From a virus: a stretch of 55,442 nt of DNA. The stretch spans positions 1 to 55,442 of the IMG/VR virus record IMGVR_UViG_3300035661_000078, one strand, 5' to 3'. The position numbers were made by a program, and so were the translations under genes. This document shows positions 1 to 55,442 of this stretch, in pieces. The notes under the pieces are model-generated. The model searched no databases. It saw only the letters and a program-made list of their open reading frames with translations, and was not told the origin of the DNA. Position 1 is the stretch's first letter. Each line of letters opens with the position of its first letter.

Positions 1-1
1 C

Positions 2-892
2 TACTACATGGAGGTCTGGAGCCGCAGTTTCAGTCTCTCGACGAAGTGCATCAGCGGCGTGACGGGGCCTATCGGGGCCAGCTATATTGACCACGCTGAG
101 GCGCTGGCCATGATGCCGCCTTCCCCCCACTGCACTCCCATCGAGCTGTGGGTCTGCGAGTTTGGCAGCGATACCAAATTGGGACATGGCATGGTCACGC
201 ATGTCTGGAGCGTCTTCTCGGCCTACTCGGAACCCGGAGTGTTGAACACGGGGGACACCGCGCTGTCGCCCCTGTACACCGCAGACTTCAGTCCATGGGT
301 GGGTATGGGAGCGCCCTGCGTGGTATCTGATAGTCCCTCTAGCTACGGCGCTGCTCCTGGTGGCTATGCCCCCAGCAGCTATTTTTGGGGGCCGTTTGCG
401 CTGGGTCGGCTGGGCATTGATGGAGACGACGCAGGCTTGGACGAATACAAAGTGGCGCCCCTTGGTTCCAGCGGGGACTATCTGCGAGCGGCCGGAGCAA
501 CCGCATCTACAAAGTGGCTACCCGCCAGCAATCTCCCGGATTTCCACAAGTGGAATGGCACCGAGCCCAATGAGGTCTCGGCCATGTCTCAGATCCAACC
601 TGCACCCAGCACCTATCCCACGCTGGCCCAGGCCCTCGACGCCACCACGGACTACCCCAGCATTCTGCTGAGCAGCACCGCCGCGCTCCCCCCGGCGGGG
701 GGTGTCATCATCGGCATGGAGGCGTTCACCTATGCTGGCACCAGTGGCGGGAACACGCCTACGGGTGTGACTCGCGGCGCGAATGGGACGACGCAGCACC
801 GGCACTTCGTCGGCGATGTTGTCAGCCCAGTGACCTGGTTCTTGAAGGTGAACAACGGCGCAATCTGCTGCGGCGTCAACAAGCCGGCGTGA
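2..892 (+). CDS. Phage tail / receptor-binding protein, 5'-truncated by window start
   Basis: The frame is open from the left edge and the first ATG (position 8) has no room for a ribosome site, so this is probably the 3' part of a longer gene. The product is rich in Gly, Ser, Pro and aromatic residues. Near its C-terminus it carries a module of the type GxExxxYxGxxGxxxxGVxRGxNGTxxxxH, which I associate with repeated beta modules of phage tail and baseplate proteins (recognition from memory). It lies upstream of the lysis genes. If the genome is circular it would follow the tail fibre at the right edge, which supports a tail role. The exact receptor role is inferred. Confidence 0.6.
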   Translation, partial: YYMEVWSRSFSLSTKCISGVTGPIGASYIDHAEALAMMPPSPHCTPIELWVCEFGSDTKLGHGMVTHVWSVFSAYSEPGVLNTGDTALSPLYTADFSPWVGMGAPCVVSDSPSSYGAAPGGYAPSSYFWGPFALGRLGIDGDDAGLDEYKVAPLGSSGDYLRAAGATASTKWLPASNLPDFHKWNGTEPNEVSAMSQIQPAPSTYPTLAQALDATTDYPSILLSSTAALPPAGGVIIGMEAFTYAGTSGGNTPTGVTRGANGTTQHRHFVGDVVSPVTWFLKVNNGAICCGVNKPA

Positions 893-895
893 CCC

Positions 896-1186
896 ATGGC
901 GACCCCTGTCAAGGCCATCACCTACCTGTCGGACGTCTACCCCCAGGCGCCCGCCCCGGTGCTCGCGCCGCGCCCCCTGCCCCTGGTGCCTCGGCAGGCG
1001 CTAGTCGTGCGCGTGGCCCCGGCATTGTGGAAGCCGCTCCGCTATCCCACCGTACAGGCACGGGGCCGCACCGTCCTCGTCCCTCGGCCCCTGGTTCTCC
1101 AGGCCCTGACGGCGCTGAAGATGACGCTGTTCTGGCGAAACGCGACCGCCTTCCGCAAAGGCCAGCAATTCCCTCTCACCCGGTAG
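896..1186 (+). CDS. Hypothetical protein, 96 aa
   Basis: It starts 3 bases after the stop of the tail gene, so the two are probably translationally linked. The product is basic and rich in Pro, Val, Arg and Leu, with no recognisable domain. An overlapping frame starting at 889 is also open but has an implausible His/Pro/Gly-rich composition. From context it is a small tail-associated or chaperone-like late protein, but nothing in the sequence proves a function. Confidence 0.5.
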   Translation: MATPVKAITYLSDVYPQAPAPVLAPRPLPLVPRQALVVRVAPALWKPLRYPTVQARGRTVLVPRPLVLQALTALKMTLFWRNATAFRKGQQFPLTR

Positions 1187-1407
1187 GGCCATCTGCTTGG
1201 TATGATGCTTGGTGTGACCATTCCCCCTGAGCCTCGAAGGGTTGTGCCAACTCTCCTTCACCCCACCCTAACCCGGTGGAACCAGGGCCAGAGCCAAGAA
1301 GAAAGGGACAGCTTCCGGGGGATGGTCACATTTTAGGGTTGCCCCTGGGGGGGTTGATCTTGGACCCTAATCATACCGGGCATCATCCCGGGGAAACGGG
1401 GTCCGGC

Positions 1408-1698
1408 ATGAAGGCAGCTGAACTGGTCCACGAGGAAACGAGTGGTTGGCGCCTGGACCGACGCATTTCACTGGACGTTCTTATCGCGGCCCTGACCCTG
1501 TTGGGCCTCGCCTGTGGGTACGCCATTAGCCAGGCTCGTTGGCAGGGAACGACCGAAACGCGCATCCAGAATCTGGAGGCGACCGATACGCGCATCATAG
1601 GTGACAACAAGGCGCAGAAGGAAGAACTCACGAAGCGGTTGGACCACATGGATGAGAAACTCGACCGCCTGCTCACCGTCTCTGCTTCGCGGAGGTAA
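1408..1698 (+). CDS. Small membrane protein with coiled coil, lysis-cassette accessory (96 aa)
   Basis: The layout is a charged N-terminus, one hydrophobic helix (about residues 21-41, starting LDVLIAALTLLG) and a charged heptad-like tail (about 50-90) ending in MDEKLDRLLT. This one-TM plus coiled-coil design is common in small proteins next to phage endolysins. The endolysin gene starts 4 bases downstream. An upstream in-frame ATG at 1276 would add a Pro/Gly-rich leader unlike the rest, so 1408 is preferred. The 221 bases before it (1187-1407) carry no convincing gene. A holin or antiholin accessory role is an inference from position. Confidence 0.6.
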   Translation: MKAAELVHEETSGWRLDRRISLDVLIAALTLLGLACGYAISQARWQGTTETRIQNLEATDTRIIGDNKAQKEELTKRLDHMDEKLDRLLTVSASRR

Positions 1699-1701
1699 TC
1701 C

Positions 1702-2214
1702 ATGGCCGAAGCGGTCGCCACCTGGCCCGAAGAACTCAGCGAGCATTGGTCCTTCCGGGAGGCCATTCATTCCGCCACGGCCGATGCGCTAGGCATCGAC
1801 AACACGCCGCCCATCAGCCTTCTGCCCAATGCCATGGCCCTCGTGGCCCTGGCTGAAGCGGCCCGCGCCCACCTGGGCAAGGTGTTCGGGCACGAGGTCG
1901 TCCTCGACACCGACTCTGGATTTCGCTGCATCCCCCTCAACGCGGCTGTGCATGGCTCCGGCGCCAAACCGGGCGAGAAACCATCGGCCCATACCCGGTT
2001 TCTGGCCTTTGATCTGCGTCCCCGTGGTATCGACCTGGCCCCGGCCTTCGCGGCCCTCAAGGCCTCGTCCGTGGCATTCGACAAGCTGATTCTGGAGACC
2101 AACGGGGTCACGACCTGGCTTCATCTTCAGGCAGCCGCTCCCGGCCAGGTGGCCCGCCGTCTCACCTACACCGGCACCAAGGGCCCCAACGGTTCGACCT
2201 TCCGGAGCGCCTGA
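1702..2214 (+). CDS. Endolysin, M15-type zinc peptidase (170 aa)
   Basis: It probably cleaves peptidoglycan cross-bridges at lysis. The M15 signature is present: SGFR near residues 72-75, then SAHTRFLAFD, giving His97 and Asp104 at the canonical H-x6-D spacing, and a C-terminal WLH at 139-141 providing the third zinc ligand. The usual Gly of the H-x-x-G-x-A-x-D motif is Phe here. There is no signal peptide, so export would depend on a holin. The size suits a single-domain phage M15 enzyme. It sits between a small membrane protein and a structural gene whose ATG overlaps its stop (TGATG). Confidence 0.8.
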   Translation: MAEAVATWPEELSEHWSFREAIHSATADALGIDNTPPISLLPNAMALVALAEAARAHLGKVFGHEVVLDTDSGFRCIPLNAAVHGSGAKPGEKPSAHTRFLAFDLRPRGIDLAPAFAALKASSVAFDKLILETNGVTTWLHLQAAAPGQVARRLTYTGTKGPNGSTFRSA

Positions 2215-2681
2215 TGTCATCCGACGAGTCCCCACGTCCCCTTCCCATGCCGGTCCCAGGGATCAGCACCCTGTCGGACATGCTGGTGGCCAACCAGAAC
2301 CTCACCTCTCGTTCGCAGTCCCCGGGTTCCGTCAGCACTCGTATCGTCTCCTGGCTGCCCGAGACCTTGCCCGTGACGGGCGCCACCTTCCAGGCCATCA
2401 TCGGCCCGGACGATTGCGACCTGCCGGGCCGGCAGAAGTATTTCCGAGGGTTCAAGGCCTACGGGGAACCGGGTGGGATCCTGACCTACCTCGCCTTTGC
2501 GGATGGGGTCCAGGTGGCCACGGGCACCGTGCGGGTGGACGACGATGCGGCCCATGACAACCAGGCCAGCTTCCCAAGGGGCACCAGCGGCCTTGAGGTG
2601 ATCCTTCTCGTGAGCTGCACGGCCCGGCTGGACCGCATCGACAACCTCTATGACCCCATGGGAGCCATTGAGGAAGACTGA
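2214..2681 (+). CDS. Probable virion structural protein, 155 aa
   Basis: The ATG overlaps the endolysin stop. The product has an N-terminal Pro-rich segment, then alternating hydrophobic residues suggesting a beta fold, with no known motif. It lies between the endolysin and the injection-protein genes in a late transcription unit, so a minor tail or virion role is likely but unproven. Confidence 0.5.
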   Translation: MSSDESPRPLPMPVPGISTLSDMLVANQNLTSRSQSPGSVSTRIVSWLPETLPVTGATFQAIIGPDDCDLPGRQKYFRGFKAYGEPGGILTYLAFADGVQVATGTVRVDDDAAHDNQASFPRGTSGLEVILLVSCTARLDRIDNLYDPMGAIEED

Positions 2682-2770
2682 AAAAAGGACTTCCCTGGGT
2701 CCATCACACCTTGTTTGCTAGAGAAAGGTCCGCCAATTCTCGGTTTGGGCCAACTCTCAAAGGAGGGGTC

Positions 2771-3373
2771 ATGTGGTGGGCAGCAATCCCCTTGGCCATC
2801 AGCGCCATCAGCGCCATCACGGGCAGTAAGGCCGCCGGAGAGGCCGCCGACCGGGCCGAGTCCTATGTGAACCAGGGCGCGGACCTGCAGAGCAAGAAGC
2901 TGGCCCTGGCCCAGTGGAATCTGGACGACTTCAAGAACAATATCCTGCCTCTGCGGAACAAGATGCTCACGGAGGCCATGAGCGCGGCCCCTACTGCTGC
3001 CTATGGCCGAGAGGCGGGGAGTTTCCAGCGCGGCATGGCCACGGCCCAGGAAAACATTCTGGGTTCGGATACCACTCCGTCCGGGTTGATGGACGCCAAC
3101 CTTGCCGGCCTCGGTATCGCCAAGGCCAAGGGCCTCGCTACCCTTCGGCTTCAGGATGACTCCCGCAAGCTGGATGAGCAGGGCAAGCTCCTCTCGCTCG
3201 GCTACCAGACTCCGGGCGCGGTGAGCGCCATGGGCCAGGCCTATGACGGGAGCACCAACTTCTTCGGGGGCTTGGCCAATAGCTACAACGCCCAGGCCGC
3301 CCAGGGGTATGCCGGCGTTGCAAATGCCCTGGGCGGCATGGCGGAACTCTACGCCAAGTACGGCGGGAAATAG
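2771..3373 (+). CDS. Internal virion (injection) protein, 200 aa
   Basis: An AGGAGG ribosome site lies just before this ATG; an upstream in-frame extension to 2711 has none. The N-terminus is a short membrane-seeking helix (PLAISAISAITG), followed by an Ala/Gly/Gln-rich helical body ending in YAKYGGK. This layout resembles the small ejection proteins of short-tailed phages that line up before a very large ejection protein, and two larger such genes follow directly. Role inferred from order and composition: released with the DNA to form a channel through the cell envelope. Confidence 0.6.
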   Translation: MWWAAIPLAISAISAITGSKAAGEAADRAESYVNQGADLQSKKLALAQWNLDDFKNNILPLRNKMLTEAMSAAPTAAYGREAGSFQRGMATAQENILGSDTTPSGLMDANLAGLGIAKAKGLATLRLQDDSRKLDEQGKLLSLGYQTPGAVSAMGQAYDGSTNFFGGLANSYNAQAAQGYAGVANALGGMAELYAKYGGK

Positions 3374-3381
3374 GAGGGACC

Positions 3382-4896
3382 ATGATTCGCGGAATTGGCA
3401 TGGCGCAAATCGGGGCCGGGTTGATGCAGGGCACCAACCGAGGCCTGGATGAGCGGCGCATGATGGACCGGCAGGACCGGCAGGACGCCATGGTCAGCGA
3501 CGAGTTTCGACGCAGGCAGGCCCTGGAAGCAGGCCAGGATCAGGCCGTCTTCGACAAGTGGGACACCTTCTCCAAGGCCGACCTGGATGGCATCCAGTCC
3601 TACATCCCCGCAGATACCGTCTATACCCCCACCACGGGCGACCATGTGAACCCAGACGGCACCCTCCAGGCGCGACCGGACGTGCCACAGGATTTGCTTG
3701 CGGGCCCGGCGATTCCCGGCGCCCCGGCGCCCGCCCAAGCGGCGTCCGGGAGCCCGGTCAAGAAGGGTCTCGCGATCCCGGGTGGTGTTCCTCAGAAGAT
3801 CCTCAACCGGAACGCCTACTCGGCTCGAAGTATGGCCCTGGGCATCATGGGGCCCAGCTCGGCAATGATGAACACCGCCGATACCGAGGCCGGCTTCGAC
3901 ACCTTCAAGGAGCGCGCCCAGGGGGCCCTCTCCAGCCTTCAGGGACTCAAGAGCCAGATCAGCCAGATCATCGGCGGCCGGGATCCCAACACCATGGACG
4001 CGGCCACCCGCGCCCAGCTGGCATCCCGACTGAAGCCCCTCCTCGATGAGGCCGACTCGCAGACTCGGCTCCTCGCGGATTCCGTCCAGGCAGCGCACAC
4101 CACCAAGGATGCCTCCGAGGCCCGCCACGCCTTCCAACTCCTCGCCACCACGGGCGATCCCGGCCGTGTCGCGGACTTCATGGCCGCCAACGGCGCGCCC
4201 CCCGATACGGTGGCTAGCATGCGCCTGTCCAAGTACGACCCCCAGAGCAACCGGATCATCACCCAGAACGGGACCGTTCTGGATCCCGTCAGTTTTGGGA
4301 TCAGCAACGGCCTGGTGCCCTTGAATCCGAAGGAACAGGCCGACTTCATGATGCGGGCCGCGCAGTTCCAGGAAAAGCTTAGTGCCGCCAAACTGAATGA
4401 GCAACTCCGTGCCGACACGCGGATTCAGGCTGTGCTCAACGCAGGCGGTGCCAAGGCCACAGCCATGCAGCGATACCTGGATACGGTCGATCAGCTGGGC
4501 GCCTTGGAGCGCAACGGCCAGATGGACAGCGACAAGTATCAGCAGCTCCTCCACACCCGCGACCAGATCGCCCTGGCCCTACCTGTCTCCACCGGAGCGG
4601 GAAGGGAAGCCGCCAGGGGGACGCCTGCCGGACAGGAGGACCAACTCCAGCGCGACCTGGATCGGGCCGAGCGAGGCCTTGCCGCGGCGCAACGTGCGGG
4701 CATCGCTGCTGGGAACACCACGGACAAAGGCCTCCAAGCCAAGGCCGATGCCGATTACAGGGCCGCCAAGGCGGCGCGGGACGCCGCCAAGGCCGCCCTC
4801 GATGCCAGCCGGAGTCGCCGGGGCATTGGCCAGGTGGCCCCTGGGGCCGCGCCCGCCACGGCGCCTTCCGCGCCCACGGCCTTCTCTATCAACTAG
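3382..4896 (+). CDS. Internal virion (injection) protein, 504 aa
   Basis: It follows the previous gene by 8 bases with a GGAGG ribosome site. The product is largely alpha-helical and Ala/Gln/Asp-rich. It has a glycine-rich N-terminal hydrophobic stretch (IGMAQIGAGLMQG), a Pro/Ala linker near residues 105-130 and a C-terminal Ala/Lys/Arg coiled-coil-like region ending in a Pro/Ala tail. Being the second of three consecutive genes of rising size before the 3310-residue protein, it fits a middle ejection-complex protein. No catalytic motif is visible. Confidence 0.6.
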   Translation: MIRGIGMAQIGAGLMQGTNRGLDERRMMDRQDRQDAMVSDEFRRRQALEAGQDQAVFDKWDTFSKADLDGIQSYIPADTVYTPTTGDHVNPDGTLQARPDVPQDLLAGPAIPGAPAPAQAASGSPVKKGLAIPGGVPQKILNRNAYSARSMALGIMGPSSAMMNTADTEAGFDTFKERAQGALSSLQGLKSQISQIIGGRDPNTMDAATRAQLASRLKPLLDEADSQTRLLADSVQAAHTTKDASEARHAFQLLATTGDPGRVADFMAANGAPPDTVASMRLSKYDPQSNRIITQNGTVLDPVSFGISNGLVPLNPKEQADFMMRAAQFQEKLSAAKLNEQLRADTRIQAVLNAGGAKATAMQRYLDTVDQLGALERNGQMDSDKYQQLLHTRDQIALALPVSTGAGREAARGTPAGQEDQLQRDLDRAERGLAAAQRAGIAAGNTTDKGLQAKADADYRAAKAARDAAKAALDASRSRRGIGQVAPGAAPATAPSAPTAFSIN

Positions 4897-4905
4897 GGGT
4901 TTCCC

Positions 4906-7900
4906 ATGCCGGATCTCTTCGACTTCGACCCGAATCAGGGACCGCTTCGCGTCGCCACCGTCAATGGCTTTGCAGGAGGCACCTTCCAGACGCCCCAGCG
5001 GCTCATGGATGGGGCGATCTGGTTGGATCGGGGCAAGACTGCCGACCCCAATCAGGTCTCAGGCTGGTACAAGTTGGGCAACGATGGTGCGACCTGGCAG
5101 GCGGCCGGGGATCACATTGAGCTCCCCAACGGCCAGGAGGAGCAGTTCGGCCAGGCTAAGACCTTCCGGCGTTCTGATGGTGCGATCTTCCTGCATCCGA
5201 AGTTCTTCGGGGGCGGCCCTGTCGCGGGCGTCCAGAAGCCGGGTTGGTACGAACAGGACGACAAGGGCAACCTCAAACCTGCCCCGGCGGAGGAGAGTTA
5301 TTCCCGTCGGGCCTGGGATGCTGTGGCCGGAACTGTCAAGGGCATCGGCTCTGGGATCGTCAACACCGCCAAGACTGAATTGGGCAAGGTGAGCAACTAC
5401 CTCGCCACGGGTGACAGCGAGACTTCTCCCGATGACGCAATCAAAGCCCAGATCGATGCCTCCTCGGATCCACTGGCGACCGCCCAGCAGATCGCGCAAC
5501 AGGCCCCTCAGATGGGTGGGACCGCCCTGGGCGCCGCGGCCGACGAGGCCCATCGCTTCCTCGTGGGGGCAGGTGAAAAGTTCCTGGGGTGGGGGCAGGC
5601 GGCGGGCGGCCTGGGCCTCAAGGCCATCGGATCCCTGACGGGAGATCCCGCCCTCAAGCGCGAGGCCAGCCAGCTTATCCATGATCCTGTGACCTTCGAC
5701 CACTCGAGGGAAAAGGCCCAGCGCGAGCTGGACCTGGAGGAGACCATCCGCCAGCTGAATGAGCAGAAGCTCACGGCCCAGATGTTGGCCAAGCAGGGGA
5801 GCATCATCGGGGACGCGCAGGGCAATCCCCAGGGCGTCACGGCCGAGGCCCGGGATCTTCTCACGGCCTACACCGCCAACCTCCACAAAGCCGTGGCCCT
5901 GGAACGCCAAGTCGGGCAGGACCGGGCCGTGACTTCCGGCGTGAAGAACTACCTCGCGGGCGCGGGCACCCTGGGCGGAGATACCTTCGACCTGGCAGCC
6001 CAACTGGCGCTCATGGAGGCCACAGGCGGGCTTGGCAACGCCGCCGCCCGTGAGGCCGCCGCAACCACCGCGCAGGCCGGGGCCCTGGCCACAGGCCAGA
6101 AGGCCGCCAGCACCCTTGCTCGGCTGGGACTCTCTGAGGAGCTGGCCGCCAAGGCCGGGAAAACCATCACCCAGGCGCTCACCACGGGTCAGACGGCCAT
6201 CCCCTCCGCCCTGGAGGCTGCCGCCGAGGCCGGAGGCAAGGCTGGTGCCGGACGTCTTCCCCGCATCGCCAACTGGATCGCGGATACGAGCCAGGCCGAG
6301 CAGGCCGGGGCCCTCTCCCGAGGCCTCGCGCATGCGGGCCAGGGCGTGGCCATGAGCCTGCCTGGTGCCGTCCAGGAGTTCACCGACCTCTATGGTGGGA
6401 ACGAAGACCAGGGGGCCCTGGGGGCCCTGTGGAAGGTCATCAAGGAGCAACCCAAAGTGGCGGCCGTCATGGTCCCCATGCTCTCCGAGCGTCTGCGGGC
6501 CATGACCACCCCTTTCGCCCAGACCACCGTGGCTGGCGCCGCCAAGAACGCCGCGGCCCGCACCCTCACCCTAGCGGGCACCTCTACCCTTGCGGACCTC
6601 CTGACCTCCGGGGGTGATCCCCAGGCAATTGGGAACCTGCCCGCCCACATCAAGGGCCTCCTGGGTCTGGAGCTTCTGGGCGCCGCCCGGGGCATTGGCT
6701 CCGCCCGTGAGACGGGCCGCCAGGCGGCCGACACCCGGGCCCTGGCCGAGGACCAGCTTGGCGAAGCAACGAAAGCCCTTCTTCAGGACCGTCCCGCCCT
6801 GGAACAGGTGGAGGCCATCCTCAAGCAGGCGGAGACCGAGGCCACCGGGAACCCCGAGCAACAGGCTCACCTCAAGGATCTGCGCGACGAGCTGGCCGCC
6901 CGTGTGGCCCAGCACGATCAGCGCGCCCAGGCCGCCGCAGAAGCCATCGCCCAGACCGACCAGGTGGCGAATGACCTGGGCGTGAAGCCCGAGGACCTGC
7001 CACGTCCCAAGGCCAGGAAGCTGGCGGATCCCGTGACGAGCATCCTGGGCAAGCCGACCGAACCCATCACCTCGGCTCCTACCCCTGTACCGCCCCCGGC
7101 TTCTGATCCGGTAGCCCGCCACGAGCGCGTGTTGGCCGGTCTGGACGACACCCGAAAGATCCTGGAGCGCCGCATCCTCGATGCCAAGGTGGCCGGGAAA
7201 GACACCACCGCCCTTGAGGACGACCTGGCCCAGACCAAGGCCGACATGCAGGCCCGCCAGGCCGTGGCCGCCGAGGATGCCGCGCCGCCCGCCCCGGCCA
7301 TCGCGTCCCCGGCGCCCGATCCCGCACTCGATCCCATCGCCCGCATGCAGGCCATCTCCGACGCCTTCGACGCGCCGGAGACTGCGAACCGCTGGCCCAA
7401 CCTGGGGCCCAATGAACAGCGGGCAATCTGGCTGGCACACGGCATGGACGACGCCACCAACCGCACCCCGGAAGGCGTGGCTGCCTACCACCTGGCCATG
7501 GACCGGGCCAACCGGAAAATCGAAGGCCGGCGTGGCCCCAGCGGCGATCCGGATCGTTCGGCCATGGATGCCATCGCGGCTCCCCAGATGATCCGCCCCG
7601 CCAAGGGTCTCGCCTCGGACGCCTCGGACGCCTCGGACGCCTCGGCTGCCCGCCCTGCCCTCGCGCCTCCAGACCTGTCCGGCGACACGAACGCCGTCAT
7701 GGACCACCCCGAACTGCGGAAGGCCGGGCTCTGGCAGGGCGTCAAGGGTCTTGCGGAATCCCTCAAGGGAAAGCTGGACAGCGCCATGGCCAAGGTGGCC
7801 GCCCAGAAGATCCTGGCCCGGGCCACAAAGGAGGGGGATGGCGATGCCACCCTGCCGACGAAGGCCCGCATCCTGGCCCAGGCCGCCCTCAAGACCCGGG

Positions 7901-10900
7901 ATCCCCTCAAGGTACTGACCGACCAGCTCGGCACGAGTGACCACCGCGACCTCGTGTTGCAGCTCGGTGAGATCCCCGCGGGCATGGAGGGGCAGGCCCG
8001 GGATGCCGCCGCCATGGACCTCATGTTCCAGGCCATGAAGGATCAGGACTTCGGGGGCAATACCAGCGACTTCCACACGGCCCTCCGAGACGCTTGGCGC
8101 GTCACGGAGAAGAAGCGCAGCGCCAAGGTTGACCCCTGGCAGCTGAAGCCCTTCGCGAATTTCTCGGACCTGGAACGCCATGTGCACCGGCTCACCCGGG
8201 GTCTGGATGCCCGGCTCCAGGCCACGAAGGAAGGCGCTGACACGACCCTCGACACCGTGGAGAAGCACCTCTCCGGCAAGAAGGCCGCCCTGGACCAGCT
8301 GCTTCCCGGCGCGCAGGGGCCAGCGAAGGAGGGCCTTGAGGCTAGAGCCGCCCAGATCCGTGCTCAACTGAGCAGGCTGGGGGCCCTTCGGCAGATCCGC
8401 GCAACTGATCCCGAGAACCTCTCCGGCTTCTCCCGGCGCCTGGGCGCTGAGATCCAGGGCTGGACCGAGGATCTTCGCACGGGCCACCAGCGGGGGCAGT
8501 CCCTTGTGGTCACGGATCCCACGGGCGCCAAGTCGGACGAGTACGAAGCCAGGACTGGAGCCATCCCGGTCGGGAAGGACGAGAACGGAGCACCCAGGAT
8601 GCTCGACACGGGCTTGGTGCACGTCTTCCCAAAGGGGGGCACTCTGCCGCTCCAACGGGGACTGGAAATGCGTGGGATCGTCAACCGGGCAACTCCCAAT
8701 GAGGAGCAACTTCGCGCCCTCTGGGAAGCCGACCACAAGCCAGGCGTCCCAGTCGGCGCCGAATTGCCGGATCGCCCCTTGCTGGTGCCGGGCACCTCAT
8801 TCGATTGGGTGCGCGTGGGCAACAAGATCCTCCCCCGGCCTCGTCCCGTGGCCTACACCGAGGAGAGTTTGGAGGCTGGCGAGAACAATGCCACCCGCAA
8901 CGCCGTCCAGAGTGTCGGGCACTATGACCTGGCTGGCTTCGCCCGACACACCAACGCCATCCTGGACAACGCGGGCCTGGAGCGTCTCCCCTGGCGAGAG
9001 ATCAAGGAGGCCCACGAACGAAACGTCACCCTTCCCGAGAGCCGGGAGGCCGAGGCCCAGCGACTCCGCGCCCAGGGCGCCCTGGTTCCCACCGAGGCTC
9101 ACTGGCGGGCTGGTGCCGCGCAGCGCGCCCCCGAACGCTCCCGGGAGGAGATCGCCCGGGAAGCTGCCAAGGCCGAGGAGACTCGTGCTCGCCTCGGGGA
9201 TCCCACCGTGCCACCCACTCCGGAAGAGATCCAGGCCGCCCGTGACAAGCAGAAGGCCCTGACGCCCACCGACGAACTGACCCGCCGCGAAGCCGCCAAT
9301 GAGCTTCGGCGCCTGGGGCCTGGGGCCCTGGCGCTCGCTCCTGACGCTCTGCTCCAGCGGATCCATGATCTTGGTGCTCAACCCATGGATGAGGAAACAA
9401 GGGGCGCCAACCAACTCATCCACGGGGAAACCGTGTTGAGCCACAGCGAATACCGGGCCCTCCTGGACTTTCTGGATAAGGACTTCTTCAACGACCGAAG
9501 CCAGGCCTGGAAGGAGAAGGCTCCCAACCGGGCAGGCGTCAGCGATTCCCTGGCGCGAGCCGCGGGCGTGGACCAGACGGACCTGTCCTCTCCGGCGCGG
9601 CGCGCCGCCGAGATCGAGGCCAGTTCCTTCGACAATCGGCGCGGAGCCGAGGTGTTGGCCGAGAAGAAGGCCGACGCCGACCGGCGCCGGGCCGTGCAGC
9701 TCCGCACCGCGAGCCGGGCCCTGGATCGTCTGCTCAAGGCGGGCATCCTGACCGGCGACGACTTCCTGCTCCCTGGCGCCAAGCCCCATGAGACGAGCCA
9801 GGGCGAGGATGGCGGGATCATCACCCATCGCAACGCAGAGTTCCGGCGCACCGTGCTGGACGCCCTGAATGACGTGGCCGACCTGGACCCCAGGGCCGGC
9901 GACATTGCTAGCGAGCTCTATGCCAAGGTCCAAGAGACCCGTGACACCCAGGGCGATGCGATCCCCGCGGGCCATTCTCCCGACACGAGCTTCTACCGCC
10001 GCGGGGGACGCTGGATCCCCAACCCGGAAAGTGTTGAATCGGAGCCGCTCTTCGATCATCGTCCGGCCGTAGCCGACATGAACCAGGCCACGGGCGCCGA
10101 ACGGAACAGCCTGCTGCACGCCCTGGGACAGAACCCCCACGTCCGTGCCAGCACCCAGCGCATGATGGCCCACGAGCAACTCATGGCCTTCGCGGATCAA
10201 GTCCGCCATGGCGCCACCTTCAAGGACTACCCGGAAGACCTCCGCACCAAGATCGCGGATCATCTGGAAACGAAGGCCGAGGGCCTCGTACATGAGGGGG
10301 ATTGGGCCCTGCGGGATCACCTGGAGAACCAGGGGCAGAGCTACTTCAAGCCCATCATGGAACCCCGGTCCCCCAATGAGGGTCAGCGAACCCTGCTGCG
10401 CGATGAGGACGCGGCGGCCCTGCTGAACCAGAACCACCCGCGCCACGAAGAAGTGCTCCACTGGTTCAACGGGGAGGAAGCGCCGGCCAACCGCTTCGCC
10501 GGGCTGCAGGAGATCCCCGATACCCAAGAGACCCCCGAACAGCGCATCCTCCAGACCCACCTCATCAAGGTGAATCCCACCGTGGATCCCGCCGTTGCCG
10601 TCAAGCAACTGGTGAACGACGCCATGACCTCCATTGGTGAGCTGAACACGACTGCGGACGTGACTGCTCGCGTCTCCCGCTGGGAGAAGTCTGCCGAACC
10701 CCTCCTCCAGGAGCGGGCGGCTACCTGGCACCGCAATCGAGACACCGTGCGGACCATGACGGCCAACGATCCCGAGCTCACGCGCCGGATCCTGGAGATC
10801 ACCGACCGCATGGACCCGGCTCTCTTCTCTGGCCTGACCATCGCCCCCGGCAACGCGGAGGGGAAGATGGGCACCTTCCACTTCGGGAAGAACCTCCTGG

Positions 10901-13900
10901 AATTGCAGACCGGCTTCCAGAACGCCGTGGCCACCCGGGCCACGGAAAAGGCCACGAGCACCTTCTTCCATGAGATGAGCCACTTCCTTTCGACCTGGAT
11001 GGATCCGGCCTTCCGGAGCCGCATCCAGCTGGCCTATGACGACCATGTGACCAAGATGACCCAGGAGGATCCCTTCCTTCGGGCCCTCTTCGGTGAGGGA
11101 AGCCCTGTGCATTGGCAGGGCCTCGATGCTGCCCAGCTCGAGGGCGAGAAGGCCACGTACCTGACGGAAGGCGACCGCGCCGCCCTGGAGAAGCGCCTCC
11201 GCGACATCCCTGGGGAACTGGATTACCTCCGGATGGAAAGCGGCAGCTCTGACCGGATTCTGAACCAGCTCTTCCGCCCGCTGGGGAAGGAGGAGGCCAA
11301 GGATGGCTTCCGTTACGCCCTGGACCTGCGTGAGATCAGCAAGAAAAGCGAGAACTTCCAGCGGTACTATCGCTTCCTGAATCCGGACGAGTGGTTTGCC
11401 GAGACCTTCGGAAACTTCACCCAGATGGCCTTTGGGGGCAACGCCTTCCAGAACGCCAGGGCCCGCTTCCAGGATCTGGTGGGCAACGACCAGCTCCAGA
11501 CCACGAGCGACATGCTGGCGGCCGTGAAGATGGTCCAGGCCATTGCCCCGGGCGAGCGTGGTCCGAGCGGCAGTCAACGACTTCGGGTACTGGGCGATGC
11601 GGTGAAGCTCATGCAGAACCGCGAGGCCCCTGGAATCGGCCGGTCCACCCAGATGAACCGCCCCCTCAGCCGTCCCTTGAGTCCCGTCCCCCGAGAGAAA
11701 CAGGCCCAGGCCCAGGCCGACCTTGAGAACGTGCGGGAAGACGGGCCCACAGCCCGACAGGCCAATGGCCTGCGCGATGGCCTGGACGACGTGGAGCGCC
11801 AGCTCTTCGCGCTGGCCCACCGGGCCGGAAAGGTAGTCGAGCGCCCCATCTCGAAACTCGTGGAACTCATCGCCAGCGATGCCCTCTCTCCGGCCTCCCG
11901 AAATTACAGCCATGTCCTCACCGAGATCCATGCGAAGGCTGGCGCCACCCGGGCCTATGACGAGGTGAAGGCCAACGAGGCCCGCCGAGCTATTGATGCC
12001 GCCTTCCGCCGGGAGAACTCGGATGCCTTCTTCCGGAGCGCCGAGGACCTGGTGAAGGCGGGACGCGCTACCGAGATCAGCAGCATCCAGAACCGTCAGG
12101 GAGTGCGGCTCTTCAAGGGAAAGATCGGGGAGGAACCCATCTGGATCAATACCAACCGGGGCGGGAAGGTACTCCAGGTGATGACCGACCGGCAGATGGA
12201 CGCCTATCGCTTCGTGGAATCCAATGGGGCCAGGGGAGGCCGCCTCCTGACTCCGGAACTTCGGGACCACCTGGCGGCTTGGCTCGAGACGAAGAAAGCC
12301 ATGGATCAGGAGCGAAAGGCTGATTTCCTCTCCATCCCCGGTGTGGACCAGAACCTCGCGGACTCCATGTGGGTAAACGATTACCTGCCCCACCTCTATC
12401 CCCGGTCGGGCTCGGGCCGCACCTTGGACCGGATCCTCGAGGAGCGCGACACAATCGCCAATCTGGATCGCTTCCAACGTCGCGTCTTCCAGGACTATGA
12501 CCACGCCCTGCGGGCGGGCGGCCTGCTCCCGCGGTTGTCGAACCCCGTGGACACCTACCTTCTGGGGGCCCGGGAATCCCAGCGCGCCATGGACCTTCGC
12601 CGCCTCCTCTCCTACATGGAGGAGCGGGGCCTGGCCCACTATGGCTATCGGGACGACCATCCGGACTACAAACGCCTGGAACTGGGCCCCAACGGCAGCT
12701 TGGCCATGAAGCGCCTGGGCTACCACCAGGAGGAACCCCTCGATCCCGGGCAGGAACCCATCAAGGCGCCCCAGAAGGACCTCTGGGTGCATCCAGAATT
12801 GGAGCCTCTGGTTCGGGCAGGCTTCGACTATGGCCTGGCGAAGACCCCCTTTGGCGCGCTGTACCGCACGGCCATGCTGGCGAATCATGTCCTGGCTCCG
12901 GCGAAGCTCACGCTCTCGGGATTCCACCTGGGCACCATTACGAAGCTCGGCGGCGTAGAGGCCATGCGTTCCGCCTATGCCAACTATTCCCGCCTGCGGG
13001 ACATGGGAGTGGATCACGGGGAGGCCCTCACCCGCAGTCTCGACGGGCTGGCTTCCCAGGCGGGCATCAAGGGCGCGCTGGACGAGGGGAAGCGCATGCG
13101 CGACCTCTTCGTGGAGCACGGCCGGAAGTCGGCAGAACAACTGGCCGACCTCAATCTGCCCGCCATGGACAAGGCCAAGATCCTCCTCCTGCGGGCGGGT
13201 GGCTACTCGCCCATGCTGGCCCCGGCACGGGAAAGCATGGAGCGCGAGGCGCTCGCCCAGGCCCTCTCCGAGGGCAAGGTGGCCAAGACGGTCTGGAAGA
13301 GCTACACGGGCCTGATGGAGTCCGTGCAAGACGCCTTGATGAACCACACCATCGCCCCCATCAAGACCGGCCACATCACCCTGGACATGGAACGCATGCT
13401 CCGGGCGAAGTACGGCGAGAATCCCGACCTTGAGAAACTCACCCAGGATCTCTATGCGGGCGCTGACAAGGCCATGCCGGGGCCCTACACCACCACCGAG
13501 CTCGGAGAGTACGCGCGGCAACTGACCGCGCATGCGGACAACGTGTTCGGCATGGTGAACTACAAGAACCTGATGATGCACCCGGTCCTGAAGGACCTGA
13601 TGCACCTGTGGAATCTCAGCTTCGGCTGGCGCCTGGGCACCATGCGAATCATGGGCAAGGCCGTGGATCAGGGCCTGAACGCAACCCCCGTGGTTGGGGC
13701 GGCCTACCGAGGCCTGAAGCGAGGCATGGGCGGAACCGGCATCCACGAGGCGGTAGAAGGTCGGGCCCCCCTGCAGTTCATGGCCGCGCATGGCATGGCC
13801 GACATGCTCACCACGCTGGCCCTGGGCGCCCTGGGCGCGGCGCAGTTCCCCAACTGGCGGAAGAAGAAGGACGAGCAGGGCAACCCCATCGAGGAACCCT

Positions 13901-14838
13901 TCGACTACCAGGCCTTCCGGGGACGGCTGGAGGACCTGGTGTTCCCGGCCCTCTCTGATCGGCTGAACCACAACAGCCTGCAGAACCGCTTCTCGCTGGG
14001 CTACGCCTACGACTTCTGGGATGCCCTGAAGAATCCCCGCGAATGGGCCACCGGGCACACCGCGGGCAACAGCCCGCTCACCCAGATCGCGGCCGAGGCC
14101 ATCACCGGCAAGGACGCCATCGGCAACGAGATCGGCAACCCCTACGACTACACCCCCGTTCTGCCCCAGGAATGGGCGCAGAAGATCGCCACCTGGATGG
14201 CCAATCCTGACTCCAGCGCCTTCCTTGTGGGCGCGGCCCAGCGGGCCCTGCAAGTTCCGAAGGAGTTCCTCCCGATCAGCCTCACCAACGGCTACCGCCT
14301 GGCAAAGGACGGGGAGAATCCTCTCGTGGCGCTGGGCACCTTCGGCGGCCTGCGAAAGGTTCCCGACTTCAAGGGCTTCGGGCAGTCGGACGCCACCCAG
14401 GCCTCCATGGAACTACTCAAAAAGGGGGCCCAGAACCAGCCGAAGACCGCCGACAAGCAGGCCGACAAGAACCTGCGGGACCAGGCTGTGGCCGCCGCCC
14501 TGAACCAACGGGACGCGGATCAGCTGGATCCTCTGGTGGGCAATGGCTACAAGGCGGAGGGCGTGAAGCGGCTGAAGAATGAGCTCTTCGCCCAGCTCGG
14601 CGGGAAGGGCGAGGACGTGCCCCGCGAAGCGGGAGAGCGGTTCTTCCTGCGGGCCCGCTTCGAGGATCGCCTGGCCATCCTGCAGCTGGCGCGCAAGGAC
14701 GAGTTCCAGCGACTCTGGCCCATCTTCGAGAAGGGCGCAGCCAAGGGGCTGCGGGATTTGAAGGACAAGGATCCTGTTTCGGCTCAGATGGCCCAGGACC
14801 GCATTGACCGCCTCAAGACGAAGTGGGGTCTCGAATGA
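4906..14838 (+). CDS. Giant internal virion / polyvalent protein with zincin motif (3310 aa)
   Basis: This is the largest gene, about a fifth of the window. The N-terminus (1-120) is beta-like and the next about 700 residues are Ala-rich helices. A zinc-protease signature lies at residues 2022-2026 (HEMSH, in FFHEMSHFLSTW), with a candidate third ligand in DEWFAETFGN near 2160. The C-terminal third carries the WVNDYLPHLYPR and WNLSFGWRLG type segments I associate with large polyvalent phage proteins. I looked for phage N4-type RNA polymerase motifs and a lytic transglycosylase site and saw neither. The likely role is ejection into the host with the DNA, the protease acting on the envelope or on host proteins. 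Its stop overlaps the holin-like start (ATGA). Confidence 0.7.
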   Translation: MPDLFDFDPNQGPLRVATVNGFAGGTFQTPQRLMDGAIWLDRGKTADPNQVSGWYKLGNDGATWQAAGDHIELPNGQEEQFGQAKTFRRSDGAIFLHPKFFGGGPVAGVQKPGWYEQDDKGNLKPAPAEESYSRRAWDAVAGTVKGIGSGIVNTAKTELGKVSNYLATGDSETSPDDAIKAQIDASSDPLATAQQIAQQAPQMGGTALGAAADEAHRFLVGAGEKFLGWGQAAGGLGLKAIGSLTGDPALKREASQLIHDPVTFDHSREKAQRELDLEETIRQLNEQKLTAQMLAKQGSIIGDAQGNPQGVTAEARDLLTAYTANLHKAVALERQVGQDRAVTSGVKNYLAGAGTLGGDTFDLAAQLALMEATGGLGNAAAREAAATTAQAGALATGQKAASTLARLGLSEELAAKAGKTITQALTTGQTAIPSALEAAAEAGGKAGAGRLPRIANWIADTSQAEQAGALSRGLAHAGQGVAMSLPGAVQEFTDLYGGNEDQGALGALWKVIKEQPKVAAVMVPMLSERLRAMTTPFAQTTVAGAAKNAAARTLTLAGTSTLADLLTSGGDPQAIGNLPAHIKGLLGLELLGAARGIGSARETGRQAADTRALAEDQLGEATKALLQDRPALEQVEAILKQAETEATGNPEQQAHLKDLRDELAARVAQHDQRAQAAAEAIAQTDQVANDLGVKPEDLPRPKARKLADPVTSILGKPTEPITSAPTPVPPPASDPVARHERVLAGLDDTRKILERRILDAKVAGKDTTALEDDLAQTKADMQARQAVAAEDAAPPAPAIASPAPDPALDPIARMQAISDAFDAPETANRWPNLGPNEQRAIWLAHGMDDATNRTPEGVAAYHLAMDRANRKIEGRRGPSGDPDRSAMDAIAAPQMIRPAKGLASDASDASDASAARPALAPPDLSGDTNAVMDHPELRKAGLWQGVKGLAESLKGKLDSAMAKVAAQKILARATKEGDGDATLPTKARILAQAALKTRDPLKVLTDQLGTSDHRDLVLQLGEIPAGMEGQARDAAAMDLMFQAMKDQDFGGNTSDFHTALRDAWRVTEKKRSAKVDPWQLKPFANFSDLERHVHRLTRGLDARLQATKEGADTTLDTVEKHLSGKKAALDQLLPGAQGPAKEGLEARAAQIRAQLSRLGALRQIRATDPENLSGFSRRLGAEIQGWTEDLRTGHQRGQSLVVTDPTGAKSDEYEARTGAIPVGKDENGAPRMLDTGLVHVFPKGGTLPLQRGLEMRGIVNRATPNEEQLRALWEADHKPGVPVGAELPDRPLLVPGTSFDWVRVGNKILPRPRPVAYTEESLEAGENNATRNAVQSVGHYDLAGFARHTNAILDNAGLERLPWREIKEAHERNVTLPESREAEAQRLRAQGALVPTEAHWRAGAAQRAPERSREEIAREAAKAEETRARLGDPTVPPTPEEIQAARDKQKALTPTDELTRREAANELRRLGPGALALAPDALLQRIHDLGAQPMDEETRGANQLIHGETVLSHSEYRALLDFLDKDFFNDRSQAWKEKAPNRAGVSDSLARAAGVDQTDLSSPARRAAEIEASSFDNRRGAEVLAEKKADADRRRAVQLRTASRALDRLLKAGILTGDDFLLPGAKPHETSQGEDGGIITHRNAEFRRTVLDALNDVADLDPRAGDIASELYAKVQETRDTQGDAIPAGHSPDTSFYRRGGRWIPNPESVESEPLFDHRPAVADMNQATGAERNSLLHALGQNPHVRASTQRMMAHEQLMAFADQVRHGATFKDYPEDLRTKIADHLETKAEGLVHEGDWALRDHLENQGQSYFKPIMEPRSPNEGQRTLLRDEDAAALLNQNHPRHEEVLHWFNGEEAPANRFAGLQEIPDTQETPEQRILQTHLIKVNPTVDPAVAVKQLVNDAMTSIGELNTTADVTARVSRWEKSAEPLLQERAATWHRNRDTVRTMTANDPELTRRILEITDRMDPALFSGLTIAPGNAEGKMGTFHFGKNLLELQTGFQNAVATRATEKATSTFFHEMSHFLSTWMDPAFRSRIQLAYDDHVTKMTQEDPFLRALFGEGSPVHWQGLDAAQLEGEKATYLTEGDRAALEKRLRDIPGELDYLRMESGSSDRILNQLFRPLGKEEAKDGFRYALDLREISKKSENFQRYYRFLNPDEWFAETFGNFTQMAFGGNAFQNARARFQDLVGNDQLQTTSDMLAAVKMVQAIAPGERGPSGSQRLRVLGDAVKLMQNREAPGIGRSTQMNRPLSRPLSPVPREKQAQAQADLENVREDGPTARQANGLRDGLDDVERQLFALAHRAGKVVERPISKLVELIASDALSPASRNYSHVLTEIHAKAGATRAYDEVKANEARRAIDAAFRRENSDAFFRSAEDLVKAGRATEISSIQNRQGVRLFKGKIGEEPIWINTNRGGKVLQVMTDRQMDAYRFVESNGARGGRLLTPELRDHLAAWLETKKAMDQERKADFLSIPGVDQNLADSMWVNDYLPHLYPRSGSGRTLDRILEERDTIANLDRFQRRVFQDYDHALRAGGLLPRLSNPVDTYLLGARESQRAMDLRRLLSYMEERGLAHYGYRDDHPDYKRLELGPNGSLAMKRLGYHQEEPLDPGQEPIKAPQKDLWVHPELEPLVRAGFDYGLAKTPFGALYRTAMLANHVLAPAKLTLSGFHLGTITKLGGVEAMRSAYANYSRLRDMGVDHGEALTRSLDGLASQAGIKGALDEGKRMRDLFVEHGRKSAEQLADLNLPAMDKAKILLLRAGGYSPMLAPARESMEREALAQALSEGKVAKTVWKSYTGLMESVQDALMNHTIAPIKTGHITLDMERMLRAKYGENPDLEKLTQDLYAGADKAMPGPYTTTELGEYARQLTAHADNVFGMVNYKNLMMHPVLKDLMHLWNLSFGWRLGTMRIMGKAVDQGLNATPVVGAAYRGLKRGMGGTGIHEAVEGRAPLQFMAAHGMADMLTTLALGALGAAQFPNWRKKKDEQGNPIEEPFDYQAFRGRLEDLVFPALSDRLNHNSLQNRFSLGYAYDFWDALKNPREWATGHTAGNSPLTQIAAEAITGKDAIGNEIGNPYDYTPVLPQEWAQKIATWMANPDSSAFLVGAAQRALQVPKEFLPISLTNGYRLAKDGENPLVALGTFGGLRKVPDFKGFGQSDATQASMELLKKGAQNQPKTADKQADKNLRDQAVAAALNQRDADQLDPLVGNGYKAEGVKRLKNELFAQLGGKGEDVPREAGERFFLRARFEDRLAILQLARKDEFQRLWPIFEKGAAKGLRDLKDKDPVSAQMAQDRIDRLKTKWGLE
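7612..7647 (+). repeat. In-frame 9-bp tandem repeat (Ala-Ser-Asp)
   Basis: The 9-base unit gcctcggac occurs three times in a row, followed by a fourth diverged copy, and encodes ASDASDASDAS. It sits in a flexible Pro/Ala-rich linker of the giant virion protein and could vary in length by slippage without breaking the frame. Confidence 0.8.
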
Positions 14839-15086
14839 GTGAAACATCCCAGCATGGCGAAGGCTTCCTCTGCGACAACGAGGGCAACCGCAGCACGGGG
14901 CGGGCCCTGGCCTGGCTCTGCGTTTTCGGGGCCCTTGCGTTCTTCTGGGCTGGCTACGTCCGGCCGGCGACCACCGCGGACCACGCTTACAAGTGTGGCG
15001 CGGCCCTGCTGGTAGCGGCGGCCGTCTTCTACAACGGAGGCAAGGGCCTCGAAAAGATCGAAGCAATCTGGGGGAGGGGACAATGA
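14835..15086 (+). CDS. Holin-like membrane protein (83 aa)
   Basis: It starts at an ATG overlapping the stop of the giant gene (ATGA); a GTG 12 bases earlier is possible but less likely. Two hydrophobic helices are predicted by eye, about residues 24-42 (LAWLCVFGALAFFWAGY) and 53-67 (KCGAALLVAAAVFYNGG), joined by a short loop and ending in a charged tail. Size and topology fit a two-TM (class II) holin. Its stop overlaps the next gene, which also has terminal membrane helices, suggesting a second lysis pair separate from the endolysin locus near 1.7 kb. Confidence 0.6.
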   Translation: MSETSQHGEGFLCDNEGNRSTGRALAWLCVFGALAFFWAGYVRPATTADHAYKCGAALLVAAAVFYNGGKGLEKIEAIWGRGQ

Positions 15087-15631
15087 TCCCGCGGTTTTGG
15101 AAACCCCTGTTGGCCCTGGGGGTCCTCGTCGTCGTGGGCCTCTGGGCCTGGGACTTCTTCGGCCCCGGGGCTACACGGCGCCAGGCCTTGAAGCAGGCGG
15201 AGCTGCACGACAAGACGGCCGAAGCCGCGAAGATGGACGCTCGGAGGGAGGGCGAGAAGGGCGATGCCATCGCGGATCAGATTGACCGACGCAGCCTTCC
15301 CATCCAGGAGAAGGCGGAGGCGGTTCTCGCGGCGGCCCCCGTGGTCGAGGCCCAGGCCCAGCTTCACCTGGTTACGCCGGAGGCGTTGGCCCTGGCGCGG
15401 GATGCGAGGGATCTGGCCAACCTGGTGTTGACCCAGGAGCGGGACATTCAAGCCCTGGAGGCCTCCCGGCAGGCCATGGCCGCGCATTACGAGATCGCCC
15501 TGGGCGAGAAGGACCAGGAAATTGCCATCCTCAAGATCGAGGCCAAGAAGCCACGGCTTACCCTGCCTCGGGCGGTGGGTCTCGTGGGACTAGGCGCGGT
15601 GCTGGCCCGGGGCCTGACCCTGCTGTTCTAG
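15083..15631 (+). CDS. Membrane-anchored coiled-coil protein, possible spanin-like (182 aa)
   Basis: A strong purine-rich ribosome site (gggggagggga) precedes this ATG. There is an N-terminal hydrophobic helix (about residues 9-25, LALGVLVVVGLWAW), then a long charged helical region rich in Ala, Gln, Glu and Lys, and a second short hydrophobic C-terminus (VGLVGLGAVLARGLTLLF). It follows a holin-like gene, so an Rz-type inner-membrane spanin is one reading, but the C-terminal hydrophobic segment is unusual for Rz and no outer-membrane lipoprotein partner was found. Its 3' end overlaps the convergent nuclease gene by 4 bases. Confidence 0.5.
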   Translation: MIPRFWKPLLALGVLVVVGLWAWDFFGPGATRRQALKQAELHDKTAEAAKMDARREGEKGDAIADQIDRRSLPIQEKAEAVLAAAPVVEAQAQLHLVTPEALALARDARDLANLVLTQERDIQALEASRQAMAAHYEIALGEKDQEIAILKIEAKKPRLTLPRAVGLVGLGAVLARGLTLLF

Positions 15632-16053
15632 TACGGCCACTTCACCGCGGGGCGGTCCTTCACCACCGGGGCCTCAGAGGATTCCGGTTCATCACCCACG
15701 GGGCGCACGTCCCAGGGATCTCCCTTGCGCGCGGGCTTTCGGATGAGCAGGACCGTCAGGGGATAGAGGGCCTGGAAGACCTTCAGCTTTACCCAGGCGT
15801 CTTCCTCCATGTGGCCCTTGACCTCATGGACTTCCAGGGTACCGTCCTTCCGCATCACCACGAAGTCGGGCGTGTACCAGAGGGCCTTGGCCTTGAGCCG
15901 CCACTTCCATTCCTCGAACCAGTACGCCAGGATCTCGCCGGCCATTTTCAGGGGTTCGAGGACCTCAGCGGCATAGGCGGCTTCGGTCTTGTTCATCATC
16001 CCCGGGGTGTGCCGCAGGGCTGGGTTGAATCGGGCTCTTACCTGGAAAGCCAT
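15628..16053 (-). CDS. DUF1064-type PDDEXK nuclease (141 aa)
   Basis: It matches the small phage nuclease family I know as DUF1064: MNKTEAAYAAEV near the start, WYTPDFVV carrying the catalytic Pro-Asp, and LEVHEVKG supplying the E-x-K of the PD-(D/E)xK core. Such proteins are proposed to resolve or trim branched phage DNA. It is encoded leftward against the late genes on one side and the HU-like operon on the other, so it must have its own promoter between 16054 and 16122. Confidence 0.8.
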   Translation of the reverse strand: MAFQVRARFNPALRHTPGMMNKTEAAYAAEVLEPLKMAGEILAYWFEEWKWRLKAKALWYTPDFVVMRKDGTLEVHEVKGHMEEDAWVKLKVFQALYPLTVLLIRKPARKGDPWDVRPVGDEPESSEAPVVKDRPAVKWPY

Positions 16054-16122
16054 GCTGACCCCATCTTTTTCCTTGTGGCCTCGGAAGCCTTATTTTAGGC
16101 TGAACGCATCCAGGAGGTAAGT

Positions 16123-16347
16123 ATGACAGATGCCCCGGGGAGGACCAAGAAACAGTTGGCGGCCGTGGAACAGGAGAAGGCCGTGGCCTTCCGCCAGGGG
16201 ATCGCCGCCTTCAAGGCTGGGCAGGGTGTCGAGTCAAACGCCTACCTGGAAGACCCGCGTGAGCACATGGCCCCGGCATGGCGGCGCGGTTGGGAGGCGG
16301 AGCACGTGCTCAGGACCCAGATCAACCCCCGGGAAAGGAGGGCCTGA
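16123..16347 (+). CDS. Small RMF/CrpP-like protein (74 aa)
   Basis: It has a strong ribosome site (caggaggtaag). The segment AFRQGIAAFKAG...NAYLEDP......WRRGWEAE resembles the ribosome modulation factor / CrpP pattern A-xx-G-xxAA-xxG...NPY...W-xx-GW. RMF dimerises ribosomes in resting cells; phage and plasmid relatives are of uncertain function. Assignment is by motif shape only. Its TGA overlaps the next ATG, coupling it to an HU-like DNA-binding protein. Confidence 0.45.
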   Translation: MTDAPGRTKKQLAAVEQEKAVAFRQGIAAFKAGQGVESNAYLEDPREHMAPAWRRGWEAEHVLRTQINPRERRA

Positions 16348-16622
16348 TGGCCAAGAAGAAGAAGGCTCGGCTGTGCCGGGCGGATCTCGTGAAGACAATC
16401 GCTGCCAACCACAACCTGACGCAGGCCGGGGCCCGGGAGATCCTGGGAGACCTCTTCAACGCAATCGCCATGACCGTGCAGGCGGGCGGGACCGTGACCG
16501 TGCGCGGCTTCGGCCAGTTCCTCGGCCGGGTCGGCGGTGGCTTCGAGCGCAATGGGAAAGTCATCCCCAAGCGTCGGCGTCTGGCCTTCCGGCCGAGCGT
16601 CTGCCAGAAAGAGGCCGTCTAG
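16347..16622 (+). CDS. HU/IHF-family DNA-binding protein (91 aa)
   Basis: The size and order of elements fit the HU/IHF family: a helical start (CRADLVKTIAANHNLTQ), LGDLFNAIAMTVQAGGTVTVRGFGQF at the dimer-forming strands, and a basic C-terminal arm with KVIPKRRRLAFRPS. It would bend DNA, for example for integration, packaging or replication. The start overlaps the previous stop and is preceded by AAAGGAGG. An upstream in-frame start at 16278 would run through the preceding gene and is rejected. A tRNA begins 8 bases after its stop. Confidence 0.85.
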   Translation: MAKKKKARLCRADLVKTIAANHNLTQAGAREILGDLFNAIAMTVQAGGTVTVRGFGQFLGRVGGGFERNGKVIPKRRRLAFRPSVCQKEAV

Positions 16623-16629
16623 GTTTTGA

Positions 16630-16701
16630 TGCGGGGTAGCTCAATGGCAGAGCGCCGGTTTCATACGCCGGAGGTTGTGGGTTCAAGTCCCACCCCCGCC
16701 A
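16630..16701 (+). tRNA. tRNA with anticodon CAT (Met or Ile2)
   Basis: All arms are recognisable: D stem GCTC/GAGC with a GG-containing loop, anticodon stem CCGGT/GCCGG with loop TTCATAC (CAT at 16662-16664), T stem GTGGG/CCCAC with loop TTCAAGT. The acceptor stem pairs positions 2-7 perfectly but base 1 (T) faces C, an unpaired end as in initiator tRNAs. The D-stem C11-G24 pair, however, is of the elongator type. No complete CCA end is encoded. Identity as elongator Met or lysidine-modified Ile2 cannot be settled by eye. Confidence 0.85.
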
Positions 16702-16737
16702 CCCCTCCCCAGGGCAGGAATCAGCGGAAGCCCAGTC

Positions 16738-17847
16738 ATGGCTCCTCCCGTCCGCGCCGCGCCTGAGCCGCTGAGTCGGGTTCGGCACCCTGGGGATACT
16801 TGGCTGGTCGTTGTTCACGGCGACAGGCCTCCTTTTTCGGGAGATTTTGTGGACCCCCTTGCTCTTTTTCAGGAAGTCTTTCGTGACGTCTTCCCCGACT
16901 ACCCCACGCGCTGGTTTCGAATGTCATGCAGGGATCAAGACACCTACCTGCTGGGCATCTACCCCCCGGGCCAGCCGCCCCTCGCCGTGCTTGAGAACCT
17001 TCGGCTTCGTGACGTGAACTCCAGAACTGCGGCCCATGCGGTCCTTCAGTCCTTGCGCGACAAAGTGGACCAGACGATGCAAGCCAAGACCCTTCCAGCT
17101 TCGTCTTCCACGAAAGCAGTTGGGTTCGGACACAGCGAGCGGAAGCTGGCCGATGTCTTTGCGGAAAGCGTCCGCGACCAATTCTCGGCCTTCTTTGGTG
17201 ACATGCCACTTCGTTGCCTTGACGTGGAAATCGTGAACCTCGTGGATCGCATCGGAAACGGCATTTGGGTCAACCTCGACTCAGGGGCGGCCTGCGTTTC
17301 GGTCATCACGGATGGCGCAACCATCTACCGCCATGGGATCAGACCCCAGGACGTGCTTGCGGCCCTCTACAACCTGATGAACCAGGCGCTGGGACTGAAA
17401 CCCGTCTTTCCCCCGAACGCGCAGGGCCTCACCTGTATCATCCACCGAGTCGGACCAGCCCTGGACCCGAAGGCACCGCAGGATCCGCCGACAGCCCATC
17501 CTGCCCCATCCCCCATCACCCTTGCGGAGTACGTCGCCTTCACGCGCACCACGGCCTGCAATCCTGGGGCCCTGAGCGCAAGGCGGGAGAACCTGAACTA
17601 CCTGGCCCTGGGCCTCTGCTCCGAGGCGGGCGAGGTGGCCGGCAAGCTCAAGAAGATCCTCCGGGGCGACCCGGACCGACCGACCAACCACGACATCATG
17701 CTGGAGCTGGGGGACGTACTCTGGTACGCCTTCCGCCTGGCTGATGACCTGGGTTACACCCCCGAGTGCGTGCTCTCCGCCAATCGCACCAAGCTCCAGG
17801 ACCGCAAGGTCCGCCAGGTGCTCAAGGGCTCCGGAGATGCGCGATGA
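16738..17847 (+). CDS. MazG-like nucleotide pyrophosphohydrolase with large N-terminal extension (369 aa)
   Basis: The C-terminal about 115 residues are MazG-like: ENLNYLALGLCSEAGEVAGKLKK holds the E-x-x-E metal-binding helix, and LELGDVLWYAFRLADDLG the second acidic motif. Such enzymes hydrolyse NTPs or (p)ppGpp-like nucleotides. The N-terminal about 250 residues form an unrecognised, mixed alpha/beta domain followed by a Pro-rich linker (PQDPPTAHPAPSP), so this is a fusion. The frame is open back to a GTG inside the tRNA (16675), but the ATG with a GGAAG site is preferred. Its stop overlaps the next start (ATGA). Confidence 0.75.
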   Translation: MAPPVRAAPEPLSRVRHPGDTWLVVVHGDRPPFSGDFVDPLALFQEVFRDVFPDYPTRWFRMSCRDQDTYLLGIYPPGQPPLAVLENLRLRDVNSRTAAHAVLQSLRDKVDQTMQAKTLPASSSTKAVGFGHSERKLADVFAESVRDQFSAFFGDMPLRCLDVEIVNLVDRIGNGIWVNLDSGAACVSVITDGATIYRHGIRPQDVLAALYNLMNQALGLKPVFPPNAQGLTCIIHRVGPALDPKAPQDPPTAHPAPSPITLAEYVAFTRTTACNPGALSARRENLNYLALGLCSEAGEVAGKLKKILRGDPDRPTNHDIMLELGDVLWYAFRLADDLGYTPECVLSANRTKLQDRKVRQVLKGSGDAR

Positions 17848-18068
17848 GCGCCCAGCGAATCACGGAAGGCGCGGCCGTTGTCGGTCTTGGCACCTGGCTG
17901 GTGGGCATCTTGGGCCACCTCTTGGATCAGGCCTTCCCGGCCCAGCGCGCGGAGGGTAGCCAAGGGGCGTATTGGGCCTGGTGGTATCTGCCCCTGGCCG
18001 TTACCTGGATCCTCACCCTGGTCTTCGGGCTCATTCGCATGGGTTCGGACGACAAGGGGCGGCCGTGA
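17844..18068 (+). CDS. Small two-TM membrane protein (74 aa)
   Basis: It overlaps the MazG gene by ATGA. Hydrophobic segments lie at about residues 9-27 (AAVVGLGTWLVGILGHLL) and 44-65 (AWWYLPLAVTWILTLVFGLI). No family was recognised. Tight coupling to the MazG gene and to three further small genes suggests one polycistronic unit. Confidence 0.55.
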   Translation: MSAQRITEGAAVVGLGTWLVGILGHLLDQAFPAQRAEGSQGAYWAWWYLPLAVTWILTLVFGLIRMGSDDKGRP

Positions 18069-18190
18069 TGGGTGTCATCGCGCTGCTCTGGTTCGCCTAC
18101 TCGGTCGGGGTCTGCCTTTGGGACCTGGATCAGGAACAGACCCGGACCCGAGCTCTGACCCAAGGAGGTTCCCGTGCTTCAGCGAAGTGA
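18068..18190 (+). CDS. Very small membrane peptide (40 aa)
   Basis: Its ATG overlaps the previous stop (TGATG). The product begins MGVIALLWFAYSVGVCLW, a single hydrophobic segment, and then becomes polar. Its end overlaps the next start by 17 bases. Support comes from position and composition only. Confidence 0.4.
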   Translation: MGVIALLWFAYSVGVCLWDLDQEQTRTRALTQGGSRASAK

Positions 18191-18554
18191 TCTTGGCGCC
18201 CATCATGTGCTCACCGTGCTGGGGAAGCCCCTGCCCTTCCCGGCCCTCGCGGTGGACACCTCGGGCCACGCCCTGCGCGTCCGGACCCTGGGCTACGTTC
18301 GGCATCCCAAGGTGCCCAGCCTTTCCGTGCTCCGGGTGGTCTGGGATGCCGACTGGCCTCGGCCCATGGCCTTTCAGGGCATGGTTCAGATCACGGATCC
18401 CAACCTCCAGGGCCTAGAGGAGGGCGCGGCCCAACTGGTGGGAGCCTTCCGGGCCCTGGCGCGGGCAGCCTTCCATGATTACCGGTTGGCCTTGCGCCCC
18501 ATGAGCCATCCCAAGTGGCTGCGTCGATCCCGCAAGCACCAGAGGAACCAGTGA
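18174..18554 (+). CDS. Hypothetical protein, 126 aa (GTG start)
   Basis: A good AAGGAGG site lies 6 bases before the GTG at 18174. The product is mixed, with beta-like hydrophobic segments and a basic C-terminus (HPKWLRRSRKHQRNQ). No domain was recognised. It is the fourth gene of the MazG unit. Confidence 0.5.
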   Translation: MLQRSDLGAHHVLTVLGKPLPFPALAVDTSGHALRVRTLGYVRHPKVPSLSVLRVVWDADWPRPMAFQGMVQITDPNLQGLEEGAAQLVGAFRALARAAFHDYRLALRPMSHPKWLRRSRKHQRNQ

Positions 18555-18670
18555 CCAAGCCGACCTTCTGCACCGCGACCTTCCCGGCGGGTACCCGGGC
18601 TACTGCCCAGAACTTCGACCGGAACTGCGCGCCCGCGTCTCCGGAGCCGCTGGCTCCCTTCGCGGACTGA
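18551..18670 (+). CDS. Tiny hypothetical protein (39 aa, GTG start)
   Basis: A GTG overlaps the previous stop (GTGA) and opens a short frame ending just before a strong hairpin. The product is rich in Ala, Pro and Thr with no motif. Coupling is the only support; it may be non-coding. Confidence 0.3.
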   Translation: MTKPTFCTATFPAGTRATAQNFDRNCAPASPEPLAPFAD

Positions 18671-18689
18671 GGCCGAGGTCGCCCAAGGC

Positions 18690-18711
18690 CAGGGCCCCTT
18701 GCGGGGCCCTG
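18690..18711. terminator. Bidirectional hairpin between convergent genes
   Basis: A perfect 9-bp stem (CAGGGCCCC / GGGGCCCTG) with a TTGC loop lies between the end of the rightward MazG unit and the end of the leftward pair that starts near 19.3 kb. There is no clear T-run, so termination is inferred from location and stem strength. Confidence 0.6.
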
Positions 18712-18712
18712 T

Positions 18713-18991
18713 TCATTCCAGCACGTCCACGGCCCGGTAGGCCTGCTGCTTGACGTCCCAGACCTGCAGCCGGTCCAGGAATTGCCAGGCCACGAAGCAA
18801 CCGAAGGTCTCGGCCAGGTAGCGATCCGGGAAGGTGGGCAGGTCGAAGTAGTCGCGCCCGGTGATGGGGATGGGCCAGTCCGCGGCTTCCATGAGGGTCG
18901 GGAAAACCCGCCAGCGTCCGTCCGGCTGCTGGACACAGGTGATCTCGAGGCTGTGATAGTCGCTGTCCCCGACGATCTCGGGGCTGCTCAC
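18713..18991 (-). CDS. Hypothetical protein, 92 aa
   Basis: The ATG overlaps the stop of the upstream leftward gene. The product is acidic and aromatic (DYFDLPTFPDRYLAETFGCF) with no known domain. It may be a soluble early or accessory phage protein paired with the next gene. Confidence 0.55.
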   Translation of the reverse strand: MSSPEIVGDSDYHSLEITCVQQPDGRWRVFPTLMEAADWPIPITGRDYFDLPTFPDRYLAETFGCFVAWQFLDRLQVWDVKQQAYRAVDVLE

Positions 18992-19296
18992 CCCAGGTTC
19001 TCCCGGAGGGTGGCCCCATGGTGGGCCAGGGCCCGTTCGATGGTCTCCCGGTGTTCATCCAGGAGGAGGCCACGCTCGGTCTCCAGGGGGCTCAGGTGGT
19101 CCTCAAGGAGCTGATCGTCGTCATAGACGCGGACACGGATCACCCCCCCGTAGAGGGCCGGTGGCGCGCCAGGAAGGCGGGGAAAGCGGACGACCAGCTC
19201 CGACACGTCCGTCAGACGATGGATGGGGAGGTAGGGCTCGCCTTCTTCTTGGAGGCGGCGCAGGCGGGCGCCGGGGTTGAGGGGTTCGTCGGTCAT
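18988..19296 (-). CDS. Hypothetical protein, 102 aa
   Basis: The start at MTDEPLNPGARLRR is chosen because an AAAGGA ribosome site precedes it; an upstream start at 19374 would use an atypical leader overlapping the probable integrase control region. The product is acidic, with many Leu, Glu and Arg residues. No family was recognised. It is transcribed away from the integrase. Confidence 0.55.
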   Translation of the reverse strand: MTDEPLNPGARLRRLQEEGEPYLPIHRLTDVSELVVRFPRLPGAPPALYGGVIRVRVYDDDQLLEDHLSPLETERGLLLDEHRETIERALAHHGATLRENLG

Positions 19297-19539
19297 GGGG
19301 TTCCTTTCTGCTGACCCGGGACGGACCCGGAAGGGGTTTTCAGCGATGGCAAAAAAGAGCGCATTAGGTTGCAATTACTAGATGCTGACATTAAGCTGGC
19401 TTCGGAGGTGCATGAGATGGGAAATCTCACCAACTTGATCCGTAGTGCTTGACCGGAGGGCGGGATCGCCTAAATTGTCAATGGCTCCCACGCTTTGCTC
19501 AGCATGATTTTCTAACACGCCTGCAGCAAGGGGTAATTT
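19297..19539. promoter_or_regulatory. Divergent control region upstream of integrase (possible attP area)
   Basis: This 243-base gap between a leftward gene pair and the integrase is less GC-rich than its surroundings. Beyond the integrase promoter listed separately I see no gene. Its position immediately before an integrase start is a usual place for a phage attachment site, but no core duplication can be seen without the host sequence. Confidence 0.35.
19449..19476 (+). promoter_or_regulatory. Candidate sigma-70-type promoter for integrase
   Basis: TTGACC (19449-19454), a 16-base spacer and TAAATT (19471-19476) lie about 64 bases before the integrase ATG. The match is five of six bases at -35 and four of six at -10. 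Confidence 0.5.
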
Positions 19540-20721
19540 ATGCCGAAGCTCACGAAGCGCCTGATCGAAGACCTCAGCACACCAGGCCCCCGGATCGAGC
19601 TCTGGGATACCCAGACCATTGGCCTCGGGGTCCGCGTCACGGCCCTGGGCAGGAAAACCTTCACCTACCGCTACACCTACCATGGTACTGGCTACCGGCG
19701 GACCCTGGGAGAATGGCCGGCCCTGAGTCTAGACGAAGCCCGGGAGAAGGCCACCGCCCTGCGCCTGAAGATCCTCCAGGGGGAGCCGCCCCACCTTGAG
19801 GGGGAGCCCTCGACCAAGGATTGCGTCTTCGTGGATCTGGCGGATCGTTTCCTACGCCACCACATCATGCCGAAGCTGGCCGCCTCCACGGTGAAGAGCT
19901 ACCGCTGGATCCTGAAGGGCGTCCTCATCCCCGCCTTTGGCCCCTTGCGTGTGGCGGAGATCGAGGCCCACCACGTTGAAGGGTTCCACGCCTCCTTGTC
20001 CGACTCGCCGCGCACGGCCAACCTGGCCGTGTCCGTCCTCTCGAAGATGATGGAACTGGCGGAACGCTGGGGGTATCGCCCCCGGAACTCGAATCCCTGT
20101 CTCTACCTGGACCGGAACCCCGAGAACCAGCGGGATCGGCACCTCTCCGAGGAGGAGTTGGCGCGCCTTTGGAAGACGCTGGATCAGATGGACGCCACGG
20201 GATCGGAGAGCATCTGGCTCACCGCGGCCGTGCGCTTCGCGTTGCTCACCGGCTGCCGAAAGAGCGAGATCGTCGGCCTCGAATGGCGCGACGTGGACCT
20301 GGGCGCTCACACCTACCGCCTCCGCAAGCACAAGACCGTGGGGGTGCTGGGCCCCGTGCTCAAGCACTTGTCGAAGCCAGCATGGGACCTGCTGCAGGCT
20401 CTTCCGCGAAAGCCTGGAGTGGCCCTCGTCTTTCCGGGCCAGCGGCCCGGATGCCGGGTCCACCTGGATGATGGCTGGTTCCGCATTCGAGCAGCAGCCA
20501 AGCTCCAGGATGTCCATTTCCATGACCTCCGGCACACCTTTGGCACCTTGGCTGGCAGCGAGGGACTCTCCCTGCATGCCATCGGAGGGGCCTTGAACCA
20601 GACCTCCCTACGGACCACCCAGCGGTACACCCACCGGGTCGCTGCCGACACCCAGGCCGTGAACGACAAGGTGGGCGCTGCCATCCTCAAGGCTGCGAGG
20701 AGCTCGGCAGGACAAGACTAG
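19540..20721 (+). CDS. int: Tyrosine recombinase, phage integrase of the DUF4102 type (393 aa)
   Basis: It catalyses integration and excision of the prophage. The N-terminal about 90 residues match the DUF4102 arm-binding domain (LTKRLIEDL, GLGVRVTALGRKTFTYRY, TLGEWPALSLDEAREKA). The catalytic domain shows Arg240 in LLTGCRKSEIVGLEW, His328 and Arg331 in HDLRHTFG, and nucleophile Tyr363 in RYTHRVA. It lacks the integron-integrase look: DUF4102 is absent from IntI proteins and I see no IntI-type insertion. The stop codon lies inside the first attC-like site, and the accessory genes converge on it. Confidence 0.93.
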   Translation: MPKLTKRLIEDLSTPGPRIELWDTQTIGLGVRVTALGRKTFTYRYTYHGTGYRRTLGEWPALSLDEAREKATALRLKILQGEPPHLEGEPSTKDCVFVDLADRFLRHHIMPKLAASTVKSYRWILKGVLIPAFGPLRVAEIEAHHVEGFHASLSDSPRTANLAVSVLSKMMELAERWGYRPRNSNPCLYLDRNPENQRDRHLSEEELARLWKTLDQMDATGSESIWLTAAVRFALLTGCRKSEIVGLEWRDVDLGAHTYRLRKHKTVGVLGPVLKHLSKPAWDLLQALPRKPGVALVFPGQRPGCRVHLDDGWFRIRAAAKLQDVHFHDLRHTFGTLAGSEGLSLHAIGGALNQTSLRTTQRYTHRVAADTQAVNDKVGAAILKAARSSAGQD

Positions 20722-20771
20722 ATGGTTTCAATCGAGCTACCGGGCGGGGCCGGTTAGCTCGGGTGTTAGTC
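20716..20771. other. attC-like site 1
   Basis: An imperfect hairpin whose arms CGAGCTA-CCGG and CCGGTTAGCTCG pair with one extrahelical base, bounded on the right by GTTAGTC and on the left by the degenerate GACTAGA, which includes the integrase stop. The arrangement (R box, L box, bulged base, loop, L box, R box) is that of integron attC sites. The right part is shared with sites 2 and 7. Confidence 0.6.
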
Positions 20772-21020
20772 GTTGATATACTTCTCGACCCACAGGTTAT
20801 GCGCGTAAATATCGGATTTGGCGCAAGGCGCGCTATGGTCCTTCGCATGGACGCACCGTTTGTCCCCACAGATCGGGCACACAATCATGCGGGCCAAATT
20901 CAACGGGATTCCGTCCACTCGAAGATCGTGGGTCTGTATGCAGGCAAGGCAGGTGCATGGCGAGGCCGCGCCTAACCCGTCATTCGACTCGGGCCCTGCC
21001 TCAGGTGTGTTCTGGTCCAT
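20766..21020 (-). CDS. Small zinc-ribbon-like protein (84 aa), cassette-type gene
   Basis: The ATG is preceded by AAGGGA. Two Cys pairs (CTCLAC and CPICGDKRC) suggest one zinc-binding ribbon. The N-terminal codons lie inside attC-like site 2, and the stop lies inside site 1, as expected of a gene-cassette insert. No function recognised. Confidence 0.55.
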   Translation of the reverse strand: MDQNTPEAGPESNDGLGAASPCTCLACIQTHDLRVDGIPLNLARMIVCPICGDKRCVHAKDHSAPCAKSDIYAHNLWVEKYIND

Positions 21021-21069
21021 GTCGTCCCTTCAGGCCCACGGCGGGACCGGTTAGCTTGGTTTGTTAGGC
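20970..21069. other. attC-like site 2 (composite)
   Basis: It is bounded by GCCTAAC (20970-20976) and GTTAGGC (21063-21069), exact inverted 7-mers of the integron R-box type. The left 46 bases are closely similar to site 4, while the right about 35 bases (ACCGGTTAGCTTGG then GTTAGGC) match site 1 and site 7. It may therefore be a single 100-base site or two partial sites fused, with the start of the 84-residue gene inside it. Confidence 0.65.
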
Positions 21070-21070
21070 G

Positions 21071-21235
21071 TCAATCATCCGACCCCATGCCGACCAGATC
21101 CAGATAACTATCCCGCTCCGCTTTGCGTTCAGCCATGTTCATCATGGCAAGTAGGTGCTTCGTAGTTAGAGGCTTGTCGCCGTTCTTCTTGATCGAATAT
21201 TCCAGGATTTCCTTCAGGCATTCCCACTCATCCAT
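21071..21235 (-). CDS. Small hypothetical protein (54 aa), cassette-type gene
   Basis: The start MDEWECLKEILEYS has an AAAGGAG site close by; longer frames run through attC-like site 3. The product is charged and helical, rich in Lys, Glu and Met. The stop is 2 bases from the GTTAGGC of site 2. Confidence 0.5.
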   Translation of the reverse strand: MDEWECLKEILEYSIKKNGDKPLTTKHLLAMMNMAERKAERDSYLDLVGMGSDD

Positions 21236-21261
21236 GTCTTCTCCTTTTGTTTTCATCCCGC

Positions 21262-21325
21262 GCCTAACCCGTCGTCCCAGTAGACCCCGTTGGGGCCGCT
21301 GAACTCGGGAGCTAGGTCGTTCGAT
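21262..21325. other. attC-like site 3
   Basis: It begins with GCCTAAC and shares a long stretch with site 5, including the GACCCCGTTGGGGCCGC hairpin core. The arms TCCCAGTAGACCCC and GGGGCCGCTGAACTCGGGA pair with unpaired extra bases. The right R box is degenerate (GTTCGAT), so it may be inactive. Confidence 0.6.
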
Positions 21326-21548
21326 AGTCCGTGGTGATGTGGGTGGCGAGGATAGATCTGGCCGCTTCCACCTGGCCAATCAGATACCCAAGATCACATT
21401 CCTCGTCCTCACGGTTCTTGATGGCTCCCAGTATTTCGCTCAAGTCTTTCAGGTTCTGGTGCGCGTCTAGCAGCAGCCTTCGTGCAACTGGTGCGTCGTC
21501 GCAAAGTGGATCGCCTTCAACAACGCATGAATAAATGGACTTGCTCAT
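21312..21548 (-). CDS. Small hypothetical protein (78 aa), cassette-type gene
   Basis: The ATG (MSKSIYSCVV) follows an AAAGGGA site. The product is helical and acidic, with no recognised domain. Its stop falls within the right end of attC-like site 3 and its start lies 20 bases from site 4. Confidence 0.5.
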   Translation of the reverse strand: MSKSIYSCVVEGDPLCDDAPVARRLLLDAHQNLKDLSEILGAIKNREDEECDLGYLIGQVEAARSILATHITTDYRTT

Positions 21549-21568
21549 ATCGTCCCTTTCACGCTTGC

Positions 21569-21614
21569 GCCTAACCGGGCGCTGCACTCGGACCCTGCCT
21601 CGGGTGCGTTCTAG
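21569..21614. other. attC-like site 4
   Basis: It starts with GCCTAAC, has internal arms GCACTC/GGGTGC, and ends with the degenerate box GTTCTAG. It is strongly similar to the left half of site 2. Confidence 0.55.
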
Positions 21615-21654
21615 TTCGTCATCTCGCCCGATCTGTACTCAGAGGCGCGGGGAG

Positions 21655-22383
21655 TCATGACATCTCCTTCCTGTGTGCCTCAGCCATACGTAGCGCCTTG
21701 GCCCGCACAAACTCAAAGGCCGCCACGCGCTCCTCAGATTTCGCGCTACCGTCATCAGGGAACTCGCTGGGGTTGCTATTGCGGATGCCGATGGCGTCCC
21801 ACTCATCCACTGAGTGGAAGAGGCATCCCATGAGCACGTAGGGCGCGCCGTCAACACTGACCGCAGCCCAGCATTGGTACTTGTAGAGACCTGTGAGCAC
21901 CACGACTGCGGCCAGTTTCAGGTCCTCGTATCTTGCACCGGTGAGTTTCGCCCCGACAAGATTCGCTCCGGAGAGATCGGCCCCGGCGAGGTCCGCCTCA
22001 TCGAGATTCGCCCCGGAGAGGTTCGCACCGGCCAGTTTCGCCCCAGCCAGGCCTGCACCGTAGAGGCTCGTCCTGGCAAGGTTCGCGCCATAGAGATCAG
22101 CATCGGTAAGGTTTACCATGTCGAGGTTCGCTCCGGTGAGATTCGCACCTGCGAGGTCTGTGCCGTGGAGGTTCGCCCCGGCGAGTATCGCCTTTGTGAG
22201 GTTCGCACCGGAAAGGTCCGCGTCAGAGATGTCGGCACCGGCGAGATCCGACCCGGTGAGATCGACACCGGAGAGATCGGCCCCATAAAGGTCCGCCCTG
22301 GAGTCTTCGTCACCCGCAAGCCATTTCTTGTGATTAGCCAAGACGGTCTGGAGCTTTGCGGGGGTATATCGTTGCAACGTCAT
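21655..22383 (-). CDS. Pentapeptide-repeat protein (242 aa)
   Basis: After a short N-terminal region (MTLQRYTPAKL...HKKWLAGDEDS) come more than 20 consecutive A(D/N)LxG-type pentapeptides (ADLYG, ADLSG, ANLTG...), which fold as a right-handed square beta helix. A non-repeat C-terminal domain of about 95 residues follows (CWAAVSVDGAPYVLMGCLFHSVDEWDAI is its core, given here as landmarks only by its ends CWAAV and EWDAI). Some family members mimic DNA and protect gyrase; nothing here proves that. The start with AAGGA at 22383 is preferred; 22413 is also possible. It lies between attC-like sites 4 and 5. Confidence 0.8.
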   Translation of the reverse strand: MTLQRYTPAKLQTVLANHKKWLAGDEDSRADLYGADLSGVDLTGSDLAGADISDADLSGANLTKAILAGANLHGTDLAGANLTGANLDMVNLTDADLYGANLARTSLYGAGLAGAKLAGANLSGANLDEADLAGADLSGANLVGAKLTGARYEDLKLAAVVVLTGLYKYQCWAAVSVDGAPYVLMGCLFHSVDEWDAIGIRNSNPSEFPDDGSAKSEERVAAFEFVRAKALRMAEAHRKEMS

Positions 22384-22409
22384 CGGAGTTTCCTTCTTGG
22401 TGGTTCGGG

Positions 22410-22496
22410 TCATGGGTTCGATCCGTGGAGTTGGGTTGGGTGTCTCTCAATCACTGTTCCGCGCTTATCGAAGATGATGAATTTCGTGTTTCTCGT
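22410..22496 (-). CDS. Possible tiny ORF with ACG start (28 aa)
   Basis: An AAAAGGAG site is followed 4 bases later not by ATG but by ACG, opening a 28-codon frame (TRNTKFIIFDKRGTVIERH...) that ends in ATGA overlapping an upstream possible start of the pentapeptide gene. It could be a decayed cassette leader or a rare non-AUG start. Weakly supported. Confidence 0.2.
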   Translation of the reverse strand, partial: TRNTKFIIFDKRGTVIERHPTQLHGSNP

Positions 22497-22520
22497 GGTT
22501 CTCCTTTTGTTGGTTGATCG

Positions 22521-22577
22521 CCCTAACCAGTCGTTCCAGCGGACCCCGTTGGGGCCGCCGAGCTTGGGTCGTTAGGC
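22521..22577. other. attC-like site 5 (best example)
   Basis: At 57 bases it is in the normal attC size range. Outer boxes CCCTAAC and GTTAGGC pair over six bases; inside, CGGACCCC-GTT-GGGGCCG forms a hairpin with an extrahelical A, and TCGTTCCAGC / GAGCTTGGGTC make the L-box arms. The order and spacing closely follow classical resistance-cassette attC sites. It separates the 104-residue gene from the pentapeptide gene. Confidence 0.75.
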
Positions 22578-22579
22578 GC

Positions 22580-22894
22580 TCAATTACGCTTCAACCATTC
22601 ATAGAGTTTGCCTTTGATGTGGTCTGTCATCTTTGTTCCGAACGGACAAGTTTTGGCCCACTCGTTGGTCAATCCTCCGCTGTGGCAGATGAACTTCTCC
22701 AGTTTGTTGATGCGCGTTTGTAGGTGGGCCTCCCGCGCCGTGTAGCGTTCCCGTTCCTCAGCCCTGCCAGCCTCAAAAATAGCTCTCACCATATCGTTGA
22801 AGCTGAGGGGCATCCTTCGAAACACGTCGCATTCATCGTCCGTCAAGCGCCTAACCTGTCGCTCAAGTCGGACGTTGTCATCTTCCTCTCTCAT
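22580..22894 (-). CDS. Hypothetical charged helical protein (104 aa), cassette-type gene
   Basis: An AAAGGAG site precedes MREEDDNVRLERQ. The product is rich in Arg, Glu and Lys, with a probable coiled coil (about residues 45-75) and a C-terminal segment containing Cys residues. Codons 8-16 are read from the partial attC-like site 6, so the N-terminus was apparently formed by a cassette junction. Its stop is 3 bases from site 5. Confidence 0.55.
   Translation of the reverse strand: MREEDDNVRLERQVRRLTDDECDVFRRMPLSFNDMVRAIFEAGRAEERERYTAREAHLQTRINKLEKFICHSGGLTNEWAKTCPFGTKMTDHIKGKLYEWLKRN
22849..22880. other. Partial attC-like site 6
   Basis: GCCTAAC followed by CTGTCGCTCAAGTCGGACG reproduces one half (R and L boxes) of an attC site; the other half is not seen. 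It lies inside the 5' end of the 104-residue gene. Confidence 0.45.
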
Positions 22895-22911
22895 GCTTCT
22901 CCTTTCATGCG

Positions 22912-23244
22912 TCACTGCTCCATTAGCAGGTTGTATTCGAGGTTTCGCTTGGCTCGATCTGAACTGGCGCATTTCGAGCACAGGTTGGTATTCGGCGTGA
23001 TGCTGTGGTCATGCCCGTTGTCGGCAGGACCACCACACCATGGGCATTTGCTCGACCCGGGCCCTTGGGGCTGTGCATGTTCTCGGAGTTGAGAGCAGTT
23101 TTCTTCGTCGTGCTTTTCGGAGGGGAAGAACCAGCGGAGGCATTTTGGGCACTTCCGCTGCTTGTTCCCAGCCTTGATCTGAGCCTCTGCCCAGTCATGC
23201 CATGTGATATATCCTGCGGGGGATGGGCCGAATCGACGCTTCAT
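22912..23244 (-). CDS. Double zinc-ribbon-like protein (110 aa)
   Basis: Cys pairs CPKC, CPWC and CSKC plus a fourth Cys/His cluster point to two zinc-binding knuckles. The N-terminal part is aromatic and basic (MKRRFGPSPAGYITWHDW). HNH-type and transposase-accessory proteins can look like this, but no catalytic H-N-H was identified. A GGAACC ribosome site is present. The next gene starts 17 bases after its stop. Confidence 0.5.
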   Translation of the reverse strand: MKRRFGPSPAGYITWHDWAEAQIKAGNKQRKCPKCLRWFFPSEKHDEENCSQLREHAQPQGPGSSKCPWCGGPADNGHDHSITPNTNLCSKCASSDRAKRNLEYNLLMEQ

Positions 23245-23251
23245 GGTTCCA

Positions 23252-23446
23252 CTAGGTGGACATTGGTGGATTTTCGATGAAGAACGGGCAGTAGAACGGC
23301 GGTGCTGTGGGGCTCAGGTCGGCAAAGATGAGGTGTCCAAGCCCCCTGCCATCGTCTGCCTCACAGTCCATGAAACAGGCGCAGGTATCGCGCTTGCCGC
23401 AGGTCGTTCCGATACACCGGTAAACATCGCGAGAAAGCTGGCTCAT
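23252..23446 (-). CDS. Cys-rich small protein (64 aa)
   Basis: Its ATG overlaps the upstream stop (ATGA). It carries seven cysteines (CIGTTC, CACFMDC, CPFF), suggesting metal binding. No family recognised. Confidence 0.45.
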   Translation of the reverse strand: MSQLSRDVYRCIGTTCGKRDTCACFMDCEADDGRGLGHLIFADLSPTAPPFYCPFFIENPPMST

Positions 23447-23673
23447 GCCGTCCTCGCCGCCAGTTCCTTGCAGTACTCGATCAGTTCGTCCTGCATCCGC
23501 TTACCGTTGTCGCCAAGGGCAAACCTGATACGGGAGATCAGGTCGAAGGCGCTGGCGTTGTCCTTCCTGGCTTGTTCCAAGTCATCCCGCAGGGAATCCA
23601 GGGCGGGACGCCATACGGACTCGGGGGCATCACAGGTCAGCAGGCATTGTTCGAGGGTTGAAAGGTCAGTCAT
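23443..23673 (-). CDS. Small helical protein (76 aa)
   Basis: It begins MTDLSTLEQCLLTCDAP and is mostly charged helix. It overlaps the next gene by 4 bases. Its start is 7 bases from the partial attC-like site 7. No function recognised. Confidence 0.5.
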   Translation of the reverse strand: MTDLSTLEQCLLTCDAPESVWRPALDSLRDDLEQARKDNASAFDLISRIRFALGDNGKRMQDELIEYCKELAARTA

Positions 23674-23679
23674 GTGGGG

Positions 23680-23715
23680 TGCCTCTGGGCATCTACAGCT
23701 TGGTGTTTGTTAGAC
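23680..23715. other. Partial attC-like site 7
   Basis: AGCTTGGTGTTTGTTAGAC ends in GTTAGAC, a full match to the GTTRRRY core-site consensus, and resembles the right halves of sites 1 and 2. The left R box is not apparent. It overlaps the stop of the DUF551-like gene. Confidence 0.45.
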
Positions 23716-24081
23716 GGTCGGGGGTTCAGGGAGGGGCATCCAGTGGGTCGGCTGGCAACCGTCCTCGATGGGCGCATTGGCATCGGCTTCCCAATCACGG
23801 GACCACTCATCACCTTCCCCGGTGTATGTGGCGATGGTGATGAGGCTGGTGTATCCAAGTTCGAGCATGCCGCCTTCGTTCTCATCCAGATAGATCAGCA
23901 CTTCCTGACCCTTCTCGGGGAGGCGGTCAGCGCAGGGAATCCAGCCTTTCAACTTTCGCTCCTTCTCTAGTGCGTCGAGGACATCATCTAAGACCTGGGC
24001 TGTTTCGGGGTCTGTGTTCGGCATAAACTTCTCCAGGCTGAACCCGCCTTCCATCGGTGTCTTTGCGGGGTGGATCGTCAT
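23710..24081 (-). CDS. DUF551-like phage protein (123 aa)
   Basis: The family pattern is visible: GWIPCADRLPEKGQEVLIYLDE, a Trp/Asp-containing middle, and THWMPLPEPP at the C-terminus. Such short proteins are frequent in phage early operons and of unknown function. The N-terminal about 40 residues are an extension. A GGAGG site precedes the ATG, which overlaps the upstream stop. Confidence 0.75.
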   Translation of the reverse strand: MTIHPAKTPMEGGFSLEKFMPNTDPETAQVLDDVLDALEKERKLKGWIPCADRLPEKGQEVLIYLDENEGGMLELGYTSLITIATYTGEGDEWSRDWEADANAPIEDGCQPTHWMPLPEPPTV

Positions 24082-24224
24082 GGCATCCTCCGGGTCTTGG
24101 TGGTGTCGTGGGTGCGAGGCCCGCTGCGCCGCTCGTCGGGCGGGGGTAGCAGCAGGATCGTCACCAGGCCGAGGATGAAGAGGAAGAAGAGGCAGAGCTG
24201 ATATTCGAAGTTGGCGTCAAGCAT
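24078..24224 (-). CDS. Small one-TM protein (48 aa)
   Basis: MLDANFEYQLC is followed by a hydrophobic helix (LFFLFILGLVTILLLPPP) and a basic tail. The start overlaps the end of the upstream gene by 8 bases; longer frames to 24284 exist but would run deep into that gene. Confidence 0.45.
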   Translation of the reverse strand: MLDANFEYQLCLFFLFILGLVTILLLPPPDERRSGPRTHDTTKTRRMP

Positions 24225-24387
24225 TGGGCGCCTCATCTGTAGGCAATGGTTCCAGGTCTTCGATCCGGTAGGATGCGATCTCACCAGACCTCATCGCGCA
24301 GGCCACCGGGGCTAGGTCAACCATGACGAGCAGGAAGAACAACGTGACGAGTACCGCTTCCAGGTGGCGCGGGTTGATCCTTGGCAT
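24217..24387 (-). CDS. Small membrane or secreted protein (56 aa)
   Basis: Basic start MPRINPRHLEAV, then a hydrophobic stretch (VLVTLFFLLVMVDLAPVACA) that could be a TM helix or signal peptide, and an acidic tail. A GGAGAG site precedes it. It lies between two coupled genes of the leftward accessory operon. Confidence 0.45.
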   Translation of the reverse strand: MPRINPRHLEAVLVTLFFLLVMVDLAPVACAMRSGEIASYRIEDLEPLPTDEAPNA

Positions 24388-24389
24388 GC

Positions 24390-24572
24390 CTACTCTCCAA
24401 AGATGATTTCGTGCAGCGTGGCTGGCAGGGTCACGAGTACGGTGGGAGTCTCAAGGATCTGGAGGTAGATGCGCTCCCGCTCCTCGTTGCGGAGCTGCTT
24501 CAGCTCCTTGTCCTGGCGCTCCACCACGCGGCGGAGCTGGTGTTCGTTCATGTCTTCGATTTCGGAAAGCAT
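24390..24572 (-). CDS. Small coiled-coil protein (60 aa)
   Basis: Highly charged heptad-like region (RRVVERQDKELKQLRNEERERIYLQ is represented by its ends RRVVE and IYLQ) and a hydrophobic C-terminus. An AGGAG site precedes the ATG. No function recognised. Confidence 0.5.
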   Translation of the reverse strand: MLSEIEDMNEHQLRRVVERQDKELKQLRNEERERIYLQILETPTVLVTLPATLHEIIFGE

Positions 24573-24581
24573 GCGGTGCTC

Positions 24582-25028
24582 CTAGGCAGCAGAGGGTTGG
24601 CGGGTCTTTGTGGCGAGCCGGTAGGCCTGGCTCTTCCGGCGGTGGTAGGCGCAGCGACTGAAGCCCTGGGCCCGCTCCTCGGGCGTCAGGTGGGTGGAAC
24701 AGCGGGTGCAGATGCCCCGCTTGCGATTGTTGGCCCGGTGCCGCAGCGTGATCTCGGCCTGCGCCTCGGCACAGGCGGCACAGGTCAACCTCCCCTCGAC
24801 GGGCTCACGATCGAAGCACACGGCACACCACCCCTTGGCGATGGCCTCCCGTCGCTTCTCGTGGAGTATGCGGGCGTTGTACTCCGAGCGTTTCTTTCCG
24901 CAACTCCGGCAGGTCTGCCGGTCTCGGCGATCCTCCTCCCGGGTTCCGCCACAATCCCGGCAGCGGCCCGACGCAAGGATGCGCTGGACACTCTGGGCAT
25001 TGCCGCGTCTTTTCGCTTTGGTGCTCAT
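24582..25028 (-). CDS. Multi-Cys zinc-finger protein (148 aa)
   Basis: Four Cys pairs (CRDCG, CRSCG, CAVC, CAAC) and a fifth (CTRC...C) on a basic Arg/Lys-rich background suggest several zinc ribbons that bind DNA or RNA. The start MSTKAKRRG is preferred because GGGAGG precedes it and a promoter lies just upstream. It is the first gene of the leftward accessory operon. Confidence 0.6.
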   Translation of the reverse strand: MSTKAKRRGNAQSVQRILASGRCRDCGGTREEDRRDRQTCRSCGKKRSEYNARILHEKRREAIAKGWCAVCFDREPVEGRLTCAACAEAQAEITLRHRANNRKRGICTRCSTHLTPEERAQGFSRCAYHRRKSQAYRLATKTRQPSAA

Positions 25029-25043
25029 GGGAACCTCCCGAAC

Positions 25044-25072
25044 AAAGTATTGCAAATCACACCGACTTTCAA
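25044..25072 (-). promoter_or_regulatory. Candidate promoter of the leftward accessory operon
   Basis: Read leftward: TTGAAA (25072-25067), a 17-base spacer and TACTTT (25049-25044), ending 16 bases before the ATG of the zinc-finger gene. The surroundings are AT-rich compared with the rest of the window. Confidence 0.5.
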
Positions 25073-25133
25073 CGAAAAACGGTTGAGTTCATTAACAAGT
25101 TAAAACTATCCATTACAGGGGGTCATAACTTCT

Positions 25134-25165
25134 GTGTTGACATGGTGATATAAAGCCATCAACAC
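25134..25165. promoter_or_regulatory. Inverted repeat upstream of the ParA-like gene
   Basis: GTGTTGA-CA-TGG and CCATCAACAC form a near-perfect inverted repeat around an AT-rich centre (TGATATAAAG), 16 bases before the start codon. This suits an operator, for example for autoregulation by the ParA-like ATPase or its partner. Confidence 0.5.
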
Positions 25166-25181
25166 ACGCGAAGGTGGCCCC

Positions 25182-25841
25182 ATGACGCTCAAAGCGAATC
25201 CTTTTGTCACGGCTGTTGCCAACTACAAGGGCGGCGTGGGCAAGTCCACCGTGGCCGTCCACCTGGCGGCGCACCTGGGCGCCAGCCTCATTGACCTGGA
25301 TCAGAACGGGGACAGCGCCCGCTTCGGCCTGCGGGCAGGCCTCGACACCCATCGAATGCACGACGCCAGCCCGGAGGAGGTCTTCGATCTGGTGGCTCAG
25401 CTCCGCAAGGACGGCCGCAGCGTGGTGCTGGATTGTCCGCCAGGCTCCAGTTACCTGACCCAGGTTGCCCTCCTGACCTGCGACGCCGTGCTGTGCCCCA
25501 CGCGCCCCGGTCCCAACGATGTCTACGCCATCGGTCGCGTGAACCTCGCGGTGAAGGACGCGAGTTCGGCCCGCCAGGAGCCCATCCCCCTGCTCTACAT
25601 TTGCAACTTCTTCCGGAATACCGAGGTCGCCAAAATCTTCGTGGGCACACTTCAATCCTCCGACAAGGGGGAGTACATCGGCCGCATGTGGGAGCGGAAG
25701 GAATACGCCGAGGCGGTGGAGGCGGGCGTCCCGGTCTGGGACTTCGCCCCGAAGTCAACAGGTGCCGAGGAAATGCGGAACCTGGTTTGCTTCCTGGAGG
25801 CCACCCGCGGCTCCCGGGAGAAGGTGCGGCGACATGCCTAA
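25182..25841 (+). CDS. ParA-family ATPase (219 aa)
   Basis: It has the deviant Walker A KGGVGKST (residues 16-23), DLDQNGDSARF after the second strand, and VVLDCPPG as Walker B. ParA ATPases move plasmid or prophage DNA apart before division; short ones without an N-terminal HTH, like this, are the type Ib/MinD-like kind. The next gene overlaps it by 8 bases, where a ParB-like partner is expected. In a phage this suggests extrachromosomal maintenance, but orphan ParA-like proteins with other roles exist. Confidence 0.85.
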   Translation: MTLKANPFVTAVANYKGGVGKSTVAVHLAAHLGASLIDLDQNGDSARFGLRAGLDTHRMHDASPEEVFDLVAQLRKDGRSVVLDCPPGSSYLTQVALLTCDAVLCPTRPGPNDVYAIGRVNLAVKDASSARQEPIPLLYICNFFRNTEVAKIFVGTLQSSDKGEYIGRMWERKEYAEAVEAGVPVWDFAPKSTGAEEMRNLVCFLEATRGSREKVRRHA

Positions 25842-26274
25842 GGAGACCTTCGAGGAGAAACGGGCCCGACTCATGGCCCATGTCCGGGAGGGGGAGCTGG
25901 ACTTCGCGGCCACCATGCGGCGGACAATCCCCGCGCCCGCCCCCGCGGAGGCGCAAGCTCCTTTGCCGGCCGCGCCCCTCCAGGCGGCCTCCCCTCGAGA
26001 CGAGGAGCCCCGAAATGCGTCCCCAGCCCTGCCAGAGCCCTTCCGGTTTTCCGAGGGGCGCAGCGCCAAGGGAGCCTCGCTCCGGGCCCGGGGCTGGCTC
26101 CCGGGAAACAGCCTCTATGATCCCGTGGTTCGGTCGGCGGCCATGCAGTTGGCGGACGACATGGGGATTCATTTTGCCGAGCTCCAGAACATCGCCCTGG
26201 GCCTCATCGTGGATCCCACCCTCCGGCCCCAGAAGGCCGAGGAAATGCTCCAACGGCTGCGCGACCGGCACTAA
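25834..26274 (+). CDS. Small partner of the ParA-like ATPase (146 aa)
   Basis: A charged N-terminus (MPKETFEEKRARLMAHVREGELDFAATMRR is its first 30 residues, of which MPKETFEEKRAR is the landmark), a Pro/Ala-rich linker (about 35-70) and a C-terminal helical domain (about 90-146). No ParB HTH was recognised. By position it should be the centromere-binding or ATPase-stimulating partner; many type Ib partners are small and unrelated in sequence. Confidence 0.55.
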   Translation: MPKETFEEKRARLMAHVREGELDFAATMRRTIPAPAPAEAQAPLPAAPLQAASPRDEEPRNASPALPEPFRFSEGRSAKGASLRARGWLPGNSLYDPVVRSAAMQLADDMGIHFAELQNIALGLIVDPTLRPQKAEEMLQRLRDRH

Positions 26275-26625
26275 GGGGCCAGTCCGGCTGCCATCAACAT
26301 GAGCGCATGTACGCATGGGTGTGTGTGCGTACGTGCGTACGCACGTCCATGTGTACGTCTCTCCACGGAGACACACACGCGCACGTCTCTGCGTACGTGC
26401 GTGTGATGGTTCATCCACACGGAAAGCAGAGAAGCCCGGCTGGGCTTGCTTTCAGGATTGCTTGACAGACTGACCCCGTAGCCGTAGGCTTGCCATTGCC
26501 TACCCGGTACAGGGCGAGGGCGCCAGTTGGCTCTGGCCCCTCTGTGGCGGCGAGATTCTGCTGACGACAGACCTCCAACCGCGCAGACAGTGTGCCGTCC
26601 AAATCCCCCTTTGACAAGGGAAACC
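26275..26625. promoter_or_regulatory. Noncoding, palindrome-rich segment: candidate centromere or origin-proximal site
   Basis: Between the partition-like pair and the replication gene I see no gene. The first half is filled with alternating purine-pyrimidine repeats: a perfect 16-bp palindrome ACGTGCGTACGCACGT at 26331-26346, the 12-mer GCGTACGTGCGT twice (26327 and 26391), and a hairpin with arms GTCTC/GAGAC near 26357-26372. Such arrays are typical of parS-type centromeres or initiator binding sites. Confidence 0.55.
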
Positions 26626-27600
26626 ATGAATCTGAAAAATCTCTACGCCTTCCTGGGGGAACCCGACCTGGCGGCGGCCCCCCTTCCGGTTCAAGCCCTG
26701 GTGCTTCGCTGCCGAGCGGGCTACCTGCGCCACGGCTACCTGCCGAACGATCCTCGCGCCGCGGCGGCGCTGGCCCAGGCCCAGGCCTCGGACATGGTTC
26801 GCTGGTGGGACCAGGTGCAAGGCTTCTTCACAGCCATCGGGGAGAGCCTCACCGATTCCACCCTCGAGGCGCTCCTCTTCCAGCAGGAAAAAGCCGATGA
26901 TGCTCGCCGGGCAAATGGAGCCCGGGGTGGTCGTCCCGCGAAACCTGGAAAGAACCTAGACGAAACCGGCCAGGTTCCATCCAGGTTAGCTCCAGGTTTC
27001 GTCCAGGTTTCCGAGCCCCTCGCGCATGATCTGGAACCCGCGCGTGACGCGCGCCCTCGCGCGTACGGAGTAAGTACTTCTAGTACAAAAGAAAAAGCTT
27101 CTTTCAGCCCCCCCTCTGGCGAGGGGGTTCTGGCTGCTGCTGGGGACCGGGTGAAGAAACCACGGAAGTCGCGGGTCATCACGCCAGCCCAGGCCCGGGA
27201 GCTGTCCATCGCGGAGTTCGACTGGACCCATGACCACGAGGCGCAGATGCAAGCCGCCCGGAAGGGCTATCCGAGCAACGCCCTGCGGCGGCACCGGGAT
27301 GGCTCGTCGTCACGCTGCCTGCCAGGCACTCCTGAGCAAACACGAAGGGCCTGGAAGGAGATCCTTCTGGATCACCCGGAGCTGACCCCCCGCATCCTGA
27401 AGACCTGTCTCTTCGTGTATCTGGATCAACAGGAACGCGATCAGGAGCAGAACATCACCTCCGGCATCGTGAACCTGCCGAAGTTCTGGAGTGCTGAGCT
27501 CAAGATGTGGGAGGAGTACGTTCCGGCCGCCCGGGAACGGGTCAATTCAGCTGTGGCCGAGGAAACGGGCGCGCTGCTGGCGGAGGCCCTCCATGGCTGA
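26626..27600 (+). CDS. Replication initiator-like protein with internal origin (324 aa)
   Basis: It begins MNLKNLYAFLGEPDL with an N-terminal helical domain (1-95) resembling phage replisome organisers, then a low-complexity linker (KADDARRANGARGGRPAKPG onward) encoded partly by DNA iterons, then a C-terminal domain with ...FDWTHDHEAQMQAA and LFVYLDQQERDQ. The DnaB gene starts inside its last codons, the order seen in lambda O/P-type modules. I assign it as initiator or helicase loader from position and the embedded repeats; no precise family is certain. Confidence 0.6.
   Translation: MNLKNLYAFLGEPDLAAAPLPVQALVLRCRAGYLRHGYLPNDPRAAAALAQAQASDMVRWWDQVQGFFTAIGESLTDSTLEALLFQQEKADDARRANGARGGRPAKPGKNLDETGQVPSRLAPGFVQVSEPLAHDLEPARDARPRAYGVSTSSTKEKASFSPPSGEGVLAAAGDRVKKPRKSRVITPAQARELSIAEFDWTHDHEAQMQAARKGYPSNALRRHRDGSSSRCLPGTPEQTRRAWKEILLDHPELTPRILKTCLFVYLDQQERDQEQNITSGIVNLPKFWSAELKMWEEYVPAARERVNSAVAEETGALLAEALHG
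26970..27013 (+). repeat. Four 11-bp iterons: candidate phage replication origin
   Basis: Four consecutive units CCAGGTTNNNN start at 26970, 26981, 26992 and 27003 with exact 11-base period; inverted relatives (GAAACCTGG, GAACCTAG) lie just upstream. An A/T-rich stretch with a palindrome-like AGTACTTCTAGTAC follows at about 27068-27105. This is the architecture of the lambda origin inside gene O. Confidence 0.65.
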
Positions 27601-28963
27601 GTGGCTGCCTGAACGCTTACCAGAGGATCTGGACGCCGAGCGATCCTTCCTGGCGACCTGCTGCGCCCCGGGCGCCGAGGCCCTGGCCGCGGAGTGCTGC
27701 CTGGACATGACGCCCGAGGTCTTCGTCCATCCGGCCCACCGGGCCGTCTTTGAGGCCCTGCTACACCTCCTGGGGCGAGGGGAGGAGGTCAACTCCCTCA
27801 CCCTGAAGATCGCCCTGGAGAACCAGGGCAAGATGGATCTGGTGGGGGGGTACCCCGGCCTGGTGGAGCTGCTGGCCGGGGAGGACGTGGGACGGCCACA
27901 TCGGCTGGGGGAGCATCTTCGGGAGAAGGCCAGCTTCCGTCGGCTTGTCCACCTGGGCATGGAGCTGGCGCGCCGTGCGGCAGCGGAGGACCTGGCCCCG
28001 GCCGCCCTCGTGGAAGAGGCCTCCCGGGGGCTTACCGCCCTCGTCCAGACACGGAGCAAGGGGAACCTCCAGGAGGTCTACGAGTTCGCAGACGACTGGA
28101 TGGCGGACCTGGTGGCACGGATGGATGGCCGGACCCCCAAGGGGTTGATGACGGGGTTCAGTCGTTTTGACCGGATGACCCAGGGCTTCAAACCTGGGAA
28201 CCTCATTGTCCTGGCGGCCCGGCCCGGCATTGGCAAGACCGCCCTCCTCCTGAATTGGCTGCTATACATGGCGCAGCGGGGGAACCGTTGCGCCGCCTTC
28301 ATCCTGGAAATGTCGAAGGAGGAGGTTCTTGGCCGACTGGTCTCAACGCATGGCCAGATCAACCTGAAGGAAGCCATCGCCAACGGGTACGACCAGGACG
28401 TAGTAGATCGGATTGCCCAGGCCAAGGCCGAGGTGGCGGATCTGCCTATCTTCATCGCGGATCGAGCCACCATCACGGTACGGGAGATCCGTGCCCAGGC
28501 GGAACGGATCATCGCCAAGGAGGGGCGCCTGGACTTCGTGGCCGTGGACTACCTGCAACTGCTGTCCTCCCCGGAGCGGGGTAAGGTCCAGAACGAGGCG
28601 GTCCGGATCGGAGAAATCACCCGTGGCCTGAAGCTGCTAGCGAAGGACCTGGGCCTCCCGGTTCTCCTGCTCTCCCAGATGAACCGGGAGGTGGAGCATC
28701 GCCAGAATGGCCGCCCCCAGCTGTCCGACCTGCGGGATTCCGGTACCATCGAACAGGATGCCGACCTGGTGGCCTTCATTCATCGGCGCATGGTCGCGCT
28801 GCGGGAAGGCGAGGCCGAGGATTCAGCCGCCGAGCTCATCGTGGCCAAGCAGCGGGATGGCCGCCTCGGCAGCATCAATCTGCACTTTGACGGTCCCTCG
28901 TTCCGCTACCGGGAAATGGACCGGACGACCGCAGCGGCCCCTCAGCTCACGCGAAGAGCCTAG
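27593..28963 (+). CDS. dnaB: Replicative DNA helicase, DnaB family (456 aa)
   Basis: It unwinds DNA ahead of the replisome. The N-terminal helical domain (about 1-120) is followed by the RecA-like core: Walker A ARPGIGKTAL (209-218), Walker B VAVDYLQLL (Asp319), LLSQMNREVE (motif H4) and AKQRDGRLG. Length is near the usual for DnaB. The start overlaps the initiator-like gene by 8 bases. The 3' end meets a convergent leftward gene with a 4-base overlap. Confidence 0.95.
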   Translation: MAEWLPERLPEDLDAERSFLATCCAPGAEALAAECCLDMTPEVFVHPAHRAVFEALLHLLGRGEEVNSLTLKIALENQGKMDLVGGYPGLVELLAGEDVGRPHRLGEHLREKASFRRLVHLGMELARRAAAEDLAPAALVEEASRGLTALVQTRSKGNLQEVYEFADDWMADLVARMDGRTPKGLMTGFSRFDRMTQGFKPGNLIVLAARPGIGKTALLLNWLLYMAQRGNRCAAFILEMSKEEVLGRLVSTHGQINLKEAIANGYDQDVVDRIAQAKAEVADLPIFIADRATITVREIRAQAERIIAKEGRLDFVAVDYLQLLSSPERGKVQNEAVRIGEITRGLKLLAKDLGLPVLLLSQMNREVEHRQNGRPQLSDLRDSGTIEQDADLVAFIHRRMVALREGEAEDSAAELIVAKQRDGRLGSINLHFDGPSFRYREMDRTTAAAPQLTRRA

Positions 28964-29217
28964 TCCTGGGTCGCGCCCAGGCTGGTCGGCCGGTAGAGGT
29001 TGGGGAACACCGATACGGCGTTTCCCAGCCTCTCCAGGCAGGCGCGGCAACGTGCCTCCATCAACGGGGGGCGCATCATGGGTGGTCGTTCAGGGATGAA
29101 TCCACAGAGGGCCCCGTCCTCACCCATCACCCGAGCATGCGCCTTCTCCCAGCCCTCATCCCAATGCCAGGTCACTCGGGCAGGCTGCACTCCTCGAGGT
29201 CCAATCGCGCTTGCCAT
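28960..29217 (-). CDS. Hypothetical protein with Cys pair (85 aa)
   Basis: The start MASAIGPRG is chosen for its GGAGG site. It contains a C-terminal CRACLERLGNAV and many Arg, Trp and Pro residues. It is the last gene of the leftward early operon and overlaps its upstream neighbour. No family recognised. Confidence 0.5.
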   Translation of the reverse strand: MASAIGPRGVQPARVTWHWDEGWEKAHARVMGEDGALCGFIPERPPMMRPPLMEARCRACLERLGNAVSVFPNLYRPTSLGATQD

Positions 29218-29486
29218 GGTTCCTCCGGAACGGGTGGTCCATTGTATTCCTGCTCCAGCCGGCAGCGCACGCACTCCAGCCTTGCGGAAAGCACTTCCTC
29301 GCCTACGGGGAAAGCCAGGAGCACCTCCAGGCCCGCCCGTTCCGTGACGGTCTTCGTGTTCAGGGGCTTGCCCTCTTGGATCAAGGCCTTCGCGGCGATC
29401 AGGGCTGCCTTCGCCTGCTGATGGGGAAGAAGGTGGATGGGAAACTTCAGGATCTGGATCCGATCCGCAGGCCCCGGGGAAGACAT
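29172..29486 (-). CDS. Hypothetical protein (104 aa)
   Basis: Frame open to 29609, but the first half of that long version contains an operator-like palindrome and atypical composition; MSSPGPADRIQ at 29486 is preferred although its ribosome site is weak. The body is helical (QQAKAALIAAKALIQEGK) with CVRC near the C-terminus. No function recognised. Confidence 0.45.
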   Translation of the reverse strand: MSSPGPADRIQILKFPIHLLPHQQAKAALIAAKALIQEGKPLNTKTVTERAGLEVLLAFPVGEEVLSARLECVRCRLEQEYNGPPVPEEPWQARLDLEECSLPE

Positions 29487-29515
29487 AACCAAGGTCACTA
29501 GAGTTTTAACGAGGT

Positions 29516-29527
29516 GGTCAATTGACC
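29516..29527. promoter_or_regulatory. 12-bp perfect palindrome, possible operator
   Basis: GGTCAATTGACC lies in an AT-rich stretch (about 29490-29660) upstream of the last two leftward genes. It contains TTGACC on both strands. No good -10 element at the right spacing was found, so a binding-site role is only suggested. Confidence 0.35.
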
Positions 29528-29675
29528 CATGCGCAAAAAAACAGTTCACGGGGGTGATGGTGTTCCCAACCAGCGCAAGCAAGATCCCTCCAGGCATTAC
29601 GATTTTCAAAGCTAATCATACACATGCACCCAATGGTAGATTGAAAAACTGGATGTGATGAACCGCACTTGTTCG

Positions 29676-29710
29676 GGGAAGGATCACCCCGTTCGGAGGT
29701 GACCCTTCCC
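29676..29710 (-). terminator. Strong hairpin after the DUF932 gene
   Basis: A 13-bp stem with one mismatch (GGGAAGGATCACC / GGTGACCCTTCCC) and a 9-base loop sits 17 bases after the stop of the leftward DUF932 gene. There is no T-run, so it may act as a factor-dependent terminator or RNA stabiliser. Confidence 0.55.
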
Positions 29711-29726
29711 GTTGGCCCACCCATTG

Positions 29727-31067
29727 CTACCGTTCGGCCAGCGCCAATCGGTTCAGCCGGTCGCGTCCATCGGAAGCCAGTTTCCAGGCGAAGGCGAAGG
29801 CGTTTTCTTCCGTGGCCTTGCACATGAACTCCCAGGCCTTGGTCTGGATCTCCATGTTCCGGCGCGGGTTCTTCTCGCTCTTGCCGAGCTCTGTGATGGC
29901 GTTCGACCAATGCCACACGCTGTCCTGGCGATACTTCTCCAGCTTGAAGGCTCGGAAGTTATTGCGCTCACCCATGGTCATGCCCGCCCAGGCGCCGATC
30001 CCCTGGATGAGCTCCTCCTCGTTGAATCCCATGGTGATCTCCTGGGCCCGCTCGATGCGCCCAAAGGCGTTCTCCGCCGTGCTGAACATCCCGTCCTCGT
30101 CCGGAACCATGTCCAGCACTTTCGCCGGGAGGTGGGCCATGGCCAGCGCCTCTTCTGCGATGCGCCGGCCGCGGTGGACCATCTTCGTGGAAACGATGCT
30201 CTGCATCGGCAGGAGCAAGCCGTTGAGGCAAGCCAGGCGAAGGATCTCGACGGACCACCGCAGGCTGCCGCCCCCGTCCTCGCTGTTGCTGCCGGTGAGG
30301 GCAACCATCAGGCGGTCGCCGCCCACCATCCGGGCGCTCTCCCGGTGCACCAGGCTCCAGCTCGAGAAGCTCGGGTCCGCGAAGTGCAGGTTCCTGGCTC
30401 CCCAGGCGTCGGGATCCAGGGTGGAGAGCATGGGGCCGAGGATGATGCGGTTGTCCATTCGGAGATAGCTGGGCGACAGGGCCGCGAAGACGCCGCCCTC
30501 CGTGGCCCGGAAGAGGGTCTCCTCGGGGCCCTGCCTCGCGGCCTTGTCGAAGATCCGGGCCAGTTCTTCCGTGGCGCCAATGCCCCGCAGCTTCTCGGGC
30601 AGGGCAGAGGGCAGACCGAACCGGCTGGCCAGTTGACGCTCCGCCTTGCTGAAGGGGTCCAGGATGAGGGTCTTGTCCCGCATCGTGCGGCCGTCATGCA
30701 CCAGGAGCTGACCGCGGTCATCCAGTTCAAAATGCGGGTTGATGAAGATGCTGTCCTCGTAGGGCCGCCAGGTCTCGCTCTCCTCTTGGAGCTTGGTGAT
30801 GGGCTTCAGCTTGCGCAGCCACTCCCGGAAGGCGCCCTCCGTTTCTGGAGGGGCATCGCCTGGGCCATTGACCTGGTGCTGATGGACCCGCGTGTCCAAG
30901 GTCGAGGTTTGGGGTGCCTCTTCCCTTGCGCACACCTGGACGCGGGCCTCGGGGTTCAGGGAGACGGAGCGGGGCTCGCCCAGGATCACGTTCTCGGGCG
31001 GGTCGGCCATGGCTACCACTGGCTTGGGGTTCTCGTTGCGGCGGATCAGGTTGGAAAAGGTGTGCAT
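29727..31067 (-). CDS. DUF932 phage/plasmid-type protein (446 aa)
   Basis: It belongs by motif and length to the DUF932 (phage/plasmid-like TIGR03299) group: SWSLVHRESARMVGGDRLMVAL, SLRWSVEILRLACLNGLLLPM and a helical C-terminus with TKAWEFMCKATEENAFAFAWK (only landmarks given). These proteins are common on phages and plasmids and of unknown role. The N-terminal about 110 residues are a Pro/Glu-rich extension. It has a hairpin terminator of its own. Confidence 0.75.
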   Translation of the reverse strand: MHTFSNLIRRNENPKPVVAMADPPENVILGEPRSVSLNPEARVQVCAREEAPQTSTLDTRVHQHQVNGPGDAPPETEGAFREWLRKLKPITKLQEESETWRPYEDSIFINPHFELDDRGQLLVHDGRTMRDKTLILDPFSKAERQLASRFGLPSALPEKLRGIGATEELARIFDKAARQGPEETLFRATEGGVFAALSPSYLRMDNRIILGPMLSTLDPDAWGARNLHFADPSFSSWSLVHRESARMVGGDRLMVALTGSNSEDGGGSLRWSVEILRLACLNGLLLPMQSIVSTKMVHRGRRIAEEALAMAHLPAKVLDMVPDEDGMFSTAENAFGRIERAQEITMGFNEEELIQGIGAWAGMTMGERNNFRAFKLEKYRQDSVWHWSNAITELGKSEKNPRRNMEIQTKAWEFMCKATEENAFAFAWKLASDGRDRLNRLALAER

Positions 31068-31096
31068 GGTGTCTCCTTGCAGGGTGGTGTGGATGC

Positions 31097-31561
31097 TTAG
31101 TTGAACTCTTCAGGGAAAAGGGCGAAGCTGGCCATGACCTTGCGGTCGTGGGCTTCGAGAATCCAGGCGAGGTGTTTCGTGATTTCATCCGAGGACATGC
31201 AGCTGGCCATGGCGCCGCCCGTGTGGCGGCCTGCCTCGCCGGCAACATGGGACTCGTAGATGTGGATGGCGCTCTCGTCAACCTCCACCATGAGGCCGGG
31301 GTATCCCCGCTGATCGACCGCGCACATCCAGGGCGAGGGGAGCTTCTCCCGCTCCACCAGGTCGCCCCGCAGGGTGTGGACCCCCACGGGAAGATTCAGC
31401 CTGGCCAGGTGGCGCAGCAGCTTCTCGGGCACGTTCTTCCCGCAGGTCGTGACAGGCTTCTCTCCGGCCTTCCAGGCGATGGGCACGAAAGGTTCTGGCT
31501 CTGGCTCATCCTCACATTCGAGGCCACAGACCTCTTCCTCTGGGGGCTCAATCGTGGTCAT
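31097..31561 (-). CDS. Hypothetical protein (154 aa)
   Basis: MTTIEPPEEEVCG at 31561 overlaps the upstream stop by 4 bases and is preferred to the longer basic leader from 31636. An acidic N-terminus leads to a mixed domain (VGVHTLRGDLVEREKLPSPW). No family recognised. Part of a run of coupled early genes. Confidence 0.55.
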   Translation of the reverse strand: MTTIEPPEEEVCGLECEDEPEPEPFVPIAWKAGEKPVTTCGKNVPEKLLRHLARLNLPVGVHTLRGDLVEREKLPSPWMCAVDQRGYPGLMVEVDESAIHIYESHVAGEAGRHTGGAMASCMSSDEITKHLAWILEAHDRKVMASFALFPEEFN

Positions 31562-31983
31562 GGCGCCTCCACCACTTCGATAAGCACGTCTACGTCCGAC
31601 CACTCGTAGGTGTCCCCCGTGAATCCGTTGTCCCAATCCACCATGAAGTCAGCCTCGGGGCCAAGACCCATCGCCTTGACGGTACCCTCGACTCCTTTGG
31701 GAACATTAAGGGTTCCAGGCGCGAGACGGCGGAGTCGGACGCCTTGGTCCATGTGGGGATCAGGGGTGGCCTCGGGCTGTTCTTTCTTCTCTTCGGCATG
31801 GTGGGCATAGCCTCGGCGCAAGGCTTCCTCGAAGTCCACGCCCAGGGCGTCGGCTCCGTGCATGAGGTCCGCCAGATAGTCGCCCAGGGTTGTCTCGAAG
31901 TCTTCTTCGGGATCGTCGTGGGTCTTGCGATAGGCCTCGATGAGGGCCTTTCCATCTTCGGTGTGGATCGCCAACTCGCTCAT
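31558..31983 (-). CDS. Hypothetical acidic protein (141 aa)
   Basis: An N-terminal helical half (EDFETTLGDYLADLMHGAD) and a C-terminal beta-like half with a KOW/SH3-like look (GTVKAMGLGPEADFMVDWDNG). It is coupled to both neighbours by overlaps. No function recognised. Confidence 0.55.
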   Translation of the reverse strand: MSELAIHTEDGKALIEAYRKTHDDPEEDFETTLGDYLADLMHGADALGVDFEEALRRGYAHHAEEKKEQPEATPDPHMDQGVRLRRLAPGTLNVPKGVEGTVKAMGLGPEADFMVDWDNGFTGDTYEWSDVDVLIEVVEAP

Positions 31984-32252
31984 TCGTTCTCCGCTTTGGG
32001 AAGGGCGCCCTTGATGAACTGGTGCACCGGATAGAGTCTCGGCTCGAAATCGGACAACCGGCAGACCAGGACGCTCATGCTGTTCCAGCGCAGGGCCAGG
32101 AGGTCCTCTGCATGCAGGTCGGTGCCCTCACCAGGGCGATCTACCGCTTCGGAATAGGAATACTGCGCGGGATTGTCCTGAAAGGCCAGGGCGGCCCGTT
32201 TGGCGAAATCCGTCAGGTCTTGCTCTTCGGCAATGCGGACGATGCGCTTCAT
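31980..32252 (-). CDS. Hypothetical protein (90 aa)
   Basis: Begins MKRIVRIAEEQDLTDFAKRAA; mixed alpha/beta, no motif. It follows a T-rich terminator by 12 bases and starts the coupled trio 31980/31558/31097, so it may need readthrough or its own promoter. Confidence 0.55.
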   Translation of the reverse strand: MKRIVRIAEEQDLTDFAKRAALAFQDNPAQYSYSEAVDRPGEGTDLHAEDLLALRWNSMSVLVCRLSDFEPRLYPVHQFIKGALPKAENE

Positions 32253-32263
32253 GCGTTCTCCTT

Positions 32264-32288
32264 AAAAACGGGCCCCCGAAGGGGCCCA
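32264..32288 (-). terminator. Rho-independent terminator (leftward)
   Basis: Read leftward: GGGCCCCTTCGGGGGCCC followed by GTTTTT, a GC stem with TTCG-type loop and T-run. It ends the SSB gene segment. Confidence 0.8.
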
Positions 32289-32308
32289 TGATTCACGGTG
32301 TTCAGCCC

Positions 32309-32392
32309 TTACCTCCAGAGCCATTCCCAGAGGGCCCGGACTTCGATGTAGAAGATCCGGGGAAGGAGGTGTTTCCTGCGACGCTCTTGCAT
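32309..32392 (-). CDS. Tiny basic protein (27 aa)
   Basis: GGGAGG precedes an ATG opening MQERRRKHLLPRIFY, ending ALWEWLWR. It follows the SSB gene and precedes the terminator. The ribosome site is the main support. Confidence 0.35.
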   Translation of the reverse strand: MQERRRKHLLPRIFYIEVRALWEWLWR

Positions 32393-32403
32393 GCTGGCCT
32401 CCC

Positions 32404-32847
32404 TCAGAACGGGATGTCGTCGTCGAGGAAGGAACTAGTGCTGGCCGCGGGGAGCATGCCGTCCTGGTCGTCGGCAGGGTGGCCGTACTGGCGCTGGGCG
32501 CCCTCGCCTTCGGGCTTCCGGTCCAGCATCACGAAGTTGTCGCATCGAATGTCGCAGGCGGTCTTCTTCACGCCAGCCTTGTCGGTGTATTCGCGGTACT
32601 GGATGCGACCTTCGACGTGAACGAGGCTGCCCTTGTGGAGGTAATTCCCGGCCACCTCGGCCTGCTTGCCCCAGACCACGACGTTGTGCCATTCGGTCTT
32701 GGTCTGCTTCTCGCCTTTCTGATCCTTCCAGCTCTCCGTGGTGGCTACGGAAAAGCGGCACACGGTCTGCCCGCTGGGTGTTGACTTTACTTCGGGTATT
32801 CGCCCGAGGTTGCCAATGAGAAGGACCTTGTTCAAACTGCCGGCCAT
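32404..32847 (-). CDS. ssb: Single-stranded DNA-binding protein (147 aa)
   Basis: It coats ssDNA in phage replication and recombination. The OB fold is clear: LNKVLLIGNLGRIPEVK, FSVATTESWKD, TEWHNVVVWGKQAEVAGNYLHKG (landmarks), GRIQYREYTDKAG, and it ends in the SSB protein-interaction tip DDDIPF. Length is typical. It lies in the leftward operon with ERF and YqaJ genes. Confidence 0.93.
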   Translation of the reverse strand: MAGSLNKVLLIGNLGRIPEVKSTPSGQTVCRFSVATTESWKDQKGEKQTKTEWHNVVVWGKQAEVAGNYLHKGSLVHVEGRIQYREYTDKAGVKKTACDIRCDNFVMLDRKPEGEGAQRQYGHPADDQDGMLPAASTSSFLDDDIPF

Positions 32848-32886
32848 GATGGCCTCCCTGGTTGCCCCTCCGCCTGGAGGGGGGGG

Positions 32887-33165
32887 TTAAAGGGTGACGG
32901 TGGTTCCCGTCCCCCGAAGAGACACGACTTCCAGGGCGCGATCCAGGGCCTCCCGGTCGTCCTCGTTCAGTTCCTCGATCCGGGCCTTCAAGATCTTCAC
33001 CTTAGGGAGGATCCAGTCCCCCCCGCGGACGTTGCGGATCCGCACGAAGTCCGGGGTCGTCTCGAGGGGCTGGATTGGGGATTCCTCCGCTGGGTAGGTG
33101 GCGATAACCGGGCGATCCTGGTCCTCGATCCAGAGCCTGATTTTCTTGAAATGCTTCGTGCTCAT
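32887..33165 (-). CDS. Hypothetical protein (92 aa)
   Basis: MSTKHFKKIRLWIEDQD, beta-like first half and a charged helical second half (ARIEELNEDDREALDRAL). Coupled by ATGA to the upstream gene. No family recognised. Confidence 0.55.
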   Translation of the reverse strand: MSTKHFKKIRLWIEDQDRPVIATYPAEESPIQPLETTPDFVRIRNVRGGDWILPKVKILKARIEELNEDDREALDRALEVVSLRGTGTTVTL

Positions 33166-33473
33166 AGAAGTTCTCCGAGTTTCCGGAGCTGTTTCTGCTG
33201 CTTCGCTTCCGCTTTCTGGCGCTCTCGCCTCTGAGCTTCATCAATTCGGGCCCAGATGCGTTCCATTTCGGGTCTCAGGAAGCGTGCAGTTTCTGCGTCC
33301 ATGCACTCTATGCGCCCACAGGTGGTTCGCGGGCGGTTGGTTGGCTGGATCACATGCTCCGGATCTTCGGGCCTGCGGAAGGTCAAGAAGATCCGGTTGC
33401 AGACCGGGCAGACGCCCTTCGCATCTCTCACCATTCCGAAGTTTTTATCCCTCGGGGGATTCGGTTCGCTCAT
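33162..33473 (-). CDS. Zinc-ribbon-like small protein (103 aa)
   Basis: CPVCNRIF and CGRIEC form a four-Cys ribbon; the C-terminus is a charged coiled coil (RRERQKAEAKQQKQLRK). It overlaps the end of the upstream SSB-like gene by 29 bases. Confidence 0.55.
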   Translation of the reverse strand: MSEPNPPRDKNFGMVRDAKGVCPVCNRIFLTFRRPEDPEHVIQPTNRPRTTCGRIECMDAETARFLRPEMERIWARIDEAQRRERQKAEAKQQKQLRKLGELL

Positions 33474-33882
33474 GGGAATGTCCTCGTGTGGTTGGTTCGA
33501 TCTCCTGGCGATGCGCCCGGAAGAGGGTTGGGATTGGAACCTGCGGCTTGTCGGAAGGCAAGATCAGCTGGAAGGCACGGGCCGCCAGGGTGTGCCGGTC
33601 GAAAGACGTGGTGGCCCCCCGCGGGGTCCAGGCATGGCTCTCGTACTCGCCACGAACCATGACGACCGCCCCTTCCCATGCTTTCGAGAAGAAGCGGTCG
33701 GCAGGGCTCACCTCGACTTCATGGAAGTCGTATCCCGGCTGGAAACCCTTGGGGGTAGCCACCACCTTGCGCGTGACCAGCCTGAACCAGGCCGTGGCGC
33801 TGCCGTCGGACCATTGAATCCGTTGGCATCGCGCCACTTTGCCGATGAGCGTGACCTGGTTCAGGCTGGGCCAATCCTTCAT
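33445..33882 (-). CDS. Second SSB-like OB-fold protein (145 aa)
   Basis: The N-terminal 95 residues follow the SSB pattern: LNQVTLIGKVARCQRIQW, ATAWFRLVTRK, YDFHEVEVSPADRFFSKAW, VMVRGEYESHAW. The C-terminal tail lacks the acidic DDDIPF-type tip and ends THRG-like polar residues (HSHERTESPEG). It may be a specialised SSB for the ERF annealase, whose gene is 2 bases upstream. Confidence 0.75.
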   Translation of the reverse strand: MKDWPSLNQVTLIGKVARCQRIQWSDGSATAWFRLVTRKVVATPKGFQPGYDFHEVEVSPADRFFSKAWEGAVVMVRGEYESHAWTPRGATTSFDRHTLAARAFQLILPSDKPQVPIPTLFRAHRQEIEPTTRGHSHERTESPEG

Positions 33883-33883
33883 G

Positions 33884-34537
33884 CTAGGCCCGGTTCACGA
33901 TGGCCATCATGGCCGCGATGAGGAGTTCCGCGCGCTTGGCGGGATCCTTCTCCTGCTCGGCCGTGGCGCTCTCGATGTTGCCGAGGTGCTCCCGGGCCGT
34001 GGGCTCGTCCATGGTCGTCAGGAGTTTGGCGAAGGCCTTCTCCTTGGCTTCCTTGTAGCGTTCCTTGGCGGCAGCCAGGGCCGACGGCGGAGGCAGAGGA
34101 ATCGCGGGCCTTACCTGCTGCCCGGATCCGCCCTTCGCGGCATTGCCCACGGCGCTGTTGCCATCGTCGTCCTCCTGGGCAACGCCCGTCAGGGCGGCCA
34201 GGGCGTAGCGGCGGCAGTAGGTGATGGCCGAGCCTACTCCCTGGGCGTCATGCTTGCTCACGGGCGCGGAACAGTCGGAGGCCATCCACTCTCCGCTCTT
34301 GTGGGAGAGAAGTGTCGTCACCGTGACCACCCCGTTGTCCAGCTGCGGGTGCTGGGTGATGGCGATGCCGTGCTTCGAGAAGACCGGCCGAACCGTGTTG
34401 AGCACTTCTGCCAGATCGGCGTACTTGGACTTGAAGGCCGGGTTCACCGAGCCCTTCGTGGCGTTCTCCACTTCGGCCTGGGCGAGCGCGATGGCCTCGC
34501 TGAGTGCGGCGATGCTTTCGGTGTGCTGGAGCATCAT
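33884..34537 (-). CDS. erf: ERF-family single-strand annealing protein, full-length copy (217 aa)
   Basis: It promotes annealing of complementary single strands in phage recombination. Family features: SIAALSEAIALAQ, KGSVNPAFKSKYADLAEVL, YCRRYALAALTGVAQEDDDGN (landmarks), then a charged C-terminal helix region. It overlaps the YqaJ nuclease gene by 4 bases, forming an exonuclease/annealase pair. A shorter, diverged copy lies 1.2 kb away on the other side of YqaJ. Confidence 0.9.
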   Translation of the reverse strand: MMLQHTESIAALSEAIALAQAEVENATKGSVNPAFKSKYADLAEVLNTVRPVFSKHGIAITQHPQLDNGVVTVTTLLSHKSGEWMASDCSAPVSKHDAQGVGSAITYCRRYALAALTGVAQEDDDGNSAVGNAAKGGSGQQVRPAIPLPPPSALAAAKERYKEAKEKAFAKLLTTMDEPTAREHLGNIESATAEQEKDPAKRAELLIAAMMAIVNRA

Positions 34538-35544
34538 GCCTCCTTTTTCTTGGATGGGATCCAGCGCGAATAGCCGGACCCATAGGTGATGAAGTTCGGC
34601 TCCAGGGAGCGGACCTCGGGGTTGAGTTCGGGATGCTTGAGGACGATGGCGTTCAACAGGCCTTCGTTGTCCACCTTCATCGCCCCGGCGGTGAACGACC
34701 GGGACACGGCGTTGCCGCCGCCCAGGAACTTCTTGGCATCGGGATAGAGGGCCACCAGTTGGTCCTCGATCTCCTTCCTCTGGGCCTTGTAGGCCTTGGC
34801 CTGCTCCTCGTGTTCGTCGGCCAGGCGCTTCTTTTCGAACCAGGCGCTCACCAGTTGGTCATCACTCACGCTCTGGGTGAGCTCCGGCTTGGGGCTGGGC
34901 ATCTGCTCGGGCAGCGGCGCCCCGAAGAGGATGTGGTTCTCATACCAGACGTGATAACGCTGGGCGTGAGCTTCGAGGTCCTCCACCGCGAAGGAGAAGG
35001 GATAGGTCTCGATGGCGCCCAGGCCCTCCAGGCTGAGGGGCTGGCCCAGGGCGGCCCGGACCAGGATCTCCTCCTGGGCCTCCTCGGGCACATGAAGGTG
35101 AGCGATGAAGCCCTTGCTGGCTTCTCCCAGCACGGCCTGATGCTTCACCTGGAGGAGCACCCGGGCCGGGATCTCCCGCCAGTTGTTCATGGAGGTCTTG
35201 ATCTCCAGAATCAGGCGGTCTTCGCCCTGAAGGAAGAGCCCATCCGGCGTAGCCGCCAGGTGACGGGCGTCGTCGCAGTAGATCCGTTCGCCCTGGCTCT
35301 CCCAGGCCTGCACGTCGTATTTCCGGGCGAACTCCGCCCGGATGAGCGGCTCCAGGAGGTTGCCGATGGCCATGGCCCGGTTGCCCGGCTTTCTGGGCAG
35401 GAGGCCCTTCTTGTCAAGCAGAACCTCGTGGGCGCTGGCGAAGGACGACAGGCCCTCGATGGCCACGACGTCCGTAGCGGTGATGTACTGGCGCCGAACG
35501 GCCAGCCAGGCCTCCCGGTTGTTGGGGATGAAGCTGTGGATCAT
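34534..35544 (-). CDS. YqaJ-like viral exonuclease (336 aa)
   Basis: The lambda-exonuclease-type PD-(D/E)xK core is visible: IGNLLEPLIRAEFA, ATPDGLFL, LILEIKTS and an LLQVKHQAVLG-type motif. It resects dsDNA ends to make substrate for ERF. The C-terminal about 110 residues are a charged helix plus an FLGGGNAVSRSF-type domain. GAGGA precedes MIHSFIPNN; an upstream ATG (35556) overlaps the previous stop and is also possible. Confidence 0.87.
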   Translation of the reverse strand: MIHSFIPNNREAWLAVRRQYITATDVVAIEGLSSFASAHEVLLDKKGLLPRKPGNRAMAIGNLLEPLIRAEFARKYDVQAWESQGERIYCDDARHLAATPDGLFLQGEDRLILEIKTSMNNWREIPARVLLQVKHQAVLGEASKGFIAHLHVPEEAQEEILVRAALGQPLSLEGLGAIETYPFSFAVEDLEAHAQRYHVWYENHILFGAPLPEQMPSPKPELTQSVSDDQLVSAWFEKKRLADEHEEQAKAYKAQRKEIEDQLVALYPDAKKFLGGGNAVSRSFTAGAMKVDNEGLLNAIVLKHPELNPEVRSLEPNFITYGSGYSRWIPSKKKEA

Positions 35545-35552
35545 GGTGTTCC

Positions 35553-35699
35553 TCATGGGGTGGGGCCGACGAGGCCCAAGTAGAAGGCAGAGGCGGCCAG
35601 AAGCCCCAGCGCCAGCCCCAGAAGGGGCCGACGCTTGAGGGTTCCAGCAAGGAAAAACACCACGGCAATCGTGGTCATGACGAGGTAGGGCGGCATCAT
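35553..35699 (-). CDS. Small two-TM protein (48 aa)
   Basis: MMPPYLVMTTIAVVFFLAG and LLGLALGLLAASAFYLGL are two hydrophobic helices. It overlaps the short ERF copy upstream and nearly touches YqaJ. No function recognised. Confidence 0.5.
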   Translation of the reverse strand: MMPPYLVMTTIAVVFFLAGTLKRRPLLGLALGLLAASAFYLGLVGPTP

Positions 35700-36124
35700 T
35701 TCCTCGCCGGCGCGAAGGCCTGGGCCACGGCTGTCTTGCCGCGGCTCTCCTTCGGGACGACCAGGAGATCCATGACTTCCGCTAGGGCGTAGTCGCGACA
35801 ATAGGTGATGGCTGAACCCACCCCTTGGACGTCGTGCTTGCTCACAGGCGCAGAGCATTCCGAGGCGATCCACTCCCCGCCCTTGTGGGAGAGGAGTATC
35901 CTTACCGTGACCACTCCGTTGTCCATCTGTGGGTTCTGGGTGATGGAGATACCATGCTTCAAGAAGACTGGCTGAACCGTGTTGAACACCTCTGTCGGGT
36001 CGGCATACTTGGACTTGAAGGCCGGGTTCACAGAACCCTTCGTGGTTTTCTTCGCTTCGGCCTGGGCCTGGGAGATCGCCTCGCTGAGTGCGGCGATGCT
36101 TTCGGTGTGTTTGAGCATCGTCAT
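35696..36124 (-). CDS. Truncated ERF paralogue (142 aa)
   Basis: Residues 1-115 are closely similar to the full-length ERF (shared HTESIAALSEAI, KGSVNPAFKSKYAD, QGVGSAITYCR). Instead of YCRRYALAALTG it reads YCRDYALAEVMD and then ends about 75 residues early with an unrelated tail. It could be a decaying duplicate, or a regulatory partner that mixes into ERF rings. Confidence 0.8.
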   Translation of the reverse strand: MTMLKHTESIAALSEAISQAQAEAKKTTKGSVNPAFKSKYADPTEVFNTVQPVFLKHGISITQNPQMDNGVVTVRILLSHKGGEWIASECSAPVSKHDVQGVGSAITYCRDYALAEVMDLLVVPKESRGKTAVAQAFAPARK

Positions 36125-36501
36125 GCCTCGACCGTGATCTTGGGGCGTTCGCCCTTGACGTGCTGAACCGTGGGCAACTCGGCCAGGGCCAGATGGGTCT
36201 GCACCTCGAGCAGGTCCTGCTTCTTCTTCAGGTCGGCGTAGAGCTTCTCTACCGCCTTCATCCAGAGCTTCATGCCCACCTCGCTTTCGGTGGTGAACGT
36301 CTGCGCGTCCATGACCTCCAGGATGGACACCTCTTTGCCCAGGTTGACGGAGGCGTGGCCGCTGGCCAGCTCTTCCTCGATGCCATCGTCAACCACGAGG
36401 GAGGCGATCACATGGATGCGGGCCCCCTTGAGGTAGTCCCCGCCAGCCGATTCGATCCTGACCCAGCGGGTCAGCTTGATTTTGGTTTCCTCGGAACCCA
36501 T
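36121..36501 (-). CDS. Hypothetical protein (126 aa)
   Basis: MGSEETKIKLTRWVRIES, a beta-like half and a helical half (KLYADLKKKQDLLEVQ). An AAGGAGG site and a terminator lie directly upstream. It is coupled to the ERF paralogue (4-base overlap). No family recognised; a recombination accessory role is suggested by context only. Confidence 0.55.
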   Translation of the reverse strand: MGSEETKIKLTRWVRIESAGGDYLKGARIHVIASLVVDDGIEEELASGHASVNLGKEVSILEVMDAQTFTTESEVGMKLWMKAVEKLYADLKKKQDLLEVQTHLALAELPTVQHVKGERPKITVEA

Positions 36502-36554
36502 GGGTTCCTCCTTTTTAAGTGGGTATGACGCCCAGGCAGGGCAATCATACGGAC

Positions 36555-36592
36555 AAAAAATACCGGATGCCAGAGATTTTCCAGCATCCGGT
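36555..36592 (-). terminator. Rho-independent terminator (leftward)
   Basis: Read leftward: ACCGGATGC, a 13-base loop, GCATCCGGT, then ATTTTTT. A perfect 9-bp stem with a T-run, between the RadC segment and the recombination segment of the operon. Confidence 0.85.
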
Positions 36593-36613
36593 TGCGTACT
36601 TCTTCGTCAGGGG

Positions 36614-36748
36614 TCAGCGGCGCCAGCGGGTCAGGCGAAAATACTGCTTCACGGCAGGATCTTTCACGATGAGGGTGACGATCACGGCCAGGCCTAGCGA
36701 GGCCCAAACGATGCCGAGGAAGATGAGGGCGTCCTCAACTGCGTTCAT
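36614..36748 (-). CDS. Small membrane protein (44 aa)
   Basis: The ATG overlaps the RadC stop (TAATG). MNAVEDALIFLGIVWASLG continues into a hydrophobic helix and a basic end (FRLTRWRR). It ends 22 bases before the terminator. Confidence 0.5.
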   Translation of the reverse strand: MNAVEDALIFLGIVWASLGLAVIVTLIVKDPAVKQYFRLTRWRR

Positions 36749-37335
36749 TACGACTCCCGGTCCCAGCCCTCGGCGGCCCGAAAGCTGAAGTAGCGGTTGT
36801 TGCCGAGAACGAGGTGGTCCGACAGGGGCACACCCAGGGAATCGCCGGCCGTCCGAAGACGACGGGTGAGCTTCCGGTCTTCGTCGCTGGGGGTTGGATC
36901 TCCGCTGGGGTGGTTGTGGAAGGCTAGGGCCGTGGTGGCGCCGTGGCGCAGGGCCTCCCGGAAGAACTCGCGGGGGCTAATCATGGTGGCCGTGGCCGTG
37001 CCCCTGGAAAGGATGCGATCCGCCAGCAGGTCGCCCTTGGCGTTCAGGGCCAGCAAGCCGAAGCGTTCCTCGGTCCAGCCCTGAGTCTTGGGCAGCAGGT
37101 AGTCGCCTGCGGCCCGGGGGCTAGTGATGCGCTGCGGCTTCTCCCAGGCGCGGGGCGTCCGGATGAGCTGGGCCAGGGCCTCGGCCTTGATCTGAGCTTC
37201 CGGCGGCATCCCGGCGGTGTTGCCAGCCATCACGTCCACGATGCCGTAGGGCTCGGGGATGCCGAGGACTCGAAGCAGGTCTTCCGTCTTCACGCTGTCC
37301 GCTCCGTAGAGCCGGACGGTCTCCCGGATGAGCAT
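36748..37335 (-). CDS. radC: RadC-family JAB-domain protein (195 aa)
   Basis: The zinc motif HNHPSGDPTPSDED (His140, His142, Asp in SDED) with an upstream Glu region is the JAB/MPN signature of RadC. RadC-type proteins are common on mobile elements; their biochemical role is unsettled, probably a metal-dependent nuclease or isopeptidase. The start MLIRETVRLYG with GGAGG is preferred over the longer frame to 37437. Confidence 0.87.
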   Translation of the reverse strand: MLIRETVRLYGADSVKTEDLLRVLGIPEPYGIVDVMAGNTAGMPPEAQIKAEALAQLIRTPRAWEKPQRITSPRAAGDYLLPKTQGWTEERFGLLALNAKGDLLADRILSRGTATATMISPREFFREALRHGATTALAFHNHPSGDPTPSDEDRKLTRRLRTAGDSLGVPLSDHLVLGNNRYFSFRAAEGWDRES

Positions 37336-37409
37336 GGTTCCTCCTTCATGGGGACTTGGGCCCGGCGGCTCCCCCAGCCAGGACGATTCCTGGCGGGCGT
37401 CGGGCCCCC

Positions 37410-37433
37410 CGATCACACCCCTTGGTGATCGGT
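37410..37433. promoter_or_regulatory. Inverted repeat upstream of radC
   Basis: Perfect 8-bp arms CCGATCAC / GTGATCGG around an 8-base centre, 75 bases before the radC start. Candidate operator. Confidence 0.4.
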
Positions 37434-37440
37434 ACACGCC

Positions 37441-37460
37441 GAAAGGGGGCCGAAGCCCCC
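37441..37460 (-). terminator. Hairpin terminator (leftward)
   Basis: Read leftward: GGGGGC TTCG GCCCCC followed by TTTC, 22 bases after the stop of the EEVPF-tailed gene. Confidence 0.65.
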
Positions 37461-37481
37461 TCCCGGTGGTCCCTCCAGTCC

Positions 37482-38018
37482 TCAGAAGGGGACCTCTTCC
37501 TTCTTCTCCGCCTTGGCGTGACGGATGGCCTTCAGCTCGGCGGCCAGCTGGTCCATGTTGGCCAGGGCCTCCTCCACCGTGCTGCCGAACGCGCCGCCGC
37601 GGATCCTGCCCTGGGTCACGGGTTCCGGGGTCTTTTCCATGACCTCGCCGGTCTCATCGTTCACCACCTCGTAGGCCTTGCCCTGGAACTTCTCGCTGTC
37701 CAGCTGGACCCAGCAGGCCAGGTAGTACTGCTTGCTGGCGAAGGGGTCCAGCCCGCCCGTGGAGCTGATGGGCGTGTCCTCGAAGAACCGCAGGCGGACG
37801 TTCTCGCCCTTGGTGATGCCCAGGGCCGCGCCCTTCTCCGCGTCCATCTCCGCGATGCGGGCGCGGAAGGTGACGAAGGGGTTCCCGTTTTCCGGGGTGA
37901 ACACCTTCCGGGAGTTCTTCCAGACCTGGCAGACCATGGCGATGCGGTGCTGCTGGCCCTCCTGGCGGTTCCGGGCGGCGACGGCCTGCTGTGTGAAGAA
38001 TCCGTTGATGATGGCCAT
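37482..38018 (-). CDS. Hypothetical early protein with SSB-like C-terminal tip (178 aa)
   Basis: MAIINGFFTQQAVAARNRQ, with a GGAGG site; the longer frame to 38117 is Pro/Arg junk. The body is mixed alpha/beta (RIAMVCQVWKNSRKVFTP, VRLRFFEDTPISSTGG). It ends KAEKKEEVPF, resembling the acidic-hydrophobic tip of SSB proteins. It may bind ssDNA or compete for SSB partners; no family was recognised. Confidence 0.6.
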   Translation of the reverse strand: MAIINGFFTQQAVAARNRQEGQQHRIAMVCQVWKNSRKVFTPENGNPFVTFRARIAEMDAEKGAALGITKGENVRLRFFEDTPISSTGGLDPFASKQYYLACWVQLDSEKFQGKAYEVVNDETGEVMEKTPEPVTQGRIRGGAFGSTVEEALANMDQLAAELKAIRHAKAEKKEEVPF

Positions 38019-38113
38019 GATGGCCTCCTTGAAAGCTCCGGTTGGAGCATGAACGTGCATCGGCCTGGAACGGCAGGCCGGGACCGTGCCCTGAATGGGC
38101 GAGGGAGTTGGAC

Positions 38114-38150
38114 TCATCCCCTCCCCTCAAGCGAAGCGGGGGAGGGGTGA
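38114..38150. repeat. 37-bp palindromic repeat, copy 1
   Basis: An imperfect hairpin (CCCCTCCCCT... / ...GGGGGAGGGG) identical to 38971-39007. The flanks are also partly alike (cgatggggtgggt after it). It lies between leftward genes, where it could be a terminator or a protein-binding site. Confidence 0.7.
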
Positions 38151-38169
38151 GTCCCGATGGGGTGGGTTA

Positions 38170-38412
38170 CTACACGAGAACGAGGGCGGGGATCCTTCGG
38201 ATCTCAGCCAGGAGGTCCGCCACCTCTCGGGCCTGCACACAGGTCGGGCACCACCCGGTCACGACCTGGCGCAGATCACCAGGCGTCAGGGAAGGCGCAG
38301 CCTTTCGCGGTGGGATGGTCTTCGTCCTCAGGGCCCGCAGTTCCTCGAACGGGACGAAGACCTGAGCCTTCATCCCGCAACCCGGACACGCCGGGGTCTC
38401 AACCCTTGCCAT
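38170..38412 (-). CDS. Zinc-ribbon protein (80 aa)
   Basis: CPGCG near the N-terminus and CPTC in the C-terminal half; GGAGG before MARVETPACPGCG. The frame is open to 38568 but the extra part has no ribosome site. Likely a small metal-binding early protein. Confidence 0.55.
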   Translation of the reverse strand: MARVETPACPGCGMKAQVFVPFEELRALRTKTIPPRKAAPSLTPGDLRQVVTGWCPTCVQAREVADLLAEIRRIPALVLV

Positions 38413-38648
38413 GGCTGCCTCCATCCGGCTCCGTGCCGGTACAGCCTGAAAGCCCAGCCGAAGCTGGGCCATCAAGCATCCGGCACCATTTGTCGCCATG
38501 GTGGGGTGGCGCCCTTCCGGTCGGGCTGTCCCGTTCTTTTTCGTCGGTGGTGATCGGTCCACCGTCACAGCTTTGGCTCTCTCATTGCCGGGCGCTGCAC
38601 AGCCTAATGCCAGTTTAGGGCTGGAGGCAAGGGCCGAAGCCCCTCCCC

Positions 38649-38915
38649 TCAGTCCTGCCCGCGGCTTTCCTGAATCGCCTCGGCGTCATCGCTCAGGCCG
38701 TCGTCCTCTGCGTCCGGTCCCTTGAAGATGGCCTCCCAGCAGGCCGGGTGTGTGCCGGTGATGAGCATCTCCCGGTCGCCTGGCGCCATGTCAGGGAAAG
38801 CCCGCTGCACCAGCTCGCCAGCTTGACGCCGCTGCCACTGGCTTTCCTCCACCTCCAACACGCTGCTCTCGCCGCAATGAATACAGCGCGGACACTGAAC
38901 CCTGATCTTTGCCAT
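38649..38915 (-). CDS. Zinc-ribbon-like early protein (88 aa)
   Basis: MAKIRVQCPRCIHCGE has a C-x2-C-x2-C cluster at the N-terminus with a later THPACW; the tail is acidic (EDDGLSDDAEAI). A GAGG site is close to the ATG. It is the first recognisable gene of the leftward early operon, so it would be made first. Confidence 0.55.
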   Translation of the reverse strand: MAKIRVQCPRCIHCGESSVLEVEESQWQRRQAGELVQRAFPDMAPGDREMLITGTHPACWEAIFKGPDAEDDGLSDDAEAIQESRGQD

Positions 38916-38970
38916 GGAACCCCTCGATGCTGGCCCAGGCATGGCCCGGGAAATGGATGGGCAGGGAGGA

Positions 38971-39007
38971 TCATCCCCTCCCCTCAAGCGAAGCGGGGGA
39001 GGGGTGA
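38971..39007. repeat. 37-bp palindromic repeat, copy 2
   Basis: Identical to 38114-38150, about 857 bases away. It lies just upstream of the first leftward early gene. Confidence 0.7.
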
Positions 39008-39090
39008 TCCACGATGGAGTGGGTCGGCGGCATGACGGGGACACGAGACCTGGGTCGCCCCTCACCGAGCAGCACGAACCAGGGAAGGAG

Positions 39091-39176
39091 GAGGACGGTG
39101 GGGAGCCGAGAAGCTGGGAAGCAGGGAGGACGGTGGGGAGCTGAGAAGTCGGAAAGCGGTGAGGACGGTGGGGAGC
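39091..39176 (+). repeat. 35-bp tandem repeats in the control region
   Basis: GAGGACGGTGGGGAGC starts at 39091, 39126 and 39161, separated by similar GAGAAG-type spacers, giving an exact 35-base period. They look like iterated binding sites. Confidence 0.7.
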
Positions 39177-39723
39177 GTTCACTTCGCCGCCGCCCCTTAT
39201 CTGGCCGCGCGCCTGAGTCGGCAGCCGCCCGCTGCATGCTGCCGGGCAAAACGTTTCCCTCCCGGCTGGTCGTGCGGGTTCCTGTTTGTGCTGCCGTGCC
39301 GCCCCGTGCCCTGCCGGGCCGTGGGTGCGGGGGCAGGGTCGGGGAGCGGGAGGCGGTGCCCTGCCTGGCGAGGAACGAGCAGGCAGGCAAAGCCGCGATG
39401 GAGTGGGTCGAGGCCATTGGGGGGGGAAGACACATGCCACCCCCCGGTTTGGAGGAATACTCCCTTGTGAGCAGAGCCCACGCACACGGCCCTTCCTCTT
39501 CGCCCGGCCACGAGAACGCCTCGCCCTGGGCCTGGGAGGGGTCCAGGGGGCGTCCTGGTTCAGGGGGCAGAGGGATAGGGCGGGGTCGTCATGGGAGCCT
39601 GTTCAGAGGGCAGAAGTCTGGGAAGGAGATAGATCATAGAAGAGGGAGATCACAGAAAATCAGGGTAGATGAGATTATTGATGAGTTATCTCGCCAGGGG
39701 AATTGGCCACCGTGGGAATGTCA

Positions 39724-39762
39724 GTGTTTTTGACACCCCTTGGCTGTCATGATCTCTGACAG
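39724..39762. promoter_or_regulatory. Nested inverted repeats before the late operon
   Basis: GTGT-TTTTG-ACAC (39724-39736) and CTGTCA-TGATCTC-TGACAG (39744-39762) lie 56-94 bases before the HTH gene, with TTGACA and CATGAT within them. They fit an operator overlapping a promoter, though -35/-10 spacing is not canonical. Confidence 0.45.
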
Positions 39763-39817
39763 TTATTCCCGAGAGGTTGTGGGAATTACCTGTTGAGGCA
39801 TGGAATTTGGAGGCGGC

Positions 39818-40231
39818 ATGGAGCGGTTCGTGGTGGCCTACCCGGAGAATCTGCGGGTGGCGTGGGACCTGGTGGGGACAAGATCGTTTCGGGCGCTGTT
39901 GCATCTGGCTGATGGCCTGAAGAACGGAAATACGGTGGATTGGACCGCCGCGGACCTGGCGAAGGTGATGCGGGTGAGCGAGCGGACGGCCTACCGCTAT
40001 CTGACCCGGCTGAAAGAAAAGGGATTGATCGCAAGAACGGGCCGCCTTTGGATGGTAAATGGCAGGGTGTTTTACCGTGGGCGGCTGTCCGAGCGCGGCG
40101 ACAACCTGCGCTACTTCGAGGAAACCCTTCTCTATGCAGGCGCCAGCGAAGAATGCGATGCGGGCACGGACCTTGGTGGAGAAGGCCCGGACGGCCTTGC
40201 GCCTGCGGCATCGGCTGGAGGGCCCGGATGA
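39818..40231 (+). CDS. Winged-helix DNA-binding protein (137 aa)
   Basis: The segment WTAADLAKVMRVSERTAYRYLTRLKEKGLIARTG (landmarks WTAADLAKVM and KEKGLIARTG) is a classical helix-turn-helix with wing. A GGAGG site precedes the ATG at 39818. As first gene of the late operon behind operator-like repeats it may regulate the switch, or take part in packaging. The last about 33 codons overlap the terminase small-subunit gene in another frame, which is unusual. Confidence 0.7.
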   Translation: MERFVVAYPENLRVAWDLVGTRSFRALLHLADGLKNGNTVDWTAADLAKVMRVSERTAYRYLTRLKEKGLIARTGRLWMVNGRVFYRGRLSERGDNLRYFEETLLYAGASEECDAGTDLGGEGPDGLAPAASAGGPG

Positions 40232-40847
40232 CCTGACCCTAGCCCAGCGGCTGGACCGCCGGGAGCTGGGCGGAAAGACCTGGACGGTGGAGGGGAAGAC
40301 CCTGACCAAGAACCAGGTGGTGGCCTATGCCCTGGACGCCCTGGCCACAGGCGAACGAGGACTCCCATTCATTTGCGCGAAGCCCGGGATGCCCAGCCTT
40401 CCGACCCTGGTGGGCTGGATCAACCACAACCCGGAATGGCAGAAGGCCAGGAAGCTGGCCGAGGAATGCCAGGCCCTGGTCATGGCGGACAACGCCCAGG
40501 CCCGGGCCCGGAGCGCAGGCGGGGGCGACATGGTTGGGGTGAAGGGCGACGAGCTCTACATCAAGCAATGCAACTGGATGGCCGAACGGCTGGACCGGAA
40601 GAAGTGGTCCGAGAAGGGGGAGACGCCAGACCTGGCGGATCCGCTGGCCAACGCCAGCGAGCGGGACCTCATCAACCGCATCGTCGCTGGGCTCCTCGCC
40701 GCACCGGCCATGATGGAGCAGCTGGCCCCTCGCCTGAAGCAGATCCTCCCGCCCGAGAAGGTGGCCGAAGTGCAGGCCATGGTCCTCGCCGCCCGGCAGC
40801 AGCAGGCCATCGAGGGCGAGCTGGCAGCCGTCGAGGCGGACACTTGA
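40134..40847 (+). CDS. Terminase small subunit-like protein (237 aa)
   Basis: It recognises phage DNA for packaging. The middle contains LPTLVGWINHNPEWQKARKLAEEC (landmarks LPTLVGWI and NPEWQKARKLAEE) and YIKQCNWMAERLDRKKWSEKG, matching the pattern of terminase small subunits in which a helical DNA-binding domain precedes WxxxRxxPKKW. Starts at 40134 or 40158 are both possible. It is followed by the large subunit. Confidence 0.7.
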   Translation: MQAPAKNAMRARTLVEKARTALRLRHRLEGPDDLTLAQRLDRRELGGKTWTVEGKTLTKNQVVAYALDALATGERGLPFICAKPGMPSLPTLVGWINHNPEWQKARKLAEECQALVMADNAQARARSAGGGDMVGVKGDELYIKQCNWMAERLDRKKWSEKGETPDLADPLANASERDLINRIVAGLLAAPAMMEQLAPRLKQILPPEKVAEVQAMVLAARQQQAIEGELAAVEADT

Positions 40848-40999
40848 GGCCCCTGCAGGACAACCACCGGGCCGCATGGTTGGCTCAGGAGCGGCGAAGG
40901 AAGCAGCGGATCCTCTTCCTGGTGGAGATGACGGCCCTTTGGCTGGGCACGACCTGGTTCCTCTTCGTGGGGCTGTTGCTTCTCGGGGGTGCCCGGTGA
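40844..40999 (+). CDS. Small membrane protein (51 aa, TTG start)
   Basis: A TTG overlaps the small-terminase stop (TTGA) behind GAGGCGG. A basic start (WLAQERRRKQR) precedes one hydrophobic helix (TALWLGTTWFLFVGLLLLGG). Its stop overlaps the large-terminase GTG. Supported by tight packing only. Confidence 0.4.
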   Translation: MRPLQDNHRAAWLAQERRRKQRILFLVEMTALWLGTTWFLFVGLLLLGGAR

Positions 41000-42444
41000 G
41001 CATCGAGATTCTCCAGGAGACCGTGGAGGCCATGGCGGAACTGGAGCGCCGACGGGAGGACCAGGCCCTCGTTTATTGGCCCACGATCTACCCCTCCCAG
41101 AAGGACGCATGCCAGAGCTCCCATCAGATCACCGCGCTTTTCGGGGCGAACCAGGCGGGAAAATCCGTCACCGGCCTGCGGCGCATGGCCTGGGATCTGA
41201 CGGGCATCTACCCCGAATGGTATGAGGGCCCCCGCACCCTGACGGCCATCAATGCCTGGATCGTGGGTGAGACCTCGGACTTGACCCGAGACGGCCTGCA
41301 GAAGAAGCTCCTGGGACCAGACCTGTACAACCCCGGCAAGGGCGGCATCCTCTCCCGACGCTACCTGAAATCGAAGCCCGTGTACAAGCAGAACGGCGGT
41401 GGGGCCATCGACTACTTCCTGGTGCCCCATGTGTCCGGTGGCACGTCAGCCTGTGCCTTCAAGAACTACGCCCAGGGCCGCGTCGGCCTCCAGTCCGCCA
41501 CCATCCAGCGCCTCCTGATTGACGAGGAGCCACCCTGGGAGGAGTGGCAGGAATTGATGATGCGTATTTCGGAGGCCGCCGAGAAGGGGGACGGCTACAC
41601 GACAATCTGCTTCACCCCCCTGAAGGGCAAGACGAAGGTGGTCAAGACCCTCTGGGAAGACAACCCGGACGTGGGTGTGTTCCTCTTGTCGGCCGAGGAG
41701 GCGACCCACCTGGGCCCAGGCCACATCGAGAAGTGGAAGCGGCTCCTCAAGAACGACCCGGCCGCCCTCAAGGCGCGCCTCTATGGCCTGCCGGATGTGA
41801 ACACAGGCCTCGTCTGGAACGCGAATTGGAGCGAGTTCCGAATCCCTCGGTTCGAGATCCCCCCAGCCTGGCCCCGCCTTGGCGCCATTGACTACGGCTG
41901 GACGCATCCCACATGCCTCGTGATCCTGGCCAAGGATCCCCGCACGGACGATGTGTTCGTGGAGCGAGCCTGGCGTTTCACCGAGACGAAGTACTGGCAG
42001 ATCGTCAAGATCATGCGGCCCTGGTGGGAGAAGGGGATCCAGTTCTTCGGGGATCCCTCTGCGGAACAGCCAGACCGAGCCAATGGCGAGAAGCTCCTGC
42101 ACACGTATCTGAATGACCTGCATCCAGGCTGGGAATCCGTCCCCCCCGAGGAGCGCGCCATCGTGAACGCTCCCCGGACGCCCCAGATCCGCAACGACAT
42201 GGTGCAGAAGCGCCTGGATGAAGGAACCCTCTGGTTCTTCGATGACCTGGACCCCGTGCTTTTCGAGGAGGTCCAGGGCTACGCCTACACGAAGAAGGGG
42301 AAGCTGCCCGAAGTGAACGACGACTACCCCGACACGCTGGGCTACGGAATCCAAATGCTCTCCCGCGCTCGCCCGCCCTCCGCTTTCCGCCGCCCGGTTG
42401 TCGTTAAGACCTTCCACCTCAAGACCTGCATGAAGGGGTTCTAG
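40996..42444 (+). CDS. Terminase large subunit (482 aa, GTG start)
   Basis: It is the ATP-driven packaging motor and nuclease. Walker A GANQAGKSVT (50-59), Walker B RLLIDEEPPWEEW, and RNase H-like nuclease acidic sites AIDYGWTHPT and FFGDPSAEQ are visible. The GTG at 40996 overlaps the previous stop and gives the normal N-terminus; the frame continues upstream to 40876 without a ribosome site. Confidence 0.92.
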   Translation: MSIEILQETVEAMAELERRREDQALVYWPTIYPSQKDACQSSHQITALFGANQAGKSVTGLRRMAWDLTGIYPEWYEGPRTLTAINAWIVGETSDLTRDGLQKKLLGPDLYNPGKGGILSRRYLKSKPVYKQNGGGAIDYFLVPHVSGGTSACAFKNYAQGRVGLQSATIQRLLIDEEPPWEEWQELMMRISEAAEKGDGYTTICFTPLKGKTKVVKTLWEDNPDVGVFLLSAEEATHLGPGHIEKWKRLLKNDPAALKARLYGLPDVNTGLVWNANWSEFRIPRFEIPPAWPRLGAIDYGWTHPTCLVILAKDPRTDDVFVERAWRFTETKYWQIVKIMRPWWEKGIQFFGDPSAEQPDRANGEKLLHTYLNDLHPGWESVPPEERAIVNAPRTPQIRNDMVQKRLDEGTLWFFDDLDPVLFEEVQGYAYTKKGKLPEVNDDYPDTLGYGIQMLSRARPPSAFRRPVVVKTFHLKTCMKGF

Positions 42445-42446
42445 CC

Positions 42447-44657
42447 ATGCTTGTTCAAATCCGACCCGGGAAACCCGACATTCTCCTGGCCCCCCAGGCT
42501 CCCAAGGTGGAAGCACCCCAGGCGGACCCAACCCTCGTCCTGCTCTCCCGCGCCCCGGGCCTCGCCGGCTTCGTGGAGGAGGAGTTCGCCTTTTTCAAGA
42601 CCTGCATGACGCCCCTGCATAAGCGGTGGGTGCGCTTCAGGCGGCACTTCCTGGGCATCTATGGCGAGGAGTTCACGGCCCAGGAAGGCCAGTCGGACCT
42701 GTTCATCAAGCGAACCCGAGAGCGCGTGAGCACGGCCTTCACCAAGCTGATGAAGCTGATCCTGCCCATGGTGGGCGATCCCTGGGATCTTCGCGTCAGC
42801 CCCAGGCCCCAGAACCCCTTCGGAACCGATCCCAAACAAGCCGTGGCTGGGATGCGCCAGGCGATCCGGGATCACCTGGCCAACATGCAGTTCAACAAGA
42901 CCCTGCGTTATGTGGTCTGGGATGAGTGCCTCTTCGGAACTGGCATCACCTACGGCCCCGTAGGCGTGACCGACCCCAATCCGGCATGGGCCCGAATCCG
43001 CGGCATCACCCTTCCACAGGAGGTTCGCCCCGACATTCAGCATGTTCCAATCTGGGAGCTCTATACCGACCCCATGGTGGCCAAGAAGGAGCGGGTAGCC
43101 TCTGCGATCTGGCGCCGCGTCCTGAACCGGAAGCAGCTGGTGGAGTTGGGTCGCGTCCAGGGATTCGACCCCACGCAGATTGACCTTCTTCTCCAGGCCT
43201 TGCCGAAGGGGAACTACGTCCGCGAGTACTGGGAAACCGAGCTGGCATTCCAAACGCCCAAGGAACCCCGCTGGGCGGTGTACGAGCGGTGGGGTCTCGT
43301 GGACCAGGACAAGCAGGAGGAATGGGGCCTCGACGAGACGACCACGGGCTTCGTCTCCAGCTGGACCTGCGGCCCCTTCACGCTGGCGCTCTTCGTGGAT
43401 CCCATGTATGAGCACGAGCTTCCGTTCGACTGGATCCCCTATGAACAGGCGGACGGGTCAATCTATGGCTCCGGCGTGGCTGAGCACGTAGAAGACATTC
43501 AGATCATGGAGAATGCCCTGGGCCGGGCTCTCCACAACAACCTGGCGGACTCCTCGATTCCCCAGGTGGAACTGGACATGACCCAGCTGGATCCCGGGAC
43601 CGACCCCCGCTGGAAAGCCGGGAAGACCTGGCTGAAGCGTCCGAACGAACTGGCCAAGGGCATGCGGGCGGTGGACTTCTACCTCCCCCCCAACAATTCC
43701 GGCCAGATCCTGCAGGCCTGGCAGCTCTTCGAGAGCCTGATGCCGGTGGTGTCCAGCATGCCGGTGGTGGAGAACCCGGGCGCCATGGGCAGCGGGGTAC
43801 GGACGGACGGCATGCAAACCCGGGCCTACTCCACAGCCGAAGGGTTCATCCGGAATGTGGTGGGGAACAACGATGAGTTCGGTTGGGTGGTCTGGATCGG
43901 CCGCCTCTTCAACTGGGAAATGGGGTACGGGAAGGACGACTCCGTGAAGGGCGACCTGCAGCCGGTGGCCTTGGGCGTCTATGGTGCGGTGCGGCGGGAA
44001 CAGATTGCACAGAACGCTGGCCTCCTGCGGCAACTCGCGGGAGACCCAGAGCTGGCGCCCTACCTAAACAACCCCAAGATCCTCTATGACATTCTTCCTG
44101 CCCTGGGCCTGGAGGACGAGGGGTACGTGTTGAGCCCAGACCAGGTGGCCGCGAAGATGCAGCTGGAGAGCCAGCACGAAGCCATGAAGGCCGGCATGAC
44201 CACCCTGGCTGAACAAGCCGTGAGCCACGGCATCCGAGCCAGCGCCAGCCGCGCCGATGCGCTTCTCACCATCCTCCGATCCATCAAGGACGACAGCAAC
44301 CCTGCATGGGGTCCCACCTTCCAGCAGGCCATGGAGGCGCAAGGCGCCATGACGCCGGCGATCTACATCGCCCTTCAGGCCTGGGCCCTGAACATGCAGG
44401 CCGACGTGCTGGCCAAGGGTGGGGCCGGCATGGGCCAGGAGTGGTCTGCCGTGATGCAGAGCTTCCACCCACAAAAGATCCTCGACCTGGACCCCGACTA
44501 CCGTCCCCGCGGGGCCAACATGGCCCTGCCCGGTCAGGACGGCCAGCCCGCCCTTGGAATGGGGCCTCAATCCGATGGAGCGAGTCCGAACGAGAAGCCC
44601 GAAACCCAAACCCTCGCTCCGGATGCCACCCGGCTTTCGGGCCAGGAAGGAGAATAG
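42447..44657 (+). CDS. Portal protein (736 aa)
   Basis: Directly follows the terminase, at the usual position of the head-tail connector. Length suits large podovirus portals. Features: an N-terminal helical region with RTRERVSTAFTKLMKLILPM, DECLFGTGITYGPVGV, a central WIPYEQADGSIYGSGVAEHVE, and a long helical C-terminal barrel-like region ending in a polar tail. It forms the dodecameric ring for packaging and ejection. Confidence 0.85.
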   Translation: MLVQIRPGKPDILLAPQAPKVEAPQADPTLVLLSRAPGLAGFVEEEFAFFKTCMTPLHKRWVRFRRHFLGIYGEEFTAQEGQSDLFIKRTRERVSTAFTKLMKLILPMVGDPWDLRVSPRPQNPFGTDPKQAVAGMRQAIRDHLANMQFNKTLRYVVWDECLFGTGITYGPVGVTDPNPAWARIRGITLPQEVRPDIQHVPIWELYTDPMVAKKERVASAIWRRVLNRKQLVELGRVQGFDPTQIDLLLQALPKGNYVREYWETELAFQTPKEPRWAVYERWGLVDQDKQEEWGLDETTTGFVSSWTCGPFTLALFVDPMYEHELPFDWIPYEQADGSIYGSGVAEHVEDIQIMENALGRALHNNLADSSIPQVELDMTQLDPGTDPRWKAGKTWLKRPNELAKGMRAVDFYLPPNNSGQILQAWQLFESLMPVVSSMPVVENPGAMGSGVRTDGMQTRAYSTAEGFIRNVVGNNDEFGWVVWIGRLFNWEMGYGKDDSVKGDLQPVALGVYGAVRREQIAQNAGLLRQLAGDPELAPYLNNPKILYDILPALGLEDEGYVLSPDQVAAKMQLESQHEAMKAGMTTLAEQAVSHGIRASASRADALLTILRSIKDDSNPAWGPTFQQAMEAQGAMTPAIYIALQAWALNMQADVLAKGGAGMGQEWSAVMQSFHPQKILDLDPDYRPRGANMALPGQDGQPALGMGPQSDGASPNEKPETQTLAPDATRLSGQEGE

Positions 44658-44660
44658 CAA

Positions 44661-44903
44661 ATGGATTACGAAGCCAAACCATCCCTCATCGAAATATCGT
44701 TTGATGCCCACCAGAACATCGTCACGCAGTACGAAGAACGTGCGAAGAGCGTAGGCTTGCATCCCGATGTGAGAAGTTATTTGTATGAGCGCATGATCTC
44801 GCATCGGATGGATTGCGCCCAGGCTTCCGACATGACCCAGATTGATAGGATCAAGGGAAGATTCTTGGAAATCCAATCACTTTTGGACTTGTTCAAGGTG
44901 TGA
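44661..44903 (+). CDS. Hypothetical protein between portal and scaffold (80 aa)
   Basis: AAGGAG precedes MDYEAKPSLIEI. Helical and charged, without motif. Its stop nearly touches the scaffold start. Codon use is less GC-rich than its neighbours, so it may be a later insertion (moron-like). Confidence 0.5.
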   Translation: MDYEAKPSLIEISFDAHQNIVTQYEERAKSVGLHPDVRSYLYERMISHRMDCAQASDMTQIDRIKGRFLEIQSLLDLFKV

Positions 44904-44907
44904 TGAG

Positions 44908-46035
44908 ATGCAAAAACAGGGACAGGCGGTCCCTCGCTGGGACAACTCGCCAAGGGAGGCTCCTGTGGATGCGCGCGAAGAGAACCGAAAGCGATTGAAA
45001 GACCTGGGCGTTATCCCCGACGAGCACGGGAACTTCAATCTGACGCCGGAGGCTCAGGCGAAACTCGGCGGCAACCCGAACCCCAGCATGGGCCAGCCCT
45101 CTTCGTCGCCCGACCCTGCTGCCGCCCCCGCCGCCCCCGCCGCCCCCGCCGCCCCCGCTCCTGCCCCTGCCGCCACCCCCGCCGCCCCCGCCGAACCCGC
45201 AGCTCCCGCTCCGGCGGCCCCCCTGGCGCCCGAGGCCCCCCCGCCGGCCCCTGCCACCATGCAGGACCAGCGGATCCTTCGCCGAGAAGAGGGCGTCCGC
45301 GAAGAGCAGCGCAAGCTCTCCGCCCTGCAGACCAAGCTCCATGGCGAGATCGCCAGGGTGCAGGAACTCAGCAAGCAGCTTGAGGCGCGCCTGGCAGAAA
45401 CCGCCGCCCCTCCTGCCAAGCCGGTCCAGGCCGCGCCTTCCATCGCCTCGGAGCGAGTGGAGGCCCTGCGGAAAGCCAGCCCTGATCTTTATGAGGCCAT
45501 GATCGCCATGGTTCAGGAGCAGGCTGGCCAGCTGGTCAACCAGGCCGTTCAGCCGATTCACGAACTCAAGCAGACCTTTGAGGGGATGCGGGCTTCGACA
45601 GCCGAGGCGGACTACGAAAATCGCTATGAACGGGTCTTGGCTGCGGTGAAGGCCAAGTATCCGGACGTGGAAGCCAGGACTTCGGACCCCAAGTTCCAGG
45701 CCTGGCTGAATGCCAAACCGCCCGTGCTACGGGAAGGGGCAATCCGCGACATTTTCCAGGACTCTGCCAACGCGGACCCCGCTTCGATCATCTACGTGCT
45801 CGACCTCTACAACCAGGAGACGACGCCTCCAGCGCCGGCCGCTCCTCCTGCTCCACGAGTCGCCCCCAGCCTGGGCCCCTCGGGTGTGGGAGGAGGCCAG
45901 ATGGACCCCGCCGCCCTGGCTCCCCTGAGCGAACAGGAACAAATGGACTTCTCCCGCATGAAGGCGGCCGTTGCCCACGATCCGGTTGCGCTCGGAAAGC
46001 TGATGCGCCGCGTGGCGCTGACGCTCAACCCCTAA
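44908..46035 (+). CDS. Scaffolding protein (375 aa)
   Basis: Between portal and coat genes. Acidic-helical protein with a long Ala/Pro linker (about residues 70-115, four 9-bp repeats GCCGCCCCC at 45121-45156), a central coiled coil (REEGVREEQRKLSALQTK) and a second Ala/Pro tract near 310-325. This layout and position fit the assembly scaffold. The frame reaches 44842 but MQKQGQAVPRW at 44908 is the only sensible start. Confidence 0.75.
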   Translation: MQKQGQAVPRWDNSPREAPVDAREENRKRLKDLGVIPDEHGNFNLTPEAQAKLGGNPNPSMGQPSSSPDPAAAPAAPAAPAAPAPAPAATPAAPAEPAAPAPAAPLAPEAPPPAPATMQDQRILRREEGVREEQRKLSALQTKLHGEIARVQELSKQLEARLAETAAPPAKPVQAAPSIASERVEALRKASPDLYEAMIAMVQEQAGQLVNQAVQPIHELKQTFEGMRASTAEADYENRYERVLAAVKAKYPDVEARTSDPKFQAWLNAKPPVLREGAIRDIFQDSANADPASIIYVLDLYNQETTPPAPAAPPAPRVAPSLGPSGVGGGQMDPAALAPLSEQEQMDFSRMKAAVAHDPVALGKLMRRVALTLNP

Positions 46036-46059
46036 CCCTCAACCTGAAAGGAGACCCCG

Positions 46060-46623
46060 ATGGCGAGCATTTCTCTCATCGGCCCCCTGACCGGGTACAC
46101 CGCTGCCGCTTCGGGCTCATACAAGCCCACGATCCAGCATGACCCGATCAACGCGGTGATGAAAGTCACCGTGGACATCGCCAAGGCGTTGGCGGCCTTC
46201 AAGGCTTCCAATTCTGGCGTCGGCATCACCGCCACCGACAAGATCGCCATTTGCCCCCTCAGCCGAGGCATGAACCTCCTGTCGGGCAAGATCATGGCGA
46301 ACAAGCTCGGCAGCACCGCAACCGCCAAGACCACCGGCCAGGTGTTCACCCTGGGCGACACGACCACCGCGACGAAGTTTGCCGCGGCGGGCACGATCAA
46401 GATGCAGGCCTCTGGCGGCACCGTTTCTACGGTGCTCACCCCGGTGGCCCTGAGCGGAACGCCCGTGTCGTATGACACGGCCGACGACGCCCTGATCCTT
46501 GGCTTCGTGGCCGTGGATGCGGCCAACGACCTCCCTGTGGACGGCATCTTCGAGGTCATCATTCCCTTCACCAACATGCTGCCCGAGCTCAAAGCGAGCT
46601 TGGCCAACGGCTCTCTGATCTAG
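46060..46623 (+). CDS. Head protein, probable decoration or stabilisation factor (187 aa)
   Basis: AAAGGAG precedes MASISLIGPLTGY. Rich in Ala, Thr, Gly and Val, with small beta repeats and no Cys except one, typical of an external head protein. It lies immediately before the coat gene. Decoration role inferred from place and composition. Confidence 0.6.
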   Translation: MASISLIGPLTGYTAAASGSYKPTIQHDPINAVMKVTVDIAKALAAFKASNSGVGITATDKIAICPLSRGMNLLSGKIMANKLGSTATAKTTGQVFTLGDTTTATKFAAAGTIKMQASGGTVSTVLTPVALSGTPVSYDTADDALILGFVAVDAANDLPVDGIFEVIIPFTNMLPELKASLANGSLI

Positions 46624-46633
46624 GAGGCGCGAC

Positions 46634-47548
46634 ATGACGATTGCACGCACGAATCCCGCCTCTCTCTTGAATCAGGATTCTTGGATCGAGGAGGTCTGGG
46701 ACGGGATGTTCCTCGAGCGTTGGTACGCCGAGAGCCCCCTGCCCCGAATCACCAACACCCGCACCCTGGACAAGATCAAGAACGTCGGCCAGATCATCAA
46801 CTTCCGCATCGAGCCCGAAGCCACGGTTGTCCCGCACATCAAGGACCAGCCTATCGCCTGGCAGTCCATGAAGGGCGACAAACGGCAGATCAGCGTGGAC
46901 TTCGCGTACAGCGCGGCCCACCGGCTCGACAGGATGGACAAGGCCCAGCTGGGCAGCCTGCCCGTGATGCAGCGCATCGCAGACAGCATCACAAAGAAGC
47001 ATGCAGAGAAGGAGGCTGAGGTCTTCTTCAACGTCATGCCCTTGATGACGATGAACCCCCTCAACATGATCGACCTCACCGGAACCGGCGCCATCACGGG
47101 CACCCGGGGTTCTGCGACCTACGCCATCGCGCAGATCGCCAAGCTCCGCACCGCCTTCAACCGGCGCCGCGCCCCCAAGAAGGGCCGCTTCCTGGTGGTC
47201 CCGCCCGAGGTGGAGGAGATCCTGATTCAGTCCGATCAGGCCACCTTCTCCATCAATGGCGAGGGCAACAAGAAGGCCATCGAGGATGGTGAGTGGGGCG
47301 TCAAGGTCTGCGGCTTCGACATCGTTGTGTCGGAGTTCGTCCCCGGCGATGGCCTCTCCACTGCCTCCGCCTTCAAGTGCCTGGCCGGCTTCAACGGCGC
47401 CATCGGCTTCGGTCGCCAGGTCACGGAAATGGAGTCCGGCATCAAGCTGCAGGACTACTACGGCGACGGTATCCGCGCCCTGAACACCTTCGGCTTCGGC
47501 CCGCTCTACCCGGATGGCATCGGCCTCTGGACCTGCAAGATCGCCTAG
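46634..47548 (+). CDS. Major capsid protein (304 aa)
   Basis: Follows the head decoration gene and scaffold. MTIARTNPASLLNQDSW, INFRIEPEATVVPHIKD, KAEKEAEVFFNVM-like long helix (AEKEAEVFFNV) and VKVCGFDIVVSEFVPGDG are consistent with an HK97-type coat monomer. A very stable GC hairpin follows the stop, as expected for a highly expressed gene. Assigned by order, size and look. Confidence 0.8.
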   Translation: MTIARTNPASLLNQDSWIEEVWDGMFLERWYAESPLPRITNTRTLDKIKNVGQIINFRIEPEATVVPHIKDQPIAWQSMKGDKRQISVDFAYSAAHRLDRMDKAQLGSLPVMQRIADSITKKHAEKEAEVFFNVMPLMTMNPLNMIDLTGTGAITGTRGSATYAIAQIAKLRTAFNRRRAPKKGRFLVVPPEVEEILIQSDQATFSINGEGNKKAIEDGEWGVKVCGFDIVVSEFVPGDGLSTASAFKCLAGFNGAIGFGRQVTEMESGIKLQDYYGDGIRALNTFGFGPLYPDGIGLWTCKIA

Positions 47549-47558
47549 ACGTGAGCTG

Positions 47559-47580
47559 CGGGGGGGCTTCGGCCCCCCCG
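47559..47580 (+). terminator. TTCG tetraloop hairpin after the coat gene
   Basis: A 9-bp perfect GC stem (CGGGGGGGC / GCCCCCCCG) closed by TTCG, with no T-run. It probably stabilises coat mRNA or gives partial termination between coat and adaptor genes. Confidence 0.65.
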
Positions 47581-47606
47581 CCCCTCCCATCTCCATCGGA
47601 GAAACC

Positions 47607-48062
47607 ATGCCCATTGACGACGGGATGCCGGACCTCGGCAACCTCCCCGCGCGCACCAAGGCCATCCGCAACAAAATCACGGGTCTCGTGATGACCCCGG
47701 AATCTCTCGCCATTGGGCAGATGGAGCCCGGCGAGGAGGACCCCTGGAGCCGCCACGTCCGTTATGCCTACGCCCACCAGGACCAGATGGAACTGCTGGA
47801 CCACGACCCCCGCGAGGTCAAGGATCCTGTAAAGGGCAAGGGTGGCGACAAGGAATCCAGTGTGCCCACCCTCAAGGATGGGCAGCCCATGACGCGGGAG
47901 TCGCTTGAGGCGCTCCACTACCAGACCCTCCGCGCCCTGGCGAAGAGCTACCAGGTGGTCGTGGACGGCAAGACGCGCCTCCAGGTCACAGAGGCCCTCC
48001 TGACCGCGGCCTATGCTGATGCCGGCCTGGCCGCGCCGTTGGCGCTGGACCCCCGGGAGTAG
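47607..48062 (+). CDS. Hypothetical head-region protein (151 aa)
   Basis: GGAGAAACC precedes MPIDDGMPDLGN. Mostly charged; the C-terminal 70 residues (MTRESLEALHYQTLRALAKSY...) resemble a small SAP-like or HeH helix-extended-helix unit seen after coat genes. A head-completion role is inferred. Confidence 0.55.
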   Translation: MPIDDGMPDLGNLPARTKAIRNKITGLVMTPESLAIGQMEPGEEDPWSRHVRYAYAHQDQMELLDHDPREVKDPVKGKGGDKESSVPTLKDGQPMTRESLEALHYQTLRALAKSYQVVVDGKTRLQVTEALLTAAYADAGLAAPLALDPRE

Positions 48063-48064
48063 AC

Positions 48065-48805
48065 ATGAAGCTCCAACCCTTCCTTGCCGAGGTCCTGGGG
48101 CAGCGCCCGGACCTGACCGCCGATAGTCGGCGCGTGACCTTGCTGGTGCAGAAGGCGGCAAGGCGGGTGATTCGAGAGACGCACCTCCTCACCATGCCCA
48201 TCGTCCAGACCGTGGTGGCCAGCCAGATCGCAACCGGCCCCTACGGGGATTGTCGCTTCCTGCCTGGGCCCCTTACGGCCGGGATTGCCCAGGGCTGGGA
48301 CAAGGACGTGAATCTGGAGGTGCTTCGCTGGGAGGGCCTTTCCCTCCGCAAGAACGGGGATGCCACCGTGCCCCCCGTCATCCTCAAAGCCAAGTCCGGT
48401 CTGGATTACCAGGACTACCTTCTCCTCCTGGCCCGAGGCGGCATCGCAGATCCCGGAACTCCCGAGATCTACTCGGATCGGATGGGAAACCTCTTCCTGG
48501 CTCCGAGCTGGGACCTAGTGGCCCGAGATCAACTGGTGGCCACCGCCGTCGTGGCGCCGACCGCTGATAGCGAGTTCATGGAGATCCCCGACCTGCCTGC
48601 TGATTCCGAGGATGCCCTCCTGGCCATGGCCCTGTCTGAAGTTCTGGACGCCCAGGGCCGCGGGCGGGATCCGGGCCGTGCCGTGGCTCAGCGTTCGGCA
48701 GCCCTCAACCTCTGTGGCCGCCTCAAGGGCCAGAACCGGATCGGCCAGTTGGGCGACCTTGGCGGCCGGATGGGGTCCAACCCTTTCAACTTCCGGGTGA
48801 GGTGA
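48065..48805 (+). CDS. Head-tail connector / adaptor-like protein (246 aa)
   Basis: Starts 2 bases after the previous stop. Begins MKLQPFLAEVLGQRPDL; helical N-terminus (VTLLVQKAARRVIRE), beta middle and helical C-terminus, as in podovirus adaptor proteins that join portal to tail. No specific family recognised. Confidence 0.55.
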   Translation: MKLQPFLAEVLGQRPDLTADSRRVTLLVQKAARRVIRETHLLTMPIVQTVVASQIATGPYGDCRFLPGPLTAGIAQGWDKDVNLEVLRWEGLSLRKNGDATVPPVILKAKSGLDYQDYLLLLARGGIADPGTPEIYSDRMGNLFLAPSWDLVARDQLVATAVVAPTADSEFMEIPDLPADSEDALLAMALSEVLDAQGRGRDPGRAVAQRSAALNLCGRLKGQNRIGQLGDLGGRMGSNPFNFRVR

Positions 48806-48808
48806 ACC

Positions 48809-49051
48809 ATGCTTGCCCCGGCCACCCTCGGAGAACTCAGGGCTGAACTGCGGAAGACGATTGGGGATCCCCTCATCAAGCGGTTCGCTGATGAGAACCT
48901 GAACCAGGCGATTCGGTGGGCCCTGACGGAGGCTTGCCGCATGGCTGCCCTGACTACGGCTGAACATGTGGGAACCGTGCCTGCCGGAACCAATCTGGTG
49001 GTGCTCGCCGATCCTGGCCTTGGACTTCATCGCTTCTCGCTGGAGGTCTGA
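48809..49051 (+). CDS. Small adaptor-like protein (80 aa)
   Basis: MLAPATLGELRAELRKTIGD followed by helix FADENLNQAIRWALTEA; this short start resembles the N-terminus of phage tail-tube adaptor proteins. Its stop overlaps the next start, so together they may form one functional adaptor. Confidence 0.5.
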   Translation: MLAPATLGELRAELRKTIGDPLIKRFADENLNQAIRWALTEACRMAALTTAEHVGTVPAGTNLVVLADPGLGLHRFSLEV

Positions 49052-49641
49052 TGCTGGTGGGTGAGGTGCTGCAACGCACGACCTTCCAGGCCGAGGGCCT
49101 GGGCTGGCCCGGCCAGTGGAGCCGGGCCGACTACTGTGAGGCCTTGGACCGGGCCTCCCAGAAGGCGGCCATGTTGCTTCGCTTCTGCTCGAACTGGACC
49201 GCTGACGTGACGTTGCCCTCTGGGACTTCGGGCCTGCTCCTGACCCCGACCCCGCTGCTCGTCCTGAATGTGAGGAACACCATGACCCTGTCTCGCCTGC
49301 TTCCCACGACCGAGGCCTTTGAGGACCTGATGAATCCAGCCTGGCGCGATGCCATGGGGATTCCGACTGGCTGGTTCCAGGAGTCCGGGAACATGCTCCG
49401 CCTCAATCGGCGTGTCCCGGCCGACACCACGTACAGCGCCCAGGTGATCGAGGCGCCTCTGCCGATGGGGCAGGACACGGACCCCGTGGATCCACGCATC
49501 CCGGCCAGTGTTCTTCAGGCCTTGCACCTTGGCGCCACGGGGTATCTCTTCCTTCAGGCCAGCGACAACCAGGATCTCGGGAAGGCCACCGCCTACCTCA
49601 AGCAATTCGAGGAAGCCGTGAAGGGGAGCCCCAATGTCTAA
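49051..49641 (+). CDS. Tail adaptor (tubular tail protein A-like), 196 aa
   Basis: Helix-strand layout with GWFQESGNMLRLNRRVPADTTY (landmarks) is typical of gp11/TTPA-type adaptors, where a helical bundle carries a beta insertion. The next gene overlaps by 8 bases. Confidence 0.55.
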   Translation: MLVGEVLQRTTFQAEGLGWPGQWSRADYCEALDRASQKAAMLLRFCSNWTADVTLPSGTSGLLLTPTPLLVLNVRNTMTLSRLLPTTEAFEDLMNPAWRDAMGIPTGWFQESGNMLRLNRRVPADTTYSAQVIEAPLPMGQDTDPVDPRIPASVLQALHLGATGYLFLQASDNQDLGKATAYLKQFEEAVKGSPNV

Positions 49642-50434
49642 TCCCTACGCACCTCTGGAAATGCCGGACTTCCGCGAGGGGGCTTCGGTTGATGGTGAAC
49701 CCGTGGCCACCATGAACGACCTGGCGGAACTTCGTCGGTTCTTCCTGGACACGATTGGTCTGCGGATCCAAGAGCTCGTCTTCAACAATGGCGCCATCGT
49801 GCCCGGTAGCGGCAGCGGTGGCGTGGTGATGCCCAGCGACCTATACAACCAAGTGGCCCTTCACACGAAGTCGATCTACCACACCTATCTTGGGGACGCA
49901 GCCCTCGGGACGAACTTCCCGGTCTTCACGTCCCAGGCTGAGGCCGACGACTTCCACTTCTTGGACTCCATGACCTCGGTCATCACCAACTTCGGGACCA
50001 CGAACCAGGATACGTCCAAGATCCGGATGGCCGGACTTACCAGCAAAAAGATTGTTCGGCGCTGGGTGCTAGTGACCGTCACCTCTACGGTTCCCACGAC
50101 GACCACTAGCTACAACTACTGCGAGACGGTTCTCAACTTCACCCTCAACGCGGATAAGGTTTCCTACGCCACCACCCTTGACTATTCCCGCTGGTTGAAT
50201 AACCCGTGTCCATCGAATCCCCTCGTGTCTGGAGCCTCCTCCGACAACGTCAACTGGGCCACTGATCTTCGCCAGATTCCTACAAAAAGTCCCGATCAAC
50301 ACTTTGTGGGACAAATCAACCTTGACCTCGTGCTGTCGGACATCAACATCGCCCTGGGACCACAGCCTACAATCACCAAGGAGCAAATACTTCTGCCGTT
50401 TTCGATGGGGTATTACGCCCTGGCGGTGAGGTAG
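49634..50434 (+). CDS. Tail protein, paralogue-type N-terminus (266 aa)
   Basis: MPDFREGASVDGEPVATMNDLAELRRF near the start aligns with the next protein's RPNFQRGALIEGVPVVLRADLNALRR (only landmarks quoted). Remainder is Thr/Asn/Ser-rich beta structure. Less GC-rich codons than neighbouring genes. Likely a tail spike or fibre-attachment component. Confidence 0.55.
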   Translation: MSNPYAPLEMPDFREGASVDGEPVATMNDLAELRRFFLDTIGLRIQELVFNNGAIVPGSGSGGVVMPSDLYNQVALHTKSIYHTYLGDAALGTNFPVFTSQAEADDFHFLDSMTSVITNFGTTNQDTSKIRMAGLTSKKIVRRWVLVTVTSTVPTTTTSYNYCETVLNFTLNADKVSYATTLDYSRWLNNPCPSNPLVSGASSDNVNWATDLRQIPTKSPDQHFVGQINLDLVLSDINIALGPQPTITKEQILLPFSMGYYALAVR

Positions 50435-50438
50435 CGCC

Positions 50439-51347
50439 ATGGCCTTCAGCCCCATCCTCCGGCCCAACTTCCAGCGCGGCGCCCTCATTGAGGGGGTTCC
50501 CGTTGTACTTCGGGCAGACCTGAACGCTTTGCGCCGGGACATGGATGCCGCCCTTCAGCAGTCGGTCATGGCGCGAATCTTTGGGATGACGCTCTCTCCC
50601 GACAATACGGTTCCGGTGAACAATGCCTCGGGGAAACCCATGGCTCAACGGATCGCCTTTCGGGTAGTGGAAATGCCCATCACCCTCACGGAGGCCACGG
50701 CTCTTTTCACACCCGACGGTCTTGCGCTACTCCCCACCGACGACGACTTCAAGTTCACCGATGGAACGCCGGTCATCGCCAACGGCAAGATGCTTTTTAT
50801 GGGGTTCGTTTCGGGAACCATCTGGCGCTCCCGCTGGATCGAGGTCCTTCTCGATGGTGGAGTCTGGAAAAGGGTCGCTTATGAGGCAGAGATAGTCTTC
50901 GGGTCTTCCACCCCCAAGGGTACGGTTGGCGTCGTCAACATGCGCCTTCGGACCTGGGGCGGACTCAGTTTTTTCACCAAGGACAACTGGAAATACCCTG
51001 CCACCTACTCTGCGCTAACTCCCCCTACTCCGATCAACTGGATCAACAAGGATTCCACCTTCCCTGAGCCGTATCCGGGGTGGGAATCGAGCTGGACGGA
51101 CCGGAACCCAGATGGAAACTGGCAAGCCCAACCCACCGGAAAAGCGTCGTTCAGTGACACGGCTTCCCGCGATCCCTTGGCATTCATGGCCGCCTTGAAT
51201 CCCTCATATGGGCTCCCGACTGACCCCCGCCCCCAAAGCAACGCCCTGAGCAATGCCTTTGGCGCGTTCATGTTGCAAACAGACGCGCCCGACTACCAGG
51301 CCTTTCCGCCCCCAAGCCTCATTGTCGCCTTTCTTGCCGTCCAGTAG
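50439..51347 (+). CDS. Tail protein, second paralogue (302 aa)
   Basis: Shares its first about 60 residues in pattern with the previous gene product, then diverges into a beta-rich body with many Trp and Pro (SWTDRNPDGNWQAQPTG). It begins 4 bases after the preceding stop. Suggests duplication of a virion-attachment domain bearing different distal domains. Confidence 0.55.
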   Translation: MAFSPILRPNFQRGALIEGVPVVLRADLNALRRDMDAALQQSVMARIFGMTLSPDNTVPVNNASGKPMAQRIAFRVVEMPITLTEATALFTPDGLALLPTDDDFKFTDGTPVIANGKMLFMGFVSGTIWRSRWIEVLLDGGVWKRVAYEAEIVFGSSTPKGTVGVVNMRLRTWGGLSFFTKDNWKYPATYSALTPPTPINWINKDSTFPEPYPGWESSWTDRNPDGNWQAQPTGKASFSDTASRDPLAFMAALNPSYGLPTDPRPQSNALSNAFGAFMLQTDAPDYQAFPPPSLIVAFLAVQ

Positions 51348-51355
51348 GAGGTCCC

Positions 51356-54034
51356 ATGCGTGTTTCCAGGTGGACATTCGCGGCGGGTGGACGGTTCCTT
51401 GGGCGTCCCGAGCGGGGCGAGGCCCGGTTGCTCAACGATGCGGTCTTCGTGCACAACAAGATCCGGCCCTGTGCCCTGCCCGATGTGGACCATGGAGACC
51501 TGGCGCCCCTTGCAGCCAGACACCTGTGGCGATACCGGGGGCGCAACCACCTGGCGGCTGGTTGGCGGAACTATGCGATCTCCCATCAGGGGGTCGATCA
51601 AGTCATTGCCTGGACCGAGGAGGGGGCCGGCCCACGGAAACTCGTGGGCCGGAGGAACCTTCCTTTGGGGTTGGCCAAGCCCCTCAAGGCGCCCAAAGCG
51701 GGCACGGCCAACCTCCTGAATATCACCCTCACGACGAAGACTGGAAGTACCGCCTTCCCGGCCGGAAAGACCTACTACTACCGCTTCGTCTTCATCAGCC
51801 CCTTCGGCACCTTCGCCCCTTCCCGGTCCTACCGGGTGGACACCCCGGCGACTGAGGGCTGCTACATCGAGATCGCCTTCACGCGGGGCAGCTTCAGCCT
51901 GCCCATCCAAGGCGTGATGATCTTCCGTGATGAGGCGATGGGCAAGGAGCGGCTCATTGGCACCTCGAATCAGGTCTTCGTCTTTCAGGACTACAATCTG
52001 CCCGAGGGAACCGAACTGGCCGCCGATTACGAACCCATCGCAAAGGCCTGCCAGTATCTCTACACCTTCAAGGCGGACGGTTTCGAGAGTGGCCCCTCGG
52101 CGGTGAGCGACCCCATTCCTACTGTGGGCGCCACCCTCCTCAAGTTCGACATTCTCAACGATGGGTTCTGGGAACAGCCCGGGCTTCTCCGCCTGGATGG
52201 CCTCAGCGCGACCTACGTCAGGGGCCCCCTGGTGGCCTCCAGGAAGCCCAACCTTCGGTCGGATGTCTTCCCCCTCACCCCTACGGCCCAGCAGGCCTCA
52301 CGGACCATGCACGGCGGATTGTGCTCGATCTGGCAAACGATGCCCTACCTGGGCAGCCAGGGGGTCTCTTTCTATGCGGGGACGAGTCTCTTCGGGAAAT
52401 ACCGCCTGGCCTGGACGCGGGATGGCGTGGTCGATCAGGCACGGCCCGTGGCCCAGATCCTCGACTCGGCAGACTTCCCCTTGGACGTGACTTCGGTTGC
52501 GATGGTGAACGGGGGTGTCGTGGCCGGCTTCTCCTTCGACGCGATCAAGGGGGGGCTCAATGTGGACCTTGGCCCCAACTCGGTCGGGACCGGGCAGAAG
52601 ATCCTTTTCATGCAACTGGATGCCCCAGGTGGGACCACTGTCACCAACCGCTGCGTCCTGGATTCCTTCCGGTCCAACCTGGTCGGCAACTTCGCCTGGT
52701 TCACGGGGGAAATGAGGTGGGCCTGGGCGGCTGGGCAGACCATCGCCTGGGCCCCCGAAGGCCTCATTCTGGGGCTGACCTGGGAGCAGGCCTGGGCCCT
52801 TCGGGACATTGAGGATGGGACCTTTGTTCGGTTCTCTCACCCCGCCTTTGGGGACGTGAAGCGCTACGGCCGCGCCTTCCTCTCTCCAGCAACCCTCTTC
52901 ATTCAGACCGACACGAATGGCCTTGAGAACCTGGATTTGGCCACGGGTATCTCGGGCCTGAGCCTCGACTACTACCCCATGAACAACGGCATCCGGGCGC
53001 GCGCCGTCTACCGCGTAGGGGACACGGGAGAGTTCCTTTCGGTCGGAGAAGCCGACCTTGCCGCAGACCTCTTCTGCGACTCCGCTTCGACCACCACCCT
53101 CGGCGCGCCGCCCACCAGCATCACCACCTCTCCCTCGGGCATGGAGATCATCGACATGCCACCTCCTCCGGGGCTCAAGGGGTTGGTCCTGCACGAGCAG
53201 TTCCTCGCTGGCATCAAGGGCAACACCGTGCGCTGGACCCGAAGGGGTGCGCCAAATGCCTGGCCTGAACAATTCCAGGCCATGGTTCCATCCCCCCGGG
53301 CCCTCTGCAGCACCGAAATGGGACTCCTCGTTCTTACCTCGACAGGAGGCATGCGCCTGGACGGAGGCGATCCGTTCTCCCTGACCCTCCAGAAGACCGA
53401 GATCGAGGAGGGCATCCTGGCCCCACGCAGCGTGGTGAACACGCCCTACGGGGTGGCCTACCTGGGTTCTCGCGGGGTTGTCCTCACCAATGGCCACACC
53501 TCGAAGAACATCACCGAAGAGCGCATGCGGGCTTGGCACTTCTTTCCCAAGCGTCAGGCCGGTCCCGATGGCTTGACCCTTGGGGGCCTTTTCTTGCCGG
53601 ATGGCCGGATCCTGGATTCCAGCGCCGGGAAGGGCATGGCCTGGGTTGCCTTCATGGAGTCAGCCTCGGTCCAGGGGGCCCTGGCTCAAGATGGACTCTT
53701 CGGCCTCGTGGATGAGGGCGATACCGTCTACGCCAGCAGGGCCGTGGGCGCCTTCGTTCAGGGGAAATACCTGCTCTTTGTGCCAGCGCACGAGGCACCA
53801 GAGGCCTTTGGCACATGGTCCATTGACCTGAAGACTGGCGCCATTCTCCACTTGGGGTTGCAGCCCTATGCCATCACGAGCGAGGGGGGAGACATTTACC
53901 TGCTTCTTCCGAGTTCGGTTCGAGCCGAGGCCGATCCACCGAGCCTCATCCCGGCGGTGAGCTCCCCCTACACCAACACGCACCCCATCGTGGTCTTCGT
54001 GGACCGCCCAGCTCCCGGCACGCTTCCCGCCTAA
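51356..54034 (+). CDS. Large tail hub / DNA-stabilisation-type protein (892 aa)
   Basis: AGGAGG precedes MRVSRWTFAAGGR. Beta-rich throughout, with early basic loops (NKIRPCALPDVDHG), YYYRFVFISPFGTFAPS resembling a fibronectin-like or stabilisation module, and long Gly/Asp-rich beta segments. Size and position fit the P22 gp10 or T7 gp12-type tail tube protein. Final 60 residues contain PSLIPAVSSPYTNTHP and end near the fibre gene. Confidence 0.65.
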   Translation: MRVSRWTFAAGGRFLGRPERGEARLLNDAVFVHNKIRPCALPDVDHGDLAPLAARHLWRYRGRNHLAAGWRNYAISHQGVDQVIAWTEEGAGPRKLVGRRNLPLGLAKPLKAPKAGTANLLNITLTTKTGSTAFPAGKTYYYRFVFISPFGTFAPSRSYRVDTPATEGCYIEIAFTRGSFSLPIQGVMIFRDEAMGKERLIGTSNQVFVFQDYNLPEGTELAADYEPIAKACQYLYTFKADGFESGPSAVSDPIPTVGATLLKFDILNDGFWEQPGLLRLDGLSATYVRGPLVASRKPNLRSDVFPLTPTAQQASRTMHGGLCSIWQTMPYLGSQGVSFYAGTSLFGKYRLAWTRDGVVDQARPVAQILDSADFPLDVTSVAMVNGGVVAGFSFDAIKGGLNVDLGPNSVGTGQKILFMQLDAPGGTTVTNRCVLDSFRSNLVGNFAWFTGEMRWAWAAGQTIAWAPEGLILGLTWEQAWALRDIEDGTFVRFSHPAFGDVKRYGRAFLSPATLFIQTDTNGLENLDLATGISGLSLDYYPMNNGIRARAVYRVGDTGEFLSVGEADLAADLFCDSASTTTLGAPPTSITTSPSGMEIIDMPPPPGLKGLVLHEQFLAGIKGNTVRWTRRGAPNAWPEQFQAMVPSPRALCSTEMGLLVLTSTGGMRLDGGDPFSLTLQKTEIEEGILAPRSVVNTPYGVAYLGSRGVVLTNGHTSKNITEERMRAWHFFPKRQAGPDGLTLGGLFLPDGRILDSSAGKGMAWVAFMESASVQGALAQDGLFGLVDEGDTVYASRAVGAFVQGKYLLFVPAHEAPEAFGTWSIDLKTGAILHLGLQPYAITSEGGDIYLLLPSSVRAEADPPSLIPAVSSPYTNTHPIVVFVDRPAPGTLPA

Positions 54035-54046
54035 CCCTGGACCATC

Positions 54047-55442
54047 ATGCGCCTACCTGGTTCCCTTGATCTTGCCGCCATCCGATCCGCCTTCATGGAG
54101 CTGGACCAGGCGATTGCCGCCCTCAAGACCAACAAGGGGCCATCGAAGGCCATCAGCTACCAGATCAAACAGGCGGCCGTGGAGGCCGTGGCGGACAGCG
54201 GGGGCGGAACAGGTGGGGGAGGCGGAACCACAACGATCATCAACACCGCCGCCAAGGGTCGGAAGCACGTCCTAGCCACCACGCCCAGTCTGGGGTTCTA
54301 CGCCACGGCCAACCTGGATGTGGCCTTCAGCGAGTCCTGTGACCTCATCAAAAGCACGGTGGATCATGAGTGCTGGATCCGAATCTACGGAAGCGCCGCG
54401 GCCCGTGCTGCTGATGCCCTCCGCACACCCACGCAGCCTCCTCTCCCCGGGAAGGGGCTCTTTGGTCAGGCATGGCCCTACCCGCCTGATGATCTCACCA
54501 CCTCCTGGTCGCCCGTGCCGTTCTTCGACAACCTGGATGACATCCTTGGCCCTACGGCCTACCTCGCCGTCACTAACATGGAGAATGGCTACTCTGGCCC
54601 GATCAACCTGGATTTCGAGATTCTTCCCCAGGAGCAGGTGACGCCCAGTGGGATACAGGGGCCCACTGGCCTGGACGGTCACACCATCCTGACCCTGGCT
54701 CGGGATCCGGTGTCCACCGACGGCAAGGATGGCGACATCGCGATCAACACCGTGGCCTGGACAGTCTTTGCGCCGAAGGCGGCGGGCGTGTGGCCTTCTG
54801 GCGTGTCGCTGGTGGGGCCTCAAGGCGCTCCTGGAACACCTGGAACCAATGGAACCAATGGAACCAATGGAACCAATGGAACCAATGGAACCAATGGCCT
54901 GGACGGGAAAACCATCCGCTACGGCGCTGCGGATCCCACGGCGACGGATGGCGTGGATGGGGACTTCTGGATCAACACGACGAGCCACTACCTCTTTGGC
55001 CCCAAGACGGCAGGTGTGTGGCCTGCGGGGACTTCGCTGGTGGGGCCCCAGGGCGCACCCGGCACACCTGGAACCAACGGCACCAACGGCCTGGACGGGA
55101 AAACCATCCGCTACGGCGCTGCGGATCCCACGGCGACGGATGGCGTGGATGGCGATTTCTACATCAACACCACGAGTCACTTCATTTTCGGCCCCAAAGC
55201 GGCGGGCACGTGGCCTGCGGGGACTTCGCTGGTGGGTCCTGCCGGAAGCGGGGGCGGGAAAGTCGTCAACGAAACCATGGTGGTCCTATCTACTGTCGTC
55301 AGTGGGACAGTCCAAATCCCAAACGATAATACGATTCCACAGATAACCGAGGGATTCCAGGTATTAACTACGTCCTACACGCCGAAAAGCGCAACCAATA
55401 TATTGATCGTAGAAAGTTTGATGAACGTCTATTGTGGTGTGA
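54047..55442 (+). CDS. Collagen-like tail fibre, 3'-truncated by window end
   Basis: N-terminus MRLPGSLDLAAIRSAFMELD with a helical trimerisation-like start and a Gly-rich hinge (GGGTGGGGG). Then come three modules each with GPxGxxG collagen-like repeats followed by TDGxDGDxxINT. The C-terminal part begins the IPNDNTIPQITEG...TPKSATN domain I know from many phage fibres. The frame is still open at 55442. It probably binds the host surface. Confidence 0.8.
   Translation, partial: MRLPGSLDLAAIRSAFMELDQAIAALKTNKGPSKAISYQIKQAAVEAVADSGGGTGGGGGTTTIINTAAKGRKHVLATTPSLGFYATANLDVAFSESCDLIKSTVDHECWIRIYGSAAARAADALRTPTQPPLPGKGLFGQAWPYPPDDLTTSWSPVPFFDNLDDILGPTAYLAVTNMENGYSGPINLDFEILPQEQVTPSGIQGPTGLDGHTILTLARDPVSTDGKDGDIAINTVAWTVFAPKAAGVWPSGVSLVGPQGAPGTPGTNGTNGTNGTNGTNGTNGLDGKTIRYGAADPTATDGVDGDFWINTTSHYLFGPKTAGVWPAGTSLVGPQGAPGTPGTNGTNGLDGKTIRYGAADPTATDGVDGDFYINTTSHFIFGPKAAGTWPAGTSLVGPAGSGGGKVVNETMVVLSTVVSGTVQIPNDNTIPQITEGFQVLTTSYTPKSATNILIVESLMNVYCGV
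54842..54895 (+). repeat. Six 9-bp repeats (Gly-Thr-Asn) in the fibre gene
   Basis: The unit GGAACCAAT is repeated six times in frame, encoding GTNGTNGTN. Collagen-like and prone to slippage that changes fibre length by three residues at a time. Confidence 0.85.
54896..55245 (+). repeat. Two near-identical fibre modules, 192-bp period
   Basis: The segment starting GGCCTGGACGGGAAAACC at 54896 is repeated from 55088 with few changes (for example WINTTSHYLFGPK against YINTTSHFIFGPK). A more diverged third module lies upstream at about 54660-54830. Confidence 0.8.

Follow-up and report, generated by a model that had tools for sequence, protein, structure and literature searches.

The locus analyzed here raises the question of what a podovirus uses a single gene of about 10 kb for. 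Giant ejected proteins rank among the largest phage proteins and, to our knowledge, few of them have a tested function. The window, i.e., the whole stretch of DNA that was analyzed, is a podovirus DNA record of 55,442 bp, which is probably near-complete. The giant gene (4906..14838, plus strand) accounts for 18% of the phage genome and encodes a polyvalent-type protein of 3310 aa, referred to here as P0001. The ORF starts with ATG, ends with TGA, and contains no internal stops, and the earlier sequence-only reading of it as one intact gene was confirmed. The GC content by codon position was coding-like along the entire ORF (0.73-0.88 at the third position), which indicates that an 1818-aa ORF on the opposite strand is a shadow. 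Searches of Pfam, PHROG, and NCBIfam gave no match above noise; Pfam DUF6581 and other weak matches (E 0.02-2) were taken as noise. The PDB sequences gave no match either. Exact-peptide searches revealed no relatives, whether of the complete protein or of the region around HEMSH, tblastn of phage records found none, and a homologue of the complete chain was not found in these searches. A transmembrane scan gave a single weak segment (residues 2958-2977).

Judged by its portal, the window phage is an HMO-2011-like podovirus, and a deeply divergent one. The portal gene (42447..44657, phrog_332) is of the HMO-2011 type, and its product shows 25-29% identity with those of the best relatives, CRP-212, phiM6, and HMO-2011. 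The genes coding for the terminase large subunit (40876..42444, phrog_2), the major capsid protein (46634..47548, phrog_267), and an 892-aa protein whose PHROG is named internal virion protein (51356..54034, phrog_511, E 9e-19) lie, like the portal gene, on the plus strand, the same as the giant gene. The late-gene order suggests that the ends of the record can be joined; the giant gene would then close the structural block as its last large gene. Ahead of it are a lysozyme-like (endolysin-like) gene (1702-2214, phrog_894) and two genes for cysteine-free proteins. The first of these (2711..3373, plus strand) encodes 220 aa and, from its position only, may be a further ejection protein. The second (3382..4896, plus strand) encodes 504 aa, lies directly 5′ of the giant gene with a 9-bp gap, and is a probable partner ejection protein in an N4 gp51-like position. 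Another cysteine-free candidate partner is encoded among the late genes at 50439-51347. This gene adjoins the one at 49634-50434, and each weakly matches the other's counterpart in L002 (E ~1e-3); the two are possibly tandem paralogues.

The window phage resembles the HMO-2011-type podoviruses CRP-212 and phiM6 in portal, capsid, and gene order, and also in that the last structural genes of those phages (935-1155 aa) have zero Cys. However, CRP-212 and phiM6 end in these separate proteins, which lack HExxH, whereas the window phage has one gene for 3310 aa and an integrase. The presence of the tyrosine integrase gene (19540-20721, plus strand, phrog_1, E 5e-63) and of a tRNA-Met(cat) gene (16630-16703, plus strand), which overlaps the start of a MazG ORF, indicates that the phage is probably temperate, in contrast to the lytic HMO-2011 phages. 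The giant protein was not encoded in the HMO-2011-like contigs searched, and the one nearly identical contig in IMG/VR stops short of the giant gene. Two ORFs on the minus strand were also noted: a repeat-rich one (21655-22413), which has numerous PHROG matches and lies at a local minimum of GC content (0.57), and a Cys-rich one (38649-39485), which has 14 Cys among its 278 residues and may bind zinc.

Most of the chain had been described as having no nameable domain. This was overturned for the last ~800 residues, which form a conserved domain of polyvalent giants (residues ~2489-3283, 12370..14754, plus strand) detected by HMM, blastp, and BFVD searches. Its core is the motif KDL-x8-GW-x-LGT-x-R (13591..13646), found by a pattern scan; VNYKNL...KDL-x8-GWRLGT was suspected of belonging to a motif that recurs in large phage proteins. 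The fixed-spacing pattern occurred in 39 viral contigs, always within long ORFs of a single family, which reads WDSVDNRMGQLVYDNLFWN..KDL........GWNLGT.REL at this place. Since sequences picked by the motif cannot serve as evidence for it, the motif of P0001 was masked in the profile test. The masked protein scored 34.3 bits over residues 2489-2839, versus -7.5 bits for the reversed sequence. Pairwise blastp within the 39-sequence set gave E values down to 2e-13, and with the window row left out of the HMM, P0001 still reached 119 bits, in two stretches (residues 2489-2920 and 3110-3283). Viral contigs and six bacterial genomes or MAGs contributed further loci with this domain. The homology extends to about 78 distinct giant proteins of about 1,000 to 3,968 aa, where the domain sits near the C-terminus. 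The domain has no Pfam model; PF18857 (LPD38) gave no match in the window or in seven relatives, and the control was equally silent. An AlphaFold model of residues 1945-3144 was mostly helical, and a large share of its C-terminal part had a pLDDT of 70-85. Nothing in the PDB matched this model. Its best matches in BFVD were fragments of giant phage proteins, including entries named 'Large polyvalent protein associated domain-containing' (E to 2e-9).

The relatives place the protein in a known class. Pfam analysis of 18 of the giants revealed ddrB-ParB, LPD5, LPD1, ART-PolyVal, MuF_C, SLT, Kinase-PolyVal, Zeta toxin, and sigma-70 region domains, among others, and one relative of 3,181 aa combines an N6 methylase with an SNF2 helicase. 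Such domains are diagnostic of polyvalent proteins (PMC5512222). Since the C-terminal domain is common to carriers of these domains, P0001 belongs with the phage polyvalent proteins, and by this homology the class gains a new member. The portal family of the window phage was present in the contigs of 11 of 31 relatives. Like phage-type polyvalent proteins, P0001 is giant, encoded among late genes, and has a zincin and the common C-terminal domain. Unlike the established ones, it has about 1,900 N-terminal residues without a recognizable effector domain. The zincin and the C-terminal domain are the domains recognized in it; in residues 1-1900, the family-library searches recognized no known effector domain, so that several activities in one chain are conjectural for P0001. 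This part would be the cargo or part of a channel.

The second domain is the zincin, which is the commonest domain in phage-type polyvalent proteins (Iyer et al. 2017, PMC5512222). HEMSH at residues 2022-2026 (10969..10983) and WFAE at residues 2163-2166, both reported previously, were confirmed. HEMSH occurs once and is the sole HExxH of P0001 (0.11 expected from composition). Among the 78 relatives with the common C-terminal domain, we counted 40 HExxH sites versus 2.4 expected, and control motifs such as HQxxH occurred 1-9 times. The search for the downstream ligand used the pattern P-x-EWFAE-x-F alone and yielded 66 independent proteins, 58 of which carry an HExxH in the same ORF, 30-250 residues ahead of the pattern. 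One of the pattern matches, L340, is likewise a giant, with a single cysteine in 2,729 aa. The Smith-Waterman score of a second pattern match, L393, against P0001 residues 1962-2168 was 105, and shuffled sequences gave 33.8 ± 5.8 (z 12). Profile A5 scored 28 bits on this domain of P0001 and matched solved M34-type zincins, e.g., Pro-Pro endopeptidase, with E values of 1e-7 to 1e-4; among the PDB chains, the zincin profile also matched the catalytic domain of a toxin, which indicates the fold class only. These comparisons show homology between residues 1962-2190 and a phage gluzincin domain (gluzincin-like domain of P0001: residues ~1962-2192, 10789..11481, plus strand), and P0001 probably has a zinc protease domain, for which we infer zinc binding and proteolysis.

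In the 31-row alignment, from which rows without an upstream HExxH had been excluded, residues H2022, E2023, H2026, Y2155, P2160, E2162, E2166, and F2168 are invariant; the H, E, H, and Y lie outside the search pattern. The segment YRFLNPDEWFAE (11368..11403, plus strand) contains Y2155, the probable catalytic tyrosine, and the third-ligand helix with E2162 and E2166. The zinc ligand of the M34 group is the Glu seven residues past the Tyr, which points to E2162 rather than E2166. WFAE had been named as a plausible downstream ligand, but the more likely third ligand is E2162, just before this motif, rather than its own E2166. H2022 and H2026 are the other predicted ligands, and E2023 is the predicted general base. 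The domain resembles M34/ATLF-like gluzincins (clostridial PPEP/Zmp1) in HExxH, the downstream Glu helix, and the Tyr seven residues before the Glu; it differs from them in lying within a giant phage protein, in having ~140 residues between the motifs owing to an insert, and in lacking a secretion signal. P0001 gave no match to Pfam PF18818 (MPTase-PolyVal) at E<=10, and by sequence its zincin is of a different clade.

Zincins occur at several positions among the relatives. A separate HEIGH-type zincin is inserted within the conserved C-terminal domain, ~340-390 residues ahead of the KDL motif, in L085, L093, L111, L114, L122, and others. A second clade (ADLSTFLHESGHFFLE, third helix HE.FARGFE) was found in nearly Cys-free giant phage proteins (L209-L288). 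The clade STFLHE..HFFLE was rejected as evidence, as its profile match to P0001 was gone once the selecting motif was masked.

Structure prediction gave a divided answer to the check that had been proposed. In the AF2 model of the zincin region (pLDDT 66), the HEMSH and EWFAE helices were predicted at pLDDT 70-86, and the sheet, at below 50, was not predicted. A Foldseek search with this only partly confident model returned no zincin and no PDB fold match. The protease site is backed by sequence homology to gluzincins, but AlphaFold did not confirm the zincin fold. HEMSH and WFAE might then be a chance pair of motifs in a non-zincin helical protein, as the AlphaFold models of this region are mostly helices, without a sheet or a zincin match. 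Against this stand the similarity to L393 over the whole domain (z 12) and the linkage of the two motifs in 58 of the 66 proteins, and we regard coincidence as highly improbable.

P0001 has no Cys in 3310 aa, and 29.6 are expected from the other coding sequences of the phage. Among relatives longer than 1,000 aa, 47 of 65 have zero Cys; among control ORFs from the same loci (700 aa or longer) the figure is 24 of 121 (Fisher p 5e-12; the relatives are not fully independent). Controls have a median of 7-9 Cys per 1000 residues. Trp and His are not depleted. Cysteine is also absent from 63 of 74 giants bearing the other zincin clade. In phiM6 and CRP-212, the replication proteins have 14-25 Cys per 1000; the large structural proteins L003 gp25, gp28, and gp30 and L004 gp19, gp20, gp23, and gp26 of these phages have none. 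The same holds for each of N4 gp50, gp51, and gp52. Absence of Cys in N4-like vRNAPs was noted earlier and tied to entry (PMC2784036), and the paper on polyvalent proteins does not mention cysteine (PMC5512222). The absence in P0001, its relatives, and N4 vRNAP fits threading through the tail.

The closest anatomical parallel is gp50, the virion RNA polymerase of N4 (Schitoviridae), which is an ejected protein. It has 3500 aa, versus 3310 in P0001, zero Cys, and a single HExxH at 2228 (2022 in P0001), which in both proteins is followed by a C-terminal part that is large and helical and has no structural homologues. Both genes are the last structural gene beside Cys-free partner genes: the gp50-gp51-gp52 cassette in N4, and the 220- and 504-aa genes followed by the giant gene in the window. 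For the N4 chain of ~3,500 aa, with an HExxH domain and then a large helical domain, beads-on-a-string passage through the tail, aided by two smaller ejection proteins, was proposed (PMC12633501). However, P0001 has no RNA polymerase: no T7-like polymerase domain was matched in Pfam or PHROG, blastp to N4 gp50 was not significant, and an N4-type polymerase identity was rejected. C-terminal homology, suggested by the C1-C2-like layout, was also rejected, as hhalign with the N4-type C-terminal domain gave a probability below 1%. The common anatomy without the polymerase indicates that P0001 would be an ejected carrier like gp50 and no vRNAP. The earlier designation as an injection protein thus gained indirect support from the late-gene position, the domain shared with polyvalent proteins, the absence of Cys, and the N4-like layout.

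N4 also offers another view of the zincin. Its vRNAP is packaged unprocessed despite the HExxH domain, and its C-terminal region is required for encapsidation (PMC5512222) and autoinhibits the polymerase (PMC12633501). The fold in P0001 could likewise be kept for structure or assembly without any proteolysis that matters, which may also be the case for the HExxH-bearing C1 domain of N4 vRNAP. In purely structural use, E2023 and Y2155 would drift, yet both are invariant, and P0001 retains the full catalytic set H, E, H, Y, and E, which does not vary across the 31 rows; we consider this explanation quite unlikely.

Both domains of P0001 have homologues, its active-site residues are intact, cysteine is absent, and the gene is in a late position. 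We infer that the podovirus carries the protein in its head and ejects it through the tail into the host, either together with the DNA or before it. The conserved C-terminal ~800 residues would act as a virion or translocation module common to many giant phage proteins, and the middle domain as a gluzincin with ligands H2022, H2026, and E2162, base E2023, and Y2155. This protease would most likely cut P0001 itself, either within the head or once the protein has been delivered, freeing the cargo from the C-terminal module. We find it fairly probable that P0001 is such a packaged and ejected polyprotein, processed by its own zincin during assembly or entry. Auto-processing is the role proposed for the zincins of polyvalent proteins, with the processing of phage P1 DdrB cited (PMC5512222), and this argument and example are why we favor it. 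The main caution is that N4 vRNAP is packaged unprocessed, which means that autoproteolysis is not general; the low-confidence zincin model and the absence of a PDB fold match also speak against it.

Cleavage of host proteins, which had been suggested as well, is possible but is not the favored role. The zincin would then be an entry effector acting on host defence or regulatory proteins, its own chain not being the substrate. Zincins act as effectors in other conflict systems, this role was proposed for polyvalent proteins, and the solved structures nearest to the profile belong to secreted endopeptidases of the M34 group, which are substrate-specific. On the other hand, no target is known, the domain lies between cargo and C-terminal module, as expected of a processing enzyme, and the relatives carry zincins at several positions; an effector seems unlikely. 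The other suggested role was opening a path through the cell envelope. The gene does lie among ejection genes, but gluzincins of this type cut proteins, neither glycan nor lipid, and the same cluster has the separate lysozyme-like gene (1702-2214) and a spanin-like gene (14993-15631). Profile searches gave no match of P0001 to SLT/transglycosylase or another hydrolase, unlike the T7 gp16-like internal virion protein D, which has a transglycosylase domain; that function may lie in gene 1702-2214. We regard an envelope-opening protease as very unlikely.

With self-processing of an ejected polyprotein as the preferred reading, P0001 connects the polyvalent class with an HMO-2011-like podovirus lineage that is probably temperate, and it defines a full predicted zincin active site. 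Dozens of polyvalent proteins now join the N4-like RNA polymerases, for which the absence of Cys had so far been noted. We tentatively suggest, at somewhat less than even confidence, that the C-terminal module, shared by podovirus giant proteins, is a general packaging and translocation tag for cargoes of widely differing types and that the near-total loss of Cys is a class-wide constraint of the tail channel. Under such a constraint, ejected proteins would be recognizable from sequence alone. If this is true, P0001 is a case with cargo of an unfamiliar kind, and if the absence of Cys marks tail passage generally, it would allow a simple listing of ejected effectors in uncultured phages.
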